Shown here piece by piece: positions 1 to 64,000 of a DNA stretch of 64,000 bases. Origin of the DNA: Isoetes taiwanensis (taxonomy: Eukaryota > Streptophyta > Lycopodiopsida > Isoetales > Isoetaceae); assembly GCA_021234155.1 (NCBI GenBank), contig JAJEKV010000062.1, forward strand, positions 3,321,305 to 3,385,304, read 5' to 3'. Each line of letters opens with the position of its first letter. Position 1 is the stretch's first letter. Both the position numbers and the translations under genes were made by a program. A model generated the notes under the pieces. That model was not told where the DNA came from, did not search any database, and was given only the letters and a program-made list of their open reading frames with translations.

Positions 1-870
1 ATGGGGTGCTCGTACATTCCGGTTCAACCGGACCGAGATTGGAAACCGGGCTGGGCCGTGTGATTGCTGGCCCAAATGTAATTCCAATGCATCTTCGTCA
101 CCAACCGGGTGATTAATGTAACTTGGCATCTATCAATAGGAAGTGGCGGAGTTATCGCGATTCACGCCGGCGTGTTATATTTATTTATTTATATAAACTT
201 AGAAACTAAAGACACGCAGCGTGTTACGCTATATAGGAAAAACTATGCGGGCGGTGCATTCAGTGAAGGGAGAAAAAACGCATGCGGATAGATAAGTAAA
301 TAGATAAAAGGCCGGGGCAATTAATTACCCGGCCTAAATAAATATTTAAAGGCTTATCTATCCTCTATTGCTCTTTTTTCTCCCTCTCCTGAATGCACCT
401 TCCGCTCATTCATGTTGAAGGCTAAGGTTAGCATGAAACACGCTTAGCGTGTTTCAAATATTATCTTTAGTGTTTCAAATATTATCTTTCAGATTTTTCT
501 AATGCTTTCTACTACACTTATTCATAATAGAAACTTGCATGCAATAGCATGATTAATTCGGAAGAGAAACTCAAGAATTTACTCAAACAAAAGGAAGCGG
601 ATGAAGTTTATAAAAAACTATTACGGTTTTCATAAACATCATCTGCTTCCTACCTCGAGCAAATGCAAAAAAACTTGTCTTCTTGGATTAAACACGCCAT
701 TGAGATGCAACTTAAAAAACTAAATGAAAACTAACCTTGAGTTACGCTACTTGGAAGGATTCAAGAAGAGCGAGGGACTATGCTTGTGGTTTTAATTCCC
801 GAGGCTTTTTTATTCGCGGACCTTAGTCCTCTTTCTCAGATGCTCTGAGAACTAAAAGGCGAGAGTCTTT
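1..870. other. non-coding stretch with CACGC/GCGTG palindromes
   Basis: I see no convincing gene here. The stretch holds short palindromes built from CACGC and GCGTG half-sites, near 164-180, 212-228 and 436-455, with single half-sites near 694, 1,088 and 2,491. A 20-base segment reading GTGTTTCAAATATTATCTTT is repeated back to back at about 452-490. The short open frames are AT-rich, have no family features, and are best left uncalled. Confidence 0.5.
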
Positions 871-1007
871 TAGTAAGTTAGGAATGCCGAAACCAAACAT
901 CTAACAATCTTTGAATATAAATCGCTCACCAAAGATTTCGGAGAGGCCGGATCCAAACACGCAATGAGCGCAAACCGCCAAATCGTATGAAGGAAGGAAG
1001 AAAATGT

Positions 1008-1170
1008 AGGAACTTTGAGAGCGTGAAATGGATTTATATAGGCATAATTAGAAATAAGTTGGCGTGAATAATTGATTGCTTGAATTAACACGCTTTGGCG
1101 TCTGGTCTTCACTTGGACATGACATGCATATGGTATATATGGAGAATATTGCATTTCATGCAATAAATTC
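1008..1170 (-). promoter_or_regulatory. TATA promoter-like repeat, copy A
   Basis: Read on the minus strand, this holds CCTATATAAATCC followed by TTTCACGCTCTCAA and a pyrimidine-rich run, the layout of a TATA box with a downstream initiator. The same module occurs at 2,421-2,545 in the same orientation. A transcript from it would run towards position 1, where no clear coding sequence is visible. The promoter reading is inferred from composition and duplication; it could equally be the edge of a repeat family. Confidence 0.45.
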
Positions 1171-1379
1171 CCACGGCATTTTATTCCATTTATTGCATTC
1201 GAAAAAATAGAATTTATAAATTTTATATAGGCTAAATTAAAAATGACTTTAAAGGCAAAATTATCAAGGCTAAAAATGACTTGTAAGGTTGGGGAATTGT
1301 TTTAGGTCGTTATCTGAAAATTTCCTATAGTTCTTGTGATGAATCAGAGATTTCTCATGTGGTTGATTTATAGTGTTCC

Positions 1380-1462
1380 CGAGACTTTGTTGAGACAAAA
1401 TTTGCAGATACAAAATTTTAGAGAGACAAAATTTGCAGAGACAAAATTTTAGAGAAAACAGC
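1380..1462. repeat. short tandem motif array
   Basis: The motif GAGACAAAATTTGCAGA and its variant ending in TTTTAGA recur four times in about 80 bases. It looks like a small degenerate minisatellite, and no coding frame is implied. Confidence 0.5.
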
Positions 1463-1843
1463 TTGGAGCCAAAATAATTGGAGAATCTGAGTTTGATTTT
1501 ATTCAAAAAATTTTATGTCTGTAAAAACTTTTTGAAGACAAAGTTTATGAAGAAAAAGCTGTTTGATTTCATTAAAAACAGGTTAATCCTGTCTGATGAT
1601 GCAAAGGCTTGAAAGTGCTTGCCGAAGGCTTTTCACACAATTTACATGAAAAAAAAAATGCGGGGGCGTGTCCAAAACACATAAGAAAGGAAACAAAAAT
1701 GGGCCGCCCGGGATCATCACTCTTCTTCCACGCACCGCAACAAAGAAGAAGGAAAGGTGTTAGAAAAGAAAGAAAGGTTAAAAAACATGCAAACCTGGTT
1801 CATCTCTCAACCATCCAAAACTGGTCCCTGTTTTCCCGCCAGC

Positions 1844-2100
1844 CCTCCCTCCTCCTCCCCCTCCTCCTCCTCCCCTCCTCCTCCTCCTCCTCCTCCCTCC
1901 TCCTCCTCCTCCTCCTCCCTCCTCCTCCCTCCTCCTCCTCCTCCTCCCTCCTCCTCCTCCTCCTCCTCCCTCCCCTCCTCCTCCTCCTCCTCCTCCCTCC
2001 TCCTCCTCCTCCTCCTCCTCCTCCTCCTCCTCCTCCTCCCTCCTCCTCCTCCTCCTCCTCCTCCTCCTCCTCCTCCTCCTCCTCCTCCTCCTCCTCCTCG
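1844..2100. repeat. (TCC)n homopyrimidine tract
   Basis: About 250 bases consist almost entirely of TCC repeats with occasional extra C, ending abruptly at 2,100. Weaker TCC/TTCC runs continue to about 2,240. All long open frames over this tract (poly-Ser, Leu, Pro, Glu, Gly or Arg) are products of the triplet repeat. On the minus strand it would encode poly-Glu in one frame, next to an acidic ORF at 2,123-2,236. Homopurine/homopyrimidine mirror tracts of this length can form triplex DNA and are unstable. Confidence 0.9.
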
Positions 2101-2122
2101 ATTTCATTCTCTGTTTTTGGGG

Positions 2123-2236
2123 TCAAGCCAACCACAAGCCCAGGCTCATCCTTTCTTGGGAGGACATCTCCTCCTCTTCCTCCAACTCCTCCTCTTCCTC
2201 CTCTTCGTCGGAGGAGCTCAACTCCTCCTCTTCCAT
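2123..2236 (-). CDS. small acidic Glu/Ser-rich ORF, uncertain
   Basis: A 37-residue minus-strand frame begins MEEEELSSSDEEEE and is almost wholly Glu, Ser and Asp before ending in GLWLA. It lies about 200 bases downstream of the TATA-bearing repeat at 2,421-2,545, in the orientation that promoter would transcribe. The (TCC)n tract follows and would extend the acidic run in another frame. It may be the acidic part of a decayed chromatin-type protein or simply translation of a simple repeat. Weak call. Confidence 0.2.
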   Translation of the reverse strand: MEEEELSSSDEEEEEEELEEEEEMSSQERMSLGLWLA

Positions 2237-2420
2237 GTCAACTCCTCACTCCTCCTGAATCGAATCCGAGAGGAGAATTGGGCAAAAAATCGATGAGGGG
2301 GAAGAGGGGTTTCAACCCGGACGTCTCTTTGGCCCAGAGACCTCGGGTTCTTCATGGAAGTTATTGTTGAGGGAGGTGCAACTTCATGGCGGGAAAAAAA
2401 AAATTTGGACCAGAATGGAG

Positions 2421-2545
2421 GTCTTGAGAGCGTGAACCGGATTTATATAGGGTTAATTAGAAATTAGCGTGAATAATTTATTGCCTCAAATAACACGCCA
2501 GCGCAGAAATTCCATGACTATATCATCTAGGGTATATTATTATGG
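2421..2545 (-). promoter_or_regulatory. TATA promoter-like repeat, copy B
   Basis: The second copy of the module at 1,008-1,170. The minus strand reads CCCTATATAAATCCGG followed by TTCACGCTCTCAAGACC, and the upstream arm shares TTCACGCTAATTTCTAATTA with copy A. It sits upstream, in the right orientation, of the acidic ORF at 2,123-2,236. The two copies differ by scattered substitutions and small indels, so the duplication is not recent. Confidence 0.45.
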
Positions 2546-2829
2546 ATAATAAATTCTCCACGGCCATCGCTATATGTCTTTTTCAGTAATCATATATCCA
2601 AATTTTCGATAATTAAAATTAGGATAATATCATTTCCTTGTTGTTGCCACGAAAATTCTTGTTTTAAATGATTTAGTTTATCATTGTTATTATTATATTA
2701 AACCTATTTCCAAGGAATTTCTTGCTTTTAAAAAATTGATTTACCTCTACATATTCCATAAATGTCGTATTTTTTATCTTATGGTGTAATAATTTTTTCC
2801 TACTCATTGACTAAAAGGGTGCAATTTGC

Positions 2830-5745
2830 CTAGGTCAATGGTGCCTCTCCAACTCAAGATGGTGTGCAACATATTGAAAAGAGCAATATCAATGAAAAGC
2901 CAACTTTTAGCAAGAATGTTGAAGAAAAACAATTAGTCCTCTATAGTAGGGTGCAATGGAGGAACAAGAAGGTGAGAATCATGCACAAGTGCAACAAGGA
3001 AATAGTAGGTCAAGGAGTCATTGTGCTAGTGATCCCAGTCAAGCCGTTAATGATGAAAGGCTAGGGAAGACAATATTGGTATTGCAATTTCGATGTTGGA
3101 AGACAACTGGAAAGGTAAAGGTTTGGGTGACAAGGAATGTTTTGGTTGTGTCAAGCAATTGGAGGTTCCTTGCATCATGGCATGGCCTATAAGTAGTGTT
3201 CAATTTGTGGAGGATTATATTTTTCCAGAGCCTGAGGTTGTTGGGGAAAATGATTGTCTTGATATTGATCCATTGGCAGTTAGAACTCTAAACCTAGGCA
3301 AAAGGGGAGAAGTATCAGTTGCCAGACATTATCTTAGTAAAAGAGCCAAGTCGAATACTGACACCAAACGTGAGACAATGGTGAAGGTTAGGGGCTCAGA
3401 TTGTTGTTGGAGTGCTTGTATGCAATTCTTTACAATAGAACAATTGGTGGAAGCAAGAGCCACTTTTCAAGAGTACACTGTTAATGAGAGGAGGACCTAC
3501 ATGTACACAATCTTGAGCATGCACTTCAAGATGAAAAGAAACCCAAAGAAAAAAAGATACCCTTTGCTAGGCAAATGGATATGTGCAAAAGCATGGCGAG
3601 TATCCATGCAATTCCAACTTCTTCATGGCATAATTGGCAAAAAAAAAAAAGTGCGAGGGGAACAGGATTGCTTTACATGGAAATAATGGTTTGTTGAGAC
3701 CAACAGCTAGGACCTTGGTTGCCCGGGGAGATATTTGAAAAATATATTGATTTCAATGCACGAGTCTATGCCACACAAAAAGTAGAAGGGATGAAAAGGG
3801 GAAGAGCGCTTGTTGAGAAAAGGTTGCCATCACATTGTACTCAAAAGAGTATTTTAGAAGAAGTGAATTCCCTACTTGAGAATTGGGAATTCTTCCAATA
3901 TCCCAACCTAGCTTTAGTAGGTTATGGAAGAAACATTTCAATCATGTCACCATAGCAACTTCAAAACAACTTTGCAAAGTGCAATTTATGTGCTAAGTTG
4001 AAGGAGACTCTTGATAAGACTGCAGCAACCTAGTCAAAGGGCTAGGATAAGGGAGCATATGAAGGACCATATGATGACCAACTATCATGTAGATCATGTT
4101 ATTGGATGTGGAGGACTTTATCCAAAAGATTGGAACCCAATAACTATTTATGTATTATACATGACAAGATGGACCAACAAAAGACTTGTCTTCCACAATT
4201 CAAGTACATACCAAAGTCATGTGGAAGATCATATCCTTCTGAGATCTCAATGACTGGGGCAATCTTGCATGGGAAGAATCAAACCTACTATGGCCATTTT
4301 AGTTTGGAGTTGTGGAGTGATGGTCCAGATTTTCATATTGGGAGTATCATGAAGTGTTTGAGAAACTATGAAAATGGATACAATGGTCACCTCCGGGACC
4401 TTCTGACTAGCCGGGCACTACATAGAGCATTGTTAGATGGGAACCCTAACAATATTGAAAAGTTCAGCAAGGCAAGGTTTAGGAAGCATGGGTCTAATGA
4501 ACATGTTGGAGCTTCAACTTCACGTGCTAAACCTCGGGATCTACCCCAAAGGTTTCTCTTGCAACTTGATAATTGTCTTTGGCCAAAATAAGAACAGTGG
4601 ATGTTTTTCTTTCCTATCCTACTTAACAGCTGTGGGGATATTTGAAAGAGTTAATTTAGGGTTTCTTATGCCGGGCATATACCCATGAGGATGTGGATGC
4701 ATTATTTGGCAAATATAGTTGTATCTTGAAGCGAAGAACAAGACCAACTTTCCTAGGCTAATGGAAATCTTGCATGAATGCACTACTCCAAACCCTATAG
4801 CTTCTCTCATAGAAGAAGTGCCCATTGAAAGAGCTTTGTAGATGGTTATACATTGGATCTTGAAGGTCATTCAGGGCCTCTGCAGTTCTTTTTGGGTGAG
4901 AGATGGGATTCCAATCTTCCAATGGAAGATGAGACCTTCGAGAGGATGAGTGGAGAGGAGGGTAGGAAATATGGCGTAGAGATGAGAATGGCAAGCCTAT
5001 GATACCTCTAGGTCAACCAAAAGCTTTAAAACCCTCTTGAAGAAGTGAAGCAATTGGGATTGACTAAGGAAGGAATCCAAGACTATATAAAGCATTGGCA
5101 AACCAATCCGGATGATGACACCAACCGTGCCTTGGTGGCTTCTTTGAAAGAAGGTGATTAACTTTGTTGGGGAGATAGACACATCCTCGGATGAATTGAA
5201 AGAAGGGTGGTTGCCTAAAACTAGGTGGAAGACCTTAGCAGTCTTTGAGGATTTTGATGACAATTTAAAGTAGCATTCAAAAACAATATGCTCCTCCTCC
5301 TTCGACAAACACTATATTGGTCCTAAGAACAATAGGCCAAAGTTTCTAGGCATGGATGCTTATGAACCTTTCAATCGCGACTTGGAATGCCACCAATTTG
5401 TGGTAGTAAAAGCCAACAGATTTAGATACATATCCGGTGTGGTTGGGGTTCACTATCTACGATATTTGCAAAGAAGAAGGTAATATTAACTTCAACCATG
5501 TGCGGGTGGAATGGTGGTGTCCAGTGCATCAGTTGACCAACGTATCGGATAAAGAAAGGTACTGAGATTGTTGGACAAAGAAATGGAGGAGAAATCCGAG
5601 TGATCCTGATCTTTGGCTAGACTATGAAAGTGTTTTGTACTCATGGACTCCAAACACTATTCCAGCTAGAAATGCGAGAATTACAATACCTCAGGATGTC
5701 AGGAAGAAGGCTATGATATCATTGGGGGTGCTTGAAGAAAGTTGA
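2830..5745 (+). pseudogene. decayed DUF7869-like DDE transposon gene
   Basis: A plus-strand gene readable in consecutive pieces across frames. Around 3,420-3,700 it reads CMQFFTIEQLVEARATFQ, then a block ending in HGNNGLLRPTARTL. Around 4,150 it has IIHDKMDQQKTCLPQ, an Asp-containing motif. At 4,560-4,720 it has LDNCLWPKNKNSGC and GFLMP followed by GHTHEDVDALF, which match my recollection of DUF7869 transposon proteins (Asp-Asn-Cys, then Gly-His-Thr-His-Glu-Asp). The C-terminal part (5,330-5,745) reads FVVVKANRF, then NHVRVEWWCPV, and stops at 5,743. In-frame stops and several frame changes break it, for instance around 3,690, 3,950, 4,590 and 4,840. It converges with the SET gene 290 bases further on. 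The family call comes from motif memory without a search. Confidence 0.7.
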
Positions 5746-6034
5746 ATAACTATGTAATTTTTTGTTATCACGTTTTTATGATATGGTGCTATATTGTGAA
5801 ATATTGACTATTTTGTAAATAATATGATATTACGTTTTCATAATTTTGAGGTGAAATGTGTGAATTTGAATATGCTACTAAAAACATGCAATATGAAATT
5901 TGTCCCAAAATTAAGACATAAACCCAATTTAATTGAATGATGGTTATTATAAGATTTCTAATGTATATTAAGTATCATCAATTATATATTAGTGACATAC
6001 ATACTAGAACCAATATATGATGGATATAATGTAT

Positions 6035-6757
6035 TTATGCACTTCTTCCGATTGGTGGAAGAGGCCTATCATACTCATAGTTGATGAACAACTCATCTCC
6101 AACTTCTATTGTTCGAATAGCATACACTATGATGAACCCCTTCTTTACATCTCTTGTAAAATATTCCTCCTTCCCTCCTTGACATTCCACAAATTGACAA
6201 TTACATAGTACAGGATCAATCAATTGTGCAATATTTCCATGGTGCAATGGATGACCATCAACAAATCTCAAATGAGTGTAATTGCCATCTTCCCTAACAG
6301 ATTGTGCATTGGAATTCATTCCATAAATCCTCATGCGCCAAGCATGTTGTGACAATTTTTGCCATGTTTCCCAATCATATTCAGGGCCTGCATATGGCAT
6401 TAGTGGAACAATTGTGCCTGGAGGGACATCTATCCGTGTGGCTGATATAAGCCCCAATCCTGCATTTGGACACTTACGACTACGCATTATTATATATCTC
6501 CTTCCCCAGTAACTAAACTCATTATCATACACAATGCGATGCTCCACAGGCCATAATCCAAAGGTCTTGCGCTCTTTATTGAAAGGACGAATTAAACGAT
6601 GATGCTCTTTTGGAATATCTTCCTCTTCTAGCGATTCCAAATCTTCATAGGATAAATCTATGATGCGAAGACTATTTAGTGCTTTGGCTCTTCTAGTTCT
6701 ATCACGTAGAGGAATGGCTGCGACAACCACCATTGATGAAGGAATTGGTTGCTCCAA
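6035..6757 (-). CDS. SET-domain protein, transposon-associated
   Basis: An uninterrupted 240-aa frame, the best-preserved non-LINE gene in the window. SET features run in order: GLGLISATRIDVPPGT (start of the SET fold), a middle block with HAWRMRIYG and NYTHLRFVDG, then GNIAQLIDPVLCNC where typical SET proteins have the NHxCxPN pseudoknot strand, and finally IEVGDELFINYEYD, equivalent to GEELxxxYxY with the catalytic-side Tyr. SET proteins methylate lysines, usually on histones. The Asn-His-Ser-Cys core is altered, so activity is uncertain. No pre-SET or post-SET cysteine cluster is visible; the first ~80 residues are charged and helical-looking. It is convergent with the DUF7869-like gene, suggesting both are cargo of one element. 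Confidence 0.7.
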   Translation of the reverse strand: MEQPIPSSMVVVAAIPLRDRTRRAKALNSLRIIDLSYEDLESLEEEDIPKEHHRLIRPFNKERKTFGLWPVEHRIVYDNEFSYWGRRYIIMRSRKCPNAGLGLISATRIDVPPGTIVPLMPYAGPEYDWETWQKLSQHAWRMRIYGMNSNAQSVREDGNYTHLRFVDGHPLHHGNIAQLIDPVLCNCQFVECQGGKEEYFTRDVKKGFIIVYAIRTIEVGDELFINYEYDRPLPPIGRSA

Positions 6758-6759
6758 TA

Positions 6760-7136
6760 TTATTTGCCTCTATAGATAACATCACGCCAAAATCCACACT
6801 TATTCTCGATGATACCTCATCATCTACCTACAAATTTATTTTTAATTTAATAGCCATAAAAGTAACTAAAATCATATGTAGAAACTAGAGTTTAAATAAG
6901 CACCTCATATCCAACACGAGCATCCGATGTAGTTGGCGCTTCATATCTTCCCCACTTAATGAGATGATCGGTAACAATTGATCTGTAATGCCTCTTTTGG
7001 CCCACACATCGTGTGCAATCACAAATGATCTTATCGGTCTAGTATCACTAGTAATGGTGCCCAGCGTTGCTGGGCATAAGTTTGGCCTGAGAATGTTTTG
7101 GCCGCAATTAGAAGAGCTTGCACTAATAATCCAACT
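6760..7136. other. upstream region of the SET gene
   Basis: AT-rich sequence 5' of the minus-strand SET gene. It may hold its promoter or an upstream exon, but I cannot pick out a TATA box or a splice site with confidence. No other gene is visible. Confidence 0.4.
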
Positions 7137-7200
7137 TGTATTACTTACTATTACAAGAAACTTATCGCGGCGGCCAAGGCCGCCGCGAACGTTTCTCTTC
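7137..7200. mobile_element. CACTA-like terminus with GC-rich hairpin
   Basis: The sequence ACTATTACAAGAAAC resembles the CACTACAAGAAA ends of plant CACTA elements. It is followed at once by CGCGGCGGCCAAGGCCGCCG, a strong inverted repeat. The initial CAC is not exact (TTACTATT) and no partner end was found, so this is a possible decayed terminus. It lies about 380 bases upstream of the SET gene's start and could be one edge of the SET/DUF7869 element. Confidence 0.3.
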
Positions 7201-7699
7201 TTCCAACCCTATCAATGAGACTTATGATATGTTCCAGATATTATCTAGTTTGAGATTTGTGATAGTTCAGCTTCCACAATAGTGCAGGAATTGAACCTGC
7301 AATATAGCCATATGTTTTGTTGCCTTTGCTAAAGGATCCTTCCAAGACATGTGGTTCTGGGGAACTGAACAGAAGCATCCTATCATTCCATTATGCACTT
7401 ATCTGATGGAGCACATTTTCCAAAACAAAGCTGCACTAGGGCAGCAACATGGGGCCAATCAATATTCTAATAGTAAGATGGGGCCAATCAATACTGTAGA
7501 ATTAAAAACATGAAGTTTTAACAAAATGCAAAGTTATGTACGTAATTCATGGAATGCCTGATTGATTTATAATTGATTTATAATGGATATGGATCGATTA
7601 TTTTGCAGTAGATTTTGAGCAAGATCTAATAGTGCTGGGTCCGAGAATTCTGGGTCGTCTCAGGCTGGGGCAAAGAGCCCACATGCTCTCAAAACAGAG

Positions 7700-8022
7700 A
7701 ACATCATTTCTATCCCTGGCCAAGCCATAGAAGGGGCATTGGCTCTATTTCTGCACCAAAAACAAATTCGGCAGAATCCGGTGAATTTGATTCAAGGCCA
7801 AATGGCCCAGTCACAGAAGGGAGCATTGGTTCTGCTGTAAAAATAACTTCGGCAGGAGGCATCGATGGATTTGATTCAAGGGCAGGGATGCCATCGCTTG
7901 TAGAAAGGGAGATGGGCGAATCTGTTTGTATTGCTGCAGGTCCACAAATGCCTTCCTATCATGCTCATACAGGTTTTACTCCTTTTTTCGGATCATGTTT
8001 CCAAAAGCCAAAAAAAAAATAG
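7700..8022 (+). pseudogene. unrecognised exon-like open frame
   Basis: One frame is open for about 105 codons with coding-like composition, ending in a Lys-rich PKKK before a TAG near 8,020. It contains an imperfect internal repeat: GSISAPKTNSAESGEFDSRP and, about 27 residues on, GSAVKITSAGGIDGFDSRAG. A neighbouring frame upstream (LKTENIISIPGQAIEG) may belong to the same former exon. I do not recognise a family. It could be a fragment of a Ser/Gly-rich host protein or chance. Confidence 0.25.
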
Positions 8023-8639
8023 AAGCCACAGTCCTGTTGGGTGATGGCTTTTCGGCTCTAAACATGCTTGCGTCTCCATACGCCTCATCTCTGAAGCTTG
8101 AATCCGGGATATAATTTGAAAGCAAAGGAGGCATTCTACCACAGTGGCCATGGGCACATATGATTAGAACCTGTATTTTGTAATCAACACGCTGTAATGA
8201 GTTGTTTACTTTGTGATTTCTGAAGATGACCCTCCAATTATTCTTCCTCAAATGCTTCTACTAAGCAAATTTCAGAAAAGATTTAGTATTGTTCCTCAAA
8301 TAGTTCCTTAAGCAAACCTCGAAAAGAATTTAATATTGCTTCTGGAGAATAAAGAAATGATGTACAAAATTATAAGAAGACGTGCAACATTATCCATTGC
8401 AGAATCAGAGAAAGGATTTGCACCGGTTCTGTAGTAGAAATTTTTCTCCATTTTGCTCGCGAATCTGGCAATCCAATTGCTAGGAAGGAAGCATATCGGC
8501 ATAGAATGGAAGTGGATCTGCGGGGTTGTCTCATCATCGCTCGCATGGCCGCATTGGTCCACAGAAATGCCTTGTGGACTGCAATGGCGCCGGAGTTTTG
8601 TATGCAGGGGGAGCACAGGTCTGGCTATGGCGGACGTCG

Positions 8640-8768
8640 GAATAATGGCCGCAATAAATGCAAAGTGTATTAATGGCCGCAATAAATGCAAAGTGCACAC
8701 ATGTCTCATCAAGTTATTAGAGTGTATTAATGGCCGCAATAAATGCAAAGTGCACACATGTCGTGCTT
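8640..8768. repeat. tandem duplication, AATGGCCGCAATAAATGCAA
   Basis: The segment TTAATGGCCGCAATAAATGC followed by AAAGTG occurs three times. The second and third copies also share GCACACATGTC. It is a local tandem duplication with no gene function apparent. Confidence 0.7.
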
Positions 8769-9049
8769 TGATAATCTTTAAGGAATATGGGTGCAAACTT
8801 GCTCATTCTTTGCTCAAGAAAGCTTAGATGGATTGATTGAGCAAGGGGAGTCACGTGGCTGTGGCTCCTCCTCAATAAATATAAACTAGGAAAATACAAA
8901 AAACGTTCCTCAAAAATATTTTTCGACACTTGGCAAGCATGCACTGGAGCATCAAAGAATCTCGAAGAATAGAATCAAAGTGTATGCATTATATATGGTT
9001 TGAAAATACATATTTTACAATATACACATATAATATGAATACCATCATC

Positions 9050-10330
9050 CTTCTTTCATATCATCATCATTTTCGGAAGTGCTTTTTTCAAGAGATTTGC
9101 AAGCTGGTTTTCTATGCTGACATAGTTCAACTGTATAAAATTCTTGTTCACAACATCCCTGATGTAATGCATATGAATTTCGATGTGCTTGGACCTCTCA
9201 GGCAAGTCTGGATTCTTGCATAAAGATACAACTAGAGTTATCAGAATTAGGAACAAGTGGATGATTTAGGGTCATACCAAGTTCTTCCATTAACCTTTTG
9301 CATAAACCATTTCCTTTGCAGCCAAAGTAACTGCTGCATATTCGGCCTCATCTGTAGACAATGCAATAGAAGTTTGCTTCTTGCATTTCCATGAGACGGG
9401 TGCTCCAGCAAGCATCATAACAAAACTATAGAATTTTCTATGTGCTGGTTGTATGCTTTGAAAGCAGTGCAGGCTTCCTTTTCCTAAGACTTCGAAGCGC
9501 ACTAAGAAGATTTTAGATCTTGTGCACATAGGCTTATGCGGTCCAATAAATGTAGCCAGCTTGAGCGGCAAGAGATATTTTATAACATTTGTTGATGATC
9601 ACAACAGAAGAGCAAATTGCTATTTTCTAGAAACAAAAGATCAAGCATTTGATGCTTTCAAGTACTTTTTCGCAGAAGTAGAGAATGAGACTAGAAGGAA
9701 AATGTGTACATTCTTACAGAGGAGGTGAGTACCTTTCTGAAAGATTTGTTGTTCCGGTCCTTTTTTTACTTCAATACCTAGAAATCTTTGTAGCTCCCCT
9801 AGATCTGTCATTTGGAATCCGCTCCTAAGAACATTTTTGCACTTATCAAGCATGGTTAAACATGTTGAAACCATCATATAGTCATCAACATAAAGTGCAA
9901 TAATACAATAACCATTTCCTTGTCTGTACGCATACAGGTTCCCATCACAATTAAGTTTAATAAGGCCTTGCTTCCGTAAACAAGAGTCTATACAGAAATA
10001 CCACTGTCTAAGAGCTTGCTTCAGCCGTATACTGCTCTTTTTCCACACCTTGTTTTTCCCACTCTCAAAACTCCTTCATGTAAATTTCTTCTTCTAGCTT
10101 AGGATTAAGGAAAGCTGTACTAGCATTCATGTAATGAGTTTTTAGATTCTGTGCATTTGCTAAGGCTAGTAAAATTTTAATACTAGTCATTTTAACCATG
10201 GGTGAAAATATTTCTTCATAGTCTAAGCCCCTTTCCGGTGAAAATCCCTGAGCAACAAGTCTAGCTTTATTAGGATTTGCTCAATAAAGCATGCAGAGAA
10301 ACTGTACCTTGGTACATGTTAATGGAGTGT
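9050..10330 (-). mobile_element. Ty1/Copia retrotransposon fossil (pol fragment)
   Basis: Minus-strand sequence carries Copia pol remains. The reverse transcriptase (about 9,640-10,330) includes YEEIFSPMVKMTSIKILLA and IALYVDDYMMV. The RNase H part (about 9,290-9,420) has ALSTDEAEYAAVTLAAKE, and a terminal segment (9,056-9,256) has ERSKHIEIHMHYIRDVV. An integrase-core piece (about 9,522-9,716, with YFITFVDDHNRR) lies in the opposite orientation between RT and RNase H. No gag, protease or paired LTRs were seen. The element is clearly broken and rearranged, with several breaks, and looks old. Confidence 0.85.
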
Positions 10331-10339
10331 TAGAGGACA

Positions 10340-12830
10340 CAACTGAGTGCGCATGTCCATCACCTTCTAGAGATATAATCTCCATGTCCCCACTATAGTC
10401 ATGGGCAACATCACATGGAGCAACTGGTTAGGATGGAACAACTTAGCATACCGTGCCGTGATAGGTCCAGATGCCGGATAGTTTTGAAGAGTAAAATTCA
10501 TCCTCAATAACTCCTAGCAGGTAATGCTGACAGAGCATGTCCTCTCCCACTTCTTGGATCCGTCTGCCTATATTAATTTGGAAATGATGAGCACCAGTGC
10601 GGATTGATGCAATGAGTTTGTGCTTCTTCAAAGGTTACCGTAAATGTGTTCGCATATACCATTGTGGATATCGCTCAAGCGTGGGATTGATCTGGCTTTT
10701 GTAGTGTACAATTTTCACCAGTTTCAAAGCCTCAGCGTCCCAATTAAGCTTGTTGACAAAGCATGTGCCAATATATTACTTCAGGTGATTGTGATCCTCC
10801 TCAGGTTGTACCTATATGCACCTATTCTCCTACACATTCCATCTGGCGATCCAATTAGCTCGCTTTTCATCTAGTAGATTTGAGGGATGCGGACCCCATG
10901 GCCATGCTATAGGCGAGTTTTGCAACCACTTTTGAAAAGTATATGAGGTAACCTTCAAGCACAACCCTCTTTAGAAGCAAGAAACTGGTCGCCTGCTGAA
11001 GTATCTGATATGTGACCGTGGACTTTCACTCCAAGTGCCCGAGCCAGAAAGGCCTTCTAAACCCACTCTAAGTCATTCCAGGTGATAAGTGATACCCCCA
11101 GTCTCCACACCACCCCATATAGAAAAATACGAGCCTGTTTATGCATTAGGTTATGTGCTTTCTACGTTTGGTACCTTTTCTCTTCAGTTCTCTTATCTGA
11201 CAAAATCTAGATTGTTGATATGTAAAACATTTTTCCTCCTTATCTGATGAAGCGCAGCGACTACTTACGTGTATCAATCTTTAGGCCATTGCTCCTATTA
11301 AGACCCAAGTGGAAACCAAGCTCATGCATCACTGTGTCCATTCTTAGAATGCTAGATGTGAGCCAATCTAAAAATCTTGCAAAATTTTAAACTTATTTAT
11401 TTCATTAAGAACTGGACATTTCTACTTGAGAATCATTGCAATCATCTACCTATATGTCTACAAATATATTCTTTCGGCAAGGGACCCTTTTTCTAAGCAT
11501 GCTTAGATCCAATATTTTCACATGCAGGATTTGCATATGGACCAGAGATTTTACTTTAAAGAACTCTTACACTCATCTCATTTATTCAGATCTTGCTCCT
11601 ATAACAATGGAAGGTCGTCATTGCTCACTCTTTGTTGAAGATGACATTACGGATGGTCTCTAACAAGAAACATTTTTCATAACAGGATTTCTAGAATATG
11701 TAGGATTTCAAAGCGTGTTTGCTTTTGCTACCTATATTGCCATGCAAAATGCTAATTCTGCAACAAAAGAATAATGCAGCACTAGGAGTTATCTCTAGAC
11801 TGTTCGATATAACATGAAATACTATATTGGAGCAAGCGTACTATATTATTCTAATTTTTATCATAATTGACTTTCTAGATTCATGTTCTAGTTTTTGGTT
11901 CTGTTCTATATCTATCTTCCACTATATGTTATAACTTGAAGTCAATTCCGCTTGCCCATGTTTTCATTCCTTTGAGATACTCGTGTATCATTTCACCAAA
12001 GCCATTTCCACCACCGTGACAAGTGCTATTGTACGTATCAAAATTGTTAGACATGGCTGCCACATCAATGTTTTTCAGCATTTTCTTGAGCTCACAGGCC
12101 ATATGCAGAACATAAGTTGAGGCAGACTTCCACCGGAATGTCATTGTATAGGTAACACCTTAAGTGCTCCTTTGCATAGAAAGTATGCATTGGTTATTGG
12201 AATAAATTCAAAGTCTAAAGGTCTAAACTTGCTTTTTAAATATTTCATTCTTTTATTAAACACTCTCATGTTTGGGAAATTGAATTCATGATGTTTGATT
12301 GAAATAAGGAGGTCAACGATTTGAGTCGTCCAAAACAACATACCAACATGTATGATGGCTAAGATTATCAGATTTGGAAAAATGGTGTATAATTGTTGGA
12401 GCATAATTTACAAAACATTTGTTTATTTGCTTTGGTGCATATGTCTTTAAGCATTGTTGACCTTAAACGTATTTGGAGAATTGATTCTCACTTTACACAC
12501 CAGGTTGAGTTGAAAGCAAACAATAAGTTCATCCAGACGAACGATCTCATCTTTGGAATGTGGATTTTTGCAAGAAGATTTTGTCCAGCTTTATAGTTTC
12601 CAATGTTAGTCTCCACCATGTAGTTTATGTGCATGAAAAAGCTTTATGCCAATCATTTAGTCCTAACCCTATAAAGTTGGCCCGAGTCTATGCTCTAATT
12701 TTGTATAGCAATGGATTTATTATAGTCCGCATTGGGACGTAGTTGATCATGATACTTATCACAATCTTGTTACAAAGATCACACATGTCAAGAGGAGACT
12801 TTTCCTTAAGTACTATATGAGGTGCATATT
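10340..12830. other. non-coding, no recognised gene
   Basis: AT-rich sequence with only short open frames. A minus-strand pair of frames between 11,929 and 12,404 has mildly protein-like text (for example CELKKMLKNIDVAAMSNNF) and could be remains of an unrecognised gene or retroelement. I cannot support a function. Confidence 0.4.
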
Positions 12831-12834
12831 TTTA

Positions 12835-13195
12835 TACGATGAACCAATAAAAACCATATAATATTATTTATCCACCTTGTTCTGCACACAAGTAACAAAC
12901 CAAGGAAGAACTATTAATGCAAAGAAGCTCAGATGAACTAATAAACCATAAAACATCATATGTCTCGCCAGGAGGACAACTATTAATGGCGCGAGGAAGA
13001 TAACTATTAAGGACAAAAAGCTCAGATGAACCAGTAAAACCCATAAAATATCATTTATCCTCCAAGGAGAACGACTATTTATAGAAAAAGGCTCATGAAC
13101 CAATAAAAACCATAAAATATCATTTGCCCACCTTGTTCTGTAGATGAATCAATAAAAACCATTAAATATCATTTGCCCACGACGTTCTCTCTTCG
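12835..13195. repeat. degenerate tandem repeat
   Basis: The phrase GATGAACCAATAAAAACCAT and following AAAATATCATTTGCCCACC recur about five times with irregular spacing of roughly 60-100 bases. AACTATTAA blocks lie between several of them. It looks like an old, decayed minisatellite. Confidence 0.6.
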
Positions 13196-13199
13196 AGCA

Positions 13200-16100
13200 A
13201 GAAGTAAAAATTAAAAAATTCAGCTTTTTATGTCATTTCTAAATTGGCTAGAGACATATTTTGGGATAAGCTACTAAAACTACTTAAATCACAAGCAAAC
13301 GGATTGTTGAGTTATATTACACCTTCCTCCTTGATCTCCCCGTAGTTCAACACTAAATTGCATGAAAACAATGCTTATCCTAGCATTGGATGATATAATG
13401 CTTGGATGATATAATGCTTGAAACAATAGGGCTTAGAATATGTTGAATAATGGTTATTGCAATAGCGTTTAAATGCATTCAATGCTGCAAAAATCTTCAA
13501 ATATTTTGACACGTGTTTTACATCCCATTTATGTTTATGGGGTTTGCCAAAGGGCACAAATTATACTCAGAGACCTCTCACTATTTCAGCAAGTCAATAT
13601 TGGCATCCATCCTTTTAAAGGCTGTGACATCCCCGAAATTGAATATTTGTACTGCACTTATCAAAGCGGTGTTATATAATTCTCATGGTGACGCTCCTCC
13701 ATTCTAATAGATATATAAATAGATTGATAGATAGATAAAGCGGTATTATATAATTCTCAGGGTATACCTTTTGTGGCAAAAAGCCCATTCTATAGAGACC
13801 CGGCATTTTCAAGGCGACATGGCTGCAATGTGCAATTCACCTATCTCTACGATTTTATAGTTTACTTGATGATAACGAGGGGTATTTGACCTTGATCTCC
13901 TTTCAACAACTCTAGAAAAGCTTTTGATTGCATCTTTTGGGAAGTAGGGTGGTTTGAAGAGCCGGTTGCCTCCATCAACGAGTAAAAAGTTCCATTGACA
14001 TGTCTACTGCATGAGGATATCATTTACAATGAAACATCACGAATAACCAAAGCTTGATTTCGACATGGAAAAGCAATGTACCGACATCGGATGCAAGGTA
14101 GATAGCGGCCATGGCGATATCCCACTTTTCACCCCATTTGTGACCCTTCACATTTCGCCTTAGTTACTTCTTTTGGTGCAAGCTTTTCCATCCCAGGAGT
14201 ATCCTCAAATAGGTCCAGGGGCAATAGAATTCACTCTTATCCCGTACTCTGCACCCCATTCCAATGCTAAAGATCGTGTCATACTGTCAATTGCAGCTTA
14301 TGAATGCAAACACATAAAAAACACTTACAAAAGATCTCACAACATCTATCTAATTAAAGATGACAAAAGGACTGACATGGATGTTTTATATGTCTACATA
14401 AACATGTTAAACAGCACCTAATACAACTTCACACTACTTATTTGTGAACATATAAACAATTTACCAAAGTAGTTTTGCAAAACCAGATCAACTCAGATAC
14501 TGCAAAATATTGAACAGTCTGTCTTGAAGTACAATATCTTAAATATCACAAAATCAACAAAATCAGGTTACAGCGAGGCAACACAAGGTCTGCGGGGACA
14601 CACACAACAACAGTATTGGCAATCACCTACAGCGAGTAAAGCAAACCCGAGGCCAAGATATGTCTTCACCTACAGCAGTAAAGGCAAACCGAGGCCAAGA
14701 TATGTCAAAGACATATCTAAAGTTGTCTGTCTGTTAGTTTGTAAGCCGTAATGATCTAAGAACAAAAGCTGGCAAACATATCAAAAGTAATCTAAAATAA
14801 CGCCTCCAATAAAACCTAAAGAAGTAGTGGTTCGTGCATACTCCTTACATAGAAATCGAGCAAAGCGAGAGATAAGCCTAAGAGATAATAACATATACTT
14901 CATAGCAAATTTCTCAAGCGAGCAAATCAATCCTAAAGACCTAACTTCATCGCTTTGAAGAAAAAAAGATGGCGATCTATTGTTTGTAGTGTCATTGCAA
15001 GTATGCCCATTTGTTCTTGATGTATTTGCGAGCGAGGATTCTCGGCAATTAAAACTTGAATATGAGAAGATTAGGCATTTGCAAAGCTGTGTTTCCATTA
15101 GAAAATGAAGTGCCACTTTGCACTCCTTGCTCTAAAGGAAGAAAACCGACATTGAGTCACGGGCAAAGCTGTAATTCTAGAAGCCGAGTACTTGGCCATA
15201 GATAAACCGGGTATTTAAGTCACCGTTTCATGAGTTTATTCTACTACATGTAAATGCATTTAAGATGTGAAAGCATCTTTGCAACACACCAAGAGATTAG
15301 TTAACGGATGTACGGGTTCATTTTAAACTCTCGGTCCATCAAGCCAAGCGCCAAGGCTATCATCTGCATAAGCATTCATTAAAAGCAGTCGGTATATAAT
15401 TCTAAATTGATGTTGATATTAGTTCAATAGCTTGTGACTCTGCCATACCCAAACATCACCGTTTGTCTCCTCCACGGTTCCGCATTTGTTTCACCACCCG
15501 GATGGCCTCGGATCCCAATTTTATTATATTGGAAAGCGAACAAAGGCAAGATATTTAATAAGCACGCAAATTCACGAAGAAACTTATATACAACTTATGC
15601 GCCTTCAAATGCAAATCAACCTTCTCTATGCCCGAATGTCATTCCCTTTTTTCGTCTCTGTAGAACCCAAATGGTGGAGCAGTTATAAAAAGCGAAAAAG
15701 AAGGGGATATAATGGAAAAAGAGGCACGGCATCTCTGTTTTGCCCTCAAAGCTTGAAACCTCAAGATCGAGCCCCATAGGCGGTCCATGGCACTAGGATG
15801 CGGCATCAAACAGCTCCACTCTAGCGATATTATTACGTTTAATGATGCCGCGATGATATTATTTGGAAGCCTGCGGCTACTCTATGTGCCCGGTTTATAC
15901 CGGGATCTGAGCAAAATATGCTTCCAAATTTAAAAGGATGAAAACAAAGGCAAGGTTTAGGGCCCAAGTTAAAACGCTTAAACCTTACCCACATCCGACC
16001 CTTGCGGGGAGTTTTTTGGCCCAGAAGAGAAGCGAGGCCCGGCCTTGGCAACCACGACTCCATCCTCTGCTCGAAGTCATTGCTACTCTGTCAAAGCGAA

Positions 16101-16540
16101 AAAGCGGCTTGATAAAAAGAAGGCCAAAAGGATGGAGTGCTCAAGAATAAAAGCCTCACATGAAGCGGGGGGAAAAGGCCGATGATCTGCGTGGGCAAAG
16201 TCTGGTCGGTTTTTCCCCAATCCGACATGCTTGTATTGATTTGGCCAAATGTTTCCCTAACACACGCATTTTTTGTGGGCGGATTCTATCTACGTGTCGT
16301 TGATGCCTTTAATTCCTTGCTTCTGATTTTGAAGCGGCATGCGGTGGTGGTAAATTGCGGCATCGAGTTTGATATGCCATAGCATCGGAGTTTGATCGCG
16401 CCATAGTAAAAGGCGAGCCGCGAAGCGGGGGCGGAGTCTTTGTTGCGGCGCAATGCTTGATCTGCGAAAAGAAAAGGGAACCCGCATGTCGACTTTACGA
16501 TTCTTCAAACAAAATAAACCCGTGTCGACTTCGCGATTCT
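13200..16540. other. non-coding stretch with small repeats
   Basis: No recognised gene. A 44-base unit is duplicated at about 14,628-14,712 (shared GAGGCCAAGATATGTC). From about 15,400 onwards the text becomes richer in GCG/CGG trinucleotides with disturbed frames, resembling the poorer-quality sequence also seen at 40-57 kb. Short open frames on both strands have no family motifs. Confidence 0.45.
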
Positions 16541-16554
16541 TCAAACAAAATCGC

Positions 16555-18480
16555 GTCGATCCAGACATCGGATCGCCATTCTAAATGGGGCGAGCATGCA
16601 TGTCTTGCATGCATGCGGTGGCGCATACCGTTTTGGGTTGGGAGTTAAGCTATTTGGTAGCATTTACGCATCCACGTCTCATCGGCTTCCTCTTCTCTCG
16701 GCGGTACCTTATTCTCTTTGAATTGTTTCGAGGCGGGGGAGGGGCTTCTTCACGCCTGGTTTAACAATTGGCGTTTCTTTCATGCTATCCTTTTCCGGCC
16801 TTGACCTTCGTCCTGTGACCTTAGTCCTCGATCCTAGTTTGTAAGGAAGTTCTCTAGTAGTCCGGGCGGTTTGTTGGTTTCTTCGCGAGTCCCATTCTAG
16901 AATCACATCGATCCAGAGACATCGGATCGCCATTCTAGAATGGGGCGAGTATCTATCTTGCATGCATCGCGGTAACATGCCCGTTTTTGGGTTGGGAGTT
17001 AAGCTATTTGGTGCATTTACGCATCCACATCTCATCCGGCTTCCTCTTCTCTCGTGATTACCTTATTCTCTTTGAACCCTCCCTCCCCCCTTCTTTATTT
17101 ATTGTATTGTGCTCAATTTTACGTTTTATCATGTTTTCCACCCGGTGGGTCTTTGCTTTCCACCCATTTGGGTGATTCTATTCTACGGTATGTTTGTGTT
17201 GTCTCGTTTGTTGTGTTGGTGATGTGCGGTCTGGGTTGGCAAGGCGGCATCTTTTTCGACTTCTCCATGCGGGGGTTTTAGGCGATGTCTATGCCTTCAC
17301 GTTTGTCTAAGCCCCTTGCCCGAAGGCTTATCACTAGGGTTTTCCTCGAAAACCGAAAGGGAGGTTTTTAATCCGGGTGATAAGCTTTCGGCGGTACATC
17401 AACCACTCATTTATTAGCATTGTATTTTTGGGGTCCAAGTGATATAATTGGATTTTCCCTTTATTTTTCGTGGGTAGTTAATGTGTGCGCTACCCTTCTC
17501 CCTATTGTGAAAATCTGGCGAGGATCATAGATAGGCTTCTCATTCATCTCGGCCGATTTTCTGCAATGAACGATGGAAACGCGCACCCACTAAAAAATAA
17601 AGGGAAAAATCAATTATATCGCAGGACAAAAAATACAATGCTAATAGATGAGTGGCTGATATACTAAAGCTTATCGCGGGATTAAACACCCCGGTTTTAA
17701 AAACCCTAGTGATAAACCGCCGACGGCTTGACAACGAAGGCATAAAAAAAAGCCTCCCAAACCCCCGCATGGAAATTCAAAATGATGCGCCTAACCTGCC
17801 CGCATAACCACACACAACAAACAACACAACACAACATACCGAGGATAACATCACCCGTGGCGAAAAAAGCATCACCAAATGGGTGGAAGAAAACATGATA
17901 AACAATACAATAAACAAAGAAGGGGGAGGGTGGGTTGAGAATAAAATGCTAAGAAAGAGGAAGCGCGATGAGTTGATGAGCAACCGCCTAAAATAGCGAA
18001 ACCCCAACCGAAAGGGCATGCTTATTGCATGCATGCATACAAAGAGATGCATGCTAAGCCCATTCTAGAATGTCGATCCGATGTCTGGATCGATGCGATT
18101 CTAGAATGGGGCTCGCGATGAAACCAACAAACCCCAAATACCCGGAGAACTTCCTTATCAAACTAGAATCAGGGCGAAGGTCACGGGATGAAAGGCTAAA
18201 AAGGGCGAGGTCGAGAAAGGACATGCCACGGCATGACAAAAAGCGTCAAATGGGCCAAACCAAGCGGAAGAAGCCCTCCCCGCCTCGAAACAATTCAAAA
18301 GAATAAAGTCTTCTTGAGAAGAGGCGCCCGATGAGACGTTGATGCAGAACCGCGCCTAAAATAGCGAAACCCCAACCAGAAAGGGCATGCGCCGCATGCA
18401 TGCCATGCAAGAGATGCATGCCATGCAAGAGATGCATGCTCGCCCCATTCTAGAATTCGGATCGACATTCTAGAATGGGG
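16555..18480. repeat. large near-spacerless inverted repeat
   Basis: The two halves, about 16,555-17,535 and 17,536-18,480, are reverse complements over nearly their whole length, centred near 17,535 with almost no loop. Matching landmarks include ACTCATTTATTAGCATTGTA on the left against its complement near 17,640 on the right, and CCATGCGGGGGTTTTA at 17,266 against its complement near 17,760. Arms differ by many small indels and substitutions. Each arm also contains a direct repeat of a unit with CATTCTAGAATGGGGC and GGGTTGGGAGTTAAGC. It could be a foldback transposon, an inverted duplication, or a long-read palindrome artefact. Confidence 0.85.
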
Positions 18481-18486
18481 CTCGCA

Positions 18487-18530
18487 TGAAACCAACAAAC
18501 CGCCCGATTCGGGCGGTTTGTTGGTTTCTT
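18487..18530. repeat. perfect hairpin at the palindrome's edge
   Basis: GAAACCAACAAACCGCCCGA is followed directly by its reverse complement. The same GGCGGTTTGTTGGTTTC string occurs in the left arm near 16,866, so this marks the outer end of the right arm folding on itself. Confidence 0.8.
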
Positions 18531-18599
18531 CCGAGTCCCATTCTAGAATAGCATCAAACAAAATATCCTCACACAGAAAACCAAACTGAATTATATATG

Positions 18600-21500
18600 A
18601 GTTGATAATAAAAACTTTTGAAAGCTTTAACAACGTTTTAAAAGAAATCTAGCTCCATGTTAGATAGTGATGCATCCGTATCTTTTGAGCTTTGAGTGGT
18701 GCTTGTTCATAGCAAGTCTGAGGGAGGAAATTGTTAAGCTGAGCATGTTTTGAGGTAAGACTATAGTCAAAGTCTATAGTCAATCTTTAACTCTTTGCTA
18801 GGCTGGACATAAGATGGCACATTGTAAATGATGAATTTGAGTCATCATCCTCGGTATACATTCAGATCATACCTACCTGCTCAAAATGTTGTAGTGACAC
18901 ACTAATGTTGAAATATAATATGTGAATATTACGGGATTGCAAGATGAACACTAATAATGTCACTCTAGCAAAATTTAACATCATCTTACATTTGGATATT
19001 ATAGTCCAAAAACTTTTCTACCCTTAAGCAAAGTTGAAAACCTGTTAATGATAGAACCAAGTCACTCTTCCATGCCATTGTGAACTCATGTTTTGTAATA
19101 GCATATGTCTAAATGCTCGAAAGTTCACACTTGATATTATCATGCATTTGAACTACATTCTAGGTGATTTGTTGTGTGTAAAGCAATGTACCTTCTATTG
19201 TATTAACACAATTATAAAATCCACTACAACAAATTCACACATACAACAATTTCAATTAATTGTAATCTTGGTGCCTTGTTCCAATATTTTGCAACTGGCA
19301 TTCTACTCTAAAGAGACATGTGCCCACAATTATAAAATCCACTACCACAAATTCACACATGCAACAATTTGAATTAATTGTAACCTTGGTACCTTGTCCC
19401 AATATTTCACAGCTGGCATTCTACTCTATGGAAACGTGTCCCCAGCAACAAATTTTGCTTAAGTAGGAATATCAACAAAAAGTAGGAACATCAAGTTCAA
19501 AATTACACTTGCTATATTACCATTGGGCAATGGTAGTAAGTTGATGTTTCCATAATTGTGAGAGAAAACATTGTGAGAGAAAACATTGTGTATCATATAT
19601 GTCTATGTGAGATGGTGTTAAAAGTACTTTTCATCCAAGAACCTAAGAATCTAGGAAACAACTCTACATGTGCATTTAACAACAACATAGATGGTAATGC
19701 TAATAGTTTGGCTCTTATATATTTGCAGTATAGACATTTTAAATTAGATATCTTGACACATATACCACTCTAACATGGTTGGCATCCACAGAAAACTATG
19801 ATTATTAGTAGACCACAATTGTGTTTGGAATTACAAAGTTTTGTTAACGGTAACGCTGCATAGCAATATATTTACCTTTATTAGCTCAGGTAAATATTCA
19901 TTGCCAGAATGCCTGCGCCATTCATAGAACAATCAATATGCAATAATACCTCAGAATAGTCTGTTTTTGTTTCAAACTACTTACAGTATTGGGGTCGAGG
20001 ATGTAACTGGCATTTGGGCCTCATACACATAGTGGGATGTCATACACTCGATAATCCGCCTTGCAGCATGGCAGTAAATGTGCAGTTAAACAACATCTTG
20101 AAAATGCATCCTTGGATACTCAAGCTTTGAGCTTTTTCTTATTTGGTCTAACAAACATCGTCTTCTTCTGGCATCTAACAAAAGAATAGTCCTGGGTTTT
20201 GCCCTTCTAAAGCATTAGCTTTGGGCATATGTGATTGTATAACTGTCATAAAGTCATAGTAAAAGCATAACGTATTCACTTGCCCAATTGCTGGGCATCC
20301 TGTCTCTCCTCTCACATTGCAGCGGTAGTAGCACCTGGAAAACATGTAAACATGAGAAAACCATAAGCATCATATGGCTAAAAGACGAATTCACATATGG
20401 TGTTGGTTACCTGGGATGTTGTGATCCGCTAATTTCTTTCTGGCCATATTTTCTCCATCTATATCCATCATGAAAGTGAGATTCCGTCTCTTGTTACGAG
20501 GTTTTACGGATTTTTACGTAAAAGCGTTGAAACATTACATTTTTTTTAGCGACCATTTCAATGGGATGCTTACAAATTTGCAAATGTTTGCGAGACAATT
20601 GCATGTGCAAATGGGGAGTCTTTGTCTGAAAAATGCGAGAGCTTATTTAAAAATATTGCAAATCTAGAAAATGGGGTGATTACGTAGAATGCAAACCTGC
20701 CATTACCATGTCTTCGAAGCTTATTGCATCAAACACCTTTGTATGATAAATGTTAATGTCGTCAACACCATTTTCCATAGCTCCATTGTTCTTTTTGCTC
20801 ATTTGTTACGTGATCAATTGAAAGATCGACTTGCCTTTCTAGCTCATTTAGAATTTTGGTAGAACCCATCCACAACCAATCAAAACCCTTCCAATCCAAG
20901 GTATCTGCGGCGATCATGCCATTTGGGATTATAGACTTTGTAATCGAACTAAAGCTCCATCATCACTTATTTATGCTCCTCTTCTATTCATATTCTATTC
21001 TTGATGGGATCTTTGAAGCATTTGCCTCGATGGCGAAATCATGCTACAGTGGAATTAACATTACAATGGCAAATTGCTTTCTTGTTCTTGATTGCAAGGA
21101 AAATGACCTAAAACAATATGAAGCGAGGAAACAAAACTTAGAGCGTTCAAACCTGAATACCCGCATCAAGTAGACCACCTCTCTGACTCACCATGCTCCT
21201 CTACGGCTATAACATCGACATAGCCGGGGCTTCTCTGCTCAAGCCCGCGACCTTACGAAACCCTAATCATTGCAAGCTACTTGGAGATATTTTGCATCAA
21301 GCGAAACCTAGAAATCCATAATAAACTCGTGGTATCTTCAATAGAACAAAGGTTTGATCCATAACAAAGGTTTGATGGGATAGCGAGAAAACCGAAATAA
21401 TGGCACCTCCTGGAAGAAATAAGACCTCCTAATCATCTGGGATCTTGAGAAAAGATCGAGATCTGCCTCTATAGTTGTAGAGCCCTTTGGTGGCAAAATG

Positions 21501-21640
21501 GCAGGCCACATTTGCAAAATTAAAAACAAGGCCACCCGGATACCTTGGGCGTTCGATAGAACCCTTGGGATAGCTTGATCCGTTTTGTTCGATGGCTTCC
21601 GAAGAAAACCTAAGACCTTTTGTTTTCTTTATTTCTGGAC
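18600..21640. other. non-coding stretch, no recognised gene
   Basis: AT-rich DNA apart from the tandem repeat at 19,204-19,440. The open frames are short and lack coding character; I see no RNA gene or element boundary. Confidence 0.5.
19204..19440. repeat. two-copy tandem repeat, ~118 bp unit
   Basis: A unit beginning CACAATTATAAAATCCACTA and ending near GGCATTCTACTCT is repeated once, at about 19,207 and 19,325. The copies differ by around ten substitutions. Confidence 0.8.
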
Positions 21641-21989
21641 CGTCAGATTTGCTTGCTTATTTAATCCTAGCCGTCAAAATTAGGGCGTGATTCAACACCC
21701 TATAACATTATAATATAGGATAAGCAAAATCATTGTTAATTTGACTTAAATGAATATCTAAAATGCAATAACACATATTACCCCCAAAACAGGATGCTCA
21801 TTCTCTGGCTCTCTTCTGCGCATAACATCCTCTATAATCTTCAAGGTACGCTCAACTCGACGATCAGGACGGCTATGAGGAGCACTATGATCCATTTCAC
21901 GATGTAATAGAGTAGTCTCCTAGGCGCAAGAAGACTCCTCCACAAATGAAACGAAAAAGATCCTCGGGGCTTTATTTCTTTTTTAATCA

Positions 21990-22333
21990 TTATCGGGCCG
22001 TCGCAAACCCGGCGTTCAATTACAACAGCGACGTCGCGCGAAGGGCGTGGCGTTTCATGTCTTAACGCGTCCGCGTATCTTGTGTGGCGTGGCACATGTC
22101 ATCTGCGATGTCTCCGTCGCTAAATTTCAACGGTCACATTGCCACATCGGTTTGCCACTTAGGATGCCGATTGCGGCGTCGATCCGGCGTCCCGGATCGC
22201 GGCGTGAGGCGTCGCAAGTGCGACGTCGTTTGAATTTTGTGCGACGTCATTAGAACATGCGCGAGTTTTGCGACATAGACGTTTCACATACGTCGCAAAG
22301 TGACGTCGCTAACAGCCCATTCTCTAGTAGTGA
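21990..22333. mobile_element. CACTA-like element terminus
   Basis: The right edge reads TTCTCTAGTAGTG, the inverse of CACTACTAGAGAA, a typical plant CACTA terminus. Inside it lie many copies of GACGTCG and GCGACG between about 22,015 and 22,310, as expected for subterminal transposase-binding repeats. The region is unusually CG-rich for this window. I found no matching left end, so this is a truncated or very diverged copy. Cargo or transposase is not visible. Confidence 0.5.
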
Positions 22334-22609
22334 ATTTCCTTATGTCGTGATCAACTGCCTGCATTCATACCTAGGAATGAGCTATTAGCCTAGCTCTTAG
22401 TTACATTATTCAGGGATGTAAACCCCTTAAAACCACATAAATTACATAATCTTAAGTATAATATTGTGCAAATAGCACTCCATGAGGGCATGTATCATAA
22501 GCTTTAATGTCTTGTTGATAAATTATATGCTCGTAAGATAGTTTTGTCCTGCGTAGATATCTTAGTATTAAGATAAAGTAAGATAATAATTACATAAAAT
22601 CTTAGTTAA

Positions 22610-22985
22610 ACCTTCATAAGGATGTAATTCCTTCCAACGGCATGTAAGTAACCTTCAGGGTCCTGGTAAATATAATAAGAATTTGTCTATTCATAAGTAT
22701 AGCAGCTATAAAGTATATACATGTAAGGTTGATACATCACCAATCAAGTAGCGAGCGAGAGTCACACATTCAACACTTGGATCCGATGATATAAACCCTA
22801 GCTATGTGATAAATAATTAGAATAATTTATAAAGTATAAGTATTGCCTCGATAATTGCACGAAGGAAAATAAGACTATTGAAACCAATATATCCAATATC
22901 ACTACAATGTTAATGTGGGAATATTACCTTAAGGTAATTAATTTAATTGCATGCATTAAAGGAGTCCAATAGGGATCATGCAGGA
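22610..22985. repeat. dispersed repeat family, copy 1
   Basis: Shares GATGTAATTCCTTCCAA, GGGTCCT followed by AAATATAA, and an ending ACCTTAAGGTAATT with GCATGCATTAAAGGAG with a stretch at 33,690-34,075. It abuts the truncated LINE at its right. It may be part of an LTR; age appears considerable. Confidence 0.5.
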
Positions 22986-23009
22986 TTTCAAGGTAATGCA
23001 AGTAGAGTT

Positions 23010-24605
23010 AGTGAGGGTAATTGGTCTCCAATCTCCTAAACCCTCAGCATTCTCTACCTTTGAAATCAAAGCAATGTGACTAGCATTTATGGCAGGATTC
23101 AGCTGTTTGGCTTTCCAAGCCCCTTGAAAGAAGATGACCAGGTCATCCTTCATGATCTCCCAAAATTCCACATAGAATTCTGGTTGGAAGCCATCTGGCC
23201 CAGGGCTTTTCCCTTTGGCCATTTCTTTGAGGGTATCCAGGATCTCCTTTTCCTCTGGGATCTTAAGAATCTCCTCATCTTTTATGTTTTTTTCAGCCCG
23301 TGGGATTTTGTCAAAAAACTCCTGTAATTTGATCTGGTCTACTGGCAATTCAGCAAATAATGCAGAATATTCTTTATGAAAAAAGTCCTCAATTCCCTGC
23401 TGCCCTTCTATCCAGTTACCACTTTGATCCCTCACTTTCAAAATGCCATTATTCTAAATTCTGCTTTTGGCTGCTCTGAAAAAGAATGCAGAACTCCCTT
23501 TGTCCATATAATTAATGTAAGTACATTTGCTTCTGATAGCAAGGGACCTACCTTCCACTTCTTCAATACTTTTAACTTGCATTTCTAGAGTGTTTTCTTT
23601 TTCCTGCAAGGCTACATTATCTTTGTCCAAGAAGAGTTCTTTCCTGATCTGTTTGATCTCATTATAGATTGTCTGCTTTTGCTTTTTCTTCTCCATATGC
23701 CACTTCTTCCCCCATATTTTTATCCATGCTTTGCACTTTTTCATTTTGTCCAGAAAGCTTTTCATGGACTCAGTCTTATGAACTGCTGGGAGAGAAGTGT
23801 AATATGATATGAGTTCTTGACAGAAGCTTTATTTTTCAGTAGATCTGTATTAAATTTGAATGGGATATTCTCCCCACCTTTCTGAGCTCCATCCATATTC
23901 TCCAAGATTTGTGGATAATGGTCTGAGATCGAATTTCCCAAGTCACTGGTGACAGTAACATGATCCCAATCCATCACAGATTTATTGTTGACATAAAATC
24001 TGTCCAACAAACAATATACTCTTTTGTCTCCTTTTCTGTTATTACTCCAAGAGTAGGTGTTGGAAGAGGAAGGAGGAATGTAACAAAAGTTTCCCATGAG
24101 CTTATCCCAACTAACTCTTTCCTTAGAGGTCATGTTTATCTTCTTCCCTAATTTTTGATCCCAAGCTGGAGTATTGTTAAAATCTCCTGCCATCAAAATG
24201 TTATTAAGTTTTTGAGTCTGCATCCAATTATCCATATCAGTCCACTGACTCTCCCTCTCAGCAGGATCAGTAGAGGCATAAACATTGATGATGCCAACTA
24301 CTTCTTTACCAAACTCAAGGATTGCAACAGTCCATCTTCCTGAAGGGTGAACATACTTTTGTGTACATTTAAACTTGCTCCATGTAGTACAAATGCCTCC
24401 TTTGGTACCCTCTGCTTCTCCCCAGACTGAATCCCCTCCAGGGTTGATCCAGCTGCCTAATTTTTCTGCCTCAAACTTGGATAACCTATGCTTTTGTAAT
24501 ATAACAATGTCTGCTTTCATTTCTCTTATGGCTATAATAGCCCTTTTCCTTTTTAGGGGGCCCTTAATTCCCCTCATGTTATGGATACAACAATTTTGAA
24601 TCTAG
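23010..24605 (-). mobile_element. L1-like LINE ORF2, truncated
   Basis: The minus strand encodes the N-terminal part of a LINE ORF2. The endonuclease domain (about 23,780-24,600) shows ADIVILQKHRL, GGICTTW, INVYAS, MAGDFNNTPAW, YCLLDRFYV and SDHYPQIL, the usual APE-type catalytic blocks. It is followed by a charged linker (about 23,454-23,765) and the reverse transcriptase fingers (about 23,010-23,440) with KGKSPGPDGFQPEFY and DWRPITLTN. The catalytic YxDD region and 3' end are missing; homology stops near 23,010. Frame changes occur around 23,765 and 23,450. The element is dead. No ORF1 is seen upstream because the MITE region follows at once. Confidence 0.9.
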
Positions 24606-24669
24606 GGCACTTAAGGTTAATGATCAATTGTGTTGGTGATTTCCAAAGTTGATGGTATAGTTGTTGGTT

Positions 24670-24928
24670 GGTTTGGGTGCATATTCACACGGGGGGTGAC
24701 TCCGTGCAACGAGAGCTGTTGGATAGGCATATTCACCCCTTATTCCTTAATCTACACCGTACGTAAAGTTCCTTGTTTGTGGAGTATACAAAATTTGCTA
24801 TACTGTATAACAAGATTTGCAAAATACTATAAGATTTCAAGCAAAATACTATATGGTGTTGATTTTGTACGTGCAAAATATAATTATAAGGCCCTACATC
24901 ACCCCCCGTGTGAATATGCACCCAAACC
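24670..24928. mobile_element. MITE with perfect 30-bp inverted ends
   Basis: A 259-bp non-coding element. Its left end GGTTTGGGTGCATATTCACA plus the next ten bases is matched exactly by the reverse complement at 24,899-24,928. The interior is AT-rich. No clear target-site duplication is visible. A related single-ended copy lies at 27,667-27,893 in inverse orientation. Confidence 0.8.
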
Positions 24929-25030
24929 GAAGGGGGTTTAAGGGGGATTTTAATTTAAATGTGTTGGACCCAATGTGTTGGTTGTTATACTAAAAAAAAC
25001 TTTGGGCCCTTCGGGCCTTAAAAAAAGCAA
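24718..25030. repeat. left arm of a 3.2-kb inverted-repeat structure
   Basis: Matches the reverse complement of about 27,470-27,893, from GTTGGATAGGCATATTCACC through CGTACGTAAAGTTCC and GGGGGTTTAAGGGGGATTTT to TGGACCCAA. Identity is high but interrupted by small indels. It overlaps the MITE, so the MITE end and the larger arm share sequence. Confidence 0.75.
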
Positions 25031-27469
25031 ACATAGGTAAAAACATGTAAAACATGCAAAACATGTAGCAATATGTAATATGTAATATGTAGCATTATAA
25101 CAAATTAAAAAAAAAAACTAATATGAAGCCTGAGTAACTATAATATTATTATAGCATTATGTAATTTAATTACATACGCTTTAAAAACATATATTATTTA
25201 TTATTTATAAATTTATTAAGTCATTGAAGATAGTAAAAGTAGTATAGCAATTTTGAAGCATTCAAAATGGATAGCGGCTTAAGATACGATACACATCTTC
25301 GTTGATTTGCCTATCAAACAGTCTGCAGAGGGCAGTTAGCCTATTTACTTGCGCACGTAATTGCCTCCGCTGATCTATGTCCAAATGACCAATGTCTGCT
25401 GATCTATGTCTTCGTTGATTTCGCTGATATTAAAAGGAAGGGCGACATTTCAAATTTTGAAGAGAAATAGATAAGGAAAGAATGGGGTTTTTGACACTTT
25501 TGAAATTAGGGCAGGGTTAGGATTTGAGCATTCGATGATGGCAGCTGCATACTTTAGGACATGGATTCTGAGGGCCGAATTTTATTGTAGTGTTGCCAGA
25601 GTAGGGGCTAAAGACTGTCCTACAGCAGGTCGAAACTGCTGGATTGAGCCTTGAAGCGTGAATCCTGCGCAAATCAAGCCTTTCACAGGTCCAAACTAGC
25701 CGATTTCAGGGAACTTTTTCTTTTTAGGGTTTGAAGCAAAGCCAAAAACTGCCGGATTGAAGACCTTAGCTATGGCAGGCTAGATATTCAGGGCTCCAGA
25801 AGTTCCGGATTGAAGACTACAACAGTGAAAAAGTACTGGATTGAAGTTCCGGATTGGCCCTGGCATGCAGATTCTGGCTATGGCAGGCTACATACTCAGG
25901 GCTCCAGTTTCGGACTAAGGGGCGAATGCTAAACAGAGGAAAAGTTGAGGAAGATAAACATAAAGAAAAACTGCAAGATCTGTCTCCATCTCCACTTTTC
26001 CACTTTATCTAAAATGTTTTAAGAAGATGAATGAAGAACAAAAACAGAATAACAACGGTTTTTTCTAATATCTGGCATGAAAGATCATGAATTGTTTTAA
26101 TATCTGCCATGAAAGATTATCTGTGAAACATAATCAAGAACGGATTTTCTTATGAATGCTTGTTCGCCATGCTCATGCTATATTCCAAATAAGATTAAAA
26201 CACAAAACATTGTTAGCAAACAAAAAAGCAAAATCTTGCATACCACAACTGTTGAAGTAGGACAGAGGAAGACGGATCAACAGGACGGACCGATAATACC
26301 ACCACAAGAACTTTTGAGAGAAGAGAACTTTTCTGGTTTCATGCATATGAATAAGGAGGTCAAAATAACAACCGTTAGATTGTTGAAGCTAATCCAGATC
26401 AACGCTCCAAAAAAGCCGCACTCTAGAAATACTATTTAGTATGGCCCAATGATATGTAGCATAATAACAGGGGGTTTTCTTTGTGTTTTTGTACGCTTTT
26501 CAGGTTTTCCTATGATTTCTTGATGTATTCAAATGGATGTACTAATGCGTACATCTAGAGTGCACCATTTCTGAGCCATTGATTTTAGCCTTTTTTTTTC
26601 TAATGGTCAACAACCAATGGCTCACAACAAAAGCCCTTTTTTTTTTGTGTGGTGCATAATGGTCAACAACCAATGGCTCACAACAAAAGCCCTCTTTTTG
26701 TGTGTGGTGCATAATGGGCAACAACCAATGGCTCACAACAAAAGCCCCTTTTTTGTGCGTGTGGTGCATAATGGTCAACAACCAATGGCTCACAACAAAA
26801 GCCCTCTTTTTGTGTGTGTGGTGCATAATGGGCACATGAAGGGCTTGAAGGGCGCATGTAGTGCAGTTTCCCCGCCGGCAACACATTTCTTATCATAACT
26901 TTTGATCCAGAGCTCTGTTTGAGATGACTTTTATTGCGTTGGAAAGCTCTCTCCGAGATCTTTTTGATAGTGTATGATATGGATATGTTTGGTTAAGTTA
27001 TCTATGCTAAAACAGAAATTTTTTGGCCGGGTTTGGTAGGCTTTCACATCCTACCGGTGATTATCTGAGGATTAAGCTATTGGATATTGTTTTATGGCTC
27101 CTTCGAATGAAGCTTGCAAAAATTACCATGCATTTTAGATTTTGAGGCAGTTATTAAGCAAATTCCAAGGCTTCTAGATCCTTGTGCTATCAAGCGAGAA
27201 AAGTTTCCCACTTTGGTTTCTCACCACAAGAATCCATGGAGGTCAAAGGGTCTTTGTTAAATTCAGTTGAAAAATGTTTGTGTATGGGTGTTGCAAACTT
27301 TATGACTTTTCGAATAATGGGATCAATCTGCTCTATCTTTATGGTAACTTTTACTTATGTTCTATTTGTTTTATTATGATGAAATTCAAAAGCTACAATT
27401 GATGAAAGCCTCAAATGAATTCTAGTTTTTTTACGGTTTTGAATTCTAAAATTTTTTGTCACACCTTGG
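25031..27469. other. interior between inverted arms
   Basis: About 2.4 kb flanked by inverted arms. It includes a minisatellite at 26,601-26,836 and degenerate repeats at 25,620-25,920 sharing CTATGGCAGGCTA and CCGGATTGAAG. One frame at 26,152-26,439 is open for 95 residues but has no motif I recognise. If this is a transposon it looks non-autonomous. Confidence 0.4.
26601..26836. repeat. 57-bp minisatellite, four units
   Basis: Units begin with TAATGGTCAACAACCAATGG or a close variant at 26,601, 26,658, 26,712 and 26,769, with a partial unit at 26,826. Each has CTCACAACAAAAGCCC, a T run of varying length, and GTGGTGCA. Both strands are open across it because the period is mostly a multiple of three; these frames are not genes. 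Confidence 0.85.
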
Positions 27470-27893
27470 GTCCATAAGGCCACTGAAGGGGCCAATTTTT
27501 TTTTTTTTTTTTTTGCAAACCCATTAACATCCAACATATAAAAATTAAATCCCCAACATATAACAACCATTGACATTAACAACCAACACATAACTACCAT
27601 TGACATTAATTAACACAACTATTGGGTCCAACACATTTAAATTAAAATCCCCCTTAAACCCCCTTTGGTTTGGGTGCATATTCACACGGGGGGTGACGTA
27701 GGGTAGCGAGAGCCCTCATAATTGTATTTTGCACGTATAAAATCAACACCATATAGTATTCCGCTTGAAATCTTATAGTATTTTGCGAATCTTGTTATAC
27801 AATATAGCAAATTTTGTATTTGCATACCCCACAAACGAGGAACTTTACGTACGGTGTAGATTAAGGAATAAGGGGTGAATATGCCTATCCAAC
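27470..27893. repeat. right arm of the 3.2-kb inverted-repeat structure
   Basis: Inverse partner of 24,718-25,030. It carries one MITE end (27,667-27,696) and finishes at GAATATGCCTATCCAAC. A run of about 18 T at 27,499 lies at its inner edge. Confidence 0.75.
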
Positions 27894-27899
27894 ATCACT

Positions 27900-28840
27900 A
27901 AAATCATAGGAAAACCATGCCAAAAAGCATACAAAATCACAAAAAAAAACCCCATGTTATAATGCTAGATATTAGATCTAAATATTTTACAAGATGTGAT
28001 CGCATTTTTTAATAGCTTGCATCCTCCAATAGCTTGCCTCATATCTAGGCATGTCTGCCTCCATATTGTGAATGGATGTTTTACAACCAAGCAATTTACC
28101 AATTTATTATTCATTAGTTCTTTGAAAACATGCAATATGGTCATGCATCTTGAATGATTGCACAAAAAACCTTGAAGGATTGAATTGAGAAGAGACTTTA
28201 AGAGGTTCTATACCATACTTTTAGCTAGCATTTTTTGCATCATTTTCTAATGAATGTTGTAGTATTTTATCACTTTTTTGGGTTAGCCGAATTGTTCCCT
28301 AATATTTCAATGCATTATAGAATAGAATAGAATAGATTTTTTAACGTCCTAAATTGGGTGCAAAGGGCAATCTTTATGGCACTGAATAAGGATTTAGACA
28401 AGGTAAACAAGAGGATGATAGAGTGGTTGCCAGCTGCATCTATCAATTTATTACAGTGCTGATTGAGATGTTGATGAGAATGACGCAGGGGTCTATCCTA
28501 CTGAATTTTTGAATGGGCAAAGTTCGAGTAGAATGCCTCCACATCAATTTCTACAGGTAACTCTATAATAGCGCCCGCCTCATTATCCTTTCATTTGGAG
28601 GACGTGCTATATAGATGTTGACATTATCACTGGAAAGAATATTGGAAGCAGAGTGCTAATATTTCGTATTCCTTTGGTGCCTAATAATGCAGAACTCCCA
28701 TTCCAGTTTGAGCGCATGCAATTTTCGTTGCATCCAGCTTTTATTATGACAATCAACATAAGCACAATTTCATTAATTTTGTACAATACCTGAATTTATG
28801 GACCATTTTTTAATGCACTTGCATGAATGACTCTTTTTCA
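27900..28840. other. non-coding stretch
   Basis: No recognised gene. A short (AATAG)n run lies at about 28,318-28,335. Open frames are short and AT-rich. Confidence 0.4.
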
Positions 28841-28844
28841 TACA

Positions 28845-29036
28845 CTAATTGACATCCCCTGCGAGTGCTGCATATGCCTCAGCAGCATGGACGGGTCTCT
28901 TGATAGTATTGGGTATCTTCTTCTTGTTTGAGGGCTCCCAAGCGTAGTCGATAGTCTCTAGTTCTATGCGGTCACTTGCAGTCGTTGGCCTCCATCTCTT
29001 CTTCCAGCAATTGGCATAATTATCTGGATGCTTCAA
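28845..29036 (-). pseudogene. exon-like frame, copy 1 of a duplicated 3' end
   Basis: A minus-strand frame of 63 residues with coding-like text, including NCWKKRWRPTTASDRIE and ending AEAYAALAGDVN before a stop. The following block at 29,040-29,215 ends CEAYTTLAGDVS and a stop, an evident duplicate of the same C-terminus. I do not recognise the family. It may be a terminal exon of an unidentified gene, tandemly duplicated. Confidence 0.35.
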
Positions 29037-29039
29037 TGA

Positions 29040-29215
29040 CAGTTTTCATACATTAAGAGACATCCCCAGCAAGTGTTGTATATGCTTCACAGTGTTGGGT
29101 AGCGTACCCACGTCGTATAGGTTTATCCTTCCAGAGACCAACGTTCCTCGAGGTGATGGCTTGACGCTTTGTGGTGCATGACAGGCCATTCGCAAACTCA
29201 AAACCTAGCGGCCCA
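29040..29215 (-). pseudogene. exon-like frame, copy 2 of a duplicated 3' end
   Basis: The minus strand reads RNVGLWKDKPIRRGYATQH and then CEAYTTLAGDVS with a stop, parallel to the C-terminus at 28,845-29,036. The DNA after both stops is also similar (TCATACA followed by GACATCCCC). Function unknown. Confidence 0.35.
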
Positions 29216-29449
29216 GTGTGCACATGTTTATTGAAAGATATAAGAGATATGAAATCACATACCTATTTCTGTTTTATACAAATGAATCAACTGGCATACC
29301 TATTTCTGTTTTGTACAAATGAATCGTCCAGTTGCAAGAGAAATTTCATGGTAAGAACTTCATGGATGGCTCGTCATTATGCACTATTCATCCATGAAGG
29401 TATTACCACAAGTTCGCCAGCATCCTAAGAATAGATGGAGCCAAAGTGC

Positions 29450-29925
29450 AGCCCAAGGTGGCACATATGGCTTTGACATTGCAATAGTCCATATATAATG
29501 AAATAGTCAAGCACCCTTCTGTTACGTGTCTTCAATCCTAAAAACTAGTCACACATCCGAGTCCGTAAAGTATATGACACTCTTCCTGCAAGTATGGCGC
29601 CACAAGATTATTTCACATTCTAGATGAATTAAACTATACCTGATTAATGTTGGTGGCCCGTTACTATCTTCTACCCACCTTTGGTTGTGGTTCGAGAGTG
29701 TTGGCTCGAATCTATTTCATGCATATCATGTTAGTCCATAGGATAAATGAGCAATTAGCCTCTCCTAGAGTGTCTGCACTCTGACTTTAAACACCTCTTT
29801 AACAACACGAGCAAATTGGGACTTACTGAGATGGATGTGACTTGTCCTAGTAAGAAACCGTTTTAAAATATACGTCCATTTTTCAATAAGCTCATTATAT
29901 GCAAAATAGTGAAAGATATATCAGA
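29450..29925. other. non-coding stretch
   Basis: No gene recognised. A string GTCCATATATAATGAAAT at about 29,487 recurs at 33,491 next to a hairpin. Confidence 0.4.
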
Positions 29926-30945
29926 CCAAATTGGGCGTCCGCCTCATTTCCAAGCACAAAACACATCCAAAAATTATATCAAAACTTGGTTTAAAAAAAA
30001 AAAAAAAAAAAAAATCTGCTTCTCAAATTGGGCGCCCCCAATTTGTGGTAAAAAAAAAAAATGCTGCTCGAGTTGGCCCGCCCAATTTGATGGCCGATTT
30101 TTTTTTTTTTTTATTTCTCTTTTGGCACCGGTTGGCTTTCGCCCTATTTACTTGCTCCAAACTGGCCCCCTCCCCCCCCCCCATTTGGGTGCACTAAATT
30201 GGGCCCCTGCCACATTGTACAAGGAAAACTTGCGACTTCTCATGCAGCACGATTAACTCTATGCTTACTCTACCTAGTCATTGATAAGCCCTTACTCTAC
30301 CTAGTCATTGACAAGTTTTACGTCTAAGCCAAGCTAGTAGCATGACAAATTATTGATAAACATGCCTTACACATCCTTAATTTAGACCCTACTAGAACTG
30401 ACTATGTGATTTCAACAACAAAAGCTCATACCTCATCTTGAAGCCTAAGAGTGTGTCTCATCACCTCATCATCAGTGTGGTAATGCATGCTGCAATACTC
30501 AACCAAAGAGAAAAATGTGTACTAGAGGAGATCAATGCTCTATTAGACATTACATACTCTAGAATTAAAAGCCATAAAAGTAGCAGCGCATTACACTAGC
30601 GCATCCGACATGCTAGTAAGAAAATCAAAGTATACCTTAGAGGCAAAGAGTTTGGTCGAGAGCGGCAATGACGGGTGGCAAGACGCTCAAAATAGTAGCT
30701 CATGCTTGACAATATTGAGACGAGGGAGAAGATTTGAATTTCAAAAACCACGTGAATGATCCACGTAGCATTATTGAGTTGGGGGGGAAATTTGAATTTG
30801 AATTTTGAATCTCAACAACCACGTGAATGGTCCACGTGGCAACTTTATTTTGAATTTTAAGGTTTACTGTGTGATGCATTATGGGCCCACCAACTCGGAT
30901 CTTTCCTTATGCGACCTCCTCGTGCTCCTCCTCATCTGCTCCTCC

Positions 30946-31050
30946 ATGAAGGCGCCCATCTTCTAGAGGACCTTTTGAGGTGCTTTTGCATGTTCCATAA
31001 AGGCGCCCATCTCCTAGAGGACTTTTTGAGGTGTTTTTGCATGTTCAATG
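30946..31050. repeat. two-copy tandem repeat, ~55 bp
   Basis: AAGGCGCCCATCTTCTAGAG, followed by a shared TTTTGAGGTG and TTTTGCATGTTC, is duplicated at about 31,000 with few changes. Confidence 0.75.
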
Positions 31051-31094
31051 CCATCAAGGGTTAGCATATCCTCCATATTACTGTTTTTTGTCCT

Positions 31095-31345
31095 CTCTGC
31101 TTGCTTTATATGCCCACATATCTCCCTTGTTAGTGTTTTTACTTGTATAGTTTGTTCTTTGTGCATGCTTTTATATGCTGATTTTCACTTAATATTGCGT
31201 TGGGGGTTGTCAGTGAAAGGGGGTTGCTTGCTTTATATGCCCACATATCTCCCTTGTTAGTGTTTTTACTTGTATAGTTTGTTCTTTGTGCATGCTTTTA
31301 TATGCTCATTTTCACTTAATATTTCATTGGGGGTTGTCAGTGAAA
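31095..31345. repeat. two-copy tandem repeat, ~127 bp
   Basis: A unit starting TTGCTTTATATGCCCACATA and ending GGGGGTTGTCAGTGAAAGG is repeated almost exactly, at about 31,100 and 31,227. High identity suggests a recent duplication compared with neighbouring repeats. Confidence 0.85.
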
Positions 31346-32583
31346 GGTTGCCTAATTTGGAACCCTCTTTAACTTCCATTGTTTTCCGTTGTCATTCGAA
31401 GGGGGTTGTATTACATGACTACCTCCACCAAAATTTGCCTTATATATCTTAGTATATGCAATGCAATTTTTCTTTCTACTCGAGCCTGCCCCATTTGTCT
31501 TTACCCCAATATTCCATGCATATTTTTCTTTCTATCTTTCTACTGGACATCTAAATTGGGCGGGCGCCCAATTTCCTTACCCCAATATTCCATGCATATT
31601 TTTCTTTCTATCTTTCTACTGGACATCTAAATTGGGCGGGCGCCCAATTTCGTCTTTGACATTGGTCTTTCCCCCAATATTCCATGCACATTTTTCTTTC
31701 TAGTGGACATTAGATGCACATTTTTCTTCCAACTGACATCTAAATGCGGCAATATTATTCCATGCACAGTTTCATTCTATTGCCCGCCCAATTTCCTCTT
31801 TGCCCCAATATTATTGCTCCATGCACATTTTTCCTTCTGCTCCATGCACAAACCCTGCCCCAATATTACTCCACGCACGTTTTTTCCTGTACTATGCACA
31901 ATTTGCCATTCCTCTCTGCCTCCAAGGGCGTTTTTCCTTCTATTACAGATCTAAATTGGGCGGGCGCCCAATTTCCCGTCCATGCGCATTTTTTCTTTTA
32001 TTAGAGATCTAAGCCTAATTTCCAGTCCCATTGGCCATTTGACTAAATTGATTCCTAGTACACAAATCTGGCGGGCGCCCAATTTGCTGATTGGACTGTG
32101 TCTGGATTTGCTCTGAGTAGACAAATCTGGCGGGCGCCCAATTTGCTATGTCTGGATTTGCTCTGAGCAAATTCTCACCTACTTGACGACCTTGTAATTC
32201 TAAAACGATTGAGCAACTTCTTACCTACTTGATGACCTTGTAATTCTAAAACGATTCTGTTTCCCCTGGAAGAAGGAAGCGTTTTCCCTAGAAGAAGGAA
32301 GCCTATCCTGTTTGAATGTGGGCTGCAGAGATTTTTTATTTTTGAAAGGGGACCGTGTCTGGATTGGATTGGTACTTTTAGTTCTCCAGAAGCTGCCACA
32401 GGAATCATTGCTTAAATATTCTAAAAGCTGCCATAGGAATCAGAGATAAGCTCTTCTCTGTTCCCAATCAGAGATAAGCTCTTCTCAATGAGCGTCACTC
32501 TGTTCTGTGATCCGGCACTAGATCCGGCACTCTGTTCTATGATCAAACCAAAAGAAGAAACTTCGTTGCTCTAGCTTTGAATC

Positions 32584-32781
32584 CTAGCTTAACAGTATAT
32601 CCTCCTCCTTCTGTGCGAACTTCTTCTTTACGTTTTGCGATCCCACAAAGAAGAAACTCGCCTGCTCTGGCTTTGAAGCTTGCTTAACTTTATCCTCCCG
32701 CCTCTGAACTTCTTGAAACTTGACCCTGCCATGAGCTTGCTTGAGTTGGCGCCGCCATACAGTGATGCTTTCGGCTGCCAT
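32584..32781 (-). CDS. short basic ORF behind telo-boxes, uncertain
   Basis: A 65-aa minus-strand frame beginning MAAESITVWRRQLKQ, strongly basic and glutamine-rich. Just upstream (32,793-32,822) the minus strand has AAACCCTAATAAAACCCTAA, two telo-box motifs, which are common near start codons of plant ribosomal and cell-cycle genes. It could be a first exon or a small gene; I recognise no domain. Downstream sequence contains short tandem duplications and no obvious continuing exon. Confidence 0.3.
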   Translation of the reverse strand: MAAESITVWRRQLKQAHGRVKFQEVQRREDKVKQASKPEQASFFFVGSQNVKKKFAQKEEDILLS

Positions 32782-32792
32782 AGCTCGAAGCT

Positions 32793-32822
32793 ATTTTATT
32801 AGGGTTTTATTAGGGTTTTACC
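32793..32822 (-). promoter_or_regulatory. paired telo-box motif
   Basis: Two AAACCCTAA motifs on the minus strand, ten bases apart, immediately upstream of the ATG at 32,781. Telo-boxes are bound by plant Myb-type proteins and mark promoters of translation-related genes. Function here is inferred from position. Confidence 0.4.
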
Positions 32823-33689
32823 TGTTGTAGTCATTGGATTATTTTTTAATCAATCTTGGACGTTGAATTATGCAAGAGTTTTTTCTTAGCTAAATGAATT
32901 GTTTTGCAAATATTCATATTGCCCCATTAAGATCACACTTCCATAACACCATTGAATGTCATCAGATGTGATGCTAGTCGTTAAATAGGGTGGTCGCCTA
33001 ATTTCATTATTGCTTGGCCCTTTTCCTTTTCCTTTGATTGATAATTTCCTTTGACATTAACATTTACATGGATAATTGCAGGATCATTAATCCCAAAAAA
33101 AGCCCAGATGCGAAAAGCCCGCCTAGAAAAGTGTTCTAGCTGATGAGGAATCGCAATCAGATGATGTGCGACTAGATATTTGAAGCTTTAATATTGTCAA
33201 ATGATTAGCTCTACTTTCAATTGCTATATGAGATCTTCGGAAACTATATGGTGTCTCAATGAATTTGTATAAAGTTTTACGATCTTAATGTTGTACTTTA
33301 TTTCATTGTGCACAAAATGCAATGTCGTGGATATGCTCATATCACAAACCGCCGCATTTGAAGGCTCTGGGTTCGCCTACTTTTGCCGCCTCATAATGGA
33401 ATCAGTCTAACATATTCCATTGTTTTGCTCCTAAGAACCCCGTATTCTAGACAGTAGCTACCATTTGAGATATATATGGACTTGAGGAAAGTCCATATAT
33501 AATGAAATTGTGCTTACATGTTCCAGGGCCAAAGAATGGAATTGGTTGATTTGTATTTGCCAAAAGGATGGAGATGCTTCCATAGATGTCATAAATATAG
33601 ATCCTAATAACTGGATAGAAATTGTGTACGTATATGTATCATAGGGAAATAAGTTAAATAACAACGGTAATGTGAGGTAGCATGTTAAT

Positions 33690-34075
33690 TAATCCTTTGC
33701 AAGGATGCAATTCCTTCCAAGGATAGCTATATGACCTCGGGTCCTTATAAATATAAATAGAAAATAGAATTCAGATATACTTAAGTGCATCTTAGGGATA
33801 TAGGGTAATGCAGGACCCAAGGAAGAGAATAAAAAGCACATCTAATTCTTGTGTATGATAATTAAAACCTTGTCTATGATACAATAGATCTAAATCAGGG
33901 TTATTGTTTAAATAATTGCGATCTAAAAGTCGTTAAGTATTGCAAAGCTTAGAGTAAATATAATTGTACTATCGGAAGTAATGTATCCGGTACTATGATA
34001 ATGTTAATTCATAAATATTACCTTAGGGTAATTATGTTAATCACATGCATTAAAGGAGCCAGCAAAAATCGGCTC
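33690..34075. repeat. dispersed repeat family, copy 2
   Basis: Related to 22,610-22,985: shared GATGCAATTCCTTCCAA, GGGTCCTTATAAATATAA, ACCTTAGGGTAATT and ACATGCATTAAAGGAGCC. A weaker third relative may lie at 34,750-35,045. The TATA-like TATAAATATAA suggests an LTR or promoter-bearing repeat. Confidence 0.5.
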
Positions 34076-36640
34076 AGGCATGTCGATTTGTGTTTAGATT
34101 AATTTCATGTGTAGTTAAGATTAATCTACGCATGCAACCTATGCCAGGTATGGGTTGCATGCGTATTTACCGATGATGGGCGGACCACTACGGTGATCTC
34201 TAGGACGTGGTGTAATGTCAATGTAGGCATGACCGCGGTTCCGCTTGGATGAGTGGAAGGTAGATTAAAAAGTCTACTTCCGTCCCACGGAAGTAGACGA
34301 CCTCGAGAGATAAGAGGTCATTCAGGAATGCATTGATAGGAAAGCACCTCTAGTCAATGCCTACGGGAGGACCCTATCCTTCACGCCCAAATACGGGAAG
34401 GACCCTATCCTCCACGTCTCAGGCAACTAAAGGTGTAGGCATGAGCGGCATATAGGCATTATAGGGGGTTGTCTCTCCACGCCCACGATGGAAGAAGCAT
34501 CCTCTTCCTACGCCGGGAGATTAGTCATGCATTCATGTAGATAGATGGGGTGGTTCCCTTAGAACCAACTTTACATTAATATTCTAGCGTGGTGTGAATC
34601 CAGGAGGCCAATGAGAGCGAAGAACCGTGAGGATTAGCATCACGAGCACTTGCATAAATAGTTCTAGAGTAGTTGTGATTTCTACCATTGAAACTAATCG
34701 CTTAAATCTTGTGTAAGCTAGTAAATATGTAATTATAGATATTGTAAAATTAATGCAGGATTTCAAGGTGCAAAGACTTGCAACACGAATTTTGTTAAAA
34801 CGTGTTGCAAGGGATGAAGAGTACCTTAGAAGTGTAAATTTTGTATGAAATTGATAAACTTTGATAAACTTAAATGATGTATTAAGTAAGGTTAGTAATT
34901 ACCTTGCGTTGATTAAGTTATGAAGTGATAAGTTAATTGGATAATGGAATAGTACAGTAATGTCTTAAACATTACCCTAGAATAATTCTAATAATTGTGT
35001 AAGTATAATAATAATAAATTGTATGCATCAAGTTGATTATAGGTTAAGAAGATCCCAAGGTGGAGAGACCCACGATGCTGCGGACAGCATCATTTCACGG
35101 TCCTAAGGCGATTATCTTGTCTTTGCCTCGTCAGCATTACCGCCATTCCGGTGGCGTGTATGCAACGCGTGTAACCGGCGGGTAGCACCCTAGGGGGCAA
35201 CTTGCAAGGTGTGTGCATTTAATTATGGGCACAATTGCCCATATGCACACTTATCCATGTGTGTGTCAATGTGTACACATTTATCCATGTGTACACATTT
35301 AGCCATGTGGATATCCTAGGCCACTTATTTAATATAAGTGGGGCCACATCCAATTATCCCACATGCCTAAAGGGGATAATGGGAACCCTAGCCCTAACCC
35401 TTTGTCTATATAGGTTAAAGGAAACCCTAACTTGCCATTTTCGTCCATAGGGTTTTAGGGCTCTGTTTTGCTTGCTCCAGAGTCAAAATCGCATCCCGGA
35501 CTCAATGCGAAATAACCAAAATCGTTAGTTTCCCAATCTAGCTTCATCTTCTAACCTTGGCGGGGATGGTTGAGTTCAGGCGGAGGAGGAGTGAGCCAAG
35601 GATCGGAGTATTTAGTCAATTTAATAGCCTAAACCGTCTTTCGGTCATCGAATCAGTGGGTTTAGCCTATTAAATTGCCCATAGCAACCATCTAGATCTC
35701 TAGATACCAAGCTCTAACTAAAGAACCTAACTCTATGATATAGATTAGATCTTGTTCTTTAGTTCTTACGTGATGTGTATGATGATGTATCTCTGTGAAC
35801 TCATTGTATTGGGAAGGGGGTAGAGACCCTAAAGCACGGTAGTTGATGCTCCTAACTAGCCTCTTTAGCACACTATAAATTAGGCTGTGTACAAGAACCA
35901 CACACAGTTGTGGGTGAAGGGGCGGGCGGCTTATAAGGAGGTTAGTGTTACGACTCTTGAGCGATCCCTACGGTGTGTAAGGCCCTCCCAGGGATCCGCA
36001 TGGACTAGGTCTAATGGCTTGCCCAGCTGCGTGTGGGCAAGGCATGGGCTCGACACCCGTGGGTGATCGTCACTCTCCATTGGGTTCAAGTCCCGAATAA
36101 GGCGGTGGCCCTCTAGTCACCTTGAGTCGACATGTAGATCTACGGAGGAGTGATCCCTACACGCCCCATCGGGCTGGGAGATGCAACCCGGGAATAGCCC
36201 CTTTGGCTATGCATCCGTGGCGGCTACGGTCAGTCCCAACACTTTTCAACCTACTGCGCAAAGTGTGCAGGAGGGCGGATGGAGTGGACAACCCTAAGCC
36301 ATGTTCTTATGCCGGCCAAATCCATTGCCATGAATTACATGCGCAATGAACTCACGGAGATCAAGCCGTCGGTCATCCCTATTGAGTCCCGAGCCATGGG
36401 TAGGATTCCCCTATGTGATGTCTTTGTTATTTTGCTACATATTCTAAGCGAGGTGCACCACGGACTACCACGATTAACGCCAATCCGGCGGCCCGGGCTA
36501 TGTTGGAGCCTGACGGACACCTCTGTTTGATTATGCTCAATTATGATTGGGGGCCTATGATTTTAAGATGTCGAATACGAGTTTGCCTAAGGTTTTGATG
36601 GTATATCGAGCCTCTATCTACGGTTTAAGCTTAAGCTTTT
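34076..36640. other. repeat-derived non-coding DNA with hairpins
   Basis: No protein gene recognised. Hairpins lie at 34,129-34,163 (CGCATGCAACC arms), 34,272-34,298 (GTCTACTTCCGT with a three-base loop), 34,299-34,320 (GACCTC arms) and 35,618-35,678 (CAATTTAATAGCCTAAACC arms). A TATA-like GTCTATATAGG lies at about 35,404 with AACCCTAG and AACCCTAA motifs around it. The layout resembles the promoter and leader portion of a decayed LTR retroelement leading towards the primer-binding site at 37,352. Confidence 0.4.
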
Positions 36641-36649
36641 AGAATATGA

Positions 36650-36740
36650 AATCACGGGGATTCGAACCTCTACCAAAATAACTCAATGTCCTAATAAGAC
36701 TACTTTAACCAATCTAACCAGTGAGCTAATGTGACTATTT
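36650..36740 (-). mobile_element. tRNA-derived SINE head
   Basis: On the minus strand, TAGCTCACTGGTTAGA fits a Pol III A box and GGTTCGAATCCCC about 45 bases later fits a B box. The flanks GTCAC and GTGAT could pair as an acceptor-like stem. The A-to-B distance is longer than in a plain tRNA and no anticodon arm is clear, so a SINE head is more likely than a working tRNA. The 3' body and tail are not delimited. Confidence 0.5.
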
Positions 36741-37214
36741 TTTATCTTAAATCTATGTTTTTTTTTTATAATAACCCATTGAATTGTTTTAGGGATATGG
36801 TCTATGATTTCAAGAATTATATCTATATCAAATCCCCCTGGAACCCCCTGTTATTTTGCTACATATTGTCTATGCAGGTATGTGATGAACCATCCTTCGA
36901 GATGGTTATGTGATGTTGATGCTATATACTGACATGTATGTTTACACTTCCGCAGCTAGGTAGGCCCTGAGGGAGACAGGGTAAATGACCCCTTCATTCT
37001 TCCCACTGGAACTCATCAAGGTTGCAGTGATACGTGGAGGGCCCTGTATCAGTATGGAGCTGGTATGGGGGATGAACTTCTGTTTGTATACGGTGAGTGC
37101 ACCGTATATGAGTAGGGGATGTCACAGTATGCTTACATACCCACACCGGCTACTTTGGCCCCAAATAAAAGCACTGGAAAAGGTTGCGGTTTCTTCCTAG
37201 TATAGGTGCGAGTA

Positions 37215-39996
37215 TGTAACGGACCCATGGATCTGGGTGTCACCGTCACGTTCCCCAGGCACCGGCATAAATGGGTAGAAGCGACTACTCATAAACATCT
37301 AGACGGTTTTGCTCAGTTGGTTAAGGACATGTCGGTTAGGAATGTCACAGTTGGTATCAGAGCATAATTGGAAGCGAAGTCTAGATTCAAGTTGAGGTTG
37401 TTCGATTATGCTAGTAGTATTCAATTGAATATATGTGGAGATGACGGCCTCAGAGGAGGCATGACAAATTGTTTTATGAAGGTATGTGAAGTTAATTACA
37501 TGGCATTTCTATAATCTTGGTTGATTTTCTATCCTGCAAAGCAGATAAGCTAGAAAAATGTACTTCATCAAGGGGCTAACTTTGATTTACGGTTGCCAAT
37601 GTGCGCATAGCATGGAAGTGACACTTGAGGGAGATTAAGGTACAGGTATTGCATTTCAATTTGGTAACCACTCCCTATAGTGTAGATGTGATCTCGCAGT
37701 AGTATACTCTGGTGACAAGAAAATTTGGAATAAGCAGTGCATGACATATAATGCCTATGATATTTAAGAAGGTTCATCTCACCATATCGGATGAATAAGA
37801 TTCTTGATGTGATGTTAGGTGCGTTCTTTTGAAGCTAAAATTAAGAAAACAAGGCAGCATCCATATATTGGTATCCAGTGGTAAAATAACAATAGGTTGC
37901 TAAGTTGATAGCATTCAGGCTATGGTTGGATAAGGTTACAACAAGATGGTTGTAAGACAAGTTTTGAGACATGATAGTTGGATTCGAAGCTCATGTGTAA
38001 ATAGCAGATGTATGACGTAGAAGAAAATGTCGTGATTACATCATGGTCCTACTTGAGGTCTAAAATCAAAGTTAGTTACATCTAAACTCAGGGGTATGTT
38101 AAGTTAAATGTTAGAAGGTTCGTGCATTGGAGCTATCTAGTATGTATCTTTCCTTTAGCTTAAATTACTTGTATGAAGCTAGCTTTGAACTTTCAAGTTT
38201 GGAGAGGCATCATCCTGGATTGGAAGGCTGAGCAATTGTGTTTGACAAGGATGGATCAAATCTGAAGGACAAAATTTTGCTCATTTGGAAGTATGTTGAA
38301 TTGAGGATTAAGATGTGAAGGCATAAAGGAAAGAGACCTGGGAATTAAGGAGGCAGACTATAAGTATATTTTTAGATCAATGGTTGGGTTTGTTCCAAGG
38401 AAGATGTCACAAAGAGAGATACAAACTGGATTTTTTATGAGTGCTCTAAGATGCACCCATGAGGACATGGATTGAATTTTGGGAGGAGAGACTGTAACGG
38501 ACCTAGCAACATAGCACCAATATGAAGATGTAAGTAACATTGCTATTATATAAGAGTGCATTTTCAATGGTGAAATAAATGATTATGCATTAGGAATGCG
38601 TGCATGCGTGCAGTGTGTGCATGAATGCAAGGTCATCGTTAGATTATATAAGCACAATATTATTTTGGAAGGAGTTTTCCATGGAAAAGAAGCCTTTTTG
38701 TTGTGGAGGATGCGTTTGCACCAGATTGATCAGAATTGAACCAAGAAGAAGGAGCAAAGTATTTCCAGGTGGGGGTCAAGTCTTACGCCCGGGGTTCTTG
38801 TGATGTCTATGTTTTGGTTGACGTAGTTTTGGGAAAGTTTAATGAGCTTTGATGATGGTTTGTAGATTTAATGGATTGAGGCATGATATGAATCGAATTA
38901 ACATGATCAAAGATAGATTCTTGAATGTAAAAGAAAAGGAAAGTAGTGCTTTTAGATTCTCATCTGTGATTTTTATATAATCGTAGAGTGGAGATTGATT
39001 CTGAATAGCTGAGAAATTGATGAGTTTAACACACATAATTGGATTACGGTCGAATGATGTTATTAAACTGTCTTAGATTGTTGGTCCTTAAAAGTATATC
39101 ATGTCGATGATTTAATCATTCTAGGAGCATGGGATCATACGTACTATTGTCAAAGTAGCTTGTTGTTAATGTTTGCATTTAATTAAAGAAATTATAATTT
39201 ATCATATCTCTGATTTGGTTGGCTTAGTAAAGTACGATTACGCATGCATGGATTAATTTTAAAAGCATGTTTTTGGGACGTATCATTGGTTACCCACTAA
39301 TATGGCATTATGGATTTCTACACAATTTGGTTGACATTGAGAATCCCTTGTTGGAATATGCTATGATATATTTTTATGCAACATGCTATAATAGTATTAG
39401 AATGCTCTGTGATATAATCTTCTGGGGCCGGAGTGTAGGTGCGATGGTCTAGACTCACGGTTATTGCACGGTGATATGTGAATCATTTATTTGAAACATC
39501 GGGCGTTGGTACCTTAGGGTACAACGTCTTGCACAGTTAAGTGGTCCTCCAATGTTGGACGCAGCGTGGATGGGTGTGTACACACGTGGTTTACCCCGCC
39601 TCTATGTCACTAGCCTAATCAGCCAAGTTGACCATGCTTAGACCCAGAGGAATATTGGTTGTCTATGTTGCCATGGTTGCTAGATTATTATTATGTTAAT
39701 TAGGACGTCTTGTATTGAATTGCAATGGTTGTAGTATGTAGTAGATATTCATGGGTAAATTGTGCATTGTGGGGCATGCTTGTATGGATTACTAACTTGA
39801 GTTTCAGGGGCGAGGCTACGGTAAGGTTAAGTTGTTGTTTCTGGATGGAAATGTAACGTTCTTAACCGACATGCCCATAACCAACTGGGCAAAACCGTCT
39901 AGACGTTTATGAGTAGTCGCTTCTACCCATTTATGCCAATGTTTCGGGAACGTGACACCCAGATCTACTCAAGCGGTCTCCCATAGATCCGTTACG
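37215..39996. mobile_element. LTR retroelement debris with inverted end repeats
   Basis: A terminal-repeat-like segment (37,215-37,349) starts TGTAACGG and ends TGTCACA. It is followed at 37,352 by TGGTATCAGAGC, the classic primer-binding site complementary to initiator-Met tRNA. A polypurine run (GGGAGGAGAGA, near 38,481) directly precedes another TGTAACGGACC near 38,493. The 37,215-37,349 segment recurs inverted at about 39,848-39,996. No coding domains are visible, so this is a broken or non-autonomous element of LTR type, family undecided, and it looks old. The inverted copy suggests a second insertion or rearrangement. Confidence 0.55.
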
Positions 39997-40439
39997 AAGT
40001 ATGAGTTTTGCTCCAATAGCTTTTAAGAAATGTAGGGCAATGGTCAAATGCTAATATGACAACGATTCAATGGTTTAGGTTTGTGTGTTGATGAGGCTTG
40101 GTCGACCATCGCATATTAGGTTTATCCTTTACACAGAGAAGGAGAGCATGCGATGGATGGCCAGAAAGGCAACATCAGAGCTTCTAGGCATGATTTTAGA
40201 AGCATTCTACAATATTATATTTGCTCCCATATAAAGTTCCTATTTTTATGGTTACTTTACCTTCAAAGATGTTTCTTATTTGTTCTTGGAGTTGGCGAGT
40301 TGCAAAACCAAGTCTATAACCTCATAACACCTAGCAACGATGGCATACAATTTGCAAATGATAATTTTGCATCCATTTTAAAGGTAAGGAGCGGTTTCAA
40401 TTTTCTAGGCTTTGTTATAGTTGAAGAGATTTATTTTTA

Positions 40440-40474
40440 CACACATTAGGGCGGATTTGGGGTCTGAAAATGGC
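40440..40474 (+). repeat. left terminal inverted repeat
   Basis: CACACATTAGGGCGG followed by ATTTGGGGTCTGAAAATGG. Reverse complement of 57,154-57,188 apart from one missing T near the tip and the last base or two. Confidence 0.75.
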
Positions 40475-40940
40475 CTCCTATCAGCCATTCCACGTCATAT
40501 TTCCGCTCCCTTTTTCCCATGCCACCTAGGATACCAAACTCTCATAATTACAGATTTGCTTGGAATATTCTTCCGGAATAAGGGGGATTGCACATTCATG
40601 GCGCCATATGTATTTAATTCTGTTGGTTGTCGACTGATTTGATGCAACACGTGGCGCTTCTAAAATGCCACTTGCATTATAGCATACCCGCAACTCATGG
40701 CGGTGTCTCTTAGTAAGCGTCTTGGCGTCACCGCCTTCTACATTTCAAAAGTTGAATGTGTAGGTTGAAGGCAGATCAGACTTTCATTTCGGTATTTGGG
40801 TCTGCGTAACGATCTTCACTTCATCCTAATGAGCTTCCTTCCCTACAATTCCAAATTTGAATTTGCTTAATGTATAAAAGCATGGATTGTAGGAGAATGG
40901 ACTTTTCGATTTCCATATGCGTTGCAAATTTCAAAAAGCG
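40475..40940 (+). repeat. subterminal repeat, copy 1
   Basis: Directly repeated at 42,398-42,912. Landmarks are TGGCGCCATATGTATTTAAT, ACTCATGGCGGTGTCTCTT, CTACATTTCAAAA and GCATGGATTGTAGGAGAATG. Copy 1 joins the terminal repeat; copy 2 does not. It may contain transposase-binding or promoter sequence. Confidence 0.85.
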
Positions 40941-41220
40941 AAGTTAGTACGGACGTTCGGCTCACCTGGCGGAATTGTGTTGGGGCATAAAAATACCACC
41001 CTTGATTTCAGCCGTCGCGATCTACGATATGGAAGTTGCTTGTTGTCAAATTAAACTTAAACACAAGTGAGGTCGGCACTTACGTGGTTTTGTCGAGGAG
41101 GGTTTGGAGTGTTTTTAAATCCCAATTATCGACATAGTGTGGCGTAGCATCTTGGTATTAAATAGTATGTTAAATTGAATTATATCGGTGTTCATGTTAC
41201 GGTTAAACTCAAATCATATA

Positions 41221-41333
41221 GGTTTAGGAATAAGGTTAAAAAAAGGAAGATATTGGCTATTTAGGAATAAGGTTAAAAAAGGAAGATATTGGATATTTAG
41301 GTATAAGGTTAAAAAGGAAGATATTAGATATGG
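41221..41333. repeat. three-unit tandem repeat, ~38 bp
   Basis: Unit TTAGGAATAAGGTTAAAAAA plus GGAAGATATTGG is repeated three times with slight decay. Confidence 0.85.
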
Positions 41334-41516
41334 CTCAAATTTGAGATATGCACATAATGGCATGTAATGATGGTTGATAGGACTGGAATCTGAATCATTC
41401 CCTCGATTTTCCGTCTAATCCACCTATATCTATTCCGACCTAGATTGGCTCCCATTCTCCCCAATCTCCGCCCAATCTTTGCTAGATCCTCATGTGAATT
41501 TCTCTAGTCCATCGCC

Positions 41517-41835
41517 ATGAAGAGATCAGCTACGGAAGAGCGGAGGTGTCCTCCAAGAAAGCCTATTACGGCTGGAAGAGGTGTTCCCTCCGCAGTTCCC
41601 TCCGGCCCCACGGTTCTTGCTCACGAATGCCTCGATTCCTCGATTCCTTTGGCGAGGAATGAGAGAATGAGAATCGAGGAAAAATTTGGGCGAGGAGTTC
41701 ATCCGCAAGTGTTCTTGAAGGCTTTTGGATAGGAGATTCTTGAGAAAATGAGTGGTCTACCGGGGAAGAAGCGAAGATGATGAAGAAGATGAAGAAGTTG
41801 AAGGCGAATCTGGCGACTTGAGGAGCTCATGGCGT
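41517..41835 (+). CDS. exon-like frame, possible N-terminus of the transposase-like gene
   Basis: Starts MKRSATEERRCPPRKP, a basic region, and reads on as IEEKFGRGVHPQVFLKAFG to a stop at 41,732. A neighbouring frame continues with an acidic EDEEVEGESGDL-like run to about 41,835. It lies inside the large element, on the same strand as the transposase-like gene 1.5 kb downstream, and could be its first exon with an intron that includes the second subterminal repeat. No domain is recognised; the frame change may be a sequence error. Confidence 0.3.
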
Positions 41836-42397
41836 TAGTTCATGGTACATGCATGTTTTCTTTCTTTTCTTAAGCATTCAACTAGCGGTTATTTCTTATT
41901 TTTTTTTTGGATGATGAAAGCGGATGAATGAAATTTGTTAGGGCGAGCACCTCTTATTTTTTTTCCTTGTTCTTAGTCGAGCTTGCCTCCGACTTCTTAC
42001 CATATGATTTGCAAACCTCGGGGCTTTTGTTGTGAATAGTTGAAGCCTCCGGACATTTAAATTTACAAAATGATGTAAAACCATCTTGACCATAAAAATT
42101 TTGAATGTAAAAAGTTTTTTGCTTCTAATTCCATTTGAATACCTAACTTTTTTTCTTACATGTGTTATCACTCTTAAGTACATAAGTCATCATCCCTTTT
42201 CAAAAGAGCATATTATTTTTCAAGGATCACACCAAGCGAATAGTACATATGCAACAAAATGGAACACACTAAATTAGCATCGTGTGATCCACTTTCTTAT
42301 TGTTGTCAAATTAAAACTAAACACAAGTCCTTAATCAATAGTCTCCCATTTGCATATAAAATATCTATCATTCCAAGTTATATTATGTTTTATGAAC

Positions 42398-42912
42398 TAA
42401 AATGGCCTCCTATCAACCATTCCGCGTCATATTTCCGCCCCTTTTTCCGTCCGAGTTGCTTGGAATATTCTCGGGAATAAGGGGAATCGCATATCTATGG
42501 CGCCATATGTATTTAATTCTCTTGTTGTCGGACAGTTGGCGCAACCACGTGGCGCTTCTAAAAAGCCACTTGCATTATAGCATACCGGCAACTCATGGCG
42601 GTGTCTCTTGGTTTGTCGGATACCAATCATGCGCATCACCGATTCTTGTCTTGCCCTATTTTCATTTAGAGTCCATTCCGCCTTCTACATTTCAAAATTT
42701 GAATGTGTAGGTTGAAGCTTTGTATTAGACTTTTCGTTTTATTATACTGCGATTAGCCTTAAAAGTTAAATGTAACGGGGATCTTTACTTCATCCCAATA
42801 CGAGGCTTCCGCCCCTACAATTCAATTTTTGAATTTGCTTTTGTATAAAAGCATGGATTGTAGGAGAATGGACTTTTCCATATCTGCGTTGCAAATTTCA
42901 AAAGCGAGGTTA
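42398..42912 (+). repeat. subterminal repeat, copy 2
   Basis: Direct copy of 40,475-40,940 without the terminal inverted repeat itself, and with about 50 extra bases in the middle. It suggests a nested related element or an internal duplication. Confidence 0.85.
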
Positions 42913-43379
42913 AATGATTTTGAGTCTCAAGCGAAGCCCAATTGCTTTGGGGCATACAAATTGTACACATTCATTTCGTAGATGCGATCCACAGCGGTAT
43001 GGAAGCTCAAATGATGTGTGGATAAGGATCAAACCCGACTTCGGGGAATATGCTCCAGTCTTCAATCGCATAAAAAGAGGTCTAAAAATAAGAACTTAGA
43101 CCTCCGACATGTTTAACATATGCGAGCTCAAAAAGTATCGACATCCGGGCGGATGGCGGTTTATATCCATTGGATCCGTTGAGTGGCGGGAAACCGTCAT
43201 TTCGGGGCGTTTCAAGTTTAGTCCGATTTTGTGGTGGCGGTAACTCGGCCTCTTGGGATATTGTGAGAGATTGAGAGAGGATGAAGGCATTCGAATCGAA
43301 TCTGAGTTCCTTGAGATGAGCTGCTTCCGATTGTCACAAGAGAATTATAACTAAACCAGCAGACTCTTTTTTCTCTGCG

Positions 43380-45490
43380 CTTCATTACTCCAATTTGTGA
43401 TGAAAGGAAAGGAATGGCGGCTTGGGGAGGGAAACTTCTTTGAGATCTGAAGTGGAGAAGTCCAAATTGGTGATAGGGCAGCTGCAAGAAAAGATCCAAA
43501 AGCTTCGAAAAGAGCAAACTTTGGGCTTCAATGTAGGTTAAAGAATTTGAAGAAAACACCCCTTGGCTTTGCGAGAAAGGAAGAAGCATTATCGTAGATA
43601 GAGGCCCGAAGTTTGGATCAGTGCATTGGGGCCAGAGTCCGCGGCCACAAGGTCCGTTTACAACACTAGCAAAGGCCGGTTAAGATCTAGGGGAAACTAG
43701 AAGCAATCTTGGTTACGTAGTGAAGAACCTAGCGACGAACGAGGGAGATAGTGGACATGATTTGTCGACCCTACAACTCTCCTCTCAAGAAGATGGTATT
43801 GGAAATGGTACTAGGGAGATCTACAAGAAGTTAGAAGCGACGGATGTAATAGTTGTTTGTGATGATGTAGGCATCCCGGTGAGGCTTGGTTACCGTTCTC
43901 TATTCAAGCCATTCCACGAAGCGTTGAAAAGAATGGGCACAAAAAGTATTAGCTCCGTCCACAAATTGTCGAGAATACAAAGGGTTACTAGGACAAAATG
44001 GTGTATGCCATATTAGGAGAGATGCACCCACGTTGAATGTCTTTGGTCTGCCATAGCCATAAAAAGATAAGAATGGCAAGGATTGTTGTGATATAGTTGG
44101 AATGAATGAGCATAATAATCTTTGGGTTGACACGGTTACTCTCTTACAATTCCTTGTCAAATATTATGACTTAACGATTCGCGAGAAACTAATGGTGAGA
44201 TTGAAGTTTGCATAAAATTGGATGAAATGGAACCCGACCAAGTTTGAGAAGTATGAGAGGGTATCCGTTGTCATCATGAATAGAGCAATTGAGAATGCAA
44301 TTGCACATGCTAAATCAAAGAGCAACAAGAATAACAAAAAAGATGTAGAGGTGGCCGGACGAGGAGAAGAAGCGTCTTGGAAAAAATGGTTCTCATGTCA
44401 ATCAAGATGACACACGGTGGTTAGGTCTCTTTAAAAGTTGAAAAAAGAAACCCGCGAGGTTTTGAAATGGGTGTTCAATCAAACTGACATCCAGAGTCTA
44501 ATATCTAGATTGGGGAGGAAAAATTGCAAGTAGATCACTATGGATCTTACAAAGTAATTTTTCACTTGGCGTCTGATTTAAAAGCGAAAAGCAATGTACA
44601 ACATAAGTGGAGGAGGACAAGGAACATGCAAAAGTTGTGCATGCTGCAATCATGCAAAGGAAGTCAAATCTTGGGAAGATCTGTTTCAACCTTGTCCCTT
44701 AACCAAGCAAATGCTCCTAATAGAGGGAGAAGAAGATCCCAAGTTCCATGGCATTTTCCCCATTCCATTAGAGGGGGTTCATATCGCACTTTGCGGCTTT
44801 GTGAGAATCATCGACAAGATGATATTTTTGAGCTGTAGATTCGTGTGGAACATTTCAGACAAAAGAAGAGGAAAGAATTATTAGAGTTGAACATGTTCTA
44901 TCGAGAAGCAAGGTTTGCATGGTGGCAATGTAAGATTAGAGCTCGATGAAAGCGGGCGGGGAAGAACAAGTGTGCCTACCGTAAGGTGTCAATTGGAGGG
45001 GTGAAAGCTTCGGCCTTCATAAAGAATCATAGAGAGGCTCGAGCGGAAACCGGATGGGAGAAAAGGTCTATGAATTTGGAAAATTGCTGGTTGATCGCGG
45101 GCTTGGGACGCCTGAGGATGGCGTTCGTTCGGCATTGAGGAAAAAAAAGCATGGGATGCATTTATGCGAATTGTTCCCATACATTGAGAGAATGGACCTC
45201 ACAAAAGAAGATCGCGAAAATGTTAGTGCAAGCGAATAACAAATTTATTAAAGCTTTCATAGGCGCATGGGAGAGAGTGAAGTCACGCACTACTTGCACA
45301 TCTTTTGGGCTCATGCACCTTGGTTTTTAGGAAGTATGGAAGCCTAGCGATTGTGGAGTGCACAAGGCATGGAGAAGTAGCATAAACAAGCTAAAATAGC
45401 CTTTCATCGTAACACTCAAAGAGGGGTGGAAATGTGGGAACCAACCCTCTAAGACAGATGGCCAGAGTGGTTTTATAGAAGGCGATGGCT
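43380..45490 (+). pseudogene. transposase-like gene of the large element
   Basis: Coding-like text is visible in successive frames. There is a coiled-coil KLVIGQLQEKIQKLRKEQ near 43,470, then VIVVCDDVGIPVRLGYRSL and PHEALKRMG-like text near 43,850. A Cys-rich GTCKSCACCNHAKEV lies near 44,620, with FHGIFPIPLEGVHIALCGF near 44,750, SAFIKNHREAR near 45,020 and KVYEFGKLLVDRGLGTPEDG near 45,065. The C-terminus has WSAQGMEK, HKQAKIAFHRNTQR and WFYRRRWL (45,350-45,490). The Gly-Met-Glu-Lys-Ser-His-like block recalls C-terminal regions of uncharacterised eukaryotic transposase-like proteins, but I cannot name the family. Many frame changes break it; sequence error is a likely contributor. It is the only candidate mobilising gene between the two TIRs. 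Confidence 0.45.
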
Positions 45491-45890
45491 AAATCGACAA
45501 GAAGGTTAAGCTTTAAGGAGCAACCCAGTTAAGTAAACACCATTGGCATAATCTTTGAAAGCGAGGAAAGTTGCTTGGCAAAATTCTAGGGCCCCACTAG
45601 CATCATAACGATTGGAGATCTAAGAGACAAAGAATGGGTAAAGTATACTTGTAATGTGTAGCATGTTCTACGGCCAGAGAAGTACTTGCCTCCAACCTTG
45701 TTTGCACAAACGTGTAGCCCGGGGTGTGATCTTATTTGTATCATCTGTGTGAACGATTGGAGTTAAGCTATTGCTTGCATTTATGTGAAAAGCCGGCGTG
45801 GTGTGAAGCTTTACAAGATAATAATAAAAAGGGTTACTTTTTGATTAAAAGTTGTGAAAGATGTTACATTGAAAAACAAAATACAACGAC

Positions 45891-46362
45891 TCATTGTTGC
45901 TCGGTCGCGAGCTCTTCTTCATTATCTTCATCATCATCATCAGCTCCGTCCTCGTCTTAGTCTTCATCTCTTCCCCTCAAGCGAGCAATCACCCCTATCC
46001 AAGCGTTCCTCCAATCGTCCACCATCTCTTTGTACATGTCCGCTCTCGTCCCAATAGCACAAAGCGTGTTCTTACGCCTGAATTAGCATCCTCGTTGCCC
46101 GTCATAACCACCTCGGTCGGTTGTTGGGGCATGTCATCACAATCGACCTTCTATTCCACCGCTTTGGATTTGCCTCTCTCGGCTCACGAGCATGAGAAGG
46201 TTGAATTCATTCTCTTCTTCTTTTCTGCTGAATTGTAGCGGCGTTTTCCTTTAGAAGATCATCTTGCTCCTTCAACCTCTTCATTAGAACACCCAACACT
46301 ATGTCGAAAGGAGTTCTATCCTCTTCGTTTTCCATTATGGCGGTTGAGGATGTGGAGGCCAT
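45891..46362 (-). CDS. small acidic coiled-coil protein 1
   Basis: Starts MASTSSTAIMENEEDRTPFD and continues IVLGVLMKRLKEQDDLLKE, a heptad-type helix, with an acidic DDDDEDNEEELATEQQ tail before the stop at 45,891. Middle segments such as FNLLMLVSRERQIQSGG lie in other frames, so one or more indels are present. A TATA-like TGTATAAAT lies about 90 bases upstream of the ATG. It shares start (Met-Ala-Ser-Ser/Thr), orientation, size and promoter style with the genes at 46,816 and 48,657. Function unknown; a nucleic-acid or chromatin accessory role is a guess. Confidence 0.4.
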
Positions 46363-46815
46363 AGATGACAAATGGGAGGGGCGTTAAGATTATAGAAGTG
46401 AGGAGCAAAGACTCTAACGGCGGAAGGAGCACATGCAAGGACCTCAATTTATACATATTGGCGGCAGAACATATTAAACACACTCATTTGCTTTGCGCCG
46501 CGTGTCGAGGATTACGTCGGTTGTCAAGCTAGAACACATTAATGAATCTTGTCCATTTGGAACACATTAATAACTATTCTAACTTCTGCGTATATCATAT
46601 CACCCAATGCGGGAAATCGCACGAGCTTTAAAACCCTATGAAGGGGTTTAAACCCCGTGTGATACATCTTGTCATTCTCTCTACCACGGATATTGAAAAT
46701 TAAAAATAGGAAGCGTAATGATCGGTACATTTGTCAAAAACTTTTCCCATTGAAAAAATAAAACCAATTACAAACATTAAAAAAAAAGCGGGCCCCTCTA
46801 GGAGGAGCCCGATGC

Positions 46816-47221
46816 CTATCGAGCCGGCAAGCTCTTCACGGAGGCGGTGATAATTTTTTTCTGCTCCTCCAACATGATTTGCCCGCCAACCACGTTCTCA
46901 TATTCCGCAACCTTATCTTCCCGCTCATCGAGTTGGGCTCGGGCGACCTCTCAAAAGATTAAATTAAGCCTCTCTTGGAGGTTATATCTCATGGTAGCGC
47001 GTGGCGGTCTAAAGCAACCAGATGATTGGATTATCGCACTAAAATCACCTCCCACAATAGAAGGCGGCTTTTTCCTGCCAACCCGGCTTGGCGGCGTCTT
47101 CATCATTCTTTTCTTTTTTTTAAGCGGATCCGTTCCTCAAAACCCGCCGAATATTTACGAATTTCCTTGACCAAAACTTGAGACAAGATCTCGGCGGGGA
47201 TGGGCTGGAGCTGGAGGCCAT
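46816..47221 (-). CDS. small coiled-coil protein 2
   Basis: Starts MASSSSPSPPRSCLKFWSRK. A basic stretch (KKRKRMMKTPPSRVGRKKPP) is followed by a coiled-coil with QLDEREDKVAEYENVVGGQI and ends KSLPAR. The frame is interrupted at least twice. A TATA box (CTATATAAAA) lies about 95 bases upstream and a pyrimidine-rich leader precedes the ATG, so the start is well supported. The basic Pro-rich patch and the helix suggest DNA or chromatin binding, but this is inference. Confidence 0.4.
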
Positions 47222-47689
47222 TGAAAGTGATGGGAGAGCAGGGAGTGATGGTAGAGGCGGATGTGGTAGAGCGGAAGATGGCGGATAGGAGAAGACAAAG
47301 GCCTCAGGCGTTTTATATAGAAACTAGAATCGTTGGAATCACGGTTCGCGACTAGATAAAGTTGTGTAATAATCCTACGACAGCGAAATTATAGCATTCA
47401 ATTAGGCAGCGGTAGCCTATGTTAAGCATCATGGGATCCGTCATATCCTAAGTCTTGTATGCGGGCCGTACAAAAACGATGTTATTATTGTGGCGGTGCA
47501 TGCCGCGTCCTTAACATGGCGTTGTCATCCACAAACCCGCGTATGTGAATAGGCGTTGTCATCCACATGCAAATTAGCATTTACACGCAAAGTTATCATA
47601 TCCAAATCTAGCTAGATATTTGTGTTACATATACTTTTCCATTAATAAATTATGAATTTATACATACAACGAGGTGTACGTTGTGGAGA

Positions 47690-48230
47690 TCATCTGACGA
47701 GAAATCCATTGATTGCTACCTAATTGCAAGAATGGCATTCGCGTCAAGTGTCTTTAATAAAACAAAACAAGAGAAACGATAGAAGCAAAAGATAGGAGCA
47801 AATTTTTCTTTGAAACAAAAAATATATATACAATGGCTCGGATCTTCGGATCTTCGCGAAACATAAAGCTGCGTTCTCATCTCGGCGGCTTCCGAAGCAA
47901 AATCTTCTAAAAATGTTGTGTGCCGATTAAGCGCCTAGACTCTTTGGCCTTCATTTTGGTTATGTTGCGCGAGCTCAAGGTCACAGCTCATGCGGCGACC
48001 CCACGTTCTAATCCTAACCTGTCCATCTTCGTCGACGGCAGGCGGCTGTCCGTCGTGAACCTCCGAATCTCTTCATCACTTCGCCCAGCGAAATGTTGTG
48101 TCTGTGAGGATAAAAGCGGCTTCCGACCCGATTAAACTGTTGGGGAGGATAAGCGAAAGCGGAAGGTACAGGAGTTAAAGTTCTGAAATAAGCGGGTTTG
48201 GGTAACAAGGTCCCAACTCTAAAGATGGGT
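47690..48230 (-). pseudogene. degenerate copy of the coiled-coil gene at 48.66 kb
   Basis: The DNA at 47,690-47,930 matches the 3' part and downstream of the next gene (48,440-48,690), sharing AAATCCATTGATTGCTAC and GGCGTTCTCATCTC-like text. On the minus strand it reads EVMKRFGGSRR where the neighbour reads MKRFKEIHDENE. No start codon or promoter is clear. It is a decayed tandem paralogue. Confidence 0.45.
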
Positions 48231-48656
48231 CCGGGGAAAATCGTGGCCAGTTACTTCTACGGCGTCGTGTGAGGAAAAGGACCCGTTACTTCTTCTAACG
48301 TCTTTTCTTCGAGCTTCGTGTGATAATTTTTATTGATAATTTGGTGATACAATCTATACATAGAAGTAATTTTACATTACATAACTAAAAGATAGAACTT
48401 CTCATTGAAGCAAAATAGAGCGGCATGGAAGGAATCTGCGGCTGGCGAAATCCATTGATTGCTACCCTAATTGCAAGCAAGGCATTTAGGCGTCGTGTAT
48501 TTAATAAAGCAGAACATACATTGGAACAACGGGGATAGATAGAAGCAAAAATAGAAAACTTTCAACGGCAAAAAGATAGATACAATGGCTGGGGATCTTC
48601 ATGATCCTCTAGCTGATTTTCATAATTACGGTGAAGCGTGGAATGGCGTTCTCATC

Positions 48657-48994
48657 TCACTTTTCGAGGGCTTCTTCCTCCATATCTTCTAAGGCACAAG
48701 AAATCATGTGAAGCGGTTTCAAAGCTACCCTTTCCCTGGCTTCGTAAGCCTCTTGGTATGGCGAATGTTTCCCGCAGGCGCTCCAGCGTCTGGCTGCGTC
48801 ACGTGACTCCCTCGTGAAGGCTAATCGTAGAGCATATAATTTCGATTTCTCGGCGACGAGACGTTCATTTTCATCATGGATCTCCTTGAATCTCTTCATA
48901 CCCACTTTGCAAGGGTGATGTCCGCGAACACGCTTCGGGGGCTGGAATTTTTATCTTAGTGGTCGGCTTGCTGAGAGGAAGATGATGATGCCAT
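48657..48994 (-). CDS. small coiled-coil protein 3
   Basis: Begins MASSSSSQQADH; the longer frame then reads MKRFKEIHDENERLVAEK and goes on SKLYALRLAFTRESRDAARR to CALEDMEEEALEK at the stop. A basic PKRVRGHH-like stretch lies in between, reached through one or two frame changes. A TATA-like TTATAAAAT lies about 80 bases upstream. The alternating Glu, Lys and Leu pattern predicts a coiled-coil of about 60 residues. The partner is unknown. Confidence 0.45.
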
Positions 48995-49232
48995 CGGGCC
49001 AGGAAGGTGGAAGCCGGGCCAGGAGTAGAAGATGGCGAAGAGCGTCGAGGTCGGCGTGGACATCGGTCTTCTATTTTATAACATAGATTAAGGCGGAATA
49101 AATAGTGGTGTGTTTTCAATATTTCATTTCTTGAGATAGATATCCTGCGACGGCGAAAACCTAGATGTAATGAGGAAAATCAGGCCGATGTATTTGTTCG
49201 TGATGTGAATAAATACAAATAAAATAATTTTT

Positions 49233-50700
49233 ATTAGAACTTTGAAGGACAATCCATTACATAAATAATTTTACCGATACAAGTTGGAAGCATATAACTT
49301 CCAAATTCTCTCAAGCCGTCGTCCAATTTCATGCTCTTTCAATCCCCTTGATCCAACAAGGCAATGACTTCCATGTTATGCGACCCAGCTTCAACCTTGG
49401 GTGAGTCAAACCCGATTAGCTAAAAATTTAACATACATTAACAAGCCATGAACCGGCAGTCGTCAAAATGTTAATAACACGACATCCGCTTGAATTGCTA
49501 TGCCAGCGTTGTTTGATGCAATTGGAATGGTTCCCGAACATGCATAATGCCGCGGAGTAATAAATAAGCTTCGCACCCGCTTTGGACCAGAGAAGTTCTG
49601 CTGAAAGCGATTATCTCCCCATTAGCGAATCTTGAGATATATCTTAACAATGTAGGATCCTTTAAATCTTTCTGTCCCCGTTACGTAATGAAATAGAAAA
49701 AATCATCTATACCGACCAGAACCCTCAAGATTATCTTCTTCACATTTGTCCCTCTTCTACCGGGCTTATGCTGCGGTGGTGAAGGGCACGCCCAAACACA
49801 GCCAGATCATTGGCAGCTTTACGCGGAGCCATTTGGAATTCTTCGTTGGTTCGACGTGGGGCGGAGTGGGACCGATAACGGCGGAAATATAGCATTGCGG
49901 TATAATTAGAATGCTTCAGTATCTCTTTGTCAAATCCTCTTCTTCAAAATCTAGGCTAAAGTTTACCCATTCGGCCAGATGCGATAAGCTTTCATTTGCG
50001 CACATTAAGTAACGCCAGGCCGGGGTCCTCGGTATATCCTTAGCAATAAGTATTCTTTGCCTTCCACTAAAGTGGCGTTATGTCGGGGGCTTAGCTGCTA
50101 AATCCCTCATCCCCATCCTCATCACCTTAGAATCATCTCCCTCTGGTTCACCCAAGGCCCGGTCGTCGAAGCTAAAACTCCTACATTCAACTCTTCTTCT
50201 TGTAGATCTATCTCCATTTCTACGTCATAGTCGGCATCATGCATGGCTGACCCCCTTGGCTTAAAGATTTCATTGTTTCAGTGTATCTTCGGTTTGGCGA
50301 AGCGAGAATGCAATAACTAGCAAATGCAAAAGCGGCAAAGAGAAATAAGGTACCTTCTTAAGCACGAGGGGCATGACCCGGGGAGAACCCGTTACGGCAT
50401 TCTTGAAAAACATCTTCCTGTTTGCAAATGGGAAGCTTGCGCCTCCTCTAGAGCTGGTTTGGAATCCGCGAGCGAGGACATCGCGGGGCGTCGCGTTTGA
50501 GACCAAGCGATTACGGTGAAGCTAACAACCTGGCGATAGCATCAAAGCTTCCTTCTTGTTGTTTGCCATGATGTCGCTCGCCTGTCGAGCGGATAAATCG
50601 CGTCCGGTACCGGCTACCGTTACATCCATGAGGCGGATGCATACCGATCGGAACTTCACACATAACCGTCCATGGCCCGAAGCAAGCAGCGAAACAAGAG
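49233..50700 (-). pseudogene. spliced gene of unknown function (gene Y)
   Basis: Minus-strand coding-like pieces lie between the telomere-like box (50,810) and a stop followed by AATAAAAA at 49,233, a plausible polyadenylation signal. They include ANRKMFFKNAVTGSPRVMP near 50,400, MEIDLQEEELNVGVLASTTG near 50,215, RRTNEEFQMAPRKAANDLAV near 49,840 and LREFGSYMLPTCIGKIIYV near 49,270. A 107-base intron at 50,247-50,353 is likely (AAG|GTACC to GTCAG|CC). Start could be 50,673 or 50,569. Frame changes occur throughout. Its 5' part is present again at 53,739-54,100. I recognise no family. Confidence 0.45.
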
Positions 50701-50809
50701 ATGTTTAGGAAGCGGTAAAGGCGATATCACTTTTGAACTCAAGTAGCGTTGATTTACCAGAAGGGGACGGGTTTTGTAGGGAGATTTCTCCGCAGGTACA
50801 TTTTAGAGG

Positions 50810-50830
50810 TTAGGGTTAGGGTTAGGGTTG
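50810..50830. promoter_or_regulatory. telomere-like TTAGGG repeats (copy 1)
   Basis: Three consecutive TTAGGG units between the H3-like gene and gene Y. On the minus strand this is AACCCTAACCCTAACCCTAA, an extended telo-box about 150-240 bases upstream of gene Y's possible starts. The six-base unit is not the usual plant seven-base TTTAGGG. Too short to be a telomere. Confidence 0.6.
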
Positions 50831-50984
50831 GATCACCGCGGCCGAAGACTACTATATTGCAACAAAAAAGCACCGCTATTTTGCGGCGTCGTGTGATCCT
50901 CCGATATAACATTAAAAAAAAAAAATGAAAGTCGAAGCTGAGCTTCTAAAAAAAATGGACTAAGATTAAACATAAGCCATTGCA

Positions 50985-51849
50985 TTAGAAATATTATACA
51001 TATATGAAAAAACACAAAGGCACTTCCGCGGCCTTTTACGGGGGTCTTTCTTCTTGTATTCAGCCATAAAATTTTGACCATAGTACTTTCGGGATCCCTT
51101 ATCAAGTAAACCGAAGCATGTCCGCGGGCATAATGATCACCCAGCTTGGCGTATTCTTTAGGCTGCCCGAGTCCTCGAGCGGGCCGACACCAGCGCTTCC
51201 GAACCATTTGAAGAGCATTTAAAAATGGGTTAGCGAATGTGATGCCGCACCCGTTTCTTAAGTCTCTCCTGGCGGCAAATGGGAGCGGAATGACCATCTC
51301 GATGCTTTCTTCGATGCTTCTTAATCTTTCGGCGTATCTTTAATGCGGGCTTGCGTCTTCGCTTCGGCCTCTACCTCACCCACCCCAGCATTTGAACTGT
51401 TGCTCGACTGACTCTTCGGTAGCCTCCTCCTGACATCTGCGGTTTGTTCTCGGCGGAAGCTCTTCGTGAATCTCCTCCCACATTCTGGTGGCACCCCTTT
51501 TCACGGCGTTGGGCCTCCTCTCGTTTGAAGGTCACGGCACCTCCAGGAGGAAACGAGGAGGGCGAGAAAAGAGCAAGAAGAAGCGGTACCCAATAATTAA
51601 TCGGCATCATATTACGCGCCGGCGGTCTCTCCCACCATTTCATCTCGTCTCCGGGCAGGTGCACCTCCTAACTACTCCAGGGCTTCTCCGGCGATTACGT
51701 CATCAGCGGTTTCTTTCGGGTCATACATTGAGGCATAGTGGAGGAGGAGAATCTCTCGAGGCGAGTGTTGAGGATGAAAAGCGGACTAATGTATCACACT
51801 GTTGCCACCACCGGATGGATCGCTTTGCGGTTTGCTTAGTTCTTGCCAT
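50985..51849 (-). CDS. histone H3-like protein, copy 1
   Basis: The minus strand begins MARTKQTA and continues KRS, nearly identical to the H3 tail (ARTKQTARKS) with Lys4 and the Lys9 region. After a long segment come pieces matching the H3 fold: VIPLPFA (H3 IRKLPFQ), NALQMV and SEALV (H3 MALQEACEAYLV), LEDSGSL (H3 LFEDTNL) and VIIMPADMLRF (H3 VTIMPKDIQLA). The fold runs past the canonical IRGERA end into IRDPESTMVKILWLN. The tail-to-fold distance is about 500 bases against about 130 in H3, so there is a long linker or an intron. Frame changes interrupt it. Probably the same locus as 54,409-55,313. Confidence 0.75.
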
Positions 51850-51999
51850 GGCTTCTCCGCCGGATGGATGCTTTATACCACTGTTTCGACAAAATGAACA
51901 AGCGGCGAGATAAATATTAAAAGCGAAGTTAAATAAAATATGATGGTGCGTTTTTAAATAATTGTCACGGAACCCTAAAAAAATATCGGACAAAATCTG

Positions 52000-53480
52000 G
52001 AACCCTAAAAACATCAGGACAAAACGCAAATAAAAACCGAGATTCAAAGCTAGCCGATAGACAATTTCTTGTTGATCGTGAACTCACTAAACTTTACATT
52101 TCCCTCTTGCACGGCAACAACCTAATGCCGTCAATAAAATAATGGAAGTCTGACGGGCTCCTCGTCTCCATTAGCACTCTTAGCTCGATAATGGCCATTA
52201 AACTCCATGGTGGCGTATAAATGACTTCCTCCCCTCTCCTACTTTCGAATATCCACGCTCCTCCGGGAGTCCCCTATTATGGTCCTCAAGCGGCTCCCAA
52301 AAGTTGTCGCGACCTCTCTTTTACCGTTTCCTTCGTTCTAGTTGACGAATTAGCGTATAAATATTGTTTTTGGAAGAAATATCGAACCTTAAGGAGGACT
52401 TAACTCACAGCCGGACCTACGTTAGTTGACCGGATGATTAAATTGGAATCCCGAACATCCAGTCGGAACCAAATAAAGCCATCCACAAAATCGGCGTTAT
52501 ATGTCTTGGGGCTTTTCGAACTTCTAATCGCGGAATATGTTAGCAAATACCTCAAGCGGTGTGAAGATTTTGAAACTCATCCTCGCGCCTCCGTTTTCAG
52601 ACATTCCAGCTTGCCTAAATCGACCATGCATTTCTTCATTGCAATTACATTGTTCTCATTAGTCGTGGCTTACAAAGTTCACTTAAAGGGGCATTTCAGC
52701 AGGCCTCAAGCTGGTTTCACGACCTTTGCGTTATAATCGTATGGTGGAAACGGATGCTACTACCCGCAAGGTCCGCATCCATACCTTGGAAAAGGACAAT
52801 TCGATGTCTATGTGATACCGCGAAAAGTACGCTACTAATACTTCGTAGGAATGACATCCGGCGTCGATAAACATAAACACACAATAAATTGTTTGTAAAA
52901 ACGGTGTCAGCGAAAAATGAAAGATAAGAAGATCACTGACGAAACTATCTCTCTGCTTTATTAAGTAGGCGACTAGCCGGCGTCGTGTGATCCGTTTAAT
53001 GTAGTTTACCATTTTAGGGCAATTTTGGGAAAATTTGGTTTGATTAGCTCTTTGGCCATATCGGAAGGGGTATATGCATGTCGTATTGTTATACTCCACT
53101 TCAGGCGCTAAGAATTCAGCGAACTCTTTTATCCTACTATCAATGTGCTCGCGTCGATGTAGCTATTAAGCTCTATGCTGCGCCCTGGTTGATGGCGACA
53201 TACTCACCTGAACCTATTGAACAAAACCTCCGCTGCGACCTTGGGGTTGCGCCCGTGGGGCAGAACCACGAAATTACAGGAGACATGGATTGCGGATGAA
53301 AGTGAAGGGAGAGGAGGATGCGATAGAAGCGCCCGGTGGCGATCACGAAGTTTAGTAAAATTTGGCTCTAAAGGGAGTTGGTGGCCGTACGGCGATGTGA
53401 TCAGTCAAAGTCACCATTATTTTGGAAGCGACTCAAAATAAGACCCATTAAAATGGATTTGCAATAAAAGCGCGGGCATC
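52000..53480 (-). pseudogene. unknown gene upstream of H3 (gene Z), copy 1
   Basis: Corresponds to 55,446-57,030. Frames are more disrupted here, so the better copy is described there. A minus-strand frame at 52,731-53,099 reads ISFRYHIDIELSF-like text, part of the middle of the gene. Confidence 0.35.
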
Positions 53481-53725
53481 CCCTATGAAAATCGCCATGT
53501 GGATGCCAAATAGCTTTGCTCATCCTTCTACACGGTATCACTACGACTTTTCGTAAAGCAGGCGATTGAATACAGCCCATCTAGCGTGGAAATCTTTTAT
53601 TTAAGATAAGGGCCATTTCAGACCCAAATCCGCTAATGTAGTGAGCGGGGGTGTTTTGGCAAATAGGATTTCCTTTTTCTTTTCACTTTTTAAGGACATG
53701 CATAACTTATATTAAAAACTCAAAA

Positions 53726-53738
53726 NNNNNNNNNNNNN
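53726..53738. other. assembly gap, 13 N
   Basis: The only ambiguous bases in the window. They sit exactly at the junction of the two 3.4-kb copies. Confidence 1.
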
Positions 53739-54100
53739 ATGCAAGCGGAAGAAAATAAGATACCTTCTTAAGCACCTGGGGCGCAGCCAGGAGGAGCCCG
53801 TTGCCGCGGCATTCTTGAAAAACATCTTCCTGTTTGCAAATGGGAAGCCGCCTCCTCTAGAGCTGGTTTGGAATCCACGAGCGAGGGGACATCGCAAAGG
53901 GCGTGCTTGGCGGAGACCAAGCGATGCGGGTGAAAGCTAAAGCAACCTCCTGATAGCATCAAGCTTCGCTACTGTTTGCCATGATGTCCAACTCCTTGCA
54001 ATAGAACGGATAAATCGCGGTCGAGCATAACTTCCCTCGTTGTCATGAGGGGGATGCATACCATTCGGGGAACTTCACATAACAATCCATGGCCCAAAAG
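53739..54100 (-). pseudogene. 5' part of gene Y, copy 2
   Basis: Minus-strand text includes MDCYVKFPEWYASP, then LVSAKHALCDVPSLVDSKPA and LEEAASHLQTGRC, parallel to 50,350-50,700, and ends at the same exon-intron border (AAG|GTATC) next to the gap. Function unknown. Confidence 0.4.
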
Positions 54101-54219
54101 CATTTAAAACAAGAAGATGTTTAGGAGCGGTAAAAGGGCGATGTCACTTTTGAACTCAAGTAGCGTTGTCGATTATGAAAGGGGACACAGCCGTTGTGGG
54201 GAGATTTCTCCATTACATT

Positions 54220-54245
54220 TTAGGGTTAGGGTTAGGGTTAGGGTT
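54220..54245. promoter_or_regulatory. telomere-like TTAGGG repeats (copy 2)
   Basis: Four TTAGGG units in the position equivalent to 50,810-50,830. The different unit number between the copies is one more indel between them. Confidence 0.6.
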
Positions 54246-54408
54246 GGATCACCACGTTTAAGACTACTATGTGCAACAAAAAGCACAATGCTTGCCGCGT
54301 CGTGGGTGATCCTCAATGTATAACATTAAAAAAAAAAATGCAAAGTCTTGAAGCTAGGCTTCCTAAGAAAGAAATGGACTAAGAGATTAAGTTTATAAAG
54401 CCATTGCA

Positions 54409-55313
54409 TTAAGAAATATTATACATATGAAAAAAACACAAAGGCACTTCACGGCCTTTTCCGGGGGTCTTTCTTCTTGTTGTATTCAGCCATAAAATTT
54501 TGACCATAGTATTTTCGGGATCCCTTATCGTAAAGGCAGGCGCATGTCCTTGGGCATGGCGGTCACCCGCTTAGCATGTATTGCTGCAAAGTGCGCGAGT
54601 CCTCGAACAGAGGGCCAGACCAACGCCTCGAAGCCATTTGAAGAGCATTTAAAGGCGGTTGCTTGAATTCTCAGAATTGGTATGATGTATCGCACCACAC
54701 TCTTGCAGAATCTCTCACGAGCCCTGGCAAATGGGAGCGGAATGACCATCTCGGTGCTGCCGATACTTCTTAATCTCGTGAAGCTTTAATACCGGGGCTT
54801 AGGTCTTAAAGCTTCGGCCTCTACCCTCACCCACCCAAGCATTTGGAGACTGTTGCTTTCGGCCGACTCTTCGGTAGCCTCCTCACAAAGATCTCGGTAG
54901 GGTTTCCTCGGCGACTCTTAGGCCGTCTCCTCCCACATTCACGGTCAGCCTTCCCTTTACGGCGTTGGGCCTCCTCCTCTCGATTTGAAGGTCACAGCAC
55001 CTCCACGGGGAGAGCAGGGAGGCAGGAAGAGCAAGAAGAGGCGGCTGCCCAATAATTAATCCGGCATCATATTACGCTTCGCGGTCTCTCACATTTTCAT
55101 CCCTGTCTCCGAGCGAGTGCACCTCCCTACTTACTGGGTTTGCTTCTCCCATGATCACGTCATGCGGATTTCTTTTTAGGGTCTTACATTGGGCATGGTG
55201 GGAGGAGGAGAATCTCTATCGAGAGACTTGAGTGAGATGAAGAAGGCGGACTAATGTAATCACGGCCTTACACCACACGGATGGATCCTTGCGGTTTGCT
55301 TAGTTCTTGCCAT
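54409..55313 (-). CDS. histone H3-like protein, copy 2
   Basis: The clearer H3 reading. The start codon at 55,313 opens MARTKQTAR, identical to canonical H3 through Arg8. The fold near 54,520-54,800 shows KALHEIKKY-type text (H3 ALREIRKYQ), STEMVIPLPFA (H3 STELLIRKLPF), LVR/EI (H3 LVREI) and LFED. It ends AIHAKRVTAMPKDMRL, which aligns with H3 AIHAKRVTIMPKDIQL almost residue for residue. A basic C-terminal extension (TRRKTPGKGREVPLCFF) runs to a stop at 54,409 where ordinary H3 ends at IRGERA. H3 pairs with H4 in nucleosomes; the tail carries methylation sites. Frame changes split the fold, likely in part sequence error. The ~500-base interval after the tail is not canonical. Confidence 0.8.
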
Positions 55314-55445
55314 GGTTTCTCGGCGGATGGCGCTTTATACTACTGTGAACACCGACAAAAATAGACAATTGGGGGGAGATAAATAGTAAAAAAGAAGTTA
55401 AAAGTAAAATATGATGGTAGCGTTTTTAAATAATTGTACGGAACC

Positions 55446-57030
55446 CTAAAAATATCGGACAAAATACGGAACCCTAAAAACATCAGGACAAAAACACAAA
55501 TAAAAACCGAGATTCAAAGCTAGCCGATAGAACAATTTCTTGTTGATCATGAACTCACTAAACTTTACATTTCCCTCTTGCCCGTAACCAACCCTAATGC
55601 CATCAATAAAATAATGGAAGTTAAATTGACAATTTCCTCTGTCTCCATTAGCACTCTTAGCTCGATAATGGCCATTCGCTTTCCATGGTGGCCGTATAAA
55701 TGACTTCCTCCCCTCTCCATACTCGAATATCCACGCATCTGAGTGTCTATTATGGTCCTCAAGCGGCTCCCAAAAAGTTGTGCAGACCTCTCTTTTTACG
55801 GTTTCCTTCGTTCTAGTTGACAATTAGCATTATAAATATTGTTTTGGAAGAAAGTATCTGAACTTAAAGGAGGACTTAACTACAGCGGACCTCGTTAGTT
55901 GACCGGATGATTCGTGGAATCGAACATCCAATGTCGGAACCAAAATAAGCCATCCACAAAATCGGTAGGGGAGAAAGCACGATATATGTCTTGAGCTTTT
56001 GAACTTCCTGCGCCATCGGAATATGTTAGCAAATACCTCAAGCGGTGTGAAGATTTTGAAACTCATCCTCACGCCTCCGTTTTGACATTCATTCGCTTGC
56101 ACCTCGTCAGCCATGCATTTCTTCATTGCAATTACATTGTTCTCATTAGTGCGTGGCTTACAAAGTTCACTTAAAGGGGCAATTCAACCCGGCCTCAAGC
56201 TCGGTTTCGACCTTTACGTTATAATCATGTCCTAGATTAAAACCAGATGCCTATACCCTTAAAGTCACGGCATCCATACCTTGGAAAAGGACAATTCCGA
56301 TGTCTATGTGATACGACAAATTTACACTACTAATACTTTCGGCCGGAATGACATCCACGACGTCGATAAACATAAACCCGCACAATAAATTTGTTTGTAA
56401 ACACGCGTGTCAACGAAAGAAATGAAAGATAAAGAAGATCACCGACGAAACTATCTCTCACTTGCTAGTTAAAGTAGCTGTGCCTAGCCCGGCGTCGTGT
56501 GATCCGTTTAAGGTGGTTACCATTTAAGGCAATTTTGGGAAAATTTGTTTTTGGTGGAGATTAGCTCTTTGGCCATATCGAAGGGGTATATGCATGTATT
56601 ATTGTTATACTTTCCACTTTCCGGCCGCTAGAATTCAACTTGAACTCTTTTATCCTACCTATCCAATGTGTCCATACGTCGCCGCCTTTGTCGCTAACTC
56701 TATGCTCGCCCTCGTTGATGGCAGCATACTCACCCACGAACCTATTGAGACAAAACCTCCCACTTCTTGACCTTGGGAGTTCGTAAATGGGGCAAGAACA
56801 ATTACGAGGAGACATGGATTGCGGATGAGGAGTGAAGGCGGAGAGGATGCACGATAGAGGCGCCCGGGTGTGATGTAAGTTTGGCCAAAATTTGACAAAG
56901 GGAGTTGGTGTGGCCCGGCGGTAGGGCGGTCAAAAGTCACCATTATTTTGCGCCAAGCGACTCCCAAAAAATACGGGCCATTAAAATGGTTGCAATAAAA
57001 GCGCAGGCATCCCCTATGAAAATACGCCAT
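55446..57030 (-). pseudogene. unknown gene with possible BAH-like N-terminus (gene Z), copy 2
   Basis: Minus-strand text near 56,815-56,580 reads SCPIYELPRSRSGRFC, then EYAAINEGEHRVSDKGGD and THWIGRIKEFKLNSSGRK, ending IIHAYTPS. The Trp-Ile-Gly-Arg-Ile block followed by a hydrophobic strand and Tyr-x-Pro resembles BAH domains, which bind nucleosomes or modified histones; this is tentative. Further on, frames give FVDGLFWFRHWMFDSTNHP and, in a 125-aa frame (55,446-55,823), WIFEYGEGRKSFIRPPWK and NCQFNFHYFIDGIRVGYG, coding-like but unrecognised. It ends about 130 bases before the H3-like start, on the same strand. Its 5' end is close to the right terminal repeat. Confidence 0.4.
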
Positions 57031-57153
57031 GTGGATGCCAAGTAAGCCTGCTCATCCTTCTACCTGCCAAGTAATACTGACTTTCGTAAAAAAGGCGCAA
57101 ACCTGATTGGTCCTGGCGAATCTGACGTGGAAATCTTTAGCCCAAGATAAGGG

Positions 57154-57188
57154 CCATTTTCAGACCCCAAATCCGCCCTAATGTAGTG
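57154..57188 (-). repeat. right terminal inverted repeat
   Basis: CCATTTTCAGACCCCAAATC followed by CGCCCTAATGTAGTG, the inverse of the left repeat with a full CACTA tip. The same terminus appears with small indels at about 53,605-53,646 in copy 1. Confidence 0.75.
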
Positions 57189-57275
57189 AACAGGGAGTCC
57201 ATTTTTGGCAAATAGGATTTCCTTTTTTTTCTTTTCCCTTTTTAAGGACATATAACTTATATTAAAAACTCAAAA

Positions 57276-58382
57276 AAGTTACAACCCTTTGAAGAGCAAT
57301 TAGATGAGACGGAGATAAGATCCCCAAATCTTATTCTTATGACCCTTAAAAAGCGTGGAACTCTAAATACTGATCCCCTAATATGGATCAAACAAGGCTT
57401 CCTTACAGAACGATGGCGAACAAGGAATAGGGTGCAGATCAATAGTAGCTAGGTGTCGATTTGTTCTAACAGATTCAATACTGGAAAAAATCTAATAGAT
57501 ACTGGTTTGGTTTTATCGGGGCCCAATTTTCTGGCCATTAGATCATGCTACAGAGCCATAGACACTGTCTTCAGAGGAGTTTTTGCTAGACACCGTCTTC
57601 AGAGGAGTTTTTGGCAGTTAGAGTTTTTTTTTTGGTTGGGGACGGATCCTGAAACAGATCTTCTTCTGAATCGGATGCTTGTTAGCTCAGATTTTTGCTA
57701 CAAAGAGCAGGCCATTATACCTCTGTATGGCCATGCTGCCGTGTATTTTCTTATGCATGTATATGACATCTTTATCTATATTGTGTATTTTAAAATTCAA
57801 TGATTTTGTGGCCACGTATATGTCTGGTGTCTAACGGTTGATGTAAAAAAAATAGAAAAAGGTATCACTTCACATAAGGTACTAGGAAGAGAGATACCAC
57901 TTCCTTTATCGTGACTATTTCTATTATTCATTCCTCAGATTATGGAAGATTCTATGGAATCTTCCATATCCAAGCTCAATGTATTTTTTTTTCTTAGAAA
58001 CTCTTGCATAAAATAATGGTGCAACGAATAGCAATGGAAGCCAATGGTTTAAACTTATTATATAATCAAACTCAAAAAACCATAGCTCAAAAAAGCAGAG
58101 CATGGGCGTCTGTCACCGAGCAACTAGTATGCCTGGTCGCCAGAAAATGAGGCTGGAATTTGCACCTCTAGGCCACAATGGCCTCACAGAGCCTCAAAGT
58201 ATCCAAAAACCTACAGGCTCAAGGACTTCTATATAAGATTAAGGGCCCAGCAAAAGTTTCTAATACCTAACCAACTGCGTCCAACAAAGTTCTGTTCTGT
58301 TGTAACCTCATTGGAACCATCAAGATATTTAGGAACCATCAAGATATTTAGGACTGTCGTGCCACTACCTACAAAAACAAAT
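57276..58382. other. non-coding stretch between element and LINE
   Basis: No recognised gene; a 116-residue frame at 57,453-57,803 lacks coding character. A 29-base unit (GTCTTCAGAGGAGTTTTTG) is duplicated at about 57,568 and 57,595. A hairpin ATGGAAGATTC/GAATCTTCCAT lies at 57,943-57,968, and a 19-base unit (GGAACCATCAAGATATTTA) is duplicated at 58,313. Confidence 0.45.
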
Positions 58383-58410
58383 ATGTAATGTAATGTAATG
58401 TAATGTAATG
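58383..58410. repeat. (TAATG)n microsatellite, LINE 3' tail
   Basis: Five to six TAATG units directly at the 3' end of the minus-strand LINE, in the position of a poly(A) tail. Confidence 0.9.
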
Positions 58411-60895
58411 AATTAATCGTGCTCATAAGGGCCTTGAAGAGACCATAGAGCAGCAAATTTACAATGATTCAATTTTCAATAACAAACTGCGGTGGGATTC
58501 CACTGTTTTCAGAAACTGTCCCAATTTAAATGGTTCCATATCAAGAAGAGAATGGAAACTAGTGGCTGTGACATCAAACTTACTTCTGATATCGGTATAT
58601 GCTGGGCATTTAGTGAAAGTATGGTCTTCATCTTCGATCATAGCTAGGTCACAGAGCGTGCAAAGCCTGGAATCACGCAGGATAACATGCCATCGCCCAG
58701 TTTCAATCCTCAGATGATGTGAGGAGGTACGTGCCCTGGCAATGACATGTTTCAAGAAGCGAGGTATCTGTGCTCGCAGGTAATCCTGTTCTGAATATAT
58801 CAACATAGGATTGACCTCAGCTGCATAGTATTCCATCCTAGAGCCTTTGTTGCTCCAAAGCCTTTCTACGACCAAAGTGAGCAGCAAATCCCTGGCGCTG
58901 ATTGCATTATCCGGCCAATTAGACTCAGTTATGCCCCACCGAGCTGCCCAATCCTTAAGGTTCTTGTGCCAACCATTATTGGATAACTCAAGTGCTTGCC
59001 TGGAAAGTCTTGCTTGAGCAAGCACCCGATTCGCAAAGTTTATTGATTGGTATAGTGCTTCGGCCTCAAGAGGCAACATCCCCGACTCAGCAAGCATGAT
59101 GGCATATGGCGTTTGGTGCTTCACTCCTAGCTCGTTCATCAAAAAAATCTTCAAAATCATTTCCACCTGCTTCCATTGATTTTGTGAGAGGCTGGGCCCC
59201 CAAATTGGTGCCCCATACAGAGTAATCGTCTGTACTAGAGTCTTAAACAGTAGCTTCTTGAGCCCCCAATCAGATATAGATGCCTTGTGGCACTTCGATA
59301 GCATGGCATACAGGGCTGTTTTACCTCCAGTAATCCTCCTATTCATGCATTCCTTCCAGTTGTATTTGCAGCAGAAGTCTAAGCCCAGATATTTGTAACT
59401 GCTTACTGTCTCTAGCGCATTGCCTTTGTAGCTAAATGATGGGCGATCTGAAGTACCAACAATCATTATCTTGGATTTTGCCAAGTTCACTGTCATATCA
59501 CGAGCTTCACAGAATAGAGCAAGACTATCCAAGAGCTCTTGAAGTCCTTCTTTCCTGTTTGCTATGAGCACTACATCGTCGGCATATAACAGGAGCTGCA
59601 GAGTATAATCCCCTATGTGTGTGCCTGATAGGCATCTGTCTCTCAGCCAGGTATCTAATTCATCAATGTACAAGCCGAATAACATTGGAGATAATGGGCA
59701 TCCCTGCCGGACCCCGATTGTGCTCCTGATATTTGCATGCATCTCCTGATCAAGTTTGACAAGTACCTCTGAGTATAGATTCGCAACTGCCCCTTGGATT
59801 GATTGTGGCACACCTATTTGTTTCATCCTTTCGCTTAAGCCCTTCCTGGGTACCATGTCAAAAGCCTTGGAGAAATCGATGAAAGCTAGGTATAAAGATT
59901 GTCTCGGCTCTCTTGCCTTCTCAAATAACACCCTGAGTGTTAGAGCATGATCTAATGTGCTATGTTTGCTTCTAAATCCTGCTTGACAAGGGGATCTCTT
60001 ATTGCTCTCTTCCGCCCAATGACTGAGTTTCTGTTCCAGCACTGTACCAATCAATTTAGCAAAGATTGAACCAATCAATATAGTTCTGTAGTTGCGCACG
60101 TCATCTTTAGCACCGGCCTTATAAATGGGGTGGACTCTGTTCTCTCTCCAATGTTTGGGCAGCCCTTCGCTTAGAGCTACGTTGAGCAGCCTGGTAAGAA
60201 CCTCCAATGTTTTCTTTCCACTCCATTTCATCAATTCAATGTGCAATCCCTGTAAATCTGCAGCTTTGCCATTCTTCATTCCCTACAATGCATCTGAAAC
60301 GTCTTCCATGGAGAACATGTCCCCTGGCACTATCAACTGTGGCATCCCTTCGGCGTTTTGCACATAGTATATTTCCTTCACAAATTCGTAAAGCTCATCT
60401 GCTCCTAAAATAGATACGTTACCTTTTTTTAGGACGCTGTTCCAGAACATCTTTGGATTGTCCCGCAATTTGCTGCACATAACTATTTGCTGCTGCTTCA
60501 TATATTTTCTTTTCTTCTGTCTCAGGAGCTTTTTATACCAATATTGAGGCTTGGAGATACATGCCTTTGGGAGCAGCGCCCTTGCTGCAGAGCAATCAGC
60601 ATCCCACCATCCATTTCTTGGTCGTCTATTGTTTCTTGGCTTAGTGTAGCCAAAGATTTCTTCGGCCACATCAAGGAGGATCTGCGCAAATAGAGAGACA
60701 TCATTCTCTAGTTTCATGGACCATACAGTATCCGCAATTCTTGCTTCTAATGCCTTGCAATATTGTTGCTTTTGGTTAAAATCTAACTTCAGCTTTGCTT
60801 TAAAGACATTGGTGTTTTCTGGTGGTACTAGCAAGCACATTGAAACATAGCTGCACATGTTGCTTGATGTTGCCATGTTTCTACAATCAAAATCA
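58383..60895 (-). mobile_element. LINE ORF2, near-intact RT with one in-frame stop
   Basis: The minus strand carries the last few residues of an endonuclease domain (CSYVSMCLLV), a linker, and a full reverse transcriptase with KAADLQGLHIELMKW, DVRNYRTILIG, QAGFRSKHSTLDHAL, AFIDFSKAFDMVP, GVRQGCPLSPMLFGLYIDEL and LLLYADDVVLI. Then come a thumb and a C-terminal zinc-knuckle-like CTLCDLAMIEDEDHTFTKC. The frame runs 60,876 to 58,459 with one TAG at 60,283-60,285 just before GMKNGKAADL. After the stop codon at 58,459 the 3' end reads GAGCACGATTAAT followed by a (CATTA)n microsatellite. APE-type non-LTR element, 5' truncated; clade not assigned. Confidence 0.93.
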
Positions 60896-60899
60896 GATC

Positions 60900-63476
60900 A
60901 GCTAGCACTTGCATCACAACAAGCGGAGAGAGCACAGTTGATTACATTTTGGCAGCCCCGGAAAATCATGTAATACAGTTCTGGTTGCATGATAAAGCAC
61001 CTGAGTCAGATCATGTGGGACTGATCTTTGAGATAAAAGGGAAATATAATGAAGAGCAGGTGAACAGTTCCTTTAGACCGCGATTGAAACTAGACCACAA
61101 AAAGCAAACACTTTTCCAGGGAAAGCTAGCAATGGCAGTCCAATCAGTGACATGGCAGGGAATGTTAGAGGCTGATTCACATATCCTTTCAGACATCATA
61201 AAACAGGCTGCAGAAGAATGCTTTGGTTACACCAAACAGAGAAAACAAGGGATATATTCAAATGCATGGTGGGACAAGGAATGTGCAGAGGCAAGAGCCC
61301 ATCTGCCCAAGGGGATCCGATTCAAACCGAAATGGTATAAGACACTGATAAGGGAGAAGAAACGAGCTTATTTGCTGAAGAAACAAGACGAACTGGGTAA
61401 CAAGTTCAAGGAACATCCTAGGACATTCTGGAAGAAGTTGAATGGAAATTTGCCATCACCAGAACTAGAGGAAGAAGAGTTGATTCAGCTTGTACACTTT
61501 TTGTATTTTTGTGAAGATGCTATGAATATGGAAAGTGTAAATGTAATTGAAGACATTTTTACTAACGAAGATGTAAAAATTGCGCTGAAACACATGCAAA
61601 ATGGTAAAGCTGCAGATTTGCAAGGTTTGAGTATAGAACTCCTAAAATGGGGAGGGCAAATACTTCTGGATATCCTGACTAAACAGTTGAATGCGGCAGT
61701 AAGAGCAGGCTTACCAAAGACTTGGAAGCAGAACCTAATAGTGCCGATTCATAAATCAGGAGACAGGAAAGATGTTCGGAATTACAGAACTATCATGGTT
61801 GGAAGTGTCTTTTCTAAACTATTGGGTTCTTTGTTAGAACGTAAACTTAGTCAATGGGCTGAAGATCATAACATACGAGCCAAATGTCAAGCTGGCTTCC
61901 GAAGAAGGCATAACACATTGGACCATGCGTTGACACTAAGAGTCTTGATAGAGAAAGCTAAGAGACCAAAGAGGTCATTATATTTAGCTTTTGTAGATTT
62001 CTCAAAAGCCTTTGACACTGTGCCACGAAATGGTTTGGGAAAGAGAATGGAAGAACTTGACGTTCCAGTTTCGCTCAGAGGAGCAGTAGCTAAACTATAT
62101 GAAGAGGTTCTTGCAAAAATTGCTGGTAATGTAAATGCTAAAATCCAAAGTACGATTGGAGTGAGGCAAGGCTGCCCATTATCGCCCACCCTTTTTGGAT
62201 TGTACATCGATGAGTTGGAATGCTGGCTGCAACAAAATGTGTTAGCAGGCACTCGACTGGGTGAATATGTGATACAACTTCTACTCTATGCAGATGATGT
62301 AGTTCTATTGGCAGAAACACCAGAAGGATTGCAAGAACACTTACATAACCTGGACAGGTTCTGCAAAAAAAAGGGAATGAAAGTGAATCTTTCTAAAACC
62401 AAGATATTGGTCTAGTCGCGACACGATGAAACGTAACCGTGAATTTGTATATAAAGATGAAAAAATTGAGGTGGTAGATTGCTATAAATATTTGGGATTA
62501 GAATTCACCACAAATTACAGGTGGAAAGAATGTGTAAAGAAACGGATCTCTGGAGGCAAGAAGGCATTATATGGGATGTTGCGTAAATGCTATAAGGCTG
62601 AACTGACAGATTGGGAGATGAAGAAAATGTTGTTTAAAATATTAGTGCAAACAGTACTTCTGTATGAGGGCAGATTTGGGGACCCACATTATCGGCGGCA
62701 CTTTGGAACCAGGTAGAGCGGGTACAAAAAAATCTTTCTGCAGGAAGAATTGGGAGTAAAGACACAAACCCCATATCCTATCACGTTAGCAGAGGCGGGT
62801 CTATTACCCTTAGAAGTGGAGGCACTTATCCAGACCATTACATTTATCAATAGACTTCATGGACTAGATGACCATCGGTTCTCTAAGAACGCCATGGAGA
62901 TCTCCAGGACATCAGGATGGTATAGGGATGTTCTAGTATGGGCTGAACGATGGGGGATAAGTGAGGAAAATTGGCCAGATACGGATATTGGGGTTAGAGA
63001 TCTAGTCCAGACTATCGCATTAAGGAAGATATGGGCACAACCGGGTTCCAGGATGCTGGTATACATGGCGGATATTAATCCAATGATAGTTTACTCTGAC
63101 CAATCCTATCTTCGAGCAAGATTACCGCGGTACATGAAGCAAACCATTGCCAGATATCGGACAAGTTCATAGGCTGAAAATAGAAACAGGAAGATGGTTT
63201 AAGATCCCAAAGGAAGAACGAACTTGTCAATTATGTGATCAAGGGAAGATAGAAGATGAGCAACATGTTTTCCTGAATTGCCCTGCTTACTTGGATATTA
63301 GATGTACATATCATGTGGAATATTCAAGTTTTCACGATTTGCTGGATATGGAGCCAAAAGCTCTAGGTAGTTATTTGAAAAAGGTTGAGATGCACAGATT
63401 GTTGTTGCTAAAAATAAAAACAGTTATGTAACTTGCCGCTCCATGACCTCAAGGTCCTATGAGGGCGTGATTAATA

Positions 63477-63549
<73 letters not shown>
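60900..63549 (+). mobile_element. LINE ORF2, plus-strand copy with several frame breaks
   Basis: Starts within the end of an endonuclease domain (TTSGESTVDYILAAPENH, then SDHVGL) and runs through RT blocks homologous to the minus-strand LINE: KAADLQGLSIELLKW, DVRNYRTIMVG, AFVDFSKAFDTVP, GVRQGCPLSPTLFGLYIDEL and LLLYADDVVLL. The C-terminus has CQLCDQGKIEDEQHVFLNC and ends LLLLKIKTVM at 63,431. Frames break near 62,413, 62,700 and 63,160. The two LINEs look like distinct subfamilies by eye, with many amino-acid differences in the RT. The 3' end GGGCGTGATTAAT precedes an (ATT)n tail. 5' truncated and inactive. Confidence 0.93.
63478..63549. repeat. (ATT)n microsatellite, LINE 3' tail
   Basis: About 24 perfect ATT units directly after the conserved LINE 3' end, so they are most simply its tail. 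The perfection suggests recent expansion. Confidence 0.95.
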
Positions 63550-63550
<1 letters not shown>

Positions 63551-64000
63551 CAAGCGTCAAAGCGAGCTTGGCATGCACCATGTACATTCCAGACCAGGAT
63601 CTTCAAGGCCCCAATTCCCTATGCTTTTTTCCACTTTGTCACGATCGCTTTGCCTCCTTGATCTAAGTATGCAATGAAACTGAGCTCTCTTGCCTCTTTG
63701 ACTTTAGCCCATTCCTTTCGTCTAGCATCTGATTGGGATGGAGTTAGATCATTGTCTAACCAGATCCCTTTAATCCCTTTGAGGGCACTCCTGTTATGCA
63801 GCACCCTGTCTTTGGCCTCAGCACTACGAAATTTCACAAGGATTGGCCTATTGTTGTTTCCCGGCTTTCCCAAGCGTCTACCATTGATGAACTGTGGCTC
63901 AAACAGATGCATTGTGTCTGTGAAGAATTGTTCAAGCACCTCTTGTAAGTTTTCATGTTCAGATTCTGGGATGCCTGTAATCTTCAGATTTTTTGCCCTG
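63550..64000 (-). mobile_element. LINE ORF1 end and ORF2 start, runs off the window
   Basis: The minus strand enters from beyond 64,000 with RAKNLKITGIPE and goes on FFTDTMHLFEPQF, RPILVKFRSAEAKDRVLHN, GIWLDNDLTPSQSDARRKEW, to a TAG at 63,619. This fits the RRM-like and C-terminal part of a LINE ORF1 nucleic-acid chaperone. Immediately after the stop, in the same frame, ALKILVWNVHGACQARF matches the start of an APE endonuclease (ORF2). It is cut off at the (ATT)n tail of the plus-strand LINE. It may be the 5' part of the minus-strand LINE at 58,383-60,895, with most of the endonuclease lost at the insertion. Confidence 0.8.

Follow-up and report, generated by a model that had tools for sequence, protein, structure and literature searches.

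A multi-copy DNA transposon family of Isoetes taiwanensis contains a transposase-like gene and an unusual histone H3 gene

Introduction

Transposons with chromatin genes, such as TET/JBP in fungi and VANC in Arabidopsis, show elements fighting their own silencing. VANC of the Arabidopsis VANDAL elements is a sequence-specific anti-silencing protein. Silencing marks on transposons make use of lysine 9 of histone H3, and in plants the methylation of H3K9 and CHG methylation sustain each other in a loop.

The closest described carriers of an H3-like gene are fungal. In Pyrenophora tritici-repentis, a 5.6-kb hAT element with inverted ends contains a transposase, an extra ORF and an H3-like gene (H3L), which has tail insertions, fits neither H3 nor CenH3 and occurs in several near-identical copies (PMC3538342). 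Pseudocercospora fijiensis and its relatives contain hAT elements of ~9.5 kb with 8-bp duplications and a captured, intron-less H3, the copies of which were destroyed by RIP (PMC6710886). The CMCT clade comprises EnSpm/CACTA, Plavaka, ESTA and others, some of which carry TET/JBP genes in fungi, and Harbinger relatives are described there with 0-bp target duplications (PMC12730594). In plants, Pack-TYPE elements are non-autonomous and contain fragments of host genes between their ends (PMC8903248).

Here, we describe a DNA transposon family of Isoetes taiwanensis. It is multi-copy, ~13.6 kb long, and combines a transposase-like gene with small genes and an unusual histone H3 gene. The copy on which the analysis centers lies in a window of 64,000 nt (the whole stretch of DNA analyzed), where the candidate element was originally placed at 40440..57188.

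Results

Ends and length of the element

The structural features of the window copy are as follows.

40444..40475, plus strand: left terminal inverted repeat, outer end 5'-CATTAGGG
40467..40946, plus strand: left subterminal region, with a directly oriented repeat of it at 42399-42912
50324..53725, strand not given: right half and host flank, first reading
53611..53638, minus strand: right terminal inverted repeat, first reading, ahead of the N gap, containing miscalls
53726..53738: assembly gap of 13 N
53739..57275, strand not given: right half and host flank, second reading; unmerged contig overlap
57152..57183, minus strand: right terminal inverted repeat, second reading, past the N gap

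The inverted ends of ~33 bp that had been proposed for this locus were confirmed. A perfect inverted pair of 33 nt is located at 40443-40475 and 57152-57184, and its 32-nt core was absent from 100 shuffled sequences at up to 3 mismatches. The paired 32-nt ends define the element as 5'-CATTAGGG...CCCTAATG-3'. Beyond 45 nt inward, the similarity of the left and right ends was no higher than in shuffles.

The initial length of 16.7 kb had to be corrected. The stretches 50324-53725 and 53739-57275 are DNA of the identical locus, including the host right flank, separated only by 13 N, and the right half occurs once in each of the 9 fetched copies whose alignment covers most of the element. The possibility of two tandem H3 units was therefore ruled out in favor of a contig-end overlap across the N gap. 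With the doubled stretch of the right half counted once, the window copy measures ~13.2 kb.

The two readings of the overlap also expose the errors of the assembly. CAG/CTG trimers were concordant between them in 16 of 96 cases, whereas the 31 remaining trimer classes reached 39-79%. Reading frames in this DNA are unreliable at the single-base level. The CAG/CTG miscalls are most simply explained by CHG methylation.

Copies and insertion sites

The right end recurs in the 1.66-Gb genome: all 40 scored matches, drawn from 1090 first-look candidates and counting that of the window, were 97-100% identical. The copies examined are those closest to the right end of the window copy and not a random sample. 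When 10 other copies were fetched, both ends were present in 7 of them at a spacing of 13,519-14,285 bp, with the transposase-like and H3 genes enclosed, as expected from the initial proposal of paired ends elsewhere in the genome. The transposase relative matched 9 of the 10, and the H3 query matched 9 of the 10 as well as 9 of 10 further copies; overall, H3 gene DNA was found at the equivalent place in 19 of the 20 other copies examined. Divergence is low, with substitutions between copies of ~0.7% in clean sequence contexts.

At these other places, the ends and the gene order are equal and the flanks are different. One empty site was found, in which the flanks are joined with zero bases gained or lost, which indicates a precise insertion. 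At a second candidate empty site (L024), 6.2 kb around the expected place contained neither the left end nor any element DNA. The anticipated 3-bp target duplications did not appear: none of 8 copies had a duplication of 3-9 bp (TT is common to both flanks in one), and none was visible by eye in the flanks of the window copy, whichever base is taken as the start of the right flank. The flanks of the 8 copies shared no insertion target.

Relation to known transposon families

The CACTA-type tip noted initially is a chance flank: all 30 right ends compared, including that of the window, run as far as ...CCGCCCTAATG, beyond which the sequences diverge. Each right end terminates in ...CCCTAATG. 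The tip, the target duplication (2-3 bp in CACTA/EnSpm, compared to none of 3-9 bp in 8 copies and zero bases at the empty site) and the Pfam profile together rule out the CACTA family.

The element resembles the CMCT clade in its 5'-CA..TG-3' ends, in its chromatin-related cargo and, as judged by eye, perhaps in the order of the putative catalytic residues; it differs in that no target duplication of 2-5 bp was found, in that its cargo is a histone and not a dioxygenase, and in that no Pfam transposase match was obtained (PMC12730594). The 0-bp target duplication is the one typical of PHIS/Spy.

With the Pyrenophora hAT element, it shares the inverted ends, a transposase-type gene, further coding sequence and an H3-like gene with a lengthened tail, in multiple near-identical copies. 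However, that element is fungal, of hAT type and 5.6 kb long, whereas the ~13.6-kb Isoetes element has another transposase, more genes, no target duplication found and an isoleucine in place of K9 (PMC3538342). An H3-like sequence is likewise amplified within inverted ends in P. fijiensis, where the captured gene is intron-less, unlike the Isoetes H3 with its likely intron (PMC6710886). Several copies of the Isoetes element enclose an H3-like gene within their inverted ends, as in the hAT H3L elements, but neither a match to a hAT family nor the 8-bp duplication was found; the element differs from the fungal elements in transposase, cargo, target-site behavior and probably kingdom. Like Pack-TYPE elements, it has host-gene sequence between the ends of a plant DNA transposon, but Pack-TYPE elements have no transposase and this one has a transposase-like gene inside (PMC8903248). 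VANDAL elements are comparable in being plant transposons with a gene whose product acts on the silencing of the element itself; VANC is not a histone, and for the Isoetes histone such a function is putative.

Genes of the element

The following genes were delimited.

43128..45500, plus strand: transposase-like gene, relative of P0121; end set by eye at the QGMEKSH motif and what follows
45900..49065, minus strand: small genes, three to four in number, that look coiled-coil-like by eye; none reaches the cut-off of a Pfam family
49250..50260, minus strand: gene for an acidic protein of unknown family
51018..51851, minus strand: histone H3 variant gene, first reading; approximate limits, with the start codon at 51849
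52000..53580, minus strand: gene of unknown family, earlier called BAH-like
54528..55315, minus strand: histone H3 variant gene, second reading of the one gene

The plus-strand transposase-like gene is supported by the metagenome protein P0121, which matched the unedited window in tblastn with E 1e-29 and 117 bits (30 shuffled windows gave 28.9 bits at best). The order D, C(2)C, H(4)H, E was recognized by eye in P0121 and in the element, judged against the CMCT pattern of two D residues with C(2)C and H(3-4)H ahead of the last E (PMC12730594). Neither P0121 nor the stitched readings matched Pfam Transposase_21 or a hAT family, and no Harbinger-type transposase was among the Pfam matches listed. 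A zf-RVT match on a transposase piece (E 0.057) was under its cut-off and was taken as chance. The AlphaFold model of P0121 alone was unusable (pLDDT 35). Neither P0121 nor the terminal inverted repeat was found in viral contigs. We infer that the gene encodes a working DDE transposase.

Among the minus-strand genes, the small ones proposed as coiled-coil genes still appear so by eye. The BAH identity suggested for 52000..53580 was dropped, as no match to BAH was obtained.

The histone H3 variant

The divergent minus-strand H3 gene was recovered from the unedited DNA. The H3 fold at 54758-54528 scored 38.9 bits (E 8e-7), compared to 28.1 bits for the best of 30 shuffles. The translation of the unedited window matched H3/CENP-A chains of the PDB at about 1e-5 and Pfam Histone at 5.5e-5, short of the curated cut-off, and unedited copy L055 is 70% identical to plant H3 across 47 residues. 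The typed H3 reading matched Pfam Histone at 1.4e-27, so that an H3-type histone fold is found in both.

The predicted frame begins MARTKQTARIHP. The tail tip MARTKQTA is present in both readings of the window, a match that is weak by itself (E 0.3-0.5), and 18 of 20 copies have a readable MARTKQ. The tail is not that of a conserved H3: it reads MARTKQTAR-IHP, with K4 retained and K9 replaced by isoleucine. In an alignment of 21 sequences, which include the two readings of the window, 18 have exactly the codons for A-R-I-H-P after MARTKQ (GCAAGGATCCATCC). According to readings merged across several copies, the tail is longer than in canonical H3 and loop 1 is longer by 4 residues.

The gene has its own TATA box, only ~26-28 nt ahead of the ATG. 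The start codon and an intron are predicted, and the H3 transcript is probably spliced, with translation beginning at MARTKQ. No single fetched copy had an unbroken H3 frame, which we attribute to miscalls.

No relative of this H3 was recognized among the 120 listed of 5359 protein matches. The best of them (Nymphaea, 444 aa) consists of several canonical H3 units in a row.

Discussion

We propose that this transposon family has its own H3, retaining K4 and lacking K9, which is predicted from its sequence to enter the nucleosomes of the element and weaken H3K9-based silencing; we regard the chances of this proposal as about even. Once incorporated into the nucleosomes of the element, an H3 with lysine 4 and without lysine 9 would weaken silencing through H3K9 and may resist the loop of H3K9 and CHG methylation. 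Escape is predicted because the residue needed as the silencing mark is absent. The loss of K9 fits this role, whereas the error signature resembling CHG methylation argues that the present copies are silenced. If the methylation reading is right, these copies are mostly silenced, and the H3 would thus matter in cells and generations where the element is active.

The main rival sees the H3 as passive cargo: a host copy caught by transduplication that spreads with the element and brings no benefit. We consider this possible, though clearly short of an even chance. Gene capture by DNA transposons is frequent in plants (PMC8903248), and in P. fijiensis all hAT H3 copies but the original are inactivated (PMC6710886). 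The 13 transposase variants shared among copies (4 silent, 9 replacing) gave no signal of constraint, although as a selection test they carry little information. However, the H3 occupies the equivalent place in nearly all copies, with its own TATA box and a conserved start. It also keeps the fold while departing from the canonical protein in the tail, at K9 and in loop 1, a difference greater than a recently copied host gene would show. An assembly artefact, or a host locus whose ends pair by chance, is very improbable and is refuted as an account of the whole unit: the assembly did duplicate the right half artificially across the N gap, but equal ends and gene order recur elsewhere within different flanks, and one site is empty.

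It is also conceivable, if unlikely, that the H3 aids the transposition machinery or its targeting in a CENH3-like or architectural role, marking element DNA or directing insertion. The longer tail and longer loop 1 recall centromeric H3, and CENP-A of S. pombe ranked first, by a small margin, among the PDB chains matched by the unedited translation. In contrast, the best 60 of 173 PDB chains for the fuller typed reading were canonical or other H3 variants, with no centromeric chain, and the insertion flanks pointed to no common target.

The initial annotation knew of no described plant DNA transposon with a core histone. This is not the first core-histone-carrying transposon, as the fungal hAT elements with H3-like genes precede it (PMC3538342, PMC6710886); in the open-access papers searched, H3-carrying transposons were recognized in fungi only. 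Together with the fungal H3L elements, the Isoetes family suggests repeated uptake of divergent H3 genes by unrelated transposons. A broader reading, which we advance tentatively and trust less than the anti-silencing proposal, is that the family represents a new zero-duplication DDE lineage in plants with a dedicated K9-less H3 forming a silencing-proof nucleosome, independent of the fungal hAT H3L. If the proposal holds, a core histone borne by a transposon and lacking the silencing lysine would make the arms race directly testable.

The CAG/CTG error signature has a bearing of its own. It makes the copies look methylated and suggests that silencing is not escaped at present. Methylated transposons may not be legible at CAG/CTG in some long-read assemblies of plant genomes, and transposon-borne genes such as this one would then be concealed from annotation.

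Boundaries and mobility of the element

The inverted ends proposed in the initial annotation are real. The two copies of this pair are identical at 33/33 nt, and their 32-nt core had no match in 100 shuffled windows, even with up to 3 mismatches allowed. One plus-strand gene and a group of minus-strand genes lie between these ends. The relevant features of the window are:

40443–40475 and 57152–57184, inverted terminal pair
40444–53638, element with plus-strand transposase-like gene and minus-strand genes, including the histone H3 gene
50324–53725 and 53739–57275, overlap, i.e., two readings of the same DNA
53726–53738, gap of 13 N

The 3.4 kb to the left of the gap align over their whole length with the 3.5 kb to its right, and this alignment also covers the right end of the element and the adjoining host flank (2969 identities, 226 substitutions, and 549 gap columns in 3744 columns). 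Apparently, two overlapping contig ends were placed side by side. In all nine fetched copies with an alignment covering most of the element, the right half is present once. Because the right half was duplicated in the assembly, the element, originally placed at 40440–57188, ends at 53638 and is about 13.2 kb long, and the two H3 regions of the window are one gene read twice.

All 30 right ends compared, including that of the window, terminate at ...CCGCCCTAATG. Therefore, the termini are 5'-CATTAGGG...CCCTAATG-3', and the presumed CACTA tip is a chance flank. The 3-bp target duplication expected with it was likewise not found: an adjacent direct repeat of 3–9 bp occurred in 0/8 copies with both flanks (window included), and TT was common to both flanks in one of them. 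In this count the right flank of the window was set one base too far out; by eye, there was no duplication either way. One empty site was identified. The L062/L027 insertion lies inside a repeat, and this repeat is present without the insertion at L015, where the flanks join with no bases gained or lost. Thus, the element moves as a unit, at L062/L027 without target duplication. The right flanks of L005 and L006 were 98% identical over 565 columns starting at the insertion point, which could reflect locus duplication, an allelic contig, or insertions into the same place of a repeat.

Copies of the element in the genome

The terminal 71 bases of the right end were searched against the genome (G000, 1.66 Gb, 1110 contigs). 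There were 1090 first-look candidates, of which 40 were scored, the window itself being one of them; all 40 matched at 97%–100%. Ten copies were retrieved over 18 kb each, and ten more were examined for the H3 region; this sample of the family is non-random, as it comprises the copies with right ends most similar to that of the window. As anticipated, paired ends enclosing the same genes occur elsewhere. Both ends were present in 7 of the 10 fetched copies, spaced 13,519–14,285 bp apart; among the other three, the alignment of L039 was confined to the right 2.4 kb of the element, L045 contains masked bases, and the alignment of L047 begins at about base 290 of the element. P0121, a metagenome relative of the transposase-like protein, matched every fetched copy except L039, and the H3 query every one except L045. 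MARTKQ was readable in L045 and unreadable in L047. Among the ten further copies, the H3 region aligned in nine (exception L057), all with readable MARTKQ. In total, 19/20 copies contain H3 DNA (in L039 perhaps without the 3' part), and 18/20 have the MARTKQ start. The family is young, because its copies differ by ~0.7% (an upper bound) in clean sequence contexts. Of note, the right ends of L024 and L057 match, but neither a left end nor element DNA was found close to where it was expected at L024, and L057 lacks the H3 region. Both are perhaps shorter derivatives.

Probable CAG/CTG miscalls

When both readings of the overlap were compared, CAG/CTG trimers agreed in 16 of 96 cases, and the other 31 strand-merged trimer classes in 39%–79%. 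The observed/expected ratio of CAG/CTG was 0.49 in the element (left flank, 0.62; right flank, 1.03), and TGCAG/CTGCA occurred twice in the element, with 13 expected. Nine of the ten fetched copies had a readable flank, and eight of these were clearly poorer in CAG/CTG per kb than their own flank; in L039, which is for the most part not alignable to the element, there was hardly any difference from the flank. The H3 start reads ACTGCA in five copies and ACCGCA in most others. The simplest account of the broken sequence is long-read miscalling at methylated CHG sites. Deamination fits poorly, because the element contains CG at the expected frequency. Given such miscalls, reading frames cannot be derived at single-base level from any one copy. 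The interval 16001–18000 is also poor in CAG/CTG (8.5 per kb) and rich in CG (57.5 per kb) and is perhaps another methylated element.

The transposase-like gene

The stitched reading of the plus-strand gene retrieved one protein, P0121 (663 aa, ENA metagenome contig). P0121 matched the unedited window with E 1e-29 (117 bits; best of 30 shuffled windows, 28.9 bits), which bears out the annotation of this gene, and the majority sequence of 10 sequences with E 3e-90. There was no match to Pfam transposase families. By eye, P0121 carries VDLK...CIYC...HICTLH, and the element additionally QGMEKSH. The order of these residues resembles the arrangement of D, C(2)C, H(4)H, and E reported for the CMCT clade (PMC12730594), and the CA..TG ends fit as well. 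The protein thus probably functions in the manner of a CMCT-type DDE transposase. However, the element was not assigned to this clade, because the clade's target duplications are missing.

The histone H3 gene

The divergent minus-strand H3 gene was recovered even without editing: the window translation matched S. pombe CENP-A with E 1e-5, followed by H3 chains from ~4e-5, that of L055 contained 47 residues at 70% identity to plant H3, and L058 a 36-residue H3 stretch in a single frame. The typed reading merged from the copies matched Pfam Histone (1.4e-27) and PDB H3.2 (1.7e-30). Its loop 1 is longer by 4 residues, with the DNA around this insertion exact in 20/21 sequences. The start MARTKQTAR is followed by IHP (RIHP in 17/22 readings, the 22 consisting of 20 copies plus both window readings), and the codons after the start, GCAAGGATCCATCC, are exact in 18/21 aligned sequences. 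Since MARTKQTAR continues as IHP, the predicted H3 variant retains K4 and lacks K9. In four copies RIHP is followed by CCAG|GTGGTG, likely a 5' splice site, and the tail between this candidate site and the fold is longer. The TATA box lies ~26–28 nt upstream of the ATG, near for a usual leader; the MARTKQ ATG is therefore the putative start codon, the alternative being an upstream exon.

H3K9 methylation and CHG methylation maintain one another in plants (SUVH4/KYP, CMT3). The H3 gene, presumably expressed and spliced, would supply an H3 without K9, which, if deposited on the element, would break this loop there, while its K4 could still carry active marks. Such deposition and its effect on silencing are predictions from the sequence. 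Against them, the copies look CHG-methylated at present, no single fetched copy has an unbroken H3 frame, and the 13 transposase variants common to several copies comprise 4 silent and 9 replacing changes. That H3 is a passenger carried by the transposon is the less probable explanation, but a serious one.

Transposons with an H3-like gene are already known from fungi: hAT elements with such genes have been described in P. tritici-repentis and P. fijiensis. The P. tritici-repentis gene also has tail insertions and matches neither H3 nor CenH3, a striking parallel reached with another transposase and probably in another kingdom.

Four consecutive TTAGGG-like repeats (50806–50835) lie between H3 and the next minus-strand gene in both readings. 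The 15-nt motif GGCGTCGTGTGATCC has 7 sites (≤3 mismatches; 0.59 expected) within 42224–56505, all inside the element and mostly intergenic; three are exact, two of these being one place read twice.

Neighboring sequences

The CAG/CTG-poor interval 3093–6733 contains a TE-like ORF that matches DUF7869 weakly (E 3.5e-5, below the cut-off) and, near it, an ORF on the minus strand with a SET domain (E 1.1e-4, slightly above the cut-off). This interval is perhaps a further transposon carrying a chromatin gene; no convincing pair of inverted ends was seen. LINE-type reverse transcriptase ORFs with long open frames occupy 58459–63172, where CAG/CTG is not depleted. A seed-free plant as the host is suggested by the LINE protein, whose closest named matches are from the liverworts Calypogeia (46%) and Riccia, followed by ferns.
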